A stretch of DNA of 64,000 nucleotides from Anastrepha obliqua (Eukaryota > Arthropoda > Insecta > Diptera > Tephritidae). Under the pieces are notes generated by a model that made no database searches, had not been told where the DNA came from, and saw nothing but the letters and a program-made list of their open reading frames with translations. The number at the start of each line of letters is the position of its first letter. The first letter of the stretch is position 1. Positions 1 to 64,000 of this stretch are shown here, in pieces. The stretch covers positions 99,517,784 through 99,581,783 of the forward strand of contig NC_072893.1 in assembly GCF_027943255.1 (NCBI RefSeq), in the 5' to 3' direction. The position numbers were made by a program, and so were the translations under genes.

Positions 1-1241
1 TATCACTACAAATTCCAATATTACTACCTCGCCACTTATTTTAATTAGCCAGTATGCTACATTCAAGATTGCATAGACTTCCGTTAAAAATACCGTAGCA
101 ATCTGTCTGGTTGGGGGCTTTAGTCTGTAATTTATCATAGTAGCCTTCCACCAGACTACAGAAGCGTATATAATAATTGGTCTGGTCAGAGGGTGTACAA
201 CCAGTGTAAAGGTCTTAGACCGGGCAGAAGACTTTTAGTATTCGAGAGATCTTCTGCTCGACGTGCGTCTTCCAGGTCATCTTACAATCTAGGATTACCC
301 CTAAGTGTTTGACCTCAGAAGACAGTTGCAATGTAACTTATTTCAAGGTGAGTTGTAACAGGATTTCCATATTGCGTTCCAAAGTACCAAGGTACTTTTT
401 ATAGGATTCACTGAAAGACCATGCAATTTGTACGAGAGATTTGTCTTGAGATTAGTACGCACAGATCATCCGCATAAGCTTGGACGTGTCGAATTTCCTT
501 CAGATTAATACGAGTACAGTGTCTTGTGGGCAGCCCTTCTTAACCTCAACCTTTACTCCTACATCGTTTCCTCCAGTCTTTTGGATAGCATAGGTTGAAT
601 CCATTTGGCAAAAATTTATTATACTGCATGCCTTCTTATAGAAGAGCACATAGAATCAAAGGTAGCATTGTCACCAAGAGTGTTCTTTCTTGTTTCCAAC
701 CCGTTTTCGATTACGGTGACGCACTCGTGTAGAGCCGATTCACAAGATTTTCCATTTTGGTAAGCGTGTTGTGATCATACATTCCGGAATTTTAAACATA
801 AACAATGTAAGGCTTATGGGCCTGAAACTTTTTGGTAAAGCATAGTTGTCTTTGCCTAGCTTTGGGACAAAGACAACTTTCACCAGACGCCACGATTGTG
901 GAACATAAGCGTGCGCGAGACATGCTGTAAATATTCATTTCAGAACCTTCATTAGTTGTTCTTCGCCCACGCTTGAGCACGATTGGGTTAATCCCATCGG
1001 GTCCTGGGGACTACTTAAAGTTTTCGAATGACGAAATTGCGAACCTTCTCGTTTCTTCGTTAGCTATCCTAGTTGCAATGAATAAATCACGTCTGCTGGT
1101 TATACTGGCATGATCAAATTGATCGTTCACTTCTGACTTTGAGTCAGTATAACTGCCACTAGGTTTGAGCAGTGAGTCCTGCCTAGCTGTCTGGTCCCTT
1201 TTTGGGACCTTGCACAACCTCACTGAACTCTTACGACCCAC
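1..1241 (-). mobile_element. Decayed R1/Jockey-type LINE reverse transcriptase
   Basis: Reading the minus strand from about 1241 down to the window edge gives, in RT order, a pre-RT segment, PGPDGI (near 990), VVFVPKLGKDNYALPKSFRPISLT-type fingers (about 820-900, shown here only as its landmarks VFVPKLGK and FRPIS), QHAYQNGKS (near 750), a GCPQ motif (near 530), the catalytic YADD (near 470) and a thumb/C-terminal stretch WKTHVEQKISR (near 270). The parts lie in several frames with stops, so it is a pseudogene. The family signature (PGPDG, HxxQxGK, YADD) is that of non-LTR retrotransposon ORF2 proteins, which copy RNA at nicked target DNA. The left part runs off the window. The clade is not certain; no endonuclease or 3' tail is visible. 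Confidence 0.85.
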
Positions 1242-1397
1242 CAGTCCACAGCAGAACCATATTACTTCCGTTCGTAGAAAAAAGCGTCAAAGCACTGAGA
1301 CGTAAAAGGGCCTGCACATCGGACGCCTAAGCCGCTGGAGAAAGGGGAGGGTTATCACAAATATGGGTACCCCGTGCAGAAAAGATCTGGTGGTTAC

Positions 1398-1460
1398 TCT
1401 CACTCTCTGTGAATGCCGAATGGTAGTCACGCACCAACCCATTCGGCTACGGCGGCCGTC
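1398..1460 (-). repeat. tRNA-derived SINE, 5' head fragment
   Basis: On the minus strand this is the tRNA-like head of the SINE family seen elsewhere in the window: GCCGTAGCCGAATGGGT, then the GTGCGTGACTACC segment. It stops exactly where the 5' LTR begins at 1461, so the LTR element probably inserted into or deleted the rest of this copy. The body is missing. Confidence 0.7.
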
Positions 1461-1950
1461 TGTAAACACATGGCAACTGTAAATGACAGCGATGTATGTA
1501 ACAGATCTACGTGCGTCAAACGTATTTATATTATGTATATTCATATTATTTTCTTATAATAAGTATAATTTAAGCATTAGTTGAAAGTTTGTTTATTTTT
1601 ATCTCGACGTATCCTGACGGAGGCCGCCGTAGCCGAATGGGTAGGTAGGTGATTACCATTCGGAATTCACGGAGAGAAAGTTGGTTCGAATCTCGGTGAA
1701 ACACCAAAATTAAGAAAAACATTTTTCTAATAGCGGTCGCCCCTCTGCAGTCAATTGCAAACCTCCGAGTGTATTTCTGCCATGGAAAAGCTCCTCATAA
1801 AAATATCTGCCATTCGGAGTCGGCTTGAAACTGTAGGTCCCTCCATTTGTGGAACAACATCAAGACGCACACCAAATAGGAGGAGGAGCTCGGCCAAACA
1901 CCCAAAAGGAGTGTACGCGCCAATTATATATACATATATATATCCTGACA
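1461..1950 (+). repeat. 5' LTR, interrupted by SINE
   Basis: Begins TGTAAACACATGG and ends CCTGACA once the SINE at 1619-1940 and one copy of its 9-bp duplication are removed. It is shorter than the 3' LTR because of internal deletions. Confidence 0.8.
1619..1940 (+). mobile_element. tRNA-derived SINE, full-length copy inside the LTR
   Basis: A complete copy. The head has an A-box-like TAGCCGAATGG and a B box GGTTCGAATCTC (pol III internal promoter). The body contains TTTTTCTAATAGCGGTCGCC, TCGGCTTGAAACTGTAGG and AGGAGGAGCTCGGCC, and it ends in GCGCCAATTATATATA. The flanks carry the 9-bp duplication TATCCTGAC at 1610-1618 and 1941-1949, which fixes both ends and shows it inserted after the LTR element. 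Confidence 0.92.
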
Positions 1951-2073
1951 AGTTCAGAAGTAGGATTTTTAATAACTAGTAAAGTTTGATAAACAATTCG
2001 GTCAAATTATACGTGTGGCGAGCGAAAATATTTTGAACAGAACGATAGTATACGGAAAAGTTAAACGGTTCTT

Positions 2074-2484
2074 ATGGCTAATACAGTAAAGATTACAAGT
2101 TTAAAACTCGAGAAGATAAAAGCTACTCTACAATAAAATAACTTGCCCACAACAGGGTCAAATTCGGAACTTGTTCTAAAGCTGAGTGAATTCTTAGGGG
2201 AAGACGAAGTCGAAATTGACGAGCATGAAGACGATTCCATTCAAGATCAATTAGACCAACTACGAGCTGTGAAGAACACAATTACAGCAGGGCAGGAGCC
2301 TATTGTGCAATCGCAACGGACAGCCATGCAAACTCCGATTCAGCAAACGCCAACGACAACGCAACAAATACCAACTGCTGATTCACCGTGTGGCAGAGAA
2401 CGAACATATGTACAAGGACGAACACGAACGGCTTCAGTAAAAGAAATTGCCGTGACCCTTCCTGATTTTAATCCACACATATAA
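2074..2484 (+). pseudogene. Gag-like N-terminal region of the LTR element
   Basis: An ATG at 2074 opens a frame with MANTVKITSLKLEKIKATLQ, interrupted by a TAA and continued as NNLPTTGSNSELVLKLSEFL. The spacing of basic and leucine residues resembles the SAP-like module found at the start of some retrotransposon Gag proteins. A very acidic stretch (GEDEVEIDEHEDD) and a Q/T-rich tail follow, ending at 2484. The capsid and zinc-knuckle parts expected between here and RT are missing, so most of Gag is deleted. Assignment rests on position and this weak motif. Confidence 0.5.
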
Positions 2485-2599
2485 GCTGCTGGAGAGCAAA
2501 TGCATGAGTGTGTCGCCTTAGCTTAAGTGTTTACAATTGGGACGAAAAATGTGTCATGCTAGCTGTTTACAGTAAAATGTGTGCTGACGCAAAGGTGTG

Positions 2600-3580
2600 A
2601 GCGTTCAGGTGTTAAAAAGTTATACACGGAAAATGACTTTAGATGTACTGACGATAAGCAAATTAAAACGGAGCTATTAGAAATAGTCAACGAATATCGG
2701 AACGTATTTGTAAGTGATCTTAATGATCGGAAAAACGAATGCAATTGAAATGGAAATTAAATTGGACACGGATGTTCCAATCGCGCAATCTCAATATCGA
2801 ATTCCGGAAACGCAAAAAGCCATCGTAAGCCAAATAGTAAAAGATCTTTTAAAAAACGGTATTATTGAAAAGTCAAACTCGGTTTATGCTAGCCCAATAA
2901 CTTTAATAAAAAAAAGAAGGTACAGATAGAATGTGTGTTGACTATCGCAAAATAAACGCTAATACGAAAAAAGAAAATTTCCCAATGCCCAATATCGAAG
3001 AAACTACAAGAAATTTCGAATTATAAGTATTATATAACACTTGCCTTAAATTCGCATTATTACCAGGTGCCAATAGCTACTGAAAGTCGAAGTATGCAGC
3101 GTTTATTACTACTGAAGGTCTATATAATTTTAAGTGCAGGATCATGGCAAAAATTAAAGACAATAATATTATCTGACATGACACACTATGTGGATGACAT
3201 TCTAATAGGGAGCAACACAATCGACGAAATGTTTAATAAAATCAAACAAGTTTTTCAAGCAATACGTGAGATACATTTAACGCTTAATATTAAAAAATGT
3301 GGGTTCTTAAAAACAAAAATAGAGTTTTTGGGTCGTGGTCTTGGTTCCGGTGGTATTCAACCAGTGTTAAGAAAAACGATTGCAGTTGAACAATTTAAAG
3401 CACCAACTAACGTTCATGAAGTTCGCCAATTTCTAGGGCTTAATGGTTATTTTCCGACGATTTGTCCGGAGTATGTTATTTTATCTGAACCGTTAAGAAA
3501 ACTTTTAGGAAAAGACAGCCAATTTAATTGGACAAACGACCAACAGATAGCTTGAACGCTTAAAGACATTCTCTTATCTT
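2600..3580 (+). pseudogene. Gypsy-type reverse transcriptase fragment
   Basis: RT N-terminus at 2714-2929 contains KLDTDVPIAQSQYRIPE, GIIEKSNSVYASPITLIKK, followed after a frameshift by CVDYRKINANT (about 2930-2965) and FPMPNIEE. After a damaged stretch the catalytic YVDD lies at about 3187 (THYVDDILIGS), then NIKKCGFLKTKIEFLG and VRQFLGLNGYFPTICPEY, the connection region. This order is typical of Ty3/gypsy Pol. RNase H after 3580 is hardly recognisable. Several stops make it non-functional. Confidence 0.88.
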
Positions 3581-3769
3581 AACCAGTAATGGTAACGTGG
3601 AAGCGGAACATGAAATCCATACTGATGCCAATACAATTAGAGCATCTTACCGGAAAGCGAATGGAACACGCATGATTACGCATTTTGAAAACTAATATTA
3701 CTAACGATGACTGGCTTTTTGCAATGTAGTTAAGCGACGAAGGAATTAAACAAATCTTCTAAAAGGTTA

Positions 3770-5063
3770 ACGTAAATGATTTATCTGTAAGAGGGTACTG
3801 CGTTGAGAAAGACAGGTTTTATCGTGTCATCAATAAGAAGAAGCTGTGCGTTGTCCCGAAATCACTTCGTTGGTGGATAGTTCATGACTATCATGATAAG
3901 GCTAGACATCTAGGCGTAGACAAAACAATCGACCGTATACAAAACTTACTTTGGTTTCCACGAATGCGAAATTTTGTAAAAGCTTACGTAAAATCTTGCG
4001 TTGACTGTGCAAAAAAGGAAGAGCGGAAAGAAAGAAGGGGTGTATAGTATAACTACGATGATATCGAACCGATTCCTTTTAAAACTATATATCTAGATCA
4101 TCTTGGTCTATTTCCGAAAAGCTCGCATAGGAACGAACACATATTGGTTTTGGTTGACTCTTTTACCAAGTTTACAGTAATTCGCGCTGTTAAGAGTACT
4201 GCAACCCAACACGTGCTAGCAGTCCTCGACGAAGTAATAAGCTACATCGGAGTTCCTCATCGTTTTGTAATAGATCGTGGAACATCGTTTACATCTAAAC
4301 TCTTGTTAAATATTGTACAGATTACGATATTAAACACATTCAAAACGCAGTTCGCACACCACGTGCGAATAGGCATGCCGTACGAGCTAACCGAACATTG
4401 CTCAGCATGCTACGAACGATGACACAAGCGAAAAACAAATGGGACGACCAAATACGGGATATCCAATGGGTTTTCTTTCAACACAACTCGTAATCAAACT
4501 ACAGGTCAAACCCCATAGTATATTCATTCAAACCACGAGATATTTCCAAAAACAAACTGACGACAATTCTAAACGACAACGACTCGCAAAATATAGTAGA
4601 TATCAACGATCTTCGACAATCAGCAGACGAGTGAGTTAACCGACAATGAGAAAAATCCAAAATACGTTTCGACGCAAAACATACCGCATCAACACAATAC
4701 GAAGTTGGAGATTTTGTCTTAGCAGAGAACGAACCAGCAAGCACAGGGGAATCACGAAAGTTGGAGGCACGTTACAAAGGCCCCTTTATCATAAGCAAAA
4801 CTCTTGATCGTGATCGATACGTCATAACCGATCTTCCAGATTCTTCACCCAAACAACGTCATTACACATCAATATTTTCTTCCGATAAACTTCGACCATG
4901 GTGTAATCTGTCAGTTTTTGACGAACAATTAGCGAGGGTGACGAAAGCACCGATGAAGAAGAGAACTAACACGTTTCTACGACAGTCGGTTCTACGTTAC
5001 CGAAACGACCCGGATTTATATCCGGCCAAGGACTGCCACTCCAGCAGTATTCTGCGTATGTAA
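3770..5063 (+). pseudogene. Gypsy-type integrase fragment with GPY/F module
   Basis: The HHCC zinc-binding domain is seen at 3880-4030: HDYHDKARHLGVDKT, then LLWFPRMRNFVKAYVKSC and DCAKKE. The catalytic core follows: YLDHLGLFPKSS (first D), LVLVDSFTKFTVIRAV, and the second D in GVPHRFVIDRGTSF (about 4260). Near 4761-4905 the C-terminal RYKGPFIISKTLDRDRYVI is a GPY/F-like module, followed by KLRPW. Integrase joins element ends to host DNA. Stops and frameshifts after 4320 show decay. Confidence 0.87.
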
Positions 5064-5144
5064 GTATGGGGAATGTTTATGCTGCTACAACATCAACAAA
5101 AAAAACTAACGGCGAGGTCGCTTGTATATTCAGGAGTGGCGGAC

Positions 5145-5440
5145 TGTAAACACATGGCAACTGTAAATGACAGCGCTGTATGGCAACTACAAGCTGTTGT
5201 CATGATATTTTAAAGTCTTCAACGGCAGTAAACGAACGAACTTGACGGTCGCTAACAGATATACGCGCCTCAAACGTATTTATATTATGTACCTATATTC
5301 ATATTTATTTATTTTATTTTTAAAAGCTTACATGATAATAAAATTATAAGTAAACTTAAGCAAACGCAGCGCCAGCAATAAAGTATAATTTTAAGCATTA
5401 GTTGAAAGAGTGTTTATTTTTATCTCGACGTAACCTGCCA
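5145..5440 (+). repeat. 3' LTR
   Basis: 296 bp, TGT...CCA. It is the longer of the two LTRs and keeps the segment lost from the 5' copy (about 5185-5250). A likely polyadenylation signal AATAAA lies near 5379, upstream of the shared TAAGCATTAGTTGAAAG. Confidence 0.82.
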
Positions 5441-5689
5441 ATCCGTAGCGTTCTGCTTTAACTCAATAATCTCTCTCTTTGTCGTTTGACAGCGAGGAAT
5501 ATTACTGAGTTAATAAGCAGAGTCAGCTCGCGCAGGATGTGATTCTTTATAACGCACTAACTGTCTTGGCTTAGTAGAGGCTATGATTGAAAGGAACCTA
5601 TTGTAATGAGCTTATCTAAGCCCTGCATTCAATCTTACAATCAGTCATAGCCTATCCTAAGGAGAACTCATGCCATGAGGACAAATAAG
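5441..5689. other. Flank between LTR element and Tc1 relic
   Basis: No gene seen. An imperfect inverted pair, GGCTATGATTG (about 5580) and CAGTCATAGCC (about 5643), may be a remnant of a transposon end, but no duplication supports this. Confidence 0.4.
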
Positions 5690-6362
5690 TCAATCCCCAA
5701 AACTGTGGCCATGCTAAAGCTCCAACGTTATGGGACGCAATTCCGGTTTTGATCACTCTGGAATGTGCACAGGTGCATTATCCTGTTGAAAGATTCAATT
5801 AATAGACCCCAATGCTTCACGAATCTTGGGAAAAGAAAATTTCAATAGAGCTTTATAGTTATTTCCAGCCATTTTATAGTCTCAAGAATTTTCAATTCGA
5901 ACGCGCATAGTACGATATTGCTTCCCATACCATAGCACTACCTCCATGGCTGTGATATCGACTCAAGTACTTTTCCTCCTTTCTTAAGTCATGGAAATAG
6001 TATCCATCCGGCCCTTCCAGATTGAACTTCTTTCGTAAATAAATACTACTTTTTTCCATTCATCGGTATTGTGATTTGTGGTATCTTGTAAAATCGATTC
6101 AGAGGTGTTTTTTTTATTAATTTTAATGCATTAGGCTCTTTTAAAACCGCCCTTCAAACAGTGGATTTGCTGTTGAAAGGGCGAAACTCGATGCAACCCT
6201 GAGGATTTGGCGGGTTTCCTTCTGTGTTAAAGCCATCGCAGTTCTACATTTGTAGTTTTTACCATAGAAGGACGATTTGAAAGCCCCTTCGATCTGTTCA
6301 CGATCTGTTAAACGTTTCCGCTTTTCCCTTTTATTAAAATTAAGAAGCTTTCGACCAAACAC
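5690..6362 (-). pseudogene. Tc1-like transposase pseudogene
   Basis: Minus-strand reading from 6362 gives an N-terminal LTDREQIEGAF stretch compatible with the first helix-turn-helix, then across frames EPNALKLIKKTPLNRF, KKFNLEGPDGYYFHDLR (the first catalytic aspartate region, about 6020-5970), HGGSAMVWEA (about 5950), and FQQDNAPVH (about 5790), the second catalytic D block of Tc1 elements, followed by SHNVGALAWP. The last acidic block (PDLN.IEN) is damaged. Order and motifs fix it as Tc1/mariner superfamily, Tc1 group. Stops and frameshifts make it inactive; terminal inverted repeats were not found. Confidence 0.88.
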
Positions 6363-6801
6363 AAGGAATGCGTAAAAAACGATCCCTTTTCACAGCTTTA
6401 ATGTGCAAATAATGTGATCTAACTGAGTGCCTCTAATCAAGTGAACCAGATTGTATATGCTCCTGCTGTGTTTTGCTAACGCAATTATACGTACTATGTG
6501 TGTACTAAGCTTAGCATATGGGCATATCTATAACAATGCTGCACTCCCAGTTGCCTCTTACAATATCCCCTTTGAGTTCGATCACAAGACTCAAAAAAAA
6601 TCAAAAATTAATGGTAACACACTTGCTTTATTTCATTTCCAACACTTCACTATTACTGTTCGTTTATTCGCTTACAAGTTCAACTTCCAACTGAATGCTC
6701 TGCGCCCCTACACTTCGATTTGTATACATGTGCTTAATTACTATCGTAATTTCTAGAACTGGCAGCTCGTATCTTCTGGCGAGTTCTGTTGTAGCAACAG
6801 C
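6363..6801. other. No recognised feature
   Basis: AT-rich sequence. A 101-codon open frame at 6451-6756 shows no domain or codon pattern I can recognise. Confidence 0.4.
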
Positions 6802-6804
6802 TTA

Positions 6805-7385
6805 GGGCCTTCGCACATGGGTCGTATCTTCATCGTAGCGCATGCGACAAAATGCGAGGCATACGCTTCGTTGTCGCACACTTGTGTTCAAATAGCAAAC
6901 TGCACACGAGTCGTCAGTTACTCGTACTCGTCAAGGCAAGCATGCAGCATAACGCTTCTCGTACAGCAGAGTCGTCAAATATCTGTACGCTTGTAGTTTG
7001 TTTTTGATTTTCAGTGTTAGTATTTTGTTTTTGAATAGTAGGTTTCAAAAATTGTACTAGCTCCTTAAAAGTGTTTTTAGACTCTCTGAAATGTAAAATC
7101 ATTGTAATCATTTGTGTAAGTAAAAGTCTGAAATTTGTAATCATCCTCTTGTAACTCCCTTGTGGCAATGAATAATCCTCTGTTTGAGTTATTCCTAATG
7201 TAAATAATAATAATAAAATGTAATAAAATAAATTCCTCATCAACGCTCGACAAATTGACAACTCGTACTTTTTCGATAGCTAGTTGCATTGTGTGCGGAC
7301 AAGCAAGCGTATCGTAATCATCAACAAAAAAATTATGTAGTGCCGCTGACGATACGATGATGGTACGTCTCGTGTGCGGAGGCCC
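6805..7385. mobile_element. PIF/Harbinger-like element with TTA duplications
   Basis: 581 bp. The left end reads GGGCCTTCGCACATGGGTCG and the right end, reversed, GGGCCTCCGCACACGAGACG: inverted termini of about 35 bp with a few mismatches. TTA directly precedes (6802-6804) and follows (7386-7388) the element, the 3-bp target duplication typical of PIF/Harbinger. Minus-strand reading frames inside (about 6914-7289) may be a leftover of an element protein, but I see no complete DDE domain, so this looks non-autonomous. The inner part is repeated in inverse orientation at about 62850-63100. Confidence 0.78.
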
Positions 7386-7388
7386 TTA

Positions 7389-7697
7389 CCAAAATCCGTC
7401 TGTGCGATGTAATCACCTGTCGTCTTCCTCTAACTCATCTAACTGTACACCCAGAAAGGGTGTCTTGTCTCCCAATCCGCTGTCGCCATCAAGGCTAATT
7501 CATATTTTTGTTTGGCATCTCGCTCGCTATTGTTGCCAGTCGGTTCGCGAAACTTCACCGTTCGGAACAATATGTTTATTTAAACTACTTGGTTCATCGC
7601 CTGGCGAAACGAAGAGGTATATTATTTAATAATTGTATAACTTATATATTAGGAAAATAACTGAACTTAGGCATTAGAACATAAGAACATATTTATT
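7389..7697. other. No recognised feature
   Basis: No exon, RNA gene or repeat recognised between the Harbinger-like element and the next SINE. Confidence 0.4.
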
Positions 7698-7973
7698 AGG
7701 CCGAGCTCCTCCTCCTATTTGTGGCGTGCGTCTTGATGTTGGTCCACCAATGGAGGGACCTCCAGCTTCAAGCCGACTCCGAAAGGCAGATATTTTTATG
7801 AGGAGCTTTTTCATGGCAGAAATATACTCGGAGGTTTGTCATTGCCTGCCGAAGGCGCCCGCTATTAGAAAAAACTTTTTGTTCATTTTGATCTTTCACC
7901 GAGATTCGAACCTACGTTATCTTTGAATTCCGAATGGTAATCACGCCCAACCCATTTGGCTACGGCGGCCGCC
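7698..7973 (-). mobile_element. tRNA-derived SINE copy
   Basis: Minus-strand copy from GGCGGCCGCCGTAGCCAAATGGG (head, near 7973) to GGAGGAGCTCGGCC at 7698. It lacks the GTGTACGCGCCAATTATATA tail found in full copies. It carries private changes relative to the 1619 copy. Confidence 0.88.
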
Positions 7974-8327
7974 GGAATTGTATTTAATTGTATTTAAAAA
8001 AGAAGAAGAATTTTGAAATTAAAACCAGTTTTATTTTATAGCTGATCACCATATCGTTGCGTCGTTACTTCTACTTTCTCCTTCCAACTACCCCATCATC
8101 ATCATTGCTACTCTGCTATCATTGTTTCGCTTGTTGAAAATTTGCATGGTAACAAAACCCGCTTTTGTGATCCCAGCTATTTTGTTAACTTTAATTATGG
8201 TAGCAATATCTCTGTATAACTCACCTTAGTTTTACGATATTATTATGAAGCTTTAGAATATTATAGTATGTGTTGGATAAAATAAGTGTGAGCCACTGTA
8301 TATACAATAGAATGGGGCCAAAAAAAA
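7974..8327. other. No recognised feature
   Basis: AT-rich spacer before the left inverted terminus of the next transposon. No gene recognised. Confidence 0.4.
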
Positions 8328-8625
8328 ATTTTTTTTAGGATCGAATTCTAATAGTGTGGAAAAGTTGCACTGTTAGACTAATAAAGTGTGTGCCAATTTT
8401 CAGCCCAATCGAACGATATCTTCTGTCGCCAGCAGAGGCTTCAAATTTTGAAATTTCAGTTTAAATTCTGAACAATTTTAACTTTTTTGAAAATATTATT
8501 TGTTATCATACCGGTATATGTTAAATACAATTTTTATATGAGAAGGCCCACCGAAACAATTTAATTCACTACACTCCACTCTGATTGATTGATCAAGCAT
8601 TTTCTTCCGCTTTATTCGAAAGATA

Positions 8626-10884
8626 TTGTTTCGTATAAAAGCATTTAATTATAATCTTTTATTAAAAGTTTACATGACGACAGTGGCATTAACCAAATTT
8701 TCCCTAAGACAAACGGTTAATTGCCCATTGTTTGGAAGTCCTAAAGATTTGCCAGATCATCAACTACCAAGTTATGAAGATGTAATGAGATACTGTTTTT
8801 TCAAAGACGGGAACTGGGAGTAGAGTGAGGAGGAAACAGACAACGAACAAGTTGCCAAGAAAATCATTTGTATTTATAACAAGGCTTCTATTCCCACAGT
8901 TTCACATTCACGCGTAATATACATGATAAATGAGTATCATAAAAAGTACAGAGAAATTAAAAAGGGTTTGTATTCTGCACATAGAAGTCCTACTTTGAAA
9001 AAAACGTGCTGATGACTTTAAGGCGAATGCTTCCCGACTTTTTGATAATTCAGCTTGTAAGTGTCAAGATTTTACAACTTGCTCATGTCCAAGAGAAAAA
9101 GAAGTTCCTCAAAAAGAGCAAGCGTTTCTGTCACACCAAGGAGGTGCTCGTATAGGCCGTATCGGAATAATGGACATACCTGAAACAAAGAAACTTGTAG
9201 AAAGACAACGGCGCCGCGATGAGATGACCAAGCAAATTACTAATTAAAAATTCTGTGGTCCGGAAAACTATCCCTCTTGTTCTACGTTCGGCTGCAATAT
9301 ATCGGAAGTGAATGATGGTTCAGAAAGGAAACTGCAGTTATAAGCCAGCGATATGCCGTAAGTGATAGAGCAACAGCAATGCTTGTTAATTCAGTACTTA
9401 AAGATGTTGGTTTGATCTCTTCCGAATCACGAAACAGATAAAAACAAAATTAGACGCGAGAAAAACCTAGTGCACCATGAAATACAACTCAAAGATCGCG
9501 TCAATGCCTTTGCTCCAAAGGCACTATATTTTGATGGTCGAAAAGTCGACATAATATATTCAGGTCAATAGGGGAAACAAATTCTACCTTCAGGTGATCA
9601 AAGAAGAACATATTTCGATTTTATCTCAACCTGGATCGCAATATTTAGCTCACGTTACACCGAAATCAGGCAGCGCTGTGGACATTACAGACAGCATTTA
9701 TGAAGTGGCTATGAAAGCATAGATTGTGATGGAACCTCAATAATAGGTTGTGATGGAATCGCAGTTAATACCGGACCAAAAGGAGGGATCTTTGGAGGAT
9801 AAACTGGGCCGTTCGCTTCAGTGGTCAATATGCCTCCTCCATTTCAATGAACTACCGTTTCGAAGTATTTTCCAGTTCATAGATGGTGTCACTTCTGGGC
9901 CGAAATCATTTAATGGTCAAATTGGCTCAAAACTTAACGGTTGCCACAACCTTGAAGTGGGGAAATATGCACCTATTAACTGTGAATTACCCGCCATCTT
10001 AACTATGGATCTCAGCAAAGATGAAAAGTATTTGCTGGAAATATCAAAGGCAATCCAAAGAGGTACTTGCTCATCGGAACTTATATTTTGTGATCCTGGT
10101 CGAATAGAATTTTGCGTTTGTATATTACAACAGTTCGACCTTCAACTAAGCTCAAAGATCTTGTAAAATATTTGCTGACCGTCTATGTCCCAATGTGGTT
10201 TAAATACGAAATAATAGCTCTCTTGAAAACAGGCCAAGGCTCCTGTTTGAAACTATCAGATGGACTCGGTACCTCGCACCTAAATATTTAGATGTTGCTA
10301 ATGTTTCTATTCCTCGGAACGCATATTTTGCTCTTCCGGAAAACATCCTTTTAACAATGATGACTGATGAGAGACGAGAAATTCGCCTCGATGCTCTCGC
10401 AAAAATTTTGCAAACGCGAAATAGTTTACTACATGCATGTCGCACTCTACCCAATCTCGATTTTGATGCTGATGATTACAACAAAATGATAAACTGGTCC
10501 TCGGTAAATATAATCTCTCCCCACGTTCTAAAGAACGTAACAAATGAAATTCTTACGGAAATTTTATCATCCAACAATGTGTATGAGAATTGGGCGTTCT
10601 CTAAATATCCATGCCACACACTTGCGGTGGAGCGAATGGTGAAACTCGTTACTGAAGCATCACTTCAAGTATGCGCAAATGACGCTCGGGATGGATTCAT
10701 TCGGTGTACATCCCGTCAAACTATGCCTCAGTTTGACAACAAAGCACAATACTCCCTCGGATTTTATAAATATGAAATGAACTATTGCTTTACGTTTAAA
10801 AAACGCAGTTTCTTGAAATACTTTTTATTTTATAATTTTATTTCAATATCACAAAATGTGGATAAAAAGAAAAAGCTTTGGTAA
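8626..10884 (+). pseudogene. Transposon-encoded protein, unclassified family, broken
   Basis: Open pieces in element order: LPSYEDVMRYCFFKDGNWE followed by VAKKIICIYNKASIPTVSHS (8740-8920), a cysteine block CKCQDFTTCSCPREKE (about 9057-9105), SHQGGARIGRIGIMD, SDRATAMLVNSVLKDVGL (about 9362), SPGSQYLAHVTPKSGSA, GCDGTAVNTGPKGG (around 9750), LLHFNELPFRSIFQFIDG with TSGPKSFNGQIGS (9829-9940), PMWFK-like tract, and MMTDERREIRLDALAKIL to YPCHTLAVERMVKLVTEAS (10357-10670). I know these motifs from repeat-encoded uncharacterised arthropod proteins; no biochemical role is known to me. At least four stops or shifts break the chain. Confidence 0.7.
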
Positions 10885-10924
10885 ACATGAAATGAATTAT
10901 TGCTTTAAGTTTAAAAACCGCAGT

Positions 10925-11100
10925 GTTTTCTTGAAATATTACAAAACATGAAAAAAATAACAAAACCAGTTTAAAATAAAAAATAATAAAAAAAATTAAA
11001 AAATAAATAAAAATTAAAAAAAATAAAAATAAAAAAACAAAAAAATTAAATTATATTAAAAAAAAAAAAAATAAATAAATAAATTTATGTCTAATTAGTT
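10925..11100. repeat. A-rich low-complexity tract
   Basis: Long runs of A with scattered AAAAATAAA inside the transposon, upstream of its right terminus. Confidence 0.85.
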
Positions 11101-11308
11101 TATAGTACTTATTTTTGGTATGAAATGTGCTCCGGTATGTATGCATAGAGAAAAAAAAAATATCCTGAAAAAATTAAATTTTTCAGAATATCAACGGAAA
11201 TTTCAATATTTGAGGCCTCGTTCGATTGGGCTGAAATTTGGCACACACCTTATTAGTCTAACAGTGCAACTTTTCCGCACTATTAGAATTCGATCCTCAA
11301 AAAAAAAT

Positions 11309-11440
11309 ATATGTAATATACAATTGGCCGGTGCATCCTTTGCTGGGTGTTTGAGGGAGCTCCTCTTCCAATTTTGATGTTGTGCAGGTTTATGCCGTCT
11401 CCGAACAGCTGATGGTGTTTTATGAGGAGCTTTTTTTTGG
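11309..11440 (-). mobile_element. tRNA-derived SINE, diverged 3' part
   Basis: Minus strand: recognisable body words such as AAGCTCCTCATAAAACACCATC, CGGAGACGG and GGGAGCTCC before a GCACCGGCCAATTGTATATTACATATAT tail end (given here by its landmarks). It is more diverged than other copies and lacks the tRNA head; it lies directly beside the transposon terminus. Confidence 0.65.
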
Positions 11441-11880
11441 ATCTCTATTAGAATCTTTTCTTTTCTATCATTTCCCTTATGGTACAAACACATTCGGCCT
11501 ATACAGCCATTGGATATACACTTGAAGACAATGCACAGACCTAAAGTTCATTGGAAGAATTTAATACTTTTGTGTTTATTTAAGCATAATCTTATAACTT
11601 GAAGTGAACGTGCCGCAGGACGAAGGAGTAGTACTAAGCAATTTTGGTTGATAATGTGACTTAATGATTAAATCTGAACAGCTTGGTTCCAAATTATGTA
11701 GTATTTTTTCTAGTGTAATCTCTTAAAACTGTTAAAAAATAGTCAAAGGCCAGGACTTTTTCATAAGTATTATATATTATTGCAAATCAAGTATTTGGTT
11801 TTATAGAAATATTATAATATATAAAAACAAGTAAAGCGATTTTAAATTTACGTACATTTTTTTTATTAATTCCAGTGCAG
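11441..11880. other. Intron sequence upstream of pocket-protein exon
   Basis: No gene recognised. The end (TTTTTTTTATTAATTCCAG then TGCAG) supplies the pyrimidine tract and acceptor for the first visible exon. Confidence 0.5.
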
Positions 11881-14800
11881 TCTCCAAATTGTTCAGCATA
11901 CGAAACCTTTAGTTCTACAATTGTCAACGAGTCGACGAGGAGGGACCTCTTTAATAGTGCGAAAGGTTAAATTGGAATGCAGTGCCCAATCTTTTAGATA
12001 ATAACGCATTAAATTTCAGAAACTACTTATGAAAACGAGGCTACCTTCAGTTGCAAGAAACATATGGACGGCAATAGACGAGCGGCTTCTTTAACTATAT
12101 TTTGTAGGAAGGTGTGTATATACTAGTTTACTTTTTTAGGCTTGATACATTTTTGGTGATTTTCAGTTCTATAAACTTGCTTGGATTAGATTAAAAGAGC
12201 TGTGTCGTGAACTCAAGTTGGCAGAAGAGCCACATCTTAATAAGTTGTGGACGCTATTTGAATATTCAATAACCCAAAGGACAGAGTTAATGCAAGACCG
12301 CCATCTGGATCAGATGCTTATGTGTGGAATTTATTTATACATAAGGGTTTGTACAAAAATATTTTTATAAAATATTGTTATAAAAACACTTAAATCTTAT
12401 GTATATATATATATATATATATCGTAGGTGCAGGAAATACAATTTAAGTCATTTATGGATATAATGAAGTTTTATAGGAAGCAACCGCAAGCTCAAAGTA
12501 GCACATATAGAGAAGTTCTTATCGAACCAGCCGAAGAAAAAAGTGAGTATTTTTATTGTCATTATAATCTACACCTTAAAATGAAGATGACAATTCATGT
12601 TTGCTTGTGTATCAAGGTGTCCTCTCCTGGACCAATTCTGCTGACAATAATTTCAGCTAAAGAATTTTTTTAAATACTCTGAAGGGGTTTATTTATTACC
12701 TCAAAAATCATTTTATTTCTACTTGATGAAAGCATTTTTCCGAAAATAATTTAACAAATTTAATATTGAGTTTTTAAAATTAAAACTGGGGAAATCAATA
12801 CGGTCGCGTTATGTGACAGCTGTATCATGTCGCTAGCGGTGAGTGTACAAAACGGCCGTCTTTTAGTGGTGAGCGGAGATTTTAACTTAGATTTTTTATT
12901 TTTTTATTATTAGTATTTTTATTGCAACTAGTATAACATTACATATACATATATACTAACGAGCAATTTTTGTGGAGTTTTGTTAAAACAAATAATTTAA
13001 GTTAATCCTCAGAAAAATACAATTCATACCTTTAAGTAATTTTTATTTATTTATTAGTTTAAATCTAGAGGTTTTTTACGTTTGAGCCTTTTTTAACTTA
13101 GATGATCATATTTTTACAGTGGTAGGTTAGAATAATGAAATGAGTATTTAAATAGTTTTCAACTTCTGCTCTTTAGTTAAATAAAATAGATTAATAAAAT
13201 ATTAGGTTGGCGAAATGAGTTGTTCTTACCGAAGGTTTTTAGTTTAACCAAAAAACAATAATTGCTGTTTACAATCTCTTCCCACCTCTCGACCAATTTA
13301 TTAATGCCGTTCCGCCAAAAATCGCTTGGTCTGGTGTCAAAGAAGTTGTTGAGCCAGTTTTTAAAGACCACTTAGTTATAGAAGGTAACGACGTTCATAT
13401 AGTTTGACAGGGGGTGAAAAAGATAGTAATCGGTCGGTAAAAGGTCCGGAGAATACGGCGGGTGCTGAAGGACCTCCCATTCGGGCTCTTGGAGTGCGGC
13501 TTTGACGACTTGTGCAACATGGGGCCTGGCGTTGTCGTAAAGGAGTCGGATCAGGTTTTTTTCTGTCGAATAGCCTCATTCACGCGGTGTAGTTGGTTAA
13601 TGTAAAATGTTCTTCATCGAATTCAGAAGGTCTTTTTCTATGGGACGTGTCATCGACGTCAAAGCAAAGATGAAAAGCAAAAAAGAGCAGATGTTGAAAA
13701 TGTTCAAAATTTTCTGACCCTCAAAACTAATAAAAAATTAAATACCTCAAAAATTAAATTACATATTTTTGTAGAGCAATAAGATTTCTATCGAATGAAT
13801 ACTTACCATTTGCCAAACAGTAAATAAATCGTTGTAAAATAAAAGAAAGATGAAAACGCTATGAACCCAATAAAAAACTGCGGTGTAGAATGGATGATCT
13901 ATATATTGAGCTATTGCTATATACAGTCTGTCTAATAGAAGCATCGCTGACCAAGCTCAAACTTGGAGTTCCGTTATAAAAAAATTAAATGCCGCCAAAT
14001 AGGTCATTGTTTTTCGCAAAACACGTTGTGAGAATTTTGTGAGAAATATAGAAAGCGTGCGTTGTTTTTACAAAAAACTTTCACGTATGAGAAACGATTT
14101 GAAATAGTGTTTCTAGGTGCATGCCCTAAAGCTCCCAATATTTGAAGAAGCCGAAGACGTTCATATATAAGTGAATGCAAGGGTATACCGAAGTTAAAAA
14201 CGTTGACGACTTTCTCGACGAGGCATAAAAAAAAATACCTCTTCAAAACAAGTTCAGAAGATCACTGATTTGTTTGTCACAAAGCCGAATTTATCGTTCC
14301 ATAAAGATGAATCAGTTTTATGGAAAATTGGTGTTAATGTATCCAAAGACACAAATGCACTATTCGAGGATGTTTACGTGCAGAAAACCTCAAATTCCGG
14401 AGCGCACTAAAAAAACAGCTTTCTCATTATCAGACCTTGAAAAAATACTTGCATGGGATGAGGCAAATTCATAACGAAATTTGGAAAACGTAATATTCAC
14501 AGATGAATCTTCCTTTTGGGCGAATAATTGCATACCTCGCTCCTGGTGTATTGGTGATGATCGACAACTTCAACGAACCGTTAATAATCCAGTTGGGGTA
14601 TGTTTGGTACTGCTTCTCCGGAAAACTATTTGGGCGTTATTTGTGTTAACCGCCAATTTGAATGTGGTTTTCATGAATAAAATTTACCAATAAGTATTAT
14701 TATGGTAAGTTGAGAAGAAAAACAAGAGAACAATGATCCCAAGCAGCAACGCCCTATTGAAAATGCTACGCCCCACGCAAAAACTCGAAAGTAAGACGGG

Positions 14801-17800
14801 CAAACAGTTATCAAGCAATTTCGGCTAATTTGGGGCGATTGCAGCTAATCGTGGTGTCTATACATTTTATTGAATATATTGTGTATAAAAAAATATTATA
14901 AGCCCGTACAATGCAGTTTGTTAGATTCGAATTGATCAAATAGTTTCTACGTTATGGTGGACGCGCTTCTTTTAAGCAGTCTGTATGTGTATCTAAGAAT
15001 TACCTAAAGTTTAGACTCACCGAATTAAAAGTTTCAAGAAATTAAAATTGGGTTCAAATATATATTGCAAAACAATATATCGCGGGACTGCAGTAATGAG
15101 TTACTTAGAGACATACAGTTCGCGAAAAAAGTATCATATTATACTTATAGTACCAAAACATTTTGACTTATTTAATTTTGTGTATAGTACCACACATCTT
15201 GTCTTATTTAATTTGTTTTTTAATTTTTCTATCATAATATATAAATTGTTTGATCAAAATATATATACATGTATAACAAATATCATATCTCGGATTTTAT
15301 AGGAACTTAAAAAACTTTCTTTAAAAATTCAAACACTTTAATCATAATTAAAACTGCGGCCGCCATAGCCAAATGATTTGGTGCGTGGCCACCATTCGGA
15401 AATGCGTAGGTTCGAATCTACGTGCATGAAACACCAAAATGATAGAACAAGTTTTTGAAATAATTTAAAGCCATTGGTCGTGACGTACTAAACATGCTGA
15501 GGTTGAAAAAGCTGGGTCCATTGGGAGTAGAGTACCTCACAAGGGTTTTCAATATGTCCATAACCACTCTCATAATTCTGAGAAATCAGGGAAAGTGTTC
15601 CCACTACTGAAACCTGGGAAATCCGCCAACCAAGGGGAATCTTGTCAGCCGATAACTCTTCTTTCCCCAGTAGTGAAGACACTTGAAGCCCTTCTACTTC
15701 CACTCTACACGAAACACCTGACCTCAGTCTCACACCAGCATGTGTGCACAGTATCACCGCAGCACTCACCGTCATTAACACTCAGATAAACCGCGGGTTT
15801 AACCAAAACCACCCCTGCGAGAGAATTGTCTCAGTAGCGTTGGACTTGAAGAAGACTTTCGACACTGTCAGGCATTCCACGCTACTAGATGATATTTGTC
15901 ACGATAATGGCGTCGGGCAATAACATCGATGGCCTGTGCTCCAAAGTGAACAACTACCTCAGCGACTTTTCTCTCTTTTTCACTGCGAGGAATCTCCAGC
16001 TTTCCCCACTAAGTCCACGGCGACCCTCTATATTACCACCTGGACAAAGGAGGTCAACTGCCCCTCAAGGTAAAAGTCGTTGACACACTAATACCGACCG
16101 TTAACAACCCCAAATTCTTGGGAGTTACCTTCGACAGTTTGTTCTCGTTCTCTGCGCATACAACTGCTATTGCCACTAAAGTCCAAAATCGCAACAAGGT
16201 CCTCAAATCGCTTGCCGGCAGCACTTGGGGCAAAGACAAAGAAATATTGCTATCGAAGGCAATAGACCGGTTTTAAACTATGCTGCGCCTGCCTACAACC
16301 AGTGATCCGCAGGAGACTAAGCTAAGACCTATTATCACCTATGCATCAGTGGTCTGGATGAGTAGACTCTCTCTCGTGGGTGTCAGGAGGTGACCTTATC
16401 GAGACTACAACGCACTGTGGCAATCTGTTGCATTAGAGCTTTTCCGACTACTTCAGGCCCGGCATTAGATGCTCTGATTGGTTTACCACCACTTGATGCT
16501 TTCATCCAAGGAGAGGACTTGAAGGCCATCTGCTGGCTGAAACACAGTGGGAACTGGTACATAGATTTTTAAGTAAAGAGATTTTTAAGTAAAGAGACTT
16601 ATGTTATGTAAATTCATAGGATATACGGAAGCCTAGTTACATAGATGTTTAAGTAAAGAGACTTATGTTATGGACTGCAGAACTATCATAGGTATGCTAA
16701 CAGGTCATAATCTATTGGCTGCGCATGCGTACAAGATAGTGATTGCTAACACGGACAAAAGCAGGAAATGCAGAGAAGATGTTGAGGAAACTTTAGAACA
16801 CCTTCTGTGCATTTGTCCGGCATTATTAAAAACGCGACTAAGATACCTGGAGGACGTTTTAAAAGCGGAGCTCTCAGCTCTACTTAGATTCGCCAAAAGC
16901 GCTGACATCCTTAGGTATTCATAAAGGTCGGTCTCCATCTCTTATCGCTAGGGACCAAAAGGTCTATGCGTGGCTTATTGCCAACCAGGCTAACCTAACC
17001 TATGTTATGGTTTAAATCAATTTTCTCAGATCCGCTCTAATGAAGTAATCTGCCTTTTTTTCAATGTTTTCCTGAGAAGGAGTCTTTGAAGATGAAACTC
17101 TCATGAGTACTGCTATATCGGCATAGCAGTATGCACGACTTGTAGCCTCACAGCTACACCTACGTACTAAATACCTCTCCATTATCCACCATTCTCCCCG
17201 TGGAACTGTCCAAAAAGGAATTACCTCGCGGAGAGGGTTAGCTCATAGGCTTCTAGTTATTTTGTCTACGAACCTCCTCACGTCTTAAATCATTGTGGAT
17301 ATATTTTGCGCGCGCGCAGACTCGCTTCCTGTTATCACCCGATTTTAGCATAAAATCTATAATATTTTCTTCGTTTAATATACCACAAGTTTCGGGAGCA
17401 TAGCGTGGGCATTGGAACAAGACGTGCTCAGCGTCTTCTTCCCTATCCGTGCAGATTGGGCAGTTTGGCTGAATCTATGGAGGTATTTTCGAAATACTTC
17501 GTGCCGAAAGAAATTGGGTTAGGTGGAAGCTTGTCTCCCCATGGTTCCTTTCTAACCACGTCGTAAAAATGGGCTTGCGCTAATGCGTCCATCTACCTTT
17601 CGGTGATCTGTCCCACCGGTCTTGCCAGTGGGCGATCGATCGACGCCTTTCTTCTTCTGCAATAGTTTTACGACTTGCTCTACCGTCGTGTTCAGATAGC
17701 CTTATATACACTCTCTGCATTTCTTTCGCCAAAATGTCTGCGGAGATTAGTCCTGCTATAACGAAGGAAGCATCGTCCGAAATTGTACGGAAGCCGCACA

Positions 17801-20564
17801 TAGTCCGCTTAGCCGATAGACGACTGCCAGTTTTTTTGTGAAATTATTTAAGTTCAGTGCTTCAGCCCAGATCGGTGCGGCATACAAAAGAACCGAGCTG
17901 ACTACCCTGCTATATGGTATTCTTTTGCGGTGGCTAGGTCCGCCATTGTTTTGCATTATTCTCGACAGACAGGACTGCACACTCGATGCCTTCTTCACAG
18001 CGTATTCTAGGTGCGTTTTAAAGTTTAGACGACTGTCAACCATCACTCCTAGGTATTTAATAGCCGGTTTTGAACTGATAGTTACAGTCCCAACATTTAC
18101 ATTTATGGTTTCCACTATCTTTCTGCTGCTTACTAGGACTACATCGGTCTTATGCTCAGCTAATTCCAACTTCATAGACCTTAGCCAAGTCTTGATCCTT
18201 CGCTGGCAATCCTCTCAATTTCGTGAATATGTTTCGCTACCATTACCACCGCGATGTCATCCGCGAATCCAATGACTTTAGTTCTAGGGGGCATATCCAG
18301 TCTTAGAACGCCGTCATACATTAGGTTCCATAGCAGTGGGCCAAGAACTGATCCTTGAGGAGCTCCGGCTGACATACTCCTCAATGCCTTTGTCACTTCT
18401 AAACCTTAGTTTACGGTTCGTGAAATAGCTCTCAATTATTCTAATAATATAAGTAGGCGACCCTGTTTTTGTGAGGGTTTCCAGTATACACTACCAGCTA
18501 GCTGTGTTAAAAGCATTGGCTTCTGTTGCCAAATCTACCACGCATTTAATAGCATCCAAACGGGTATGTGGATAGAATACCTTTATCCTCAGCGAAAGAC
18601 GACAACCTGTCGCAAATAATTCTCTCCAGAATTATCCCCATTGTGTCTAGTAATCATATTAGTCGGTAAGACTCGCCAGGCTTTTTGTTGCCCTTGGGTA
18701 AAAGCACCAGTGTTTGTTTCTTCCACTACTTTTGAAAAGTGCCTTCGTTAAGGCAGGTTTGGAATACTGCTTGAAATATGTCTGGACGTTTGGAAATCGC
18801 TACTTTCAGGGCTCTATTTGGAATACCGTCTGGACCTGGTGCTGTCTTAGACTTTACTTTATTACACGCCACTTGACTGTTAATGTTGGCAAGGTGCAGT
18901 ACCGGCAAAGAGGTGGTCTCTCACCATTTATAATAAAATGCGCGAGTGTGTACCGATTGTGTGTCCAATGTGAAGTCAGACGAAGGCAGTGATGTCCTTG
19001 GTACGGCATATGGCTTAATAGTTGGGTTTAGTGCCAGTTGTATTTAAGTTTGCATAATGGTGTTGCACTGTTCTCCATGTCTCAGTTGTTTTTGCTTCAA
19101 AATATTTATTAATTAGTCGGTAGATGTCCTTCTTCAACATACACTCAAATGTGAGCAATAGTTCCACTGCTGCAGTCTTAGCCGTTTTCTTCGATTGCGG
19201 GGGCGTTGTGCGTCATGAGTTCTTGCCACAAGATAAAACGGTCAATAAGGAATATTACCTGCAAGTTATGCGCAATTCGCGCTAAGCAATCCACCAGAAA
19301 CGCCCGGATTTGTGGAAGAACAAAAATTGGCTCTTGCATCACGATAACGCCCCTGCTCACACATCGTTACTTGTGCGCGACTTTTTGGCCAAAAAAACAC
19401 CCTAATGATGCCACAGCCACCGTATTCCCCAGATCTGGCCCCTGTGACTTTTTCTTGTTCCCGAAACTGAAAAGGCCCACGAAGGGCGACGCTACGCTAT
19501 GATTAACGAGATAAAGACGACATCAAAGGAGGAGCTGACAAGATAAAAAAAAATGATTTTTTGAAGTGCTTCGAAGATTGGAAAAAACGTTGGCACAAGT
19601 GCATAATATCTCATGAGGATTACTTTGAAGGGGACAAAATAGATATTAATGAATAAATAAATAATTTTTTAAAAAACACAAAGTTCGCGATACTTTTTGA
19701 ACACACCTCGTATATAGTCGCGCTCTTCATTATATATGTTTATGTTAAGAAAAATATAATACAAGGCAGTAAAGATTGTCGCCAGCATGAATTTATATTT
19801 ACGACCTTAACTCATCTACTCGTATTAAGTTTTAAATGCACATTAAAGCTAATGCAAATGCATAAAATTTTAGATTTGTCTAAATTAGTAAAACAATGCA
19901 AGAAAGATATTGTTTATAGAAATTATGGCACAATCAGTTATTATTATTATAGCAGTATCAGTTTCTAAACTATATTCATTGATTATACATTTTTCTGTAC
20001 TTTGTGCTTTGCAGATGGGCCACCGCAATACCGTGACATAATATATTTTTATAATAACATATATGTTAAAAAAATGACTCCATACGCCCTTAATTTTAGT
20101 GGAAAAAAACAATCAGTAAGCTATTTTATGCAACATTTATCTAAACTGAAATACAATTTCAGTAAATTTCAGCAGCAGAACGTGCCCTTGTCACCACATC
20201 CTACGGAGAAGCAATCATATCCCCGAAAATTGTCTAATAATCTCATAATTATATCGAGGATGGAAAAGTCTGAACATTCACATTCGCAGGTTTTAACATA
20301 TGAATTTTCAAAAAGTCCTGGAAAAGTACGTTTCTAATGAAATATCAATGTAAATTTTGTAAATTTAACTGATTTCCTTTCGTATTGTCCAAGAATCTTG
20401 AAGATCTAAATTATGTTATCAGCAGAGGCAAGCGGAATCTGCCTTTTAATGAATTGGAGAGCAGCGATGGACCTGTTATTGAAAGAAAAATTCCGAAGAA
20501 AACACCAATATTTTTACAAAAATGCAGAGAAGTTTTGCAAGATAGACAAGAAGAAAAAAAGTGA
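11881..20564 (+). CDS. Rbf: Retinoblastoma-family pocket protein, C-terminal exons
   Basis: Six exons hold one frame: 11881-11965, 12020-12111, 12167-12346, 12428-12542, 20015-20325, 20394-20564 (TGA 20562). Every join has GT donor and AG acceptor with matching phase. Exons two to four make pocket box B: SLTIFCRK joined to FYKLAWIRLKELCREL, then KLWTLFEYSI, LMQDRHLDQMLMCGIYLYI and MDIMKFYRKQPQAQSSTYRE. Exon five opens with YRDIIYFYNNIYVKKM, keeping the asparagine of the LxCxE cleft, then VPLSPHPTEK and FSKSPGK of the RbC region. The last exon ends CREVLQDRQEEKK. Known role of the family: nuclear corepressor binding E2F/DP to hold cells out of S phase. Pocket A and the N-terminus must lie upstream of 11881 and I do not find them. 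Rbf or Rbf2 orthology is not decided. The 7.5-kb fourth intron is full of transposons. Confidence 0.9.
12543..13201. other. Pocket-protein intron, no further feature
   Basis: AT-rich intronic sequence between the donor GTGAGT at 12543 and the mariner end at 13202. Nothing recognised. Confidence 0.45.
13202..13600 (-). pseudogene. mariner transposase relic, C-terminal half
   Basis: Minus strand: LIRLLYDNARPHVAQVVKAAL (shown as LLYDNARPHVA, the second catalytic D block, about 13560-13510), then WEVLQHPPYSPDLLPTDYYLF with the third catalytic aspartate of a DD34D triad, FFDTRPSDFWRNGI and LVERWEEIVNSN. The lower end begins TTAGGTTGGCGAAATGAG at 13202, a mariner-type terminal repeat. The 5' half is missing and one frame break lies near 13373. 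Inactive. Confidence 0.87.
13759..13947 (-). other. Possible antisense exon, hydrophobic
   Basis: A minus-strand open frame with MLLLDRLYIAIAQYIDHP, then a very hydrophobic FIFLLFYNDLFTVWQM ends at a consensus donor (ATG then GTAAGTATT, at about 13803). The hydrophobic stretch would form one or two membrane segments. I do not recognise the protein and no partner exon is proven; chance is possible in AT-rich intron DNA. Confidence 0.25.
14040..14880 (+). pseudogene. Tc1-like transposase relic
   Basis: Across frames: ITDLFVTKPNLSFHKDES, PERTKKTAFSLSDLEKIL and LENVIFTDESSFWA (14490-14525), the first catalytic aspartate block of Tc1-type transposases, then RTVNNPVG and LFVLTANLNVVFMNKIYQ (to 14693). 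The downstream segment to about 14830 may hold the last catalytic block in ruined form. Several stops make it inactive. Terminal repeats not found. Confidence 0.75.
14881..15352. other. No recognised feature
   Basis: AT-rich intron DNA; the open frame at 15048-15302 has low complexity and no recognisable motif. Confidence 0.4.
15353..15450 (+). mobile_element. tRNA-derived SINE, head variant
   Basis: GCGGCCGCCATAGCCAAATG, TTGGTGCGTGGCCACCATTC and B box GGTTCGAATCTACGTGCATG then AAACACCAAAATGA. Only the head remains. Its T-arm differs from the main type (GCATGAAAC rather than CGGTGAAAC) and resembles the copy at 62505, suggesting a second subfamily. Confidence 0.8.
15485..16575 (+). pseudogene. 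Jockey-type LINE ORF2 remnant (RT to C-terminus)
   Basis: In order over shifting frames: KKLGPLGVEYLTRVFN, PLLKPGKSANQGE and PITLLSPVVKTLEALLLP (15595-15700), TALTVINTQINRG-like, VALDLKKTFDTVRHSTLLDD (about 15837), later SPRRPSILPPGQ and VKVVDTLIPTVNNPKFLGV (about 16070-16130), NRNKVLKSLAGSTWGK (about 16190), RPIITYASVVWMS (16326-16365) and the thumb LSRLQRTVAICCIRAFPTTS. The YADD region is deleted between about 15960 and 15990. The same family occurs on the minus strand at 57960-59260. Confidence 0.87.
16670..17010 (+). pseudogene. LINE C-terminal zinc-finger segment
   Basis: An open frame carries IIGMLTGHNLLAAHAYKIVI and CREDVEETLEHLLCICPALL, the CysX-His-Cys C-terminal module and tail of Jockey-group ORF2 proteins. 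It ends RYLEDVLKAELSALLRFAKSA. A TAACCTAACCTATG terminal stretch near 16990 fits a LINE 3' end. Separate from the preceding LINE piece. Confidence 0.8.
17270..19165 (-). pseudogene. R1-type LINE ORF2, 5'-truncated
   Basis: Minus strand 5' to 3': linker ending SKTAPGPDGIPNRALK (about 18860-18820), FQTCLNEGTF, APQGSVLGPLLWNLMYDGVL (18370-18310), catalytic FADD (about 18270), LAEHKTDVVLVSSRK, IKYLGVMVDSRLNFKTHLEY (18065-18010), SRVVSSVLLYAAPIWAEAL, then a cysteine/histidine finger CPICTDREEDAEHVLFQCPR (about 17465-17410). This is a colinear R1-group RT and C-terminus. Frameshifts and stops are present. It sits in the pocket-protein intron. Confidence 0.88.
19166..19710 (+). pseudogene. mariner transposase relic, 3' part
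   Basis: AVFFDCGGVVRHEFLP, KNWLLHHDNAPAHTSLLVRD (second catalytic D) and MPQPPYSPDLAPCDFFLFPK (third catalytic D of DD34D) occur in this order, with one frame break near 19400. The end GTTCGCGATACTTTTTGAACACACCTCG at 19683-19710 (described by its last bases CACACCTCG) is the same terminal repeat as in the 42338 copy and is followed by TA. The 5' half is missing. Confidence 0.9.
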
Positions 20565-20969
20565 ATTCATTATAATTAATAATATAATTTATGAAAAACA
20601 GATTTATAGTGGCAAAACAAACAGTTGGGTGAAATTTAACTTCTCAAATTATAAGAGTAAGGTATAAAACATAAAGTTTACTTCAACATGTAAAATATAT
20701 ATAAATTTACCTAGAATGTAAGCCAAATAGAGATATGAGATATGAAATATATTCGACCCTTTATATTTAAAGCAAATGAAATAATTATAGAACGTATTCA
20801 TTCCTTCTTCGCTTCTTCTACCCTTTATATTTGAAGCAAATGAAAAAATTATAGAACGTACAATATTTTTCCTTCTGCGCTTCTTCTACTTAAGAGCAAG
20901 TAATTTAAATAAATTAGGTTTGTGTTAAATTTTGAAGTCTTGGAAAGTTCGCTTGGTTTGAAACATTTG

Positions 20970-21917
20970 AACATCGGGAATATGCTTTGCGAGTAGCCTG
21001 TGCTTACCAGCAGTATCGGATGATGTTATTTGCGTGATTGCGGGAAAAATTCCACTGGATATCCAAACTCTAGAACTAAACCGTCTCTACCCAAAGCAAG
21101 GCGCAAAACCTACAAGGGACCAAAAGATGGCACAGCGAATGGCGTCACTTGACGAATGGCAGCGAAGATGAGATCATTCTTCTAAAGGCTGCTGGGCGCA
21201 CGAACTTAACCCTAACCTTGACACGTGGTTACGGCGAAGACTCGAAAAAGTGGACTACTTCCTCTCCCAGATGCTGAGCGATCACGGCTGCTTTCAGTAT
21301 TATCTGCATAGGTTTGGCCTCCCCGCATCACCACTCTGCCCTACCTGCTCAGAGAGGGTTGAAGACGCGCGACGAGTACTCTACTGTCTAAGATTCGCAA
21401 GAGAACGTGAGGAGTTAGCCACTATCCTTGGAATACAGCATAGAACAATAGAGCTGTTTCAGTACTGGCAGGTAGATCAAAATAATATTAACGCCGAACT
21501 TACCGACAAGTGCTTAAGTTAACATGAAACAGTGTTCCAGAGAAGGTCGACTCAGATATACCGACAACAGATGCGGACGCTTGAGTTAACGACTTACTAC
21601 GATATCATACGCAGACAAGACGGTAATGCGCATGACATTACCGCACACTTTTGAAGTTCCATTTACTTCTTAATTGAGTAATGGAGACTATCAGCAACGT
21701 GTAACCTCCATATGTCATAGGTAGAGAACCTGGATGCAGGTTTCTTCTGCGGTTGTTATCTAAAATTATGGCTCCGCCCTCGATGTTGTGCGAATGCGGT
21801 GCCGGTGTGGAAGTCAGCCTAAGAGGGGAGGTCACACATATCATTGACGCGACGGCATCAATTGAATGATTATGACATTTTTATCTTCCCTTCACCAAAA
21901 AAAAAAACATCGGGAAT
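20970..21917 (+). mobile_element. R1-type LINE, 5'-truncated, with 12-bp target duplication
   Basis: AACATCGGGAAT at 20970-20981 recurs at 21906-21917, right after a poly-A run, marking a 5'-truncated LINE of 924 bp. It encodes only the C-terminus: SDDVICVIAGKIPLDIQTLE, ATRDQKMAQRM-like, WLRRRLEKVDYFLSQMLSDH and CPTCSERVEDARRVLYCLRF, the zinc-finger end of R1-type ORF2. The terminal frame stops at 21520. It lies just downstream of the pocket-protein gene. Confidence 0.9.
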
Positions 21918-21974
21918 GTAAGGTTAGCCAGGTTGTTTGTACACTTTATAGCCCTAAGGCCCATTGTGATATCT

Positions 21975-22347
21975 GCATTTCCCCCCCGCGGGTTAGGGAG
22001 TTAGAATTTGCTCCCGATATCGGATGCCTGGCGTAAGAGGCAACTAAAATCCACTCCTCAGCCTGTTAGCCATGAGCTTTAACTTAACGATCGAAACGGG
22101 TACATAAACGGCTTGGTGACGATGGGAACACTGTCGTCATTAGAGCGTCTAACTACAGTTTTCCCAGCAGACAGGACATCAGCATCGAGAGCTGTAGGGT
22201 TCTCATTAGGGCATACTGGACACCATTTGGAATTGAGGCAATTGGGTTGGGATGTGTTCCCTTGCAACCTTTATAAGCGGCTTGATATCCCGCGGAAACG
22301 GCGTGCTGAAAGGAACACCATCTCCTCCGTCCTATTAAAACCTTGGC
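21975..22347 (+). repeat. Probable LINE 5' region
   Basis: Begins CCCCCGCGGGTTAGGGAG and contains GGCGTAAGAGGCAACTAAAAT, words that I associate with 5' regions of R1-type LINEs in flies. No protein frame is convincing. The SINE at 22355 interrupts it and the R1 ORF1 follows downstream, so it may be the start of that LINE. Confidence 0.45.
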
Positions 22348-22354
22348 AGGTCTT

Positions 22355-22592
22355 CGGTCTCGGTGAAAACACCAAAATTAAGAAAAACATTTTTCTAATA
22401 GCGGTCGCCCCTCGGCAGCCAATGGCAAACCTCCGAGTGTATTTCTGCCATGAAAAAGCTCCTCATAAAAATATCGGCTTGAAACTGTAGGTCCCTCCAT
22501 TTGTGGAACAACATCAAGACGCACACCACAAATAGGAGGAGGAGCTCGGCCAAATACCCAAAAAGGGTGTACGCGCCAATTACATATATATA
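22355..22592 (+). mobile_element. tRNA-derived SINE, 5'-truncated, with target duplication
   Basis: Starts inside the B box (CGGTCTCGGTGAAAACACC) and runs to GCGCCAATTACATATATAT. AGGTCTT at 22348-22354 recurs at 22593-22599. The truncation of the head combined with a duplication is what LINE-driven reverse transcription would leave. Confidence 0.87.
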
Positions 22593-22899
22593 GGTCTTAA
22601 GATACGTTCAATGATCGTAACCACTAACACAGGTTGTGTAGGTTGGGTTGAGATGACTCCCCATTAATTCCGGTTGGGGCTTGGCTCTGGACTCTAGACC
22701 CCATACGCGCCAGAATCAACCCTTCCATTACCCCCCTACTTGCATAAATATTCTTGGAGCTTTTTAAAAAACTACACCCACGATCGGAGATAGCGGTCTT
22801 AGCCCAAAAGCATAGATAAAATTAACGAAACATTAAACGCAAAAACGCAAAACCAAAAACAAACAAAAGATGAGCAGGCAAATATCTTTAGGAGAAGCC

Positions 22900-24188
22900 C
22901 GTTTGTGATGAATTCACCTCCCCTTAAAGATAACCGATGCAATATAGCCACAGGCGGAGCAACGAACCTAATGGTGGCCGTCGAAAAAAAGAGCCAAAGC
23001 AGACCCTACTTCAGTTGAAAAGACAGCAGCAAGGCCAGCAAAACTTCTGACGAGCTTCCTGAGCTCTGCCAATAAAGTTGAGGCAAACCAAATGGTACTA
23101 CCAACGCAAAATAAGAAGCTCAGAGATCTCGTCGGCAAATTGGGTTCTGAAATAGATGAGCTCATTCGTTTCTGTGAAAAAAAGGTGCAACATAATTAAG
23201 CTCTGGCATACGGAGCTAGTTATGCAAGTCGAGGCGGGAGAGGTCCAAACAACAGCCGACAGCCGCGTCATAGCCACACAAAGTTTACCACAAAGCGGTA
23301 AGCGATTCAGGGCTCAATCGAATCCCAAGGAAAACTCGCAATACCCTGAGAAGGTTACGCAGGCAAAACAAATGAGAGCTGCAGGCTCAGTGGAGAAACA
23401 AGAGCAATTAGTAAGGTCAACGCAAAAGGAGCAGGAGTGAACGAAAATTCGCAGGCAGAAGAAGGATAAAAAAGCAATAGCAATAAAACCAAGAGCAGAT
23501 GCCTTTATAATCGCATAAAAGTCTGACGGTATTTCCTATGCGGACATATTGAGGTAGTAAGATCCAACTCTGAGCTCAAGGAATTTAGCAAGGAGGTGAG
23601 AACGATTCGGCCAACACAGAAAGGACGTTTCCTTATAGAGTCAAAGCGCCGAAGTGAAGTCAATACCAAATATTAGGCTGTAATTGAAAAACACTCGCGA
23701 ACGTATCTACGGTCGATCTGCCTACCCGAACCCATATGGTCACAGTGCAGATTACAGAGCTAATATTGGAACTAAGTTCGACATACAAATTATTGGATGC
23801 CATGGCACATATCAAAAGGTCAGACAAAGGTGCGATAAAGAGTACTAGAGCAGTATATGGAGGTACGCACGCCGTTTAAATACAGCTTCTGGCAGAAGAT
23901 GCTAAGAGGACCCTAGCTCTGGGGCATTTAAGAGTTGGCTGGATAAGATATCGAGTCTCGGAAGTACTGCCGTCCAAACACTGCTATAGATGTTGGGGAT
24001 ATGGGCACGTTCCCACAGCCTGCAAGGAACCTGATCGCACTAAACAGTTCAAAAGATGCGATGAAGAAGGTCACAAAGCTGTATATTGCAGCAAAAAAGA
24101 GAAATGTTCATTATGCAAAGGCGCTCATGCAGCCGGAAGTGCAAAGTGTCCGTTTCACCAAGAGGTTGTTGGAACGCGAAGACCATGA
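22900..24188 (+). pseudogene. R1-type LINE ORF1 (Gag-like)
   Basis: Upstream part with an acid/lysine-rich coil (KLRDLVGKLGSEIDELI, about 23119-23170) and broken frames; then TRAVYGGTHAV, ALGHLRVGWIRYRVSEVLP (about 23916-23970) and three CCHC knuckles: CYRCWGYGHVPTAC, CDEEGHKAVYC and CSLCKGAHAAGSAKC (23993-24150). R1 ORF1 proteins bind element RNA. The frame ends CCATGA, so its TGA (24186-24188) overlaps the ATG of ORF2 (24185). Confidence 0.85.
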
Positions 24189-25860
24189 AACTACTGCAGC
24201 TTAATATCAACAACTGCAAAACGGCACAGGGCCTCTTAGACCTATTGGTAACGGAGAAAAGGATTGATGCGGTGCTGTTGTCGGAGCCGGTAGCGCTTAA
24301 AAACACGTTTGATTGGGCGGCAGATAAAAAGAACCTTGCTGCGATTGGGGTGACTAGAGACAAAATTGCTCAATGTAGTATGACGGCAGAATACGAGGGT
24401 TTCACCTGGGGTAAGGTACAAAACACCTACCTAGTGAGCTGCTACGCCCCACCTCGCTGGTCAATCGAACAATTTGAAAAATGCTGTCACTTATGGAAAC
24501 AGATTTGAGCGAAACGACCAACAGAAGACTTCAACGCTTGGTCTGCCACATGGGGAAGTAAAAACACTAACGCAAGAGGAAGGGCTACCAAAGAAGCATT
24601 CGCGAGCATGAATATGGTACTTATGAACGATCCCGGCCGCGGTTTGCTAACCTTTATAGCAGGTGTCTGGCTGAAGGAATGTTCCCCAAGTGTTGGAAAA
24701 AACAGCGGTTAGTCCTTCTGTTGAAGCCCGGTACGCAACCTGACCAACCGACACCGTACACTATTGGAAAGGTTTTTGAACGCATAATAAGTGAGCGATT
24801 ACAAGAACATTCCATACGCCGCTCCAGTATGGTCAGGAGGACGAACGAGACGTTGAAAAGAGTTACTGCAAGCTGACAGTATCTGATGATCCCATCTGCG
24901 TTATAGCGAGTAAAGTTCCCCTCGATATACGAGCAGAAGAACATAAGCGACTGTATCACTCACGTGCACAAACCAACATCTTAAAATAAAATAACCGAGC
25001 GCGAACGTACAATGGCAAAGTGGCAAAATAGAGGGGTTCAAAGGACGATGGATGTATAAGTTGATACCCAAACTAGATGTATGGATAAGCAGAAAGCACG
25101 GACTACTATCTAATCCAAATCCTTAGCGGACATGGTGGCTTTCTTGCGTACCTCCACCGTTTTAATCTAGCAGATAATTCGACCTGCCCAGAGTGCCACA
25201 GCGAAGATGAAAGTGCAGAACACGTGACTTTTCACTGCGCCAGATTTTTTGAAGAGCGCTTCGAGCTCGCAAAAGTCCTCGGCGTCGTCCCCTCAACGCA
25301 AATGCTGAACTCGAAAGAGAAATGCTGCAGAGAAACAGTTTGCAGCAAGGTATTTATAAAACTGCGAAATTTACAATGGGGGCGCATAGCGGAAGTAAAG
25401 GGAATGCGACCGATATAGAATGCCCAACAGATGCCCAGATGCGTTACAAAGAAGTCATTTTTAAACAGATCTCCTGTGGGGGTGACTGTATTCAGGAACA
25501 GACTACAATCACGAACACGTGAGGTAAAGCCTCAAGACGAAACCAAACAGACGACAAGTCGATATTGAGTAACGTTTTTGCAATGGTGTCAAACCGATGG
25601 CTGCTATCGATAGCGTATAACCCCAATGTGCAATTAAGAGAGGAACAAGGACGCAGGTACCTGGTGTGTCTAAAAGGCAAAAACACGTCTCCACCGTGAT
25701 AAAAGTGCTTTTATCAGTCCCAGGGTGGGATCGGCCGAGAGGGGAGGAATGTTGTAGTGTTAGTGGGAGCACGCCCCACATACCACTGGTGTGACGACAC
25801 CTTTGATGATGTTTCTGACATTTTCGATTTTAACCTCCTCTGCAAAAAAAAAAAAAACAG
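24185..25860 (+). pseudogene. R1-type LINE ORF2 with internal deletion
   Basis: Begins MKLLQLNINNCKTAQGLLDL, the start of an R1 apurinic-type endonuclease, with AVLLSEPVA, VSCYAPPRWSIEQFE and DFNAWSATWGSKNTNARGR (catalytic DFN, about 24520). After 24655 most of the RT is missing: only VWLKEGMFPKCWKKQRLVLLL and KPGTQPDQPT then VFERIISERLQEH remain, and the chain jumps to LDVWISRKHGLLSN, CPECHSEDESAEHVTFHCARF (C-terminal finger, about 25188-25245). It ends with a run of A at 25844. Duplicated at 28719-30394. Confidence 0.85.
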
Positions 25861-25865
25861 AAGTA

Positions 25866-26245
25866 CTTCACCTTGTCAGAGAGCACCAACGGAGCGCCCG
25901 CTATTGAGGGGAGAAAAACTCTAGGTATTTTATTCTTCAGAGAATATAACGAAAGGCCGCAATTTCCGGCCCAGTTCACAACTAGATTCAGATAACCCTG
26001 CATCAATTTCATCAGAGTATCTAAAAACTTACCTCTGATTTTCGATTTTAACTAGTAAGTAAGTAAGTACAGGACATTCACAGAGGTGTTGTACCAACTC
26101 AAGTTCTTCCTCATCTTCACACCTTTTGCAGAAGTAATTGTAAGGTACACCCATTCTACTGGCTATGGTACCAATAGAGCGTGCCCCGTTATAACACCTG
26201 TGAGTACGCTGGTAGTTGATCTGTTGAATCCAAGCGCACAAGCAT
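25866..26245 (-). pseudogene. LINE fragments, scrambled order
   Basis: Minus strand 26245-26029 shows RTHRCYNGARSIGTIASRMG and CKRCEDEEELELVQHLCECP, a LINE C-terminal finger. Downstream on the same strand (26012-25866) lies an earlier RT piece, NLVVNWAGNCGLSLYSLKNK and SDKVKYF. The order is the reverse of an intact LINE, so these are separate or rearranged pieces. Repeated at 30400-30779. Confidence 0.75.
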
Positions 26246-26399
26246 ACCTTCTATTGGTTTCCGCGATTGCGCTCAAGTCAATCGAAGTGCACATTTCGTT
26301 AAGAGGGGTGCCCTCTACCACTGAGTACCTTTCCTCGCACACTCATCCCCTATTTCGTTTCCCTCCACTAGAGCGACCTCCCGCATTCTTTAACATATC

Positions 26400-27396
26400 T
26401 TGAATCGATGCGCACTGAGGCCAGTGTCTTGGTAACTGCTTGACTAGCAACAAAAATGGTAAGGTTTACTGGTTTACTTTCTTAACACTTTCCTCGATGA
26501 TACTTGGATTCGTTCGATAGGGTCAGTATTACTTTTCTATAGACGATAACTGAAAATTCGGTACATTATACCTTCCAGTGAACAAATAGTTCAGCCGCTT
26601 GAGGTCGCGCACTTAGTGAGTTGCCTTAACGCTAATTGCATGAGCCCGCTGATAGTCGCAACTATCTTGATCCTCTTCTTGCTCAGCCAGAGATCTTTGC
26701 CGTTTCCCTTATCCCTTGCACGGCCTCTCACTATGCTCAAATCGATGGGATGGACCTCTTCGTTTAGACTTTTTATCAGTGAAATGGTGGTTTCGGCCTC
26801 CATTAGTGGAGGTGTAATCAACACCCTCGCGGTCGTTCGGAAGGATACATCCTTGTACTACATCTAACTTGCCTCCTGTACATAGTTCTCCAAGGCTGCG
26901 AATGCAAGTTGTAAGAAACTCCAAGCACTTTTTGTTGCTTCATCCCATAACCGTGACTCCCTTGTAATAAACACTCCCGTAATAAACACTCCAATTTACA
27001 CTGCTAAAATACGTCCCAGATCGGCTGAGTTTAACAATCCTGTTGATGATTGACGACTCTTAATGATTCATTATCATGATTGATTATATGTTGTTGTTGT
27101 TGCCATTGCCGTTACCGTTGATTTTGTTCTAACAACTTTACGGCTTAAAGCGGTAAAACTAGCAGTTGTCAATTTCATCGATCGACAGGTTGTGACTAAA
27201 GAAAGAGCTGTGTTAGATGAGTGGGTATCAAAAGATATGTGAAGAGAGTGTACCTTCGGGTAGAGCCGGGTACCTTCGCATGCACATGTAAAGTACGAAG
27301 GAGTAAATTCTGGGCGTTATAGTATCCAGAATACAATTGCGTCAGGGTACCTCGGGTCTCAAGAGGAGGTTGATACATGTATACGATATAATATAA
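26400..27396. other. Unassigned sequence in duplicated unit
   Basis: Contains minus-strand open frames at 26591-26924 (LIKSLNEEVHPIDLSIVRGR and neighbours) that could be LINE ORF1 coding, but I cannot confirm this, and a short (GTT)n tract near 27093. Repeated at 30934-31930. Confidence 0.35.
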
Positions 27397-27898
27397 TCTA
27401 TAATATAAAAATAAGTCGGGTTTTCCTTCCTAACGCTATAACTCCAGAACGCACAAACCGACTTCCACGGTTTTGCATTCATTGGAAAGATCTCGGGCTA
27501 CGTGAGGTTTATAGTATGAACTCTGCTCAATTGATTTTATGTGACATTTATTATGCGCACGTTCTTTCAAACGCTAACTTAAAACCGGTATTGTGTTCAC
27601 TGTGAAATTGTGAAATTGAGGTTAAAGTTATTCATTTACTAACAGTTCAATTGGAAACCATCAAATCAATCACATATATGTCAAAGTCGGGACAGACGTT
27701 TAGCGTTCATCCGATTCAATCAGACAAAGCTACGATCTGAGGACTATATACACTTGCGTGATGCTATTCATTCAGATGGTAATGTTCAGAATATTGGACG
27801 CCTGACGATTCTCCCATCATTTTATACCGGAAACCCACGCCTGATGCACGAATACGCTCAAGACGCTATAACGTACGAGCGAAATTATGGAACTCCGG
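27397..27898 (+). mobile_element. Helitron 5' end, cut by the duplication
   Basis: Starts TCTATAATATAAAAATAAG, a canonical Helitron 5' end following an A. It holds the CGCTATAACTCCAGAACGCA leader and the start of a Rep frame ending GTPD, broken off at 27898 where unit B begins. Confidence 0.88.
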
Positions 27899-30800
27899 CA
27901 AAACAATGAGAGCTGCAGGCTCAGTGGAGAAACAAGAGCAATTAGTAAGGTCAACGCAAAAGGAGCAGGAGTGAACGAAAATTCGCAGGCAGAAGAAGGA
28001 TAAAAAAGCAATAGCAATAAAACCAAGAGCAGATGCCTTTATAATCGCATAAAAGTCTGACGGTATTTCCTATGCGGACATATTGAGGTAGTAAGATCCA
28101 ACTCTGAGCTCAAGGAATTTAGCAAGGAGGTGAGAACGATTCGGCCAACACAGAAAGGACGTTTCCTTATAGAGTCAAAGCGCCGAAGTGAAGTCAATAC
28201 CAAATATTAGGCTGTAATTGAAAAACACTCGCGAACGTATCTACGGTCGATCTGCCTACCCGAACCCATATGGTCACAGTGCAGATTACAGAGCTAATAT
28301 TGGAACTAAGTTCGACATACAAATTATTGGATGCCATGGCACATATCAAAAGGTCAGACAAAGGTGCGATAAAGAGTACTAGAGCAGTATATGGAGGTAC
28401 GCACGCCGTTTAAATACAGCTTCTGGCAGAAGATGCTAAGAGGACCCTAGCTCTGGGGCATTTAAGAGTTGGCTGGATAAGATATCGAGTCTCGGAAGTA
28501 CTGCCGTCCAAACACTGCTATAGATGTTGGGGATATGGGCACGTTCCCACAGCCTGCAAGGAACCTGATCGCACTAAACAGTTCAAAAGATGCGATGAAG
28601 AAGGTCACAAAGCTGTATATTGCAGCAAAAAAGAGAAATGTTCATTATGCAAAGGCGCTCATGCAGCCGGAAGTGCAAAGTGTCCGTTTCACCAAGAGGT
28701 TGTTGGAACGCGAAGACCATGAAACTACTGCAGCTTAATATCAACAACTGCAAAACGGCACAGGGCCTCTTAGACCTATTGGTAACGGAGAAAAGGATTG
28801 ATGCGGTGCTGTTGTCGGAGCCGGTAGCGCTTAAAAACACGTTTGATTGGGCGGCAGATAAAAAGAACCTTGCTGCGATTGGGGTGACTAGAGACAAAAT
28901 TGCTCAATGTAGTATGACGGCAGAATACGAGGGTTTCACCTGGGGTAAGGTACAAAACACCTACCTAGTGAGCTGCTACGCCCCACCTCGCTGGTCAATC
29001 GAACAATTTGAAAAATGCTGTCACTTATGGAAACAGATTTGAGCGAAACGACCAACAGAAGACTTCAACGCTTGGTCTGCCACATGGGGAAGTAAAAACA
29101 CTAACGCAAGAGGAAGGGCTACCAAAGAAGCATTCGCGAGCATGAATATGGTACTTATGAACGATCCCGGCCGCGGTTTGCTAACCTTTATAGCAGGTGT
29201 CTGGCTGAAGGAATGTTCCCCAAGTGTTGGAAAAAACAGCGGTTAGTCCTTCTGTTGAAGCCCGGTACGCAACCTGACCAACCGACACCGTACACTATTG
29301 GAAAGGTTTTTGAACGCATAATAAGTGAGCGATTACAAGAACATTCCATACGCCGCTCCAGTATGGTCAGGAGGACGAACGAGACGTTGAAAAGAGTTAC
29401 TGCAAGCTGACAGTATCTGATGATCCCATCTGCGTTATAGCGAGTAAAGTTCCCCTCGATATACGAGCAGAAGAACATAAGCGACTGTATCACTCACGTG
29501 CACAAACCAACATCTTAAAATAAAATAACCGAGCGCGAACGTACAATAGCAAAGTGGCAAAATAGAGGGGTTCAAAGGACGATGGATGTATAAGTTGATA
29601 CCCAAACTAGATGTATGGATAAGCAGAAAGCACGGACTACTATCTAATCCAAATCCTTAGCGGACATGGTGGCTTTCTTGCGTACCTCCACCGTTTTAAT
29701 CTAGCAGATAATTCGACCTGCCCAGAGTGCCACAGCGAAGATGAAAGTGCAGAACACGTGACTTTTCACTGCGCCAGATTTTTTGAAGAGCGCTTCGAGC
29801 TCGCAAAAGTCCTCGGCGTCGTCCCCTCAACGCAAATGCTGAACTCGAAAGAGAAATGCTGCAGAGAAACAGTTTGCAGCAAGGTATTTATAAAACTGCG
29901 AAATTTACAATGGGGGCGCATAGCGGAAGTAAAGGGAATGCGACCGATATAGAATGCCCAACAGATGCCCAGATGCGTTACAAAGAAGTCATTTTTAAAC
30001 AGATCTCCTGTGGGGGTGACTGTATTCAGGAACAGACTACAATCACGAACACGTGAGGTAAAGCCTCAAGACGAAACCAAACAGACGACAAGTCGATATT
30101 GAGTAACGTTTTTGCAATGGTGTCAAACCGATGGCTGCTATCGATAGCGTATAACCCCAATGTGCAATTAAGAGAGGAACAAGGACGCAGGTACCTGGTG
30201 TGTCTAAAAGGCAAAAACACGTCTCCACCGTGATAAAAGTGCTTTTATCAGTCCCAGGGTGGGATCGGCCGAGAGGGGAGGAATGTTGTAGTGTTAGTGG
30301 GAGCACGCCCCACATACCACTGGTGTGACGACACCTTTGATGATGTTTCTGACATTTTCGATTTTAACCTCCTCTGCAAAAAAAAAAAAAACAGAAGTAC
30401 TTCACCTTGTCAGAGAGCACCAACGGAGCGCCCGCTATTGAGGGGAGAAAAACTCTAGGTATTTTATTCTTCAGAGAATATAACGAAAGGCCGCAATTTC
30501 CGGCCCAGTTCACAACTAGATTCAGATAACCCTGCATCAATTTCATCAGAGTATCTAAAAACTTACCTCTGATTTTCGATTTTAACTAGTAAGTAAGTAA
30601 GTACAGGACATTCACAGAGGTGTTGTACCAACTCAAGTTCTTCCTCATCTTCACACCTTTTGCAGAAGTAATTGTAAGGTACACCCATTCTACTGGCTAT
30701 GGTACCAATAGAGCGTGCCCCGTTATAACACCTGTGAGTACGCTGGTAGTTGATCTGTTGAATCCAAGCGCACAAGCATACCTTCTATTGGTTTCCGCGA

Positions 30801-32432
30801 TTGCGCTCAAGTCAATCGAAGTGCACATTTCGTTAAGAGGGGTGCCCTCTACCACTGAGTACCTTTCCTCGCACACTCATCCCCTATTTCGTTTCCCTCC
30901 ACTAGAGCGACCTCCCGCATTCTTTAACATATCTTGAATCGATGCGCACTGAGGCCAGTGTCTTGGTAACTGCTTGACTAGCAACAAAAATGGTAAGGTT
31001 TACTGGTTTACTTTCTTAACACTTTCCTCGATGATACTTGGATTCGTTCGATAGGGTCAGTATTACTTTTCTATAGACGATAACTGAAAATTCGGTACAT
31101 TATACCTTCCAGTGAACAAATAGTTCAGCCGCTTGAGGTCGCGCACTTAGTGAGTTGCCTTAACGCTAATTGCATGAGCCCGCTGATAGTCGCAACTATC
31201 TTGATCCTCTTCTTGCTCAGCCAGAGATCTTTGCCGTTTCCCTTATCCCTTGCACGGCCTCTCACTATGCTCAAATCGATGGGATGGACCTCTTCGTTTA
31301 GACTTTTTATCAGTGAAATGGTGGTTTCGGCCTCCATTAGTGGAGGTGTAATCAACACCCTCGCGGTCGTTCGGAAGGATACATCCTTGTACTACATCTA
31401 ACTTGCCTCCTGTACATAGTTCTCCAAGGCTGCGAATGCAAGTTGTAAGAAACTCCAAGCACTTTTTGTTGCTTCATCCCATAACCGTGACTCCCTTGTA
31501 ATAAACACTCCCGTAATAAACACTCCAATTTACACTGCTAAAATACGTCCCAGATCGGCTGAGTTTAACAATCCTGTTGATGATTGACGACTCTTAATGA
31601 TTCATTATCATGATTGATTATATGTTGTTGTTGTTGCCATTGCCGTTACCGTTGATTTTGTTCTAACAACTTTACGGCTTAAAGCGGTAAAACTAGCAGT
31701 TGTCAATTTCATCGATCGACAGGTTGTGACTAAAGAAAGAGCTGTGTTAGATGAGTGGGTATCAAAAGATATGTGAAGAGAGTGTACCTTCGGGTAGAGC
31801 CGGGTACCTTCGCATGCACATGTAAAGTACGAAGGAGTAAATTCTGGGCGTTATAGTATCCAGAATACAATTGCGTCAGGGTACCTCGGGTCTCAAGAGG
31901 AGGTTGATACATGTATACGATATAATATAATCTATAATATAAAAATAAGTCGGGTTTTCCTTCCTAACGCTATAACTCCAGAACGCACAAACCGACTTCC
32001 ACGGTTTTGCATTCATTGGAAAGATCTCGGGCTACGTGAGGTTTATAGTATGAACTCTGCTCAATTGATTTTATGTGACATTTATTATGCGCACGTTCTT
32101 TCAAACGCTAACTTAAAACCGGTATTGTGTTCACTGTGAAATTGTGAAATTGAGGTTAAAGTTATTCATTTACTAACAGTTCAATTGGAAACCATCAAAT
32201 CAATCACATATATGTCAAAGTCGGGACAGACGTTTAGCGTTCATCCGATTCAATCAGACAAAGCTACGATCTGAGGACTATATACACTTGCGTGATGCTA
32301 TTCATTCAGATGGTAATGTTCAGAATATTGGACGCCTGACGATTCTCCCATCATTTTATACCGGAAACCCACGCCTGATGCACGAATACGCTCAAGACGC
32401 TATAACGTACGAGCGAAATTATGGAACTCCGG
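27899..32432 (+). repeat. Tandem duplication, unit B (4534 bp)
   Basis: Near-identical second copy of 23364-27898. Contents repeat in order: R1 ORF1 finger end and ORF2 (to 30394), scrambled LINE pieces (30400-30779), unassigned sequence and Helitron start (31931). Its right edge is where the Helitron continues. Confidence 0.95.
28535..30394 (+). pseudogene. R1-type LINE, second copy within unit B
   Basis: Same content as in unit A: ORF1 knuckles (CYRCWGYGHVPTAC at about 28527), ORF2 start overlapping at ATGA (28719), endonuclease DFN region, large RT deletion and the C-terminal finger CPECHSEDESAEHVTFHC (about 29722). Stops are shared with unit A, so it was already dead when duplicated. Confidence 0.88.
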
Positions 32433-32683
32433 ATTTATTTATTACGTTCACATGCAATCCGAAGTTGATGGAAATTGGACGTGAGTTGGACCCGGGCCAA
32501 AAACCGCTAGATCCCCATGACGTAATCGCCAGAGTATTTCAGCAAAAACTCAAGGTTATGATGGATGTGCTTACTAAGTATCGAGTTTTTGGTGACACAT
32601 GTTGTTATATGTACTCGGTAGAATTGCAGGAGCGTGGCCTACCGCATGCGCATATCCTAATTTGGTTGCTGAACAAACAGTAA
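32288..32683 (+). pseudogene. Helitron Rep (HUH) domain fragment
   Basis: LTILPSFYTGNPRLMHEYAQ, YGTPDLFITFTCNPKLMEI, DPHDVIARVFQQKLKVMMD and finally GLPHAHILIWL, whose HxH is the metal-binding motif of Rep nucleases that nick and rejoin single-stranded DNA in rolling-circle transposition. The upstream zinc-finger and the tyrosine motif that should follow are missing, and the frame ends at 32683. Confidence 0.9.
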
Positions 32684-32774
32684 TTCCCCGTGGAACGCCT
32701 GTAGATGAAATGAATGCTTGCCTGAAGGCATCACCTTTGTGGAATGACGTAAAACATTATCGCTAACCACTATT

Positions 32775-33423
32775 ATGAGAGTTCAACTTCAAAATGATCA
32801 AAGTGCTGCACAATTTTCCAAACAATTGTTAGCTGTTGGAAATGGAAAAGTCCCAGTTGATGCGACAGCTGGATTAATTACTCTGACCAAAGACTTTTGC
32901 CGATTTGTAGACTCTCAATTAACTCTTATTGAAAATGTTTTCCCAAACATTAGTGAGAATCATCAGACGTATGCTTGGTTAAGTTAACGAGCAATTCTCG
33001 CCGCAAAGAATAATGATGTACACCCACTGAATTTCACCGGTGAAAAGACTTATGCCAAATTTGATTGAGGCAACCATTATTAACGAAAAGTGCGCAGGTG
33101 AAAATGTATGTATGCCTCGATTGCAATTTCCGGTTCGCCTTGAGTTCGCAATGACAATTAACAAGTCGCAAGGCCAATCGCTTAGTTTTTGCGGGATAAA
33201 TTTAGAAAATCATTGTTTTTCACATGGCCAGCTATACGTTGCGTGTTCACGAGTTAGGAAACCATCCGCTTTGTGTGTGTTAACGTCATACCAAAGAACA
33301 AAAATGTGGTTTACCAAAGAGCACTTCAATGAAACGGATAACGCTTCGATTCAGTACTTACTTTGTATTCACCTTCATTTTTTACTTAGAGAAGTTCAAC
33401 TAAATTACACTTCATTTTTGTAA
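32775..33423 (+). pseudogene. Helitron PIF1-like helicase, C-terminal part
   Basis: A piece with AAQFSKQLLAVGNGKVPVD and ITLTKDFCRFVDS, then after a stop near 32985 and a shift, CAGENVCMPRLQFPVRLEFA, TINKSQGQSLSFCGI and HGQLYVACSRVRKPSALCVL, the terminal motifs of PIF1-type helicases. The Walker motifs are missing. Confidence 0.9.
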
Positions 33424-33529
33424 TCGAAATGAAAACAAAAAAAATGTTCTTCATCTTTTAATCCCCAAACAAAATGTTACCAAAAAAGAAGCCATCTGGT
33501 GGCGAAACGGAGTTCGCCGGGCTTGCTAG

Positions 33530-34352
33530 TAAACTTATATGTATATGTATGTGTAATTACTCTAGATTTAAACGTAACTTAACAAAACTTAAGAGCAACT
33601 TGGGAAATGATAAGTATGTAGAAATGAATACTCCAGCCATAAGCAACTTAGAGAGCTTCTGATTTTGGATTATAAAGTTACTTAAATTACTATCCGTAAA
33701 CTGAGAACGGTAGGAGAATTATTCTACCATATGGTCATTTTCTTTTTAATTCTATAAGTCTTCAAAAATGTTCATATGATATTATTTTTTTGCTACTACA
33801 TATGCAGTATGTGCTAAGTAATTAGGTCCGGGCTACCAGGCTCCACCATTAATGTGTATCTTTTAAAAGTATTGTGTAACATTGTATTGTTTGTTGAGGG
33901 AGAAAAGGAGATCAGGTTTATGGTTAGGATCGAGTATCAGGAGATATTTGGTTAGGAGTATTTATCGAGCTTTATGAAACTGAAAAAAAACACATAAGTA
34001 GATTGAGTGAAGTCCTAAATCCACAAAATATTAATTTTCATATTTGTGTAATTTATAAAACGTTTCCATGTTTTCAAACTGCACGCAGTCTTTCGGGCTG
34101 CCATATTTACATGTTGCTGTAATAACTTACCGTTATGTAAACAATGAAATTAAGACTCTTGTTATTTTCTTGCGCTTTTGTAACTTAAGAATGCAATTAC
34201 AGAATAAATAAATAAAATATGTTTTCAAGTCTAAATTTATATTATGTTTTAGTCAATTTAAAAATATTTTTAATGTGTGCGCAGATTTTATTGGCTATGT
34301 ATATGTATATATGTACATATCTATATACTTATATGTTTATGCATGAACTCGC
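33530..34352. other. No recognised feature
   Basis: AT-rich spacer between the Helitron and the piggyBac end. No gene recognised; TATATGTATATATGTACATAT microsatellite-like stretch near 34301. Confidence 0.4.
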
Positions 34353-34784
34353 TTAACCCTTCGTTGGGCACCCGGCTAGACGTTTTTCGACTTACTAAAA
34401 TTTAATTTTCGATCGATTTATGGATATAACCTTTTAAAAAAGATCCTCGAAAGGGACGAAAAAAATAATTTAAACAGTTACATTTTCGGCTGGGCACCTC
34501 GGGTCTGGGTGCAACCCTATACAAATGTATGGAAATATGATGCATTTTGACTATTCTACCTGTTTTTTTACTTTCTCATGGTAAATCTACATTTAAACTA
34601 TATGTTACAATCATTTAGCTTTCCTGCACATACATACATATGCAGACCGTTGTTTGTGTAACTGGCTGTATTATGCTGCGTCGTTTCTATTTATCAGCCA
34701 GTCAGCAAGTAAACGTTCAACACATAACACGTTAGAGCCAAATAAAAAGTGATTTACGCGCAAAATAATGCATCATAATGGACG

Positions 34785-35099
34785 ATGAGCGGTAGCCGGA
34801 TGAGATAGTGCGTGACTACTATTAGAAATTCAGAGAGAATGTCGGTTCGAATCTCGGTGAAAGACCAAAATGAAGAAAAGTTTTTTCTAATAGCGGTCGC
34901 CCCTCGGCAGGCAATGGCAAACTTTCGAGTGTATTTCTGTCACGAAAAAACTCCTTATACAAATATCAACCGTTCGGAGTCGGCTTGAAACTGTAGGTCA
35001 CGCCATTTGTGGAACAACATCAAAATTAGAAGGAGGAGCTCGGCCAAACAACCAAAATGGGCTTACGTGCCCATTATATATATATATATAATGTGCGGT
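34785..35099 (+). mobile_element. tRNA-derived SINE, diverged copy in piggyBac
   Basis: Head AGCCGGATGAGATAGTGCG, B box GGTTCGAATCTCGG and the usual body to GCTTACGTGCCCATTATATA. Flanked by ATGAGCGGT (34785-34793) and ATGTGCGGT (35091-35099), a 9-bp duplication with one change. The first bases of the usual head are absent. Confidence 0.83.
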
Positions 35100-35159
35100 G
35101 AAGTGGAGTTCATTTACAACACCAGATTACGTGGAAACAATCTGAGTGTTGATTAATAT

Positions 35160-36410
35160 AACCGACTTTCTTCAGCATTGGATACTGATATTCATGGTGG
35201 AAGTACAAATGAAGATAAGGATGATGATATGGACTCATTTGGTAATGGTGATGATGATCGGGAGGTGACTAATTGTCTGAGGAAAATGCATCCGATATTG
35301 GACAGGAAGAAATAATCGAATTAAATGAAATACTTGACTGCGATGAAGAAATTGAGGACGATTTATAGAGTGAATCAACGGTTGCGCCAGAACCAAGAGT
35401 TGACGATCAGTTTTGCCAAGGCACAGATGGAACATAGTGGATGAAAGATGAGCCATCTGCGGCTATTCGTATTCGACAATAATATTATGCGACTTCGCTC
35501 CGGATTAAGCATCAACATTCTGTTCCTATTGAAGTATTCAAGATTTTTGTAAACCCAATTCTACATTCATATATTTGTGGCCGCCCTAGCCAAATGGGTT
35601 GGTGCGTGACTACCATTCGGAATTCACCGAGAGAACGTCGATTCGAATCTCGGTGAAACACCAAAATTGAGAAAAACATTTTTCTAATAGCGGTCACTCC
35701 TCGGTAGGCAATGGCAAACCTCCGACTGTATTTCTGCCATGAAAAAGCTCCTCATAAAAATATCTGCCGTTCGGAGTGGGCTTGAAACTGTGGGTCCCTC
35801 CATATGTGGAACCATATCACGACGCACGCCACAAATAGGAGGAGGAGCACGGCCAAACACCAGAAAGGGTGTACGGGCCAATTATATATTGTATATATAT
35901 AATATTTCATTCATTATCATTTCGGGAACAAATCGATATGCAAGTGAAATAGTTTAAAAATGGAATAAAGGAATTTCAGATGCAAATCAAAGAGTTTGGA
36001 TTGATCTGACTAGCACTGAGCTTGATACTTTTGTTGGTATTCTTTTGGACATGGGTGTAACACACAATAATATACAGAAAGCGGAAATTTTGTGGCGCTC
36101 GGATGCTCTGCCCATTTTTCGAGCTGCAATGTCCCGTCGTCGATTCACATTTTGACACGATTTATTAGATTTGAAAACAGTCGAACATGCTAATTTCGCC
36201 AAAAAACCGATAACGCTGCGCCCATTGGTGATACATATATGGAATTTCTAGAATGACAACCTCAAGGATAATTATTATCCATAAAAACATATTTCTATTG
36301 ACGAATAACTAAATATTTCCACATCGAGGCCGAACTACAATAAATTCACAGAATATATCCTTTCAAAACTTGCGAAATACGGCATAAAGATCTGGTGGAC
36401 ATGTGACTCC
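35160..36410 (+). pseudogene. piggyBac transposase pseudogene
   Basis: Acidic N-terminus (DEDIGQEEIIELNEILDCDE-like frames, 35190-35380), then FFKIFVNPIL-like to 35575, SINE, and ISGTNRYASEIV, WIDLTSTELDTFVGILLDMG (35998-36057), DALPIFRAAMSRRRF (36103-36150, the first catalytic aspartate lies just beyond in this family), ITLRPIGDTYMEFL and KNISIDE (about 36280-36300), containing the IDE catalytic acid. Stops and shifts abound. piggyBac transposases cut and paste at TTAA. Confidence 0.82.
35578..35900 (+). mobile_element. tRNA-derived SINE copy in piggyBac transposase
   Basis: Full-length copy: TGGCCGCCCTAGCCAAATGG, TTGGTGCGTGACTACCATTC, B box ATTCGAATCTCGG, body and GGGCCAATTATATATTGTAT tail. 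It splits the transposase frame between NPIL and GTNRYAS. No clear duplication because both flanks are AT-rich. Confidence 0.88.
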
Positions 36411-36415
36411 CAAAA

Positions 36416-36954
36416 AAAAAATATTTATTTTATTTATTAAAGTCAAACATACAACCGTTAACAATGAAATCAAAATTAAAATTATTGTAGTGGTAAAGAT
36501 GTTGCAGTTGGAGAAGGTATTATAAAATGGAAAGAAGGATAATATTAGTAGTAGCAGGAGTAGGGATTAATTGGAATTGATTGAAATAATGAGAAATCGT
36601 TTGAGAGCATTCAACAATATTCGACAAGGCAACGAAGCAATTTATGTTTGAAGCGCACGCTCGCTTTTATACATTTAATTTTTCAGTCGATCTTTAAAGT
36701 ATCTGGATTCCTGAGTATTAATGGAGTACCACTAAACATTTAAACTTAAACTAATAGTCTAAAGATACCAATCTAATTTTTAGTGACACTAGTGAACGTA
36801 AACGAACAGAACGAGAGAATAGCGTCTCTTTGATTTAACGCAGCCAGCATCACATATTTACTAACAGGACGAGCGGACGCGTCATTACAATTTCCCCAAC
36901 CAAGCGTATATTTCGTAGTGTTAGCATTGAGCGAAATAAAATAAATAAATTAAT
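36416..36954. other. Unassigned, possible LTR or leader of gypsy-like element
   Basis: AT-rich sequence with TTCAACAATATTCGACAAGG and an AATAAAATAAATAAAT stretch, lying just upstream of the gag-like region. Its partner LTR is not in the window, so I leave it unassigned. Confidence 0.35.
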
Positions 36955-37531
36955 ATTAAATAATAGCATGGTTCGCTCTTAAGTCGCCACCATTTTGGAA
37001 ACCAGATCCGCGTCATTGGTGCGCGCAGATAAAAACCAAGTTTTCGCGGGCAGGTATCATCACATGATCGTCATGCCACAAAATACTTTATGGTGGTTGC
37101 TGAAATTGATTCAGCAGTATTATCACACGCCACCGATATAATTGCAGCTCCTTCCACTGGCGGAAAGTACAACGCATTGAAGAAGCGACACATTGGCAAA
37201 TTCGGCGAATCAAACGAAAAAAGACTCAAATGTTTGTTCCAAGCCTGCGAATTAGGGGGAAAAAACAATAGCATTATTAGGGAAAATAAAATACCTAGCA
37301 AATCAGCGCTTGAACAAAGAAATTTTAAAGTCGCTTTGACTACGGCGCTTGCCTGTGCACGTGAACAGATTTTAACAACGCTGGAGGACAATATTGAGGA
37401 GTTAGCTTGGGAGCCCGACAACATTATGGATTTCAACAACGAATAGCGACATAAATGTCTTCAGCACTCCTGATATATCAACTGAAATCTCTGAATTGGA
37501 GATCAGATTACATTGACTGGAGTTTAGTAAC
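36955..37531 (+). pseudogene. Gypsy-like Gag fragment, interrupted by Transib
   Basis: Across frames: KSPPFWKPDPRHWCAQIKTK and FSRAGII (36976-37060), then MVVAEIDSAVLSHATDIIA, STGGKYNALKKRHIGKFGE and KRLKCLFQACELG (37090-37260), the capsid pattern of Ty3/gypsy-group Gag (PPFW...P..WF..VE..F and GKY..LK). It runs up to the Transib insertion at 37537 and continues beyond 40377. Frame breaks near 37060 and 37446 show decay. Confidence 0.82.
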
Positions 37532-37536
37532 CGTCG

Positions 37537-40372
37537 CACAGTGATTCAGGTATATGGGCTAATCGGACAAAAATCACTACTCCTTACTTACCGATTTTAA
37601 TTTAATAAAAGCAGTTGTGTAGCTCATGTATAGAGTTACAACTGTAGCATGAAAAAAAGTTCTGGGCTAAGTTAGGAGGCAGGAAGTATAAACGAAAAAT
37701 TTTAGAATATTAAACATTGAACTTTTAATAATATTAATTTATTTAAAACAATAATTTTTGCTATACATTTAAAAAAATCAAAATTATGTTTCCTCTTTAA
37801 TTAGCTAGGAATATTTTTAACGCATTCACAAACTTTATATAATAAAAAAAAAATATTTTTCAGTAGTACAAAAAAAAACTTAACATAGGAAAGGAAGAAA
37901 AAGAAAATTATTTAGTTAGTCACTATCTGAAATATTTTCTAAATCAAATTGATTTACATTTTCCTCTAAAATATAGGTTTTAATATCCGAAAAATTAAAA
38001 GAATGCGAAGTGGTAGTCTTTCTCAGAGAAGATATAAAGGGGTCTGATGTGACTAGTAAATATGTCATAATATCTTTATTAGTGCTTATTCTAGAATTTT
38101 TTCGTATATGATAAAGACGACTATTTCGTACCTCCTTATGCCTAGCTTCAAGTGCGTCTTCTGCCAGTTGCACTATTGGTAAATCAAAATGTTTAATGAT
38201 CTCTTCGCCATGAACTAATAATTTATGAACACTGGAAGGCATATAAAACCAGTCATATAATTCAATGTAAAGCTCTCTGGTATTATTTAAAAGTTCTCGA
38301 AAAATGTCGATGTTAATTTGCTTTCCAGAAGACACAACACGTAATATTTGAGAAAATTTAAAAATCAAATTCTCATCAATGCCCGTTATTTCAGAGCTTA
38401 TTTTGGGATTTTGAAAAAACCTTCTTGCCGTATTCCCATCATTAGTGGACCCGTAACCTGGCTTAGGTTTATCCACAACTAAGCCTAATTTTCTTTTAAA
38501 GTCGTTTGAATTATTTCTTTTGAATATCAACGCTTTTTTCCGTGCCTTTTACTTGTCAGCTTCTAAAAGGAAGCCTATAAGCAATATGTAATAAATATTC
38601 GAAGCTACGGATCCACGAATGAAGAGATGACATCCCAAAATTAAAATTTTCGATTTTAACTGGTTGTTTGAGAACTTCTTTAGTATTCATTTGTTTTGGT
38701 GTAGCTCCACAAATGAAGCAAGTTTGAGTAGAATTAGTCTCTGATAAGGTATTAATGCAACTTCCATCAAACATTGTAAAGTGAAATTTAAAATTTACAG
38801 TGTAATTTTTGTTTTGAAAATTTATAATTATATTTTTTAAATCGTTTATTTCTTGCTGCAGTCTCAAGCCTTCTGTTTTAACTAAATAGGAATTTTCTTT
38901 AACAAACATAAATTTAATTGGTCGACAGAAAAATGTTGACGAAGAGCGAGGATTATTCCAAAAAATATAACCTTTTTCAACTGACAAGTTAAGGGGTGAC
39001 ATAGCAACTAAAAATAAATATTCGTCAGTCATTTCTGTGGAGCTAAATACTTGTTTGTAGGTGCTATGCCCAGAGCTTCCATCGAATCCGTATTTACATG
39101 TCAGAGTTAAAGTTTCACTTTTTATATATTCTCTGTCTAATATTGATTTTAAAATGCTTTTTAATGTATAATCAAGAAGTTGTTGTAGATTTATTTTAGA
39201 TCCTTGTTCTGTGGTTATAATATCTTTTGGTAATAAACTGTCTCGAAGCTGTCGCAGTTTATAGATGCTGGGTAAAAATTCTGAATGCACACTATTAATA
39301 TAATAATTGATCTAAGTAAGTTATATTTTCTCTGAGAAAGATCTAACTGAAGATAAAGCGCTAAAGTTTCCTGTAAAGTCAATGAATGTTTTTTGAATTC
39401 CTTAAACTCAACCTGACTATTACTTTTTTTAGATAATTCTTTTACCGCAAAAGAAAGCTCCTCCAAGGTGTATTTTGAGACCAGTTCTTCAATTCGCCTC
39501 TTTTTAGTCTTCTCACTTGACTCCCCAAAGGTACATAAGGTCTTCCACGAGAAGTGCTTTGTTCAGCAAAAGTGTTACCTGGAACAGCTGGTTTTCTTAA
39601 AATAGCTTTTAGTGAGGTCATATATATTTCAGAGTTCAGCCATTTGCTTTCTTTGGCTAAAAACTGTTCTTTTCTGCGAAAATTTTTTTGCCATTTAATA
39701 TTTATTTCTCCACAAAAAATGCCAACAGATTTTTCAAATTCCCGCTTAGTTGCTTTCGTGACAGTCTGAAGTCTCATTAGGTTTAGAACCTTTTCAACTA
39801 ACTTATTTTTCCTTTGTTTTTTGGGCAATGAAATCCATGTATCCACCAAATCTTTATATTTTATATTTGACAAAGTACCTAAAAAATAAAAATTCGGAAT
39901 AAAGTACAACTTTGCGCAAAAAAAGGCCTATACCTTTAAAAACAGAACAGTTTAAAATATCAAATAACAACAAATTTGAAAAAGCACCTTTTGGGACCTT
40001 TAACCAAAAATAGAGTTTTCTAAAAATACTGACTACTTTACAAAAAAAATTAAGAAAAATACCAAAAATATATTAAAATATTTACATACCTTGCTGAATA
40101 TTTGCCATAATAAACGAGTCAAACTATAAAATATCGAAACGTTCAGAACGAACTACCATACAATAATAAATGTTGATCAAATCTAAAAAAAGCAAAATAG
40201 GATTTTATTTAGGTAGACTTTATCATAATTTTACTGATAAGGAAACAAAAAATAAAAATAAACTTAAGGTGATTTTATTTAAGCAATATAATGCAGATTT
40301 TATTTCCATTTTAGTTTTTCTAAAATATTGCTTTTAATTTTTTGATTTTTGTCTATTGTTTAAATCACTGTG
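37537..40372 (-). mobile_element. Transib element, nearly complete, with RSS-like ends
   Basis: 2836 bp. Both ends begin CACAGTGATT inward; CGTCG flanks it on both sides (37532-37536 and 40373-40377), the 5-bp GC-rich duplication typical of Transib. At the left end CACAGTG, 23 bp, then ACAAAAATC (37567-37575). At the right end, on the minus strand, CACAGTG, 13 bp, then ACAAAAATC (40352 down to 40344). A RAG1-like transposase runs on the minus strand. It interrupts a gypsy-like gag. Confidence 0.93.
37916..39909 (-). pseudogene. Transib (RAG1-core-like) transposase, frameshifted
   Basis: Four overlapping or adjacent minus-strand frames join to about 690 residues, the usual Transib length: 39909-39442, 39466-39215, 39290-38556 and 38530-37916. 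Catalytic landmarks: KYGFDGSSGHSTYKQ with the first aspartate (about 39080), FTMFDGSCIN with the second (about 38770), a zinc-binding CFICGATPKQMN, LGLVVDKPKPGYGSTNDGNT, RRFFQNPKISSEITGID and LAEDALEARHKEVRNSRLYH with the glutamate of the DDE triad (about 38155). In the family this enzyme nicks at the heptamer and forms hairpins as RAG1 does. About three shifts and a TGA near 38556 break the chain; otherwise the sequence is well kept. Confidence 0.92.
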
Positions 40373-40815
40373 CGTCGTAGCGCGTAGCAAAAGGAATGCA
40401 ATCGTGGTGGTGATACTGTACGCCTGCAGCCACGCACTAAACAATGCGTAATAAAGGCTCAACCAGCAGGCACAACCATCTATTGCTCCCATCGCACATT
40501 TGGCGAAATTGCAACACTATCCGGTCAACCATGTGCTTATGGAAAAATTGATTCGGAAAACTAGTCGCCTCTCCGTTTAGAGCGGCAACCGCAGAGGCCG
40601 ACACTAGTTCCAGCCGCTTTTTCGTTCGGGATAAAATATCTTCCGAAAAATTTTTTATCGACACGGGAACTGCGATTTCAGTGATATCTAAACGTTCGAA
40701 CGGCAATGATCACACAACAGCTATGAAGTTAGTTGCCGCAACGGACCTATTATGACGGGCCTATAAGTCGTATTTATAGGAAGACTCACTCGCAACTTAT
40801 TTTAAAGATTTCAAC
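40373..40815 (+). pseudogene. Gypsy-like Gag end and protease fragment
   Basis: Continues the element cut by Transib: CSHRTFGEIATLSGQPCAYG (about 40473-40530, a damaged CxxH..C..PC knuckle), a linker, then FFIDTGTAISVISKRSN (about 40650-40695) with the DTG of a retroviral-type aspartic protease. The frame fades at about 40810. No RT follows. Confidence 0.8.
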
Positions 40816-41679
40816 GTTAATACGAGTATGTAGGTTTAATCAGCCAACTTCCAAATAAATAAAACTGGTTTTTAAGTGCATAATTAATTTCATTACACGT
40901 GATGGAACTATTTTCTTTAAAGCTGGATCACCAAATGCCTGCTGTGTATGTTATTATTTATTTATTACTACGCATTTTATTTCTATTGCCTTCTATGTAC
41001 ATAATATATTTATATTTCTTGTAAGACATATTTATAAGTTAAAAACGTTTTTTATGCTTCGAACTTGAATATTTTTATGTTAGGAGCGACATAATTCATA
41101 GTATTCACATTTAGGTTCTTATTCTTTCTAATTTCTCTTTATTAGGTTATAGGATCACCTACAAATATTTGTAAATACTTGTTTTTTTATTTATCACTAA
41201 GAAAAAAAAACTTCATTTTCAACAATAAAACTAGTCGATTCCCCTCTTAGATGTTCTTGCTGTCTACACATGTATATACATACATACATATTTACATATG
41301 TACGAAATGACGTGCCGGTAACTACAATATAAAAGTAGTATAAAAGTATATACATATGTACACATTAGCATTCATTTAGACTTCTGAAAAACCCATATTA
41401 TATTATGAATGTATGTATGTATATCTTCTGGTCCAGAAGTGAATCGACTTCAAGTTTGCACCCCAAATATCATGTGGTTGATTCACTTGGACATTAAAAT
41501 ACGAATAAATCAAATACAAAACGAGCTGCCGATGCGCAAAAACAGGAAAATGTGAATTACAAAATTAGTAAATATAAGGGGTACTCTAATTTCGTTACTT
41601 TAACGGTTTGTTAGTTGGCAATTTGTTAGTACCAGCTGGTTTATAGCAATTTCATTACATACAACTACAATTTAAAACC

Positions 41680-41680
<1 letters not shown>
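40816..41680. other. No recognised gene
   Basis: AT-rich intergenic DNA with TACATA microsatellite stretches (41270-41360). An imperfect inverted pair AGTGAATC/GATTCACT at about 41437-41490 brackets a CACCCCAAAT core; no function inferred. Confidence 0.4.

Positions 41681-41682
<2 letters not shown>

Positions 41683-41719
<37 letters not shown>
41683..41719. repeat. (TA)n microsatellite
   Basis: About 18 TA units directly beside the SINE tail, probably grown from the TA-rich 3' end of the SINE. Confidence 0.9.
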
Positions 41720-41720
<1 letters not shown>

Positions 41721-41997
41721 TTGGCGCATACTCTTTTTAGGTATTTGGCCGAGCTCATCCTCCTATTTGTGGTGAGAGCTACAGTTTTAAACCGACTCCG
41801 AACAGCAGATATTTTTTATGAGGAGCTTTTTCATGGCAGAAATACACTCGGAGGTTTGCCATTGCCTGCCGAGGGGCGACCGCCATTAGAAAATTTTTTT
41901 CTTTATTTTGGTCTTTCACCGAGATTCGAACCTACGTTCTCTCTCTGAATTCCGAATGGTAGTCACGCACCAACTCATTCGGCTACGGCGGCCGCCC
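41720..41997 (-). mobile_element. tRNA-derived SINE copy
   Basis: Minus strand: GGCCGCCGTAGCCGAATGAG head, B box GGTTCGAATCTCGG, body, and end near GAGTATGCGCCAAG with the (TA)n tail. A deletion removes about 25 bp around the TGTGGAACAACATC body segment. Confidence 0.88.
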
Positions 41998-42337
41998 ATT
42001 AGTCATGTAATTAAAAAGCTCAGCGGGAAAGTTGCTTTGATGGAAGGTAAATAAAATTGTATATCTCAATTGACTGTATACAATTTACCTAGGAGTCCAT
42101 ATTTTCTATTCAATCCAACAGAATTTTGATTATAAAAATTGCTTCCTTACTTTTTTCATTTTCTTGTTGTTGTGCCAACTATCGATGAAATTGCTGAGTT
42201 CTCATCCGTGGCGTTTCGTTACTTGGATTTACAAAAGCAACCAAGTAACGGAACAACAAGCTCAGTGTGAAGACCCATATTATGTTGCAATTTCTACACA
42301 GGTATTTAAACACTTTGCATACATATATATGTATATA
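41998..42337. other. No recognised feature
   Basis: An open frame over 42164-42300 shows no recognisable domain. Confidence 0.35.
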
Positions 42338-43238
42338 CGAGGTGTGTTCAAGAAGTATCGCGAATTTTGTGTTTTTTCAAAAATTATTTACTTATTCATT
42401 AATATTTATTTTGTCCCCTTCAAAGTAGTCCCCATGAGATATTACACACTTGTGCCAACGTTGTTTCCAATCTTCGAAGCATTTCAAAAAATCTTTCCTT
42501 TTTTGATCTTGTTCAGCTCCTCCTTCGATGTCGTCTTTATCTCGTCAATCGTAGCGTAGCGTCGTCCTTTCATGGGCCTCTTCAGTTTCGGGAACAAGAA
42601 AAAGTCACAGGGGGCCAGATCTGGGGAATACGGTGGCTGTGGCATCATTAGTGTGTTGTTTTTGGCCAAAACGTTGCACACAAGCAACAATGTTGAGCAG
42701 GGGCGTTATCGTGATGCAAGAGCCAATTTTTGTTCTTCCACAAATCCGGGCGTTTCTGGCGGATTGCTTCGCGCAAATTGCGAACTGCCCTGTGGCAAGA
42801 ACTCATGACGCACAACGCCCCTGCAATCGAAGAAAACGGTAAGCAAAACTTTTACATCCGACCGAATTTGGCGCGCTTTTTTCGGTCTTGGTTCGTGCAG
42901 CAGCTTCCATTGAGATGATTGAGCTTTGGTTTCCACGTCATAACCATAAACCCACGCTTCGTCACCAGTTATGACCCTCTGAAGCAAATTTGGGTCGTCG
43001 CGGACAGAGTTCTTACAGGTTCTTTGATCCATCTTTTTGAATAGTTAAAAATCGAAGATGAGCCGAAACACGAGCAAGCAAAGCAGCTGTCAAAAATTAT
43101 TTAAACATTCAAAACGGCCGAACTGGTCGCCATGGGTGAGAGACATGAGTACCAACATATCGCCACAAAAAAATCGAAATTCGAATATACGTAACCTGCG
43201 AAAATTCAAAATTCGCGATACATTTTGCACACACCTCG
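42338..43238 (-). mobile_element. mariner element, internally deleted
   Basis: 901 bp with inverted ends CGAGGTGTGTTCAAGAAGTA and, reversed, CGAGGTGTGTGCAAAATGTA, each beside TA. Minus-strand transposase pieces: LRKNFKHSKRPNWSPWVRD-like start region, FVSAHLRFLTIQ-like linker, KNSVRDDPNLLQRVITGDEA with WVYGYDVETKAQSSQW (first catalytic D), KVLLTVFFDCRGVVRHEFLP, and LAKNNTLMMPQPPYSPDLAP with CDFFLFPKLKRPMKGRR (third D). The HDNAPAH segment is damaged. Same family as the relic at 19166-19710. Confidence 0.92.
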
Positions 43239-45150
43239 TATATGTATATACGCTTACGGAGGCATCACTTGATTTATTATAATAGAGATATGTGTATGTA
43301 TCAAGGCGTATCTATATAAGGTGATAGCAGTTAAACAAAAACAAAAGGTTACATGTATTTTGTTCTTGCTTTTTTGGCACAAGTGTCAAAATAATTATTT
43401 CCAAGGCGAATTTGAGTGTGAATAGTAAATAAACGCGAGTGTGACGTTACATTTTTCGAAGTACATACATATATGTTAATAACAAAAATAATTAAGAACT
43501 AAGATTATTATTCACTCCTAAGCAAGAAGTTACAGCATTCATAATAACAAAATGTTCAATTTTGTTATTAAATGAAAATGAAGTGCAGAATGCGTGAAGA
43601 AATTTGCGAAGACATAGAAAAATACTTACCATTGCTTCATTTAGATAGTATTTCCACCTATATGCAGCGCCTGCTATGAGGATTTCATAACTCGAAATTA
43701 AAAAGCTGCCGAAAAGCTAGTGAATAAAAGGATGATATAAAAAATCCCGACAAATTTCATTACGTTAATATATAAAATATCGTTAAATCCATAGTTTATT
43801 ACATACTATGTATATGAAAAAGAAAACACGAAGTAAAATGGTATTCTTAAAATACAAAAGAAGCAAATAATTTCTTTCTGAACAGTTTGGAAAAAGGATA
43901 TAATTAAAATGTCAAATTAGCAAGTTTTATTTAAGCTTAAAGGTTTACAAACTACGTTTGTCCTTTTTATTTCAATTTCTTTACTTAGCTTATAGACTTG
44001 ATGTTGACTATGGCTATGAAGTTGTCGTTCTGTACTACGCAAAACTAGCGTTATAATGGTATAACAAATAGATACGTGGCTATGAGGAGAACACAAGTTT
44101 ATATGTAGGGGGAAAGTATTTGCCAATTTATAAATTAAAAGTGGATTTGTTCGCAAATACGTACATTAAATTAGTTTATTTCATTTAAAATGTTCATCTT
44201 CCTTCAAAGTGCCTCTTGGCAAAGTGATCCATTTGTAATGTAACCCCCAATTGAAGCTGGTTGACTTCAGTATAGGAAAACAAGCACATCGCCTTCCACA
44301 GCATATGCATCTACCATACCAAGTTCTGAAACATAAATTGAAACACGTAAGACAAAAATATTGCATACTCGTAGACCACTAAAATACTTACGCATAAACC
44401 TTGTTCATTTTGTGGAACATTGTTTCTAACTGAAGGTGGACTACACATACATAGCAATGTAGAAACAAATTTTTGACAGCAGTGCCAATTCGCCCGAAGC
44501 GAATTAATCAGCTTTTCTAATAGTACCACCTTGTATATATACGGCTTGGTATGTATCTTCTTATAACCGCGATACATGCTACTACATATACACGTGCCAA
44601 GTAGATATTTGGTAAAAAATATGTATTTATGTGTAAGTGTGCAAATACTCGTAAGTTTAGATATGCAAAGTATGTACATAGGTAAATAATAAATAAGTAT
44701 ATTTCACAGATTTACTTTTTGTATGTGTTGATTGTATGTGATAGTTTATGTTTGTAATTAATTAATGGCTCCCAGATATTAAACGTGTATGCGGTTTGTT
44801 GTTTGTAGATACAGTTGATAAGTTTAAATTTACATTGAGTAGTTTACACTTCGTTCAACTTTAAATCAAAATCGGAAATTCGGATGTAAATATGTATATA
44901 AGCTAGATTCAAGTATAACTTATAATATATTAATATCATGAAGAATAATATTTTAGTCTGATGGAATGGTGTATCTTGTTATTTGTCTATCCAAAATTCT
45001 GTGTATAAGTTGATTTAATAAATCTGGTTTTACCTCGTTTTTACCTCTTATATTGTACATTTAATAAGATGATATATAAGGAAACTTGAAGGTTTCTAAA
45101 GCATTTAATAAAACTAACTTGACGAGAAACAACTTAGCGCTGTGAAAGAC
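43239..45150. other. Upstream region of the cuticle gene, no gene recognised
   Basis: AT-rich. Small frames at 43917-44679 have no recognisable domain. This stretch should hold the cuticle-gene promoter; I cannot point to a certain TATA box or initiator. Confidence 0.45.
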
Positions 45151-48100
45151 ATGAAACTAGTAAGTTTGCTTTTTAAATGTACAAATGTCGCGAATGTTTT
45201 TATGAAATTTTTAAAATCAGTGTATATGTGTGATACAAAAGTGATATAATAATATTATAACATCTGTGTAAAAACTATTTATACATAAAAAGAATACCTT
45301 TTAAGTATATTTTTTAAAGGCGATTTTTAATATCGTAATATTATCTACAGGTTATCATATTTTGTTTTATTGTGTATACTTCTGCGGATGTGAAATACGG
45401 AACAGATCGTAATCTAGATTTATTCAAATATGACCCAAGTGACGTTTTCACGTTGCCTGAAGATATTGACGACGAGAAGCCAGCTGTTGTTTTTGAAGGA
45501 AATGTTATGAGGGCAAAAGTGGAAAAACTGCAGAGCTTTAATGGAAATAAAAAATTCAAATTAGAGTAAGTATTTATAAATATTGGCATAGAATTTCTGA
45601 AACGAAATAATGAAGTTTGTTGGTTATTGAGATCATAAAAAACACTCAAAAAAAAAAATAAATAAAGCTATAGTATAACACTAAAATTACCAATTTAAAA
45701 GTTGATTATGAAAAGGCTACTTCTCTGATATCTAAAAATTGCATCCTTTTTGCTACAATATATAGCGTAGAAAATTCGTGGATGTGAAAAAATAAAGTAG
45801 TATTTCCATCGTCATATTAACATTTAAACAGATTATAACATTTATGACATCATGCTACCAAAGAACAAATAAGAAAAACGAGAGTTCCTTATTCCCTAAG
45901 CGTAACTTTTTTTTGCTCATTATAAGCTCATTAATCAACAGTTTATATATTATTACTAAGAGCTGTTAACTCAACATCCTTCAAATTATTTAGTTGTTGC
46001 TACAACAACGCATAAACAATCCCCATACATATACGAGGAATGCTGCTGAAGTGACAGTTCTGGGCCGAATATACATCCGGGTCGTTCCGGTTACATATGT
46101 AGAATGTCGTGGGAACGGAAGTTCTTTAGTAACAAGATCGGCTTCATTACTACTTTCTACTTTCTTATATTTCTGACCTTGGACATTTCTAGTATTATCA
46201 GGGTCCATCTGACATTTCCATTTGAAAATTTAAAATATTTTATTACAAACACACTCAGAATATTTTGATGTGTGAGCCGAAAAGTTAGAATTAAGCCGTG
46301 AACATTTTCGTGCGATTATAAATATTTCAGAATTTTCGACGAGAATTAGCACGACAAGAATACATCAATAAATTAAAACCTTTCGGAGTCGGCTTGAAAC
46401 TGTAGGTCCCTCCATTTGTGGAACAACATCAAGACGCACGACACAAATAGGAGGAGGAGCTCGGTCAAAAACCCAAAAAAGGGTGTACGCGCCAAATGAA
46501 CATATATATATTATATATGTTCCGTCGTACATGGCACTCCACAGTGAGGGTCCGAGAACAGATCCCTGAGGGACGCCACCAGAGACTGTACATGTCTTTA
46601 GACAGTTATCCGTATCATACTGCAAGATTCCAATGTAACTTCGTATTGTGCGTATTAGATATCCAAGGACTTGGAGATTTATTAGAGATAGCAAAATATT
46701 TGACCACCTCTCCGAATTGAACGCAGTTTAGACGTCTAGCATGATAATTGCACGGAATTTCATGCGCGTGTGTCCTCCGTTATTAGAGTCGCGCGCTATA
46801 TTTGTCACGGATCTAATAGCGACCACAGTCGATCTAGCCCGTCTGAAGTCAAATTGTGTGTTCGGATGGGCCGGTTGGGCAATCCAGATAGCTTTGTAGC
46901 CGGTCAAAAATGATGCGCTCAAACACTTTACCCACCGCATCGAGCATACAGAGGGCTCTGTTTGCCAAGGATTGATCTAGTTGCTTAGCTGCTTTGAGTA
47001 ACAGCACTAGTCGGTGCGATTTCCATCTGCGCGGGAAAGACCCTTCATTAAGACATGCTTCGTATATATTCGCGAAGATTTCTTGCGTCGCCTGCACTGA
47101 TGCCTTAAAGGCGATGTTAGGAACGCCGTCTGGGCCTGGTGCCCAGAAAGACAACAGTCTTTTATAAGTCTCAACGTGCTTAAGACTTTTTCTGTTGTAA
47201 CTGGCGGAATATAGCCGATGTCAGTTACCATTTGGTGTCGGTCACTAGAGTCCTCTTGTTGGGGAAAAAACTCCATTATCACTTGGCGGCTGAGCAGGGT
47301 GTGGTATGTAAGTCGCGGTTCTTTTAATTTCTGCAGTAACGTTCTGTAGGCAAGAACTCAGGGATCATTGTCAGCGCTGTTTTGCATTTCCTTAAAGGAT
47401 CGAGTTTTGCTCTGTTTAATAGCTGTTTTCATCTCAGGCTTGCGTTCACGGTATTCGGCGCGCAGCACTGTCCATGCTGGACGATGTCTTGCTCTTTGCA
47501 CTTTTTACAGGCTTTGCGTGTACTAGCTATCTCAGTTGTCCATCAATAGACGGGTTTTCTTTTGTTGTTGAATCTGCTTCTTGGCATGGCTGCATCACAC
47601 GCATCTTTCATGTGTTCGGAAATCTGTTCCGCCATATCTTTCATCGCAGTGCGGGAGACAGTGACATTTCTCCAAATCAATTGAAAGCTCTCGGCGTTGA
47701 AGGCAAGTCTCTTTTGTTGCATCCTTAGTTGTTCTGGCAGTGAGTGTACACATTTTCGTCTACCATCCATTTTGCGCGGTTTGCCGTGGTGCAATTTACA
47801 ATAGCGAGGTCGTTTATTAATCCCCCGCTGGCGCAGTCGAAGGTATTCACTCCTGGGGTGTTGAGCAGGGCAAGGTCCATTGCTGCCATAGTTTCTTCTA
47901 ATAATCGCCCACTCCAGGCTGTGTACCGACTACCCCATGTCCCCGACCATGCATTAAAGTTTTCTGCGATGAGAATCGTCCGCTTTCCACTTAGCTTCCA
48001 GTGGTGTCATCATGGGTTCAAAATCTGCTAAGCTCCACCTTGGTGGTACATAGCAGCTCACATAGTATAAACCATCTAGCTTCGCCCATGTGAATCCGGT

Positions 48101-51100
48101 ATTTGCAACAGATATCATATTCTGGGGTGTCTTACTGCCCACCCCCCAGATTACCACTCCGTAATTAAAAAGCGAGAAGTAATTAAGAAGCGAAGAGAGC
48201 GAAATAAAATACATAGAAGACGGTAAAGAGAACAGGTTTATAGACATAATTCTAATATCACTTTTTTTATGTATTATTAACTATGCATTCATATAACAGA
48301 AAAAAGCGTTTGTCCGTAAACGCTTTGTTCTCTTATTACTTATTGTAAAATGTAATATTGAATTTCGCATGCGAATTACTGCCATAATTTTTTGAAACCT
48401 CAGGAAACGTCGTTTACGGACTTCCTCTTATTGTTTATTAGTAGTACCCAATTCCGCAATTAAATTAGCTATTCCTTCTCCTTGTCTTTTCTTCATATCG
48501 TTAATAATAATTCAACAAACCAAAAGCTCCAAAATATTCCACCAAACCAATTTCTATGAAGAAAAACCTTTCAAAGCAGTGTTGACAGCTGATTGTCAAT
48601 TTCAGAGGTATTCGGTCATATGTAAAGGAGTGGATTAGTTTTGTGGATTTCTTGGTAATTACTGCATATTACGTTCGTATAACGTTGAAACTTCAGCATA
48701 GCCACAGTATTAACCAGATCTGAACTTTATTGAAAATTTATTAATTCGAATCATTAAAACGGCCTGATTTGAAATTTCATTAGGCTATCTAGAGGATTTA
48801 TGCAAATCCATTCATGAACGTCTTTACAAAGTAATTTATAAACAAGATGGCAGTACAAACTATTAAGTTCTAAATAATAAATGTAAAAAAAATAAAATTG
48901 CTAATATTTGTTCTATTTTTTTCTTATTTGGTTACTGCCCCTATTCAAGTGAACCAATAAATCAAGTATCACAGCTGCTGAAGTGTTGCTGCGAAATACT
49001 ATTAGATGGAATAATATCACTGGTTTACAGCCAAAATTCACCAGAGACGCCGTTATGAAATCCCTATGTAAAATCACCGTCTGATTCCGAAAATCAAGGT
49101 TATTTTTTATTCTATGGTAACGTTTTTGAGATATTTACGAATTACCGTTATTTCAAAAAAAAAAAAATTGGGCCCACTTTATCATATATATCTCGAGAAT
49201 GAATTAAGCGATTCCAAAACCGTTTAAAGCATTTAAAAGGTAATACAATTTGCTATAAACAGTGTGTAAAACACTTTTTGCTAGGCCCTGCAGATTCAAA
49301 GATAACGAACTATCATAACGGATTTTTTAAATTTTTTTTGTAAAAATATAAAAGAAATTGTATTTTGAGAGAAAGGATCTCGAAAACTTTTTACATTTTC
49401 GTGTATTTTTTATTTTCACTCTAAGCTCTGTTTTATTACAAAAAAAATAAACTTTGATTAAACCAAATCGATGAACTAATACAAAAGTTACAAACATTCA
49501 AGTAAATATATCCATATAGTAAAACTTTATATATATATATAATTGCGCGTACACCCTTTTTGGGTGTTTGGCCGAGCTCCTCCTCCTATTTGTGGTGTGC
49601 GTCTTGATGTTGTTCCACAAATGGAGGGACCTACAGTTTTAAGCCGACTCCGAACGGCAGATATTTTTTATGAGGAGTTTTTTCATGGCAGAAATACACT
49701 CGGAGGTTTGCCATTGCCTGCCGAGGGACGACCGCTATTAGAAAAATGTTTTTTTTTTTTTTCTTTCTTAATTTTGGTGTTTCACCGAGATTCGAACCGA
49801 CGTTCTCCCTGTGAATTGCGAATGGTAGTCACGCACCAACCCATTCGACTACGGCGGCCGCCAAACTTAAAACTTTAGTACCCTACAAATAATAGCATAT
49901 GTACATATGATTCTGTCTTAACTCTATGATCTTATTTTATAATTGAAAAAGTTATGTGTCTTGTTTTGACGCTTATTTATATAAGGATCGGTTTCTCTTA
50001 TGAGAAACCAACAGTAGTCACCCATCATAGCGACATCCCAGAATCCTTGATACCGACTTTCAATCATTTTCATTTGCTGGTGAAACCTTTCGCCATGCTC
50101 GTCACTTTCGTCGCCAAGATTTTGCGGGAAAAAATTTAAATGGGAGTGCAGAAAATGAATTTTTAAAGACATATTTACTCCTGAAAGAAAATTAAAAAGG
50201 GAATTAGATAAATTAGTGACACATTAGCACATAATTTTCTTAGGCTGGATTAATCTTCCAATTTAGAACAAATTTTGGTCGTTCTTGTTTGTTCGGAGCA
50301 GGGTAATAAATTCAGATTAAGGGCTATATAATCTCATGTAAATTTAAAAATTTGCTTTCAAATTTTTTGTTAAGTTTTAAAGTTAACTGAGAAAACGATC
50401 TTATATGTGTTTTTTATTTACCCATTTCCGCATAGTTTTTGATTAAATCGTTCACTATCAGCTCGAAGTTAGGACTTTTGTGTTTGCTTAAAAAAGAAGT
50501 AACAACCTTTTCAAAAGAGTCCCACGCCGCTGCCTCCACTGGTGACAATAGTTCTTTGAAATGGGTATTAGCCATTATTTTCCTTATTTGCGGCCCCACA
50601 AAAATCCCTTCTTTTATTTTTGCTTCTGAAATCTGTGGAAAGATTGTTTTCAAATAATGAAAAGCTTCGCCTTCTTTGTCCAAAGCCTTGATAAAGTTTT
50701 TGATAAGGCCGAGCTTGATGTGGAGCGGAGGTATAATTATTTTTTCCTTCTTTATAAGTGGTGAGTATTTTATGTTATCCACCCCAACTTGAAACTCGAT
50801 TCGTTCTGGCCAATCCTTTATGATGTAGTGGTCTTGACATGCTCGGCTATCCCATTTGCATAGAAAGCAACAGTATTTTGTGTATCCAGATTGTAGACCA
50901 CATAGCATTCCAACGACTTTTAGATCGGCACATATTTTCCAATCATGTTCTTCGTATTTAATTAATTTAAGCAATTTTTGCATTGTCTCATATGTTTCCT
51001 TCGTATTTACTGCATGCGCGATCGGGATAGATGGCTTTTGGTTGCCAATATGCAATAATACGGCCTTTAAACTTAATTTATTGCCGTCTATGAACAATCG

Positions 51101-54100
51101 CCACTCTTTTGAATCATATGGTTCACCAACCTGTTTAAATAGACCAGCAATGTTTTTGCAATAACAAACACTGTCCTTCTTCGTATAGTACTGGGAGAAT
51201 TGTTCGTGACGAGTCCTATAATATGTTACCTTAACATCGGATGAAACAAATTTGAATTGTTGCATACGAGAGGTGTGTAGTTCGGCCTTTTCTTTTGACA
51301 ATTCCAAATCCCTTATCCAATCATTTAGTTGTGCTTGTGACAAAGGGATTCTTTCGTTTTCCGTTTGCAATTCAGTACAACATGATGCCGCGTAATCAGA
51401 TACTGCTGTTGACAATGAAACTGGATCCGAAACTAAAGTTAAATTTGATTTTGGCAATGTAACTTCCGTTGAATTTAGTTCTGGTAATGACACTGTAGAT
51501 ACGCTCGCATACCCCAAATACTTTCCAACCCCAAATACTTTTGTAGTACAAATAAAGCAGTCCGTTGAATGGCAAGTTGGTTCCCTCCACTTCATTGGTG
51601 TAATAAATTTCATGTCGCCTAAATAGATAGTTTAAGAAATTAGTCAGATATGCATTAAAAGAGAGCAAACTCCTAATTTTTACGATGTACCTTTTGCTTC
51701 CGGTTTCCGAAAATATCAATTCGACTCGACATGTGGTGCACAAAGTATTCGGTGTCCATGGTTTTTCATTGTTTCTAGGCTCAATTCCATAACACTTATG
51801 GTATGCAAATTTCAAAGGATTTGAAAACACACGTCGTATCCTTTTAACGATAAATTCCCCGCAGATGAAACAGAACATATCTGGATCATTTTTACACTCA
51901 AACTCTCGCGCCCTTTTATTCATATTATATTTTTAAGTAAATGACGGATTATAAACTGCAATTATAAAGTGAACAGTATCCGGCTATCCTTGCAGAAATT
52001 ATGAAGGAACGAGGCACATGTACTATTATTTATTCTTACATAGATCAACTAAAAATGCAAGCCTACCTATACAAAAAGGTTCCCTAGTTATACATAGAAA
52101 ACACTACCTGCCTTAAACATATGATCTTGCTTGAAATGTATCTGTGTTTGAGATAACGCCACTAACAATTTTTTGTATCTAATGATCCTTCCAAAATCTA
52201 CCTGTAACTAACTGAATTGCGAATACTAACACATATTACCAGTAGGGTACTTCAGTATTAAATGGATATATTTACTTGAATGCTTGTAACTTTTGTATTA
52301 GTTCATCGATTTTGTTTAATCAAAGTTTATTTTTTTTTTGTAATAAAACAGAGCTTAGAGTGAAAACAAAAAATACACGAAAATGTAAAAAGTTTTCGAG
52401 ATCCTTTCTCTCAAAATACAAATTTTTTTATATTTTTACTAAAAAAAATTAAAAAATCCGTTATGATAGTTCGTTATCTTTGAATCTGCAGGGCCTAGCA
52501 AAAAGTGTTTTACACACAGTTTATAGCAAATTGTATTACCTTTTAAATGCTTTAAACGGTTTTGGAATCGCTTAATTCCTTTTCGAGATATATATGATAA
52601 AGTGGGCCCAATATTTTTTTTTTTTGAAATGACGGTAATTCGTAAATATCTCAAAAACGTTACCATAGAATAAAAAATAACCTTGATTTTCGGAATCAGA
52701 CGGTGATTTTACATAGGAATTTCATAACGGCGTCTCTGGTGCAGAAAAAAAGTTAAAATTTGTGATCCAGTGTATTTTGATGCATACAGTCTTCACTTGA
52801 ATTATCAGAAACTCTTGTGTTACTAGATCAAATACTGTTGCTTTAAGAACCATTTTCTTATATGAAAATTGGTTTTATTTAAAAAAATTGCGCCGCGATT
52901 TTTTATTCCAAATTTTCACTGTATTATTAATATTTGATATGTATATATGTATTGTCATCATCATTGCAGAGCTCTTGATTGTCGCGAAGATTCCGACTGT
53001 TTCGGCACTCGTCCGATGCTTTTGTATTTATAGGAATAGGAAAATTGTCAGACCCGTATCCTCATAGGATATCCTTGTGATTGGTTGGCGGTTTCCCTTC
53101 TAGTTTCACTGTTTTCCTTCATACACACAGTTTACTAGCCAGCATGCAGAGCATTTGGCGTTATTTTCGTGCCTCCCTTCCTCTCCCTAAGCAAGATGCC
53201 CTAAGGCGGAAGCCCTTACTGTCTATTGTTATTATTATTATCATTATTATTACATTATTATCCTATTCTAAAAAGTTTCAACGATCTTATAAGTAAACAT
53301 GAAATTTACAATTAATTTCATAAAATAATTCATATTAACAATTTTAGTTTAAAGACTCAAAACGGTATTGAAGTCACCAGTGTTGGCAAATTAAAAGATG
53401 ACAAAACCTTTGTTGTAAGCGGTTCCTATTCTTTTACTGGAGCTGATGGTAAACGTTACAAAACCCGCTACACCGCTGACGAGCTCGGATATCATCCTAT
53501 CACGGAACTGGATTTGGATATTCCTGAGTAAGAGTTTTTTTCTCGTAATTATTCTAGCTTTTTTATTCGTAAGCTTGTTAGACAGCTATAAAGTATAATA
53601 TACAGGTATTGCTTCAGTAAGTATTAGGAATGCCATTAATCACTGCGAATGGGAATGCGACATGGTACTAAGGAAAAGATGTATTAGGATATCAGTCCTT
53701 CTTCAGAAAGTTTCGAGAGACAAAGCAGTAAGCTGATTGATCTATATGATGATGAAAGTCTTTCAACTTTCTCTGAATTAACTATTATAATGATCTCTGA
53801 CCTTTCACATTTAGAAAAATATCCAAATTTTAATTGAAAATGTTTTCGATTAGAGAGTGAGCAATATTGGAGCGTCTTCGATTCGCCATACCTTAGCCAG
53901 TGTCAAATGAATGAAGCAAATGGCACAAATGCACATATGTTGGCAACACTGGAAAAATTCATTACCATGGCAGCCAGTTCGACAGCCGACAAAGGGCTGC
54001 CGCCCCAGTAAACTAGCTCTATTTCGTCTACTGTATTTCACCCCTAATCTATCGTCACAGCCCATCGGTGCAACACAATTCCCTCATCTCCGACCAACAA

Positions 54101-57100
54101 CCCTCTTGCACCAACTCTTGGGCGCGGACAAACCGGCATTCTGCTCCGTGTGCGAGACCAGGGTTTCTCGGAATCTGATACCAATGAAGTGCAATTCTTG
54201 CAATGGCCGGTGCCATTTTGGAGGTGCTCTGGCCTGCCCACCACCCGTGAGTGGACACGGACTACGTGGCCCCCTACTGCAGAGCTCTGCACCCGATACT
54301 GCCTTTCTTACGCGGCCGCCTATCACCACCAGGCCGCCACAACAGATGCGGAACGCACACCCTGCGTTAGGCCAATACTCCCGAGGAGCTTCAAGCTGCT
54401 TCAACCTTACTGCAATGGACTCATGAGCCAGATAGATGAGATAATTGACTTCATGAGCTGACATGGAATCCCAATAGCTGATAACCAGGGATTTTTGCAA
54501 TGGCTGGTGCCACTTTCGGAGATGCACTGGCCTGCGCACCACCCGTGAGTGGACACGCGACTTTGTTGCCCCCTGCTGCAGAGCTCGATCAACATCAGGC
54601 CGCAACAAGTACTGCGAAACACACAGCAGGACCAACGCAGACAACCTCACTCGTCCCTCTCGAGTTACGACTGTACTCCCGCGGAGCTTCAAGGTCCTCT
54701 AACTGAACTGCAGTGGATTCATGAGTAAGATACACGCGATAGTCGACTTCTTGAGCCGTAATGAAGTGAAGAAGCAGAAAGGATCGCGAGCGAGACAATG
54801 GTGGAGGCCTAGCATTCATAGTCCACCGTACAGTACAGTATCGTCTCACCGATGAAGGTATCGACCGCAGGGACAGCACCTTAGAATGCCAACGTATAGC
54901 TGTCCGGTCAGGCGCTGTCGAGCTCGAAATTTCTTATATAATATATACATACCCCGTTTCACCTGCTGCCCGGCAGTATATCACCCTGATATTGGTGCTC
55001 TCATCAGAGGTGAAAACCTATTTGGAGTAGGTGACTTCAATGAGCATTACGATCTTTGGCATTCAAGCCTACCAAACGATCGTAGGGGACATTACTTGGC
55101 AGAGCAGATAAACGATTCAACATTCAGCACAGTAAACGACGACGCCACCACCAGGCTAAAAGGCAATTTCAACAGCTCGCCTGACAACAATTACTTGCGC
55201 TGGTCTGATAAATGGCATAGCCTGGCGACCTATGCTATCGCTTGCATCAGACCGCTTGCCCATTATAGTCTCGATTGAGACACCCGTCAAATTTGTTTAC
55301 GCGGACACTGGTCATACATTAATTTTAACGAAGCTAATTGGGCCGAATTCACGGAATTTACCGAGGACACCTTCGCCGCTCTCCCCATCCTCACCGATGT
55401 GCGCATTCCGCAAGGTGCTCACAGCTACTGCGGCTCGCATCATCTCTGCTGAAGGATTCGGGACATACGTCCAAGTTTCCCAGATGAAGCGGCTGTTTTA
55501 GCAAACGAGCGTGATAACCTACGCCAGGTCGATCCCGGAGATCCCCGCATAAGGGATCTCAATTTAAAGATTCGGCAACTGGTAATCCAATACAAGTGGA
55601 CTAAATGGGAAGAACACTTGAAGTCCTCCAATTTCACCTCTGGTGTGAGTAAGCTCTGATCCTACTCGAATTTTGATCTTCATATTCTCTATCTTAATTC
55701 ATTTTCTCTTAAACTTTAACTTATTTTCTGCAATAATTATAGTCTTAAAACTTTTTTGCTAAGTTTTGCATAGATTGTTGAGGTAACCTCAAAATGGACT
55801 CCGAAAAGTCCAACGAAAATAAGGAAGCAATCGAGGGACAAATATGCGCTGTAAAACCAATTATAAATATAATTAATTAGCGTGAATTACATCAACCGAT
55901 AGAATGTTTAAGGTTGCTCTTATGCCCGACTTAAAAATAATAGAGGATGCCCGGCATACAAAACCCTAAAAACAAGACATGCTCGAGTCATTTAAGAAAA
56001 CGCAGCTAAGTTCCTGTTACTCAAATAGTAAACAATCAAATCAGAGCAGGCAATAATGGTACCCCACACATTTCCAATTCAAACTCATCCGCAATATTAC
56101 ACGCAAACGTTATAAAAGCTAATACTCTAAATCAGAGCTGCATACCAAATTTTTCTCTTCTGCTTTCACACGCTTTCTAGAAGAGATCAAAACAGGACCG
56201 ATTCACCATACAGCGATTGCCGGCGTATCAGGGCGCTCAAGAGCGAATAATATGCGCAAAACGGTGACAACAATGAAAAGTGCATTCTCACTGTATATGT
56301 CTATTGAGATTGCTGCACAGTTAAAACCGCTTAGCTTGATTTATCCTTAACGTCCATCTTGTGCGACGAAATGTTCCAGTGAGAGTCACCCACCGTGTGC
56401 AATAATATCAGCGTCGATTCAAGATTACCAGCTAGGAAATGGCTTGCTTCAATGCAAACGTTGCAGGGCGTAAAGTTACCATTGTTTCTTAGGTGTATGT
56501 CCTCAACTCGACCAAGGGACCGCACTCGTTATATATATAAGAGCAATATTTTCTGTGAGAAAAAGAATCCTCTGGGAGAAGACGCGAATACAAGACAATT
56601 AGTATCAATTCATATTCAATATTAAAATATGTGCATTAAACGTATCTGTGCCACAGCTTCAATGCTTCAAAGTGAGATAATCTGGTGAGATAATTATTCA
56701 ATTTGGAACGCAGATCATCGGATGACATACCAGATGCCTTTATCGAACAATGAAACTCCGTATGGTGGTTGGGAAAGCTTCGAAATGTAAAAGTTGAAAA
56801 CCCAGGGTAAAAGGACACCACCTTGCGGCACTCCTTGCTTTATGCTCTTCTGTTTTGAGCTTTGGTCTCGAAAGATGACCATGACTGACTATGTGGAAAG
56901 TTTTTGACAGCTTCAACACTACTCGGACCGCAGAGCGGTTTTGGCTAAGCCCATGATAAATATGCCTGTTTATGACGTCACTTGCTGTGGAGGCAATGTG
57001 GACTTTACGGAAGCCATGCTGATGTGGAGCCAGGATCAGGTGGTTCGTAAAGAGTGGGAGTTATAAGGCCTCAATCATCTTCACTATTTAGAAAAAGAGA

Positions 57101-57652
57101 GTTGTCGGATGATAACACTTGTTTGACGGGTTTCCCAGGTTTCAATAGTGGAGGATGTAAAATGAATAGCGAACTAATTATTTTTAACATCCATTTTATT
57201 ATTGTTACTTAAAGGAGATATATACAATATAACCCTAACTAAGATCAATTTTATTTAAGAGCAATGTGTATAAAAACGTTGTAGTTTTTATGTCAGCTGA
57301 TTACAGAAATCTTTAATTTCTAGGCCTCAACCTGTAGATGTAACACCAACAAGGCTAAACAATTTCGACAATGATAATAAAGGTTTGTTAGGAGGCCTGA
57401 AGAACCGATTCCAGTTTTTGAATCAAAATCTCAATCTGGAAGTAATTCCAAATAGTTTAAGTGGAAGTGCGCAAAGCGGTGATGACTTCAGTTATTCGCC
57501 AGCTAATGATGGTTACAGTTATGGTGCTCCGATGTAAGTTAATTTTGATTTCGGCCAAACCAAAGAGATTATGAAGCATACATTTATTTTTTAGACAACA
57601 ATTTGAAACGCCTCTTCCAATCCCATCCCGTCAATATTTGCCGGCGAATTGA
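45151..57652 (+). CDS. Secreted cuticle protein with Rebers-Riddiford-like motif
   Basis: Five exons give 223 residues: 45151-45159, 45351-45565, 53348-53527, 57324-57533, 57595-57652. All introns are GT-AG (GTAAGT, GTAAGT, GTAAGA, GTAAGT donors) with matching phases. Exon one encodes only MKL, usual for insect cuticle genes; joined to VIIFCFIVYTSA it forms a signal peptide cut after about residue 15. Residues 81-135 carry GIEVTSVGKLKDD, VVSGSYSFTGADGKRYKTRY and TADELGYHP, the aromatic-spaced core of the chitin_bind_4 family, which binds chitin fibres in exoskeleton. The tail is rich in N, S and Y. AATAAA at 57725-57730 follows the stop. Introns two (7.8 kb) and three (3.8 kb) are loaded with transposons. 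Which CPR group member it is remains open. Confidence 0.93.
45566..46379. other. Cuticle-gene intron two, left part
   Basis: AT-rich intron DNA without recognised element; small frames at 45990-46208 have no recognisable domain. Confidence 0.4.
46380..46498 (+). mobile_element. tRNA-derived SINE, 3' fragment
   Basis: CCTTTCGGAGTCGGCTTGAA to GGTGTACGCGCCAAATGAAC. Only the last third remains. It abuts the broken 3' side of the LINE below. Confidence 0.83.
46515..48130 (-). pseudogene. R1-type LINE, endonuclease tail to RT palm
   Basis: Colinear minus-strand pieces: TWAKLDGLYYVSCYVPPRWS (48090-48020, endonuclease), ACDAAMPRSRFNNKRKPVY (about 47605-47545), GYIPPVTTEKVLSTLRLIK (about 47220-47170), WAPGPDGVPNIAFKASVQ (47145-47090), CLNEGSFPRRWKSHRLVLLL (47060-46990), QFDFRRARSTVVAI (about 46855-46815) and SGGVPQGSVLGPSLWSAMYD (46580-46520). 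It breaks off before the YADD motif. Frame changes are present. Confidence 0.87.
48131..49017. other. Intron DNA, no recognised feature
   Basis: AT-rich; no further LINE coding after the endonuclease fragment. Confidence 0.4.
49520..49877 (-). mobile_element. tRNA-derived SINE with 10-bp target duplication
   Basis: Full minus-strand copy at 49530-49867 flanked by TAAAACTTTA (49520-49529 and 49868-49877). Head GGCGGCCGCCGTAGTCGAAT, B box GGTTCGAATCTCGG, body, GTGTACGCGCAATTATATA end. A long run of T (about 49747) expands the poly-A part of the body. Confidence 0.93.
49924..51923 (-). CDS. Transposon-encoded protein of unknown superfamily, three exons
   Basis: Exon one (51923 to about 51695): CFICGEFIVKRIRR and CTTCRVELIFSETGSK, a four-cysteine finger-like domain. 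Exon two (51613-50422): MKWREPTCHSTDCFICTT, LNDWIRDLELSKEKAELHTSR, EWRLFIDGNKLSLKAVLLHI, IPIAHAVNTKETY, ICADLKVVGMLCGLQSGYTK, CFLCKWDSR, IIPPLHIKLGLIKNFIKAL and GIFVGPQIRK. It is spliced at GTAAAT (50421) to exon three at 50180 (VNMSLKIHFLHSHLNFFP, HGERFHQQMKMIESRYQGFW, MMGDYCW), which stops at 49924. The motifs match repeat-encoded uncharacterised insect proteins; a transposase role follows from the surrounding inverted termini. Acidic residues (FIDG, CADLKV) fit an RNase H fold but this is inference. The exon one to two join needs a one-base change or an unseen splice site. Confidence 0.75.
52773..53347. other. Cuticle-gene intron two, right part
   Basis: No recognised element. Ends with the acceptor CAATTTTAG at 53347. 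Confidence 0.45.
53900..55640 (+). pseudogene. Jockey-type LINE, ORF2 N-terminal and endonuclease region
   Basis: CSVCETRVSRNLIPMKCNSC and NGRCHF (54143-54220) form a cysteine/histidine finger often found at the start of such ORF2 proteins. Later frames give NAGIAVHRTVQYRLTDEG-like, GVGDFNEHYDLWHSSLPNDR (55029-55085, catalytic DFN/H), STFSTVNDDATTRL and SDHLPIIVSIE-like (about 55243-55270, the SDH motif), and then FAALPILTDVRIPQGAHSYC and DPRIRDLN-like linker to 55600. An internal duplication lies at 54150-54780. Broken by stops. No RT follows here. Confidence 0.82.
55641..56640. other. Cuticle-gene intron three, unassigned
   Basis: No reliable coding or repeat match. 56200-56300 contains ISGRSRANNMRKTVTTMK-like frames but no family is recognised. 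Confidence 0.35.
56641..57160 (-). pseudogene. Jockey-type LINE RT fragment
   Basis: Minus strand: PPLLKPGKPVKQ (about 57150-57115), HQHGFRKVHIASTAS-like with CRGSAKTALRSE remnants, KQGVPQGGVLLPWVFNFYIS (56850-56790) and KLSQPPYGVS, then SSDDLRSKLNNYLTRLSHFE (56735-56670). QGVPQGGVL is RT block 4. YADD is deleted. Lies between cuticle-gene exons three and four. Confidence 0.78.
57161..57323. other. Intron end before exon four
   Basis: Short AT-rich spacer with acceptor TAATTTCTAG. Confidence 0.5.
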
Positions 57653-57959
57653 CAATTGAAATACAAAAGCAAAAACAAACATACACTGATGTATATATGT
57701 ATATTGGTAGCAGCGATGCAATTAAATAAAAATATAAGAGTTTTTTAACATCAATTAAGAAAATTTAATTTCCGTACAAGGTACTAAATTATAAACCTGT
57801 AAATTGCACATAAATTCTTTTCATTTCAGAATATGTTTTCGAAAAAATTGTTGTTTGGTTCACATCATATAATAATAATAATGATTGGCTGTTGTTGTCG
57901 TAGCAATACAAGCCCTGTCAGGCGACCAGACAGGCGCAGTATAGTTTAGAACCGGCCGG

Positions 57960-59260
57960 CCAATTGCCTTAAATGCAGCAACATTTCTTTTTCTTTGCCC
58001 CAAGTGCTACCGGCAAGCGATTTGAGGACCTTGTTGCTATTTTGGAGTTTAGTGGCAATTGCGGTTGTAAGCGCAGAGAAGGACAATCGGAATTGGTGTG
58101 TGATCGACTTTTACCTTAAGTTGCAATTAGACCTACTTTGTCCAGGGTGTAAGGAGGGTCGCCGTGGACTATCTTCCTCTGCTTTGATGTTTGATCTCGA
58201 AAAGTCACTGACGAGTGACGACCACCTCTTCAGCCCTGGCAGGAGTGTCGACTGATAAATATCATCTAGTAGCGTGAAAGGGCTGACTGTGTCGGAAGCG
58301 TCCTTCAGGTCCAACGCTATTAGGACAGTCCTCTCGCAGGAGCGGTTTGGGTTAAGCACGCGATTTATCTGGGCGTTTATTGCGGTGAGTGCAGTGGTGG
58401 TGCTATGCACTCGTCGGAAGCCGTGCTGATGTGGGGCTGGGGCCAGGTGTTTCGTGAAGAGAGGGAGTAAGAGGGCTTAAAGTGTCTTCACTACTGGGGA
58501 AAGTAGAGTTATCGGCCGATAAGTTTCCTCTTGGTTGGCGAGTTTCCCAGGTTTCAGTAGCGGGACCCCTCTCCCTTCTTTCCACTTGTCAGGTATATTG
58601 AGAGTGGTCAAGGACAGATTGAAAACCCTTGTGAGAAATCCTACTCCCAATGGACCCAGGAGCTTCGGCATCAGAATGTTTAGTCCGTCAGGGCCAATGG
58701 CTTTAGATGATTTGGTTTTGCTCATGGCCCCCTGAACCACATCACAGGAGAAAGTAAGTGGCGCACTATCGATCGTCAGTTTGGACAGCCGTCTGGTGGT
58801 ACGATGCCTGGGTCTGTCGCCCGGAGGATGCAGTGTGAATATTCGGTTAAAATAGCTCGCGCATCTCTTCTGGTCCGACGAGTACAACTGTTGAAGGTGA
58901 GGGCCACCTTGTCGTTGTGTTTCGTCGGGCTCGAGAGGGGCCTTACCATGGACCAGAGCTTACTCATACCTGTGAAGAAGTTGCAGGTCCTTAAGTGGTC
59001 AACTTATTTGTTCCGCTTATGTTGGGTGACCAGTTGCCGGATCTCCGAATTGAGATCCCTTATGCGAGGATCGACCTGGCGTAGGTGATCACGCTCGTTT
59101 GCTAGAACGGCTGCTTCGCCTGGGAAAGTAGGACTTATGTCCCTGAATCGTCCAAGAGGGATAAATCGAGCCGCAGCAGCTGCAGGCATCTTGCGGAATG
59201 CGCGTTCGCCGATGTGGCGGACCACCTCTGCAGCCCTGGCGGGAGTCTCGACTGAAAAAT
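57960..59260 (-). pseudogene. Jockey-type LINE, ORF2 linker and RT remnants
   Basis: Minus strand in order: IGERAFRKMPAAAAARFIPL and GRFRDISPTFPGEAAVLANE (59220-59105), DPRIRDLNSEIRQLV, MVRPLSSPTKHNDKVALTF (58950-58890), YFNRIFTLHP, SKAIGPDGLNILMPKLLG (58710-58655), FLTRVFNLSLTTLNIPDKW and GVPLLKPGKLANQEETYRPI (58570-58510), STTTALTAINAQINRVLN (58400-58350), VLIALDLKDASDTVSPFTLL, and far down SLAGSTWGKEKEM (about 58010-57975). The palm with YADD is deleted between about 58220 and 58130. Same family as 15485-16575 and 53900-55640. Confidence 0.87.
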
Positions 59261-59400
59261 GTCATCTTGTATCGTGGAATGGCTAAGAGTATCGAAAGCA
59301 GTACAGGGCGGTTTTGGTTAAGCCCGCGGTTTATCTAGGCGGATGGTGAGTGCTGTGGTGGTGCTGTGCACTCGTCGGAAGCCATGCTGATGTTTCGTGA
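59215..59400 (-). repeat. Partial repeat of the neighbouring LINE
   Basis: GACCACCTCTGCAGCCCTGG, GAGTCTCGACTGAAAAATGT and CGTCGGAAGCCATGCTGATG repeat words at 58212-58260 and 58411-58435. A piece of the same LINE family has been joined here. Confidence 0.7.
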
Positions 59401-59442
59401 AGAGTGTGAACAGGTGTACAGCCTTTGTTGAGTATTTGGACA

Positions 59443-59570
59443 AGCCCCTCTTCCTATTTGTGGTGTGCGTCTTTAAGTTTTTGCCCAAATGGAGGGACCT
59501 ACAGTTATATGCCGCTTCCGAATGGCAGTTTGTTTTTTATAAGCCTTTTTATGGCAGAAAAAATGTTTTC
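59443..59570 (-). mobile_element. tRNA-derived SINE, degenerate 3' part
   Basis: Minus strand body words: TATAAAAAACAAACTGCCAT, CGGAAGCGGCATATAACTGT, AGGTCCCTCCATTTG and CACACCACAAATAGGAAGAG. Head and tail are missing. Confidence 0.75.
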
Positions 59571-59589
59571 TATCATTCGGTGCTTCATT

Positions 59590-60720
59590 TGCCGGGTTCG
59601 CAACATCTGCACTATTAGTTCGGCAGGTGAGCAATGTTCCTTGCGTGGTTTTCGTTAACGAAGTATCTTGCATCAATTAAAGCTTAATAATAGAAAATTA
59701 TGAAAAAATAAAAAAACCCTAATTGCCAGCATAATTGGAAATGTGTATCCCTTCTTCCCTCTTGTACGGTCAAACTAGTTTGTTTGTTCTGCGACAATTG
59801 TGACAAAAACGCTATAATTCGTTGAACTCCAAAAATATACTGTTTCTTTATTCTGTTACAAATTCTCAATTTACAATATATATGATATATTGTACATAAC
59901 AATTTGTAGGTATGAATATGTAGTATGCCTAACGATGCATAAGTATACAAACATTTTTACATATTTGGAAATTTGCGGAAGATAGTACCCACCAAACATA
60001 TTTATAAATACATTTTATTTCCCATTCAGATCTGCATGCTTACATACCAACACACATACTTAATTGTAATGGTAACCATTGCGGGAATGGCAACCATTGT
60101 TGTTTAACCATTGCGGGAACTGCAATGCAGGGGTGGATAAAATAGTCTCTTCAAATATCATACATCTCATATTATATCAACTCTTTTTTTTTGTCAGTTT
60201 CCCCTCAGACGCAAAAACTTCTTCAATTGTTCTTTCCCTGGCGAAGTTCTATTAGTGATTCCATTGTGTTCTCGCGCGCTGCCTACTCACGGGCGCTGAA
60301 TGGATTAATTTTTCCCCCAGAACATCGTCTTCATTTGTATGGTATGACGTTGTCGTAAGTTTCTGCATTTTACAATGTGTACAGTGCTCACAGAAAATAA
60401 GTTTATTAATCTCCTGTACCATAAATCGATAGAGTTATGGGACAACTTCAACTCTATATGTGAAACAAGCTACGTCCGTCATTTTATAGTTATGATTGGC
60501 AATGTCGATTGCAGATTCGATTTAAAGCTATTTGTACTAAATAATAATCCACACTCTATTAAAATTCTATTATTACAAATGTTCTTCTAAACGTATGTAA
60601 TACCGTGCAGAATAAATGTGAGGAGCGAACTGTCAAACGAACGATGAGAGAGAGAAGAACAAAGCGAAATAAGAAAAACGCAGTCAACCAAAAGGGAATA
60701 ATACTTATATTATTATTTTT
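59590..60720. other. No recognised gene
   Basis: AT-rich. A short imperfect tandem of AACCATTGCGGGAA occurs at about 60074 and 60107. A 71-codon frame at 60375-60590 shows no recognised motif. Confidence 0.4.
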
Positions 60721-60724
60721 ATTA

Positions 60725-62135
60725 TTTATAGGGGCGCTTTTTTGATTTCGATAATATGATTTGATTACATATTACAAAAAAATATATATTTACAAATATA
60801 GAAAATTTGGATACATATTACAAAAAAAACTTTTTTTACTAATACTGCGGTGCTTTTTTGAAGTGAAAACTTCTTTAGAATCGTTGGGAGTGATTTGAGA
60901 CTCGATGAAACGAAAAAGCGACACTACGAAGCGTTATATGTTGATATACGTATATGTGTGTGGCTGCGTACAGTTGAGCCACGCTAGTATAGTGAGTATT
61001 GTAGTATGTATACTACACTGCCTATTACTTGCTTTAGTGTTTAGTTCAAGCGTCATACGTATGTATGTTTGTATGTATGCTAGTACGTATGTGTATTGTA
61101 TTATGTATTATGTATACCTAATACTTGCTTAGACCAAGCGTCCTACGACGCTCATAATAGCAACCGCGTGTGCTGTATTGCGTCCGTATTTTTATATTCC
61201 TAAAAATTTTCATTTTTAAATATTTACCGCAATTATGCCGAAAAATACTGCAGAAAAGTGTCGTGAATATCGACAGAAAAAAAAAACAAAAAGAAAATAA
61301 AACTAAAAAAACAGTTTTAATTGTGGCAATTTATATTTCACCGAATCAATCAATAAATAGCATCACGGAATGCATTCACGAAAATTTAATAAAGTATACA
61401 CCAGAAGTATCGCGGATACTTAGAAAAGATTACGATAAAGTTCCAATGATTTTAAGTGACGATTTTAACGTAAATTTTGCATTGGACACAGCGGTTCCTT
61501 TAATTGACTTTCTCAATACAACATTCAATTTAAAAATGTGTAACAATCGCACTGAATCGACAACACGATCAAAAACAACAATTGACGCGGTATTTCAAAG
61601 ATATGTTGACAACATCGAAACCAAAGCATTTGTATCATATTTTAGCTATCATAAGCCACTCGTATCATTTGTTGAAATTGAAAACATTGAGGATGAATAA
61701 TAATAAAATGAAGAAAATAAAATATGAATTTTATAGCAATATTATAATGAACCTATAATTATCACGCTCCTAATGCTGCTTTCGTCTCATTCTCTCTCAG
61801 TTTGTTTTACGGAAGGTTTCACTTCTATCGCGTCTAACCGTTAGACTGGTATTTTTTTGATTTCGAATATACATACATATTAAAACAAATATATATTTTT
61901 ACAAACACTTAAAATTTGGATACTTCTTAGAAAAAAAAATATATTTTTACAAATACTGCGGCGCTTTTTTTGATTTCGAATATACATACATATTAAAAAA
62001 AACAATATTTTTACAAACACCTAAAATAATACAAATCACGCTATTTTTAGTCAAAATTTTCGCCTACGTTGCTTTTTTTCGAATATACATACATGTTACA
62101 TAAAAAACATTTTTTTTTAAATAGCGAAATAGTGC
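60725..62135 (+). mobile_element. Unclassified element: nuclease-like ORF between AT-rich direct repeats
   Basis: GCGCTTTTTTGATTTCG with ATATATTTACAAATA and AAAATTTGGATAC at 60727-60855 recurs in the same orientation at 61847-62135, where the roughly 105-bp module (TTTGATTTCGAATATACATA then TTTTTACAAACAC) is repeated about three times. Between lies a gene fragment. The layout resembles decayed terminal direct repeats, but no target duplication is visible. Confidence 0.55.
61236..61700 (+). pseudogene. Endonuclease/exonuclease/phosphatase-like fragment
   Basis: A start MPKNTAEKCREYRQKKK at about 61236 hits a stop; a shifted frame continues VLIVAIYISPNQSINSIT, VPMILSDDFNVNFALDTAVP (61440-61500), RTESTTRSKTTIDAVFQRY and VSYFSYHKPLVSFVEIE to the stop at 61698. 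SDDFN resembles the GDFN and SYHKPL the SDHxPL catalytic motifs of EEP nucleases found in some LINE and Helitron-linked ORFs. The N-terminal half of an EEP fold is absent. The element class is unknown. Confidence 0.6.
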
Positions 62136-62504
62136 AAAATCGGACAATTTTTTAGCCCAAATTTTCGCCAGCGCCATGTGTAAATTTTACGATTAAACAA
62201 TATTTTTATAAGTGGTATGAATTATAAAACCTAAGTTAAATGCTTGCGGGGTTGACGATTGCTGCATACACTTCCCTTCAACTGTATTTCAGTACAAGCT
62301 GCAAATACGGTCGTAAAAACCTAATTTTTAAACTTTTCCTGGAGGTTCTATAGGGACCCTAGGAGGTTGGCACTTTCTTAGTTATAATGGTTAGACCGTG
62401 CTCTTTCTAATGGGCATGGTGGATGGTGCCACGCCCTTCCGCCTCCGCCCCTCATTCAATTATATCGTGGTGGTAATGGAAAGTTTAGCCAAATCTTATA
62501 TGTA
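62136..62504. other. No recognised feature
   Basis: Spacer between the direct-repeat element and the next SINE; CCACGCCCTTCCGCCTCCGCC near 62431 is a local GC-rich stretch without known role. Confidence 0.4.
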
Positions 62505-62715
62505 CTATGTTTACGTAGCCGAATGGCCTGATGCGTGACTACCATTTGGAAGTGCACAGGTTCGAATCCCAGCGCATGAAAACTCCAAATGAAAGAAATA
62601 GTTGTTTCTATTATAGTAGTCACCCGTATGTAAATATCATATTTCTGCCATGAAAAGCTTCTCATAAAAAACCATCTGCCGTGCGGAGTTGGCGTAAACT
62701 GAATCCCTCCATTTA
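62505..62715 (+). mobile_element. tRNA-derived SINE, variant copy
   Basis: Head TACGTAGCCGAATGGCCTGA, GCGTGACTACCATTTGG, B box GGTTCGAATCCCAGCGCATG, body words ATTTCTGCCATGAAAAGC and TCATAAAAAACCATCTGCC, ending AATCCCTCCATTT. Its T-arm ends GCATGAAA like the 15353 copy. The CACCCGTATGTAAA stretch shows an internal deletion relative to the main type. Confidence 0.83.
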
Positions 62716-62849
62716 TATATTATCATATTATGATATATGATATCAAAAGTTTTTATATCAAGGAGATTCAATAAGGCGGCAGATTTTCTTCCATAAATAA
62801 AACATCACAAAGTGTATCGAAATGTTCTTTTATTTCATTATGTTTTTAT

Positions 62850-63105
62850 GGCCTCTTCACGCGGGTCGTACCGTCAGCGTCACTATTTTATTTTTTAATG
62901 TAACGACGATGACGATACACTTGCCTGTCCGCACACAATGCAACTAGCTATCGTACAAGTACGGATTGTCAGTTTGTCGAGCGATAAATAGAAATAAAAT
63001 AAAAAGGAGGCACTAAATTAGGAATAACTCAAACAACAGATTATTCTTTGCCACAAGGTAATTACAGGAGGATGATTACAAATTTCAGACTTTTGTTTAC
63101 AGAAA
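62850..63105. mobile_element. PIF/Harbinger-like element, partial second copy
   Basis: Starts GGCCTCTTCACGCGGGTCGT, like the ends of the 6805 element, and matches the reverse complement of 7095-7370 (TGTCCGCACACAATGCAACT, AATAACTCAAACAACAGATT, TTACAGGAGGATGATTACAA). The other end is missing after about 63105. Confidence 0.75.
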
Positions 63106-63650
63106 TCTTTACAATTAATTTATATACGTTAATACATTTTTTAATAAATACATTAATTTAATTTAATTAAACAGAAAGTAGCTCACTTTATGTAAATGTT
63201 GTCAAAATTGTTCTCCATAAATGCTGGTTAATTCTGTCAAAAATATATTTTGAAATATTTTGTTCGCCCTTCAATCACCTTCATATAGAATTTCCATCGC
63301 TATGCTACTGACGACATAGGTATACAAGAACTTTGGGTACAAAAATGTTTTTTGAATTTTTATGATGAGATATGCTAGAATAAGAAAAAATGTTGTTTAA
63401 TTTTTGTATGAGTCATTAATATTAAAACTATCTTCAGACTGAACCACAAGTTCACGTCAAGTGCCGTAGTTATGTTTAATTCACATCCGAAATATTTAGC
63501 TTATTCTCTAAATATTGTAGCAGACTGGCAATAATATCGAGAGAGTGAGATATTAAAACAGACAGGAATTCGCTTTGAGGCGAGACAGAACTCGGCAGAA
63601 GATACTAGTTTCCAAATTTAGAAATTAAGATAGTTATTAGCACATGTATA
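63106..63650. other. No recognised feature
   Basis: AT-rich spacer; no coding or repeat match seen. Confidence 0.4.
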
Positions 63651-64000
63651 GGGTGTTTTTTTAGAGGTTAGGTTTTCAAGATGAAATAAAACGTATATAA
63701 TTTAATGTTATGGCCAAGAATTTAGCTTTATTATAAAGATAAGGGTTTGCCATTATGTTTTAAAAATGATTTCGGGCAAGTGGCCGCCGCGGCTGGCTCA
63801 AATAAATTCCAGCCGAGAGGCCCAATTTTCGACCACTTTTTGCAGCAATTGGGGCCGTATGTCAGCAATAACGCGCCGAATATTCTCTTCCAAGACGTCA
63901 ATCGTCTCGGGCTTATCTGCGTAGACAAGCGACTTCACATAGCCCCACAAGAAATAGTCCAGCGGTGTTATATTGCACGATCTTGGAGGCCACGCCACAG
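63651..64000 (-). pseudogene. mariner/Tc1-superfamily transposase, C-terminal part
   Basis: The left end AGGGTGTTTTTTTAGAGGTT at 63651 looks like a terminal repeat after TA. The minus-strand frame from the window edge reads AWPPRSCNITPLDYFLWGYV with the last catalytic aspartate, then KSLVYADKPETIDVLEENI and LLQKVVENWASRLEFI; the second frame below 63810 is shifted. The pattern RSCDLTPLDYFLWGYVK is known from a mariner-like insect group. The rest lies beyond the window. Confidence 0.83.

Follow-up and report, generated by a model that had tools for sequence, protein, structure and literature searches.

The ends of a Transib element in the genome of the tephritid fly Anastrepha obliqua raise the question of whether they reproduce the 12- and 23-RSS of V(D)J recombination beyond what AT-rich DNA would offer by accident, and what such ends could mean for the transposase that read them. 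Transib transposons are relatives of RAG1, the enzyme behind the rearrangement of antibody genes. The window analysed here is a stretch of 64,000 nucleotides (RefSeq assembly GCF_027943255.1, contig NC_072893.1, positions 99,517,784 to 99,581,783 of the forward strand), to which all coordinates refer. The element and its flanks comprise the following features.

37537..40372, minus strand: inactivated Transib transposon of 2,836 bp, recognised from its ends, duplication and transposase pieces, with the transposase on the minus strand
37532..37536, no strand: left target site duplication CGTCG, read directly
40373..40377, no strand: right target site duplication CGTCG, read directly

Direct reading placed both limits of the element where an earlier note on this DNA had drawn them, each flanked by CGTCG, a perfect 5-bp duplication of the GC-rich type expected of the Transib superfamily. 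When the 13 left-type and 15 right-type heptamers of the window were paired, a single pairing combined a distance of 60-5,000 bp with identical 5-bp flanks, and this pairing corresponds to the ends of the element. The terminal inverted repeat is CACAGTGATT, 10 bp at both ends, which begins with CAC and is heptamer-like. The Transib identity proposed earlier is borne out by the transposase homology, the DDE residues, the CGTCG duplication and the ends starting with CAC. The locus is an end-to-end Transib DNA transposon of the cut-and-paste type with an inactivated coding part, a copy that can no longer supply transposase while its ends look intact.

The coding region was resolved into the features below, the exon structure being inferred by comparison with protein P0013 of Anastrepha ludens.

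40090..40108, minus strand: transposase exon 1, MANIQQ plus one base; splice sites inferred, start as in P0013
39879..40089, minus strand: predicted GT...AG intron of 211 bp, from the comparison with P0013
37916..39878, minus strand: transposase exon 2, interrupted at four points, namely three frame changes and a stop codon
39482..39549, minus strand: segment RGRPYV...FGESSEKTKKRRIEEL, itself interrupted by a frame change, with a possible resemblance to the RAG1 nonamer-binding domain
39081..39083, minus strand: catalytic Asp codon, aligned with HzTransib D126
38766..38768, minus strand: catalytic Asp codon, aligned with HzTransib D225
38147..38149, minus strand: catalytic Glu codon, aligned with HzTransib E436

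Of the frame changes in exon 2, two follow RGRPYV and LRSII, respectively, and the third lies between about 38535 and 38524; the stop codon comes after PFRS. The equivalents of the DDE triad (numbered as in the accessible part of PMC6941560) are present in these broken frames, and the central piece of the transposase shares 93% identity over 244 aa with an Anastrepha obliqua protein. Moreover, a profile of the transposase relatives matched HzTransib at 1.7e-131. The Pfam RAG1 family matched the central piece at an E of 0.01, under the Pfam cut-off, and 32 of the 60 relatives in alignment A3 (chosen by length and coverage among the best 120 of 451 matches) at 0.1 or lower, the strongest at 1.2e-12. 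All ORFs of at least 60 aa in the element are transposase pieces, except for one 71-aa plus-strand ORF that overlaps exon 2.

Both termini can be divided into a heptamer, a spacer and a nonamer.

37537..37543, plus strand: left heptamer CACAGTG, direct reading
37544..37566, plus strand: left spacer of 23 bp, direct reading
37567..37575, plus strand: left nonamer ACAAAAATC, 8/9 match to ACAAAAACC
40366..40372, minus strand: right heptamer CACAGTG, direct reading from 40372 to 40366
40353..40365, minus strand: right spacer of 13 bp, direct reading
40344..40352, minus strand: right nonamer ACAAAAATC, read from 40352 to 40344, 8/9 match to ACAAAAACC

In this one copy, the left end thus reads CACAGTG-23 bp-ACAAAAATC and the right end CACAGTG-13 bp-ACAAAAATC, so that the exact RSS heptamer stands at both ends and spacers of 23 and 13 bp lie within 1 bp of 23 and 12. 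The earlier note had described the same heptamers, the identical nonamers at these two distances and the location of the short spacer on the 5' side of the transposase, all of which agree with direct reading. It had, however, placed the nonamer two bases from the consensus, when ACAAAAATC differs at one base only from ACAAAAACC, the V(D)J nonamer quoted in the accessible text of PMC8289069. Besides, the two ends have in common an 11-bp word, GACAAAAATCA, that lies further in than the inverted repeat, and the two spacers agree in their first three bases (ATT) only.

With a GC content of 29%, the element is a place where such nonamers could be suspected of having arisen by chance, and some counts point that way: CACAGTG was found 9 times in the window against 4.88 expected and ACAAAAATC 4 times against 2.08, so neither word is rare alone, and an exact word of at least 9 bp was common to 142 of 5,000 pairs of internal 50-mers. 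A common word of 11 bp was seen in 16 of these 5,000 pairs, and arose between the two ends in 1, 6 and 13 of 4,000 dinucleotide shuffles (40, 50 and 60 bp per end, respectively); taken alone, it is only moderately improbable. The arrangement as a whole gives a different picture, in that matches of at least 8/9 to ACAAAAACC occur inside the element at 2 of 5,656 positions on both strands, which are exactly the two ends, in the expected place and orientation, compared with 26 of 122,312 positions in the remainder of the window. Among the nine CACAGTG sites, the two element ends are also the only ones followed by an 8/9 nonamer at a spacing of 11-13 or 22-24 bp, the next site reaching 6/9. The comparison with shuffled flanks that had been proposed as a check was run on three flank lengths with 20,000 shuffles each: none had a nonamer at 22-24 bp from one end together with one at 11-13 bp from the other, and a fraction of 0.00005 to 0.0001 had nonamers at both ends with any spacing of 8-35 bp. 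We consider it extremely improbable that the nonamers are chance words, and a chance origin of the RSS-like arrangement was rejected on the basis of these shuffles and of the 2 in 5,656 positions. The resemblance to the RSS is thus genuine and well beyond chance in the single copy read, by the scan with an external consensus as well as by the shuffles, and the proposed 12/23-like asymmetry is supported for that copy.

The protein side of the comparison concerns the segment that contains GRP. The dipeptide GR was present in 60/60 of the A3 relatives, a count that is biased towards proteins reaching that far, because the relatives were picked by length and coverage. A sequence profile of the N-terminal segments (13 of the 15 aligned, P0068 and P0091 being omitted) compared with the nonamer-binding domain gave an E of 0.22, below significance; RAG1 389-456 served as the reference for both sequence and fold. 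In the predicted fold of P0013, 3gna_A was in the VIA list and absent from the best 50 Foldseek matches, while the VIA matches to the full-length P0024 model covered mainly residues 148-613 and so have no bearing on the N-terminal part. In models, the N-terminal part of the relatives is weakly similar to the nonamer-binding domain. An all-helical domain, confidently predicted, precedes the GRP segment in the P0013 model (residues 1-102), for which no fold match stood out among the VIA and Foldseek matches listed; the solved HzTransib chain is without this helical domain. P0013 itself (LOC128864767) has its Transib N-terminal part at residues 1-282 and a C-terminal fibrinogen domain (PF00147), with ficolin matches at about 282-344, and the join may be either an artefact of the gene model or a fusion between transposase and host gene.

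On balance, we lean slightly towards a Transib whose transposase would bind two-part sites, composed of a heptamer at the cut and a nonamer 23 or 13 bp inward, with a long and a short end pairing at the synapse. Hairpin-forming cut and paste at the heptamer is established for Transib relatives, and the RNase H-like core would read and cut at the heptamer CAC, as it does in RAG1 and HzTransib. The nonamer ACAAAAATC would be held by the GRP-containing N-terminal domain, the putative equivalent of the RAG1 nonamer-binding domain. Since the spacers differ in length by 10 bp, about one helical turn, the two nonamers would lie on one face of the helix, though at unequal distances, and the synapse would pair a long end with a short one. 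The element, once excised, was joined to a CGTCG target with a 5-bp stagger, visible as the duplication. A stronger version, in which a signal of two parts and two lengths is still in use in a tephritid Transib lineage, is read by a domain homologous to that of RAG1 and brings together long with short ends only, seems to us unlikely.

Possible, though on the unlikely side, is that the nonamer is a real subterminal transposase site and that the spacer difference is ordinary asymmetry between left and right, with no 12/23-like rule and an incidental closeness to 12 and 23. This would agree with PMC9435367, in which the ends of subgroup II Transibs may be symmetric or asymmetric while all those of subgroup I are asymmetric, and, in the accessible part of PMC8355894, with symmetric spacers of 20-22 bp in other Transibs. 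In addition, the available text of PMC7204232 proposes that for RAG-like enzymes of invertebrates the outermost 15-17 bp matter most and that there is little sensitivity to asymmetry, an argument against any strict spacer rule in elements of this type. Incidental asymmetry is nonetheless harder to accept for spacers of 23 and 13 bp, within 1 bp of 23/12 as in five other Transib families mentioned in that part of PMC8355894. Quite improbable, in our view, is that the ends of the family are equally spaced and that the asymmetry is private to this dead copy, through the gain or loss of some 10 bp in one of its spacers. The decayed coding sequence and the single copy read are consistent with such an event, but no damage is seen in either heptamer, either nonamer or the duplication, and since the spacers have only ATT in common, nothing shows one of them to be a shortened form of the other.

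The remainder of the window, compared with the element by BLAST, gave short matches only (best 47 bp, 79%, E 0.001) and no second copy. Two weak matches of alignment A2 in viral_contigs were dropped, as the surrounding ORFs were unlike Transib by eye. Alignment A3 and two end patterns had no match in viral_contigs, and there was no match in genome_contigs either; since insect genomes as such are not part of these collections, absence from them carries little weight.

Other features of the window were recorded during the analysis. Adjoining the element on its left, a plus-strand ORF of 118 aa (37090-37446) resembles DUF7041 with an E of 1.9e-5, under the Pfam cut-off. Positions 23362-27898 and 27897-32432 form a head-to-tail duplication of 4,537 bp with 99.96% identity, which may be an artefact of the assembly or else a tandem duplication of very recent origin. 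An inverted pair of 486 bp with 96.5% identity (49039-49521 and 52256-52741), both arms of which begin with CACCAGAGACGCCG, encloses a minus-strand ORF of 399 aa (50414-51613) that had no significant Pfam match, and the region 49039-52741 has the appearance of a further DNA transposon, one whose inverted ends are long. Moreover, one dispersed repeat occupies eight intervals (1622-1938, 7694-7973, 22358-22592, 34792-35086, 35579-35889, 41708-41996, 46379-46518 and 49528-49862), most of which start by eye with a tRNA-like stretch, and is probably a tRNA-derived SINE.

If the stronger version were true, RAG2 would be younger than both the heptamer-nonamer code and the 12/23 rule, which could then be tested in a single-protein system; intact relatives would permit a direct test of whether a spacer rule needs RAG2. 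To the few reported families of the 12/23 type the element adds one more Transib, whose ends match both V(D)J signals very closely, and it combines near-consensus nonamers in one element with a transposase whose relatives have a weakly nonamer-binding-like N-terminal part. The literature surveyed on Transib ends, Anastrepha and Tephritidae, which was not exhaustive, named no tephritid Transib, and in the parts of the Transib literature covered Anastrepha was named for another element only.

Among known systems, the closest are the families for which the accessible part of PMC8355894 gives 12/23 asymmetries, namely Transib5 of Drosophila melanogaster and Transib2, N1, N2 and N3 of Anopheles gambiae, credited there to Kapitonov and Jurka 2005. 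Like the present element, these are described with a heptamer and a nonamer-like motif at both ends and with long and short spacers within 1 bp of 23/12; the host differs, being a tephritid here, and the ends were compared by description only. According to the available text of PMC8289069, the ends are symmetric in the majority of Transib families. That text describes HzTransib of Helicoverpa zea (PDB 6pqn and others) with symmetric ends that have little or no similarity to the nonamer, unlike those of our element; the solved HzTransib chain is without the N-terminal part. The amphioxus ProtoRAG, in the same text, resembles the element in that its terminal and inner elements are conserved and stand apart by spacers of two lengths, and it prefers an asymmetric pair of ends, whereas its spacers are of 27/31 bp, its inner element is GCCATCTTG and it carries RAG2L. 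With the 12- and 23-RSS of vertebrate RAG1/RAG2 the element shares the exact CACAGTG, a nonamer matching at 8/9 and one long and one short spacer, and with RAG1 a RAG1-like core and a GRP-containing N-terminal segment; in contrast, its short spacer is of 13 rather than 12 bp, no RAG2-like ORF was seen among its ORFs of at least 60 aa, and it is a transposon, not a domesticated recombinase. Since Transib ends of the 12/23 type have already been published, as has a GRP nonamer-binding-like domain in Transibs (PMC9435367 and the accessible part of PMC8355894), the element adds to a known kind, and is a further example of the minority of Transibs with 12/23-type ends.
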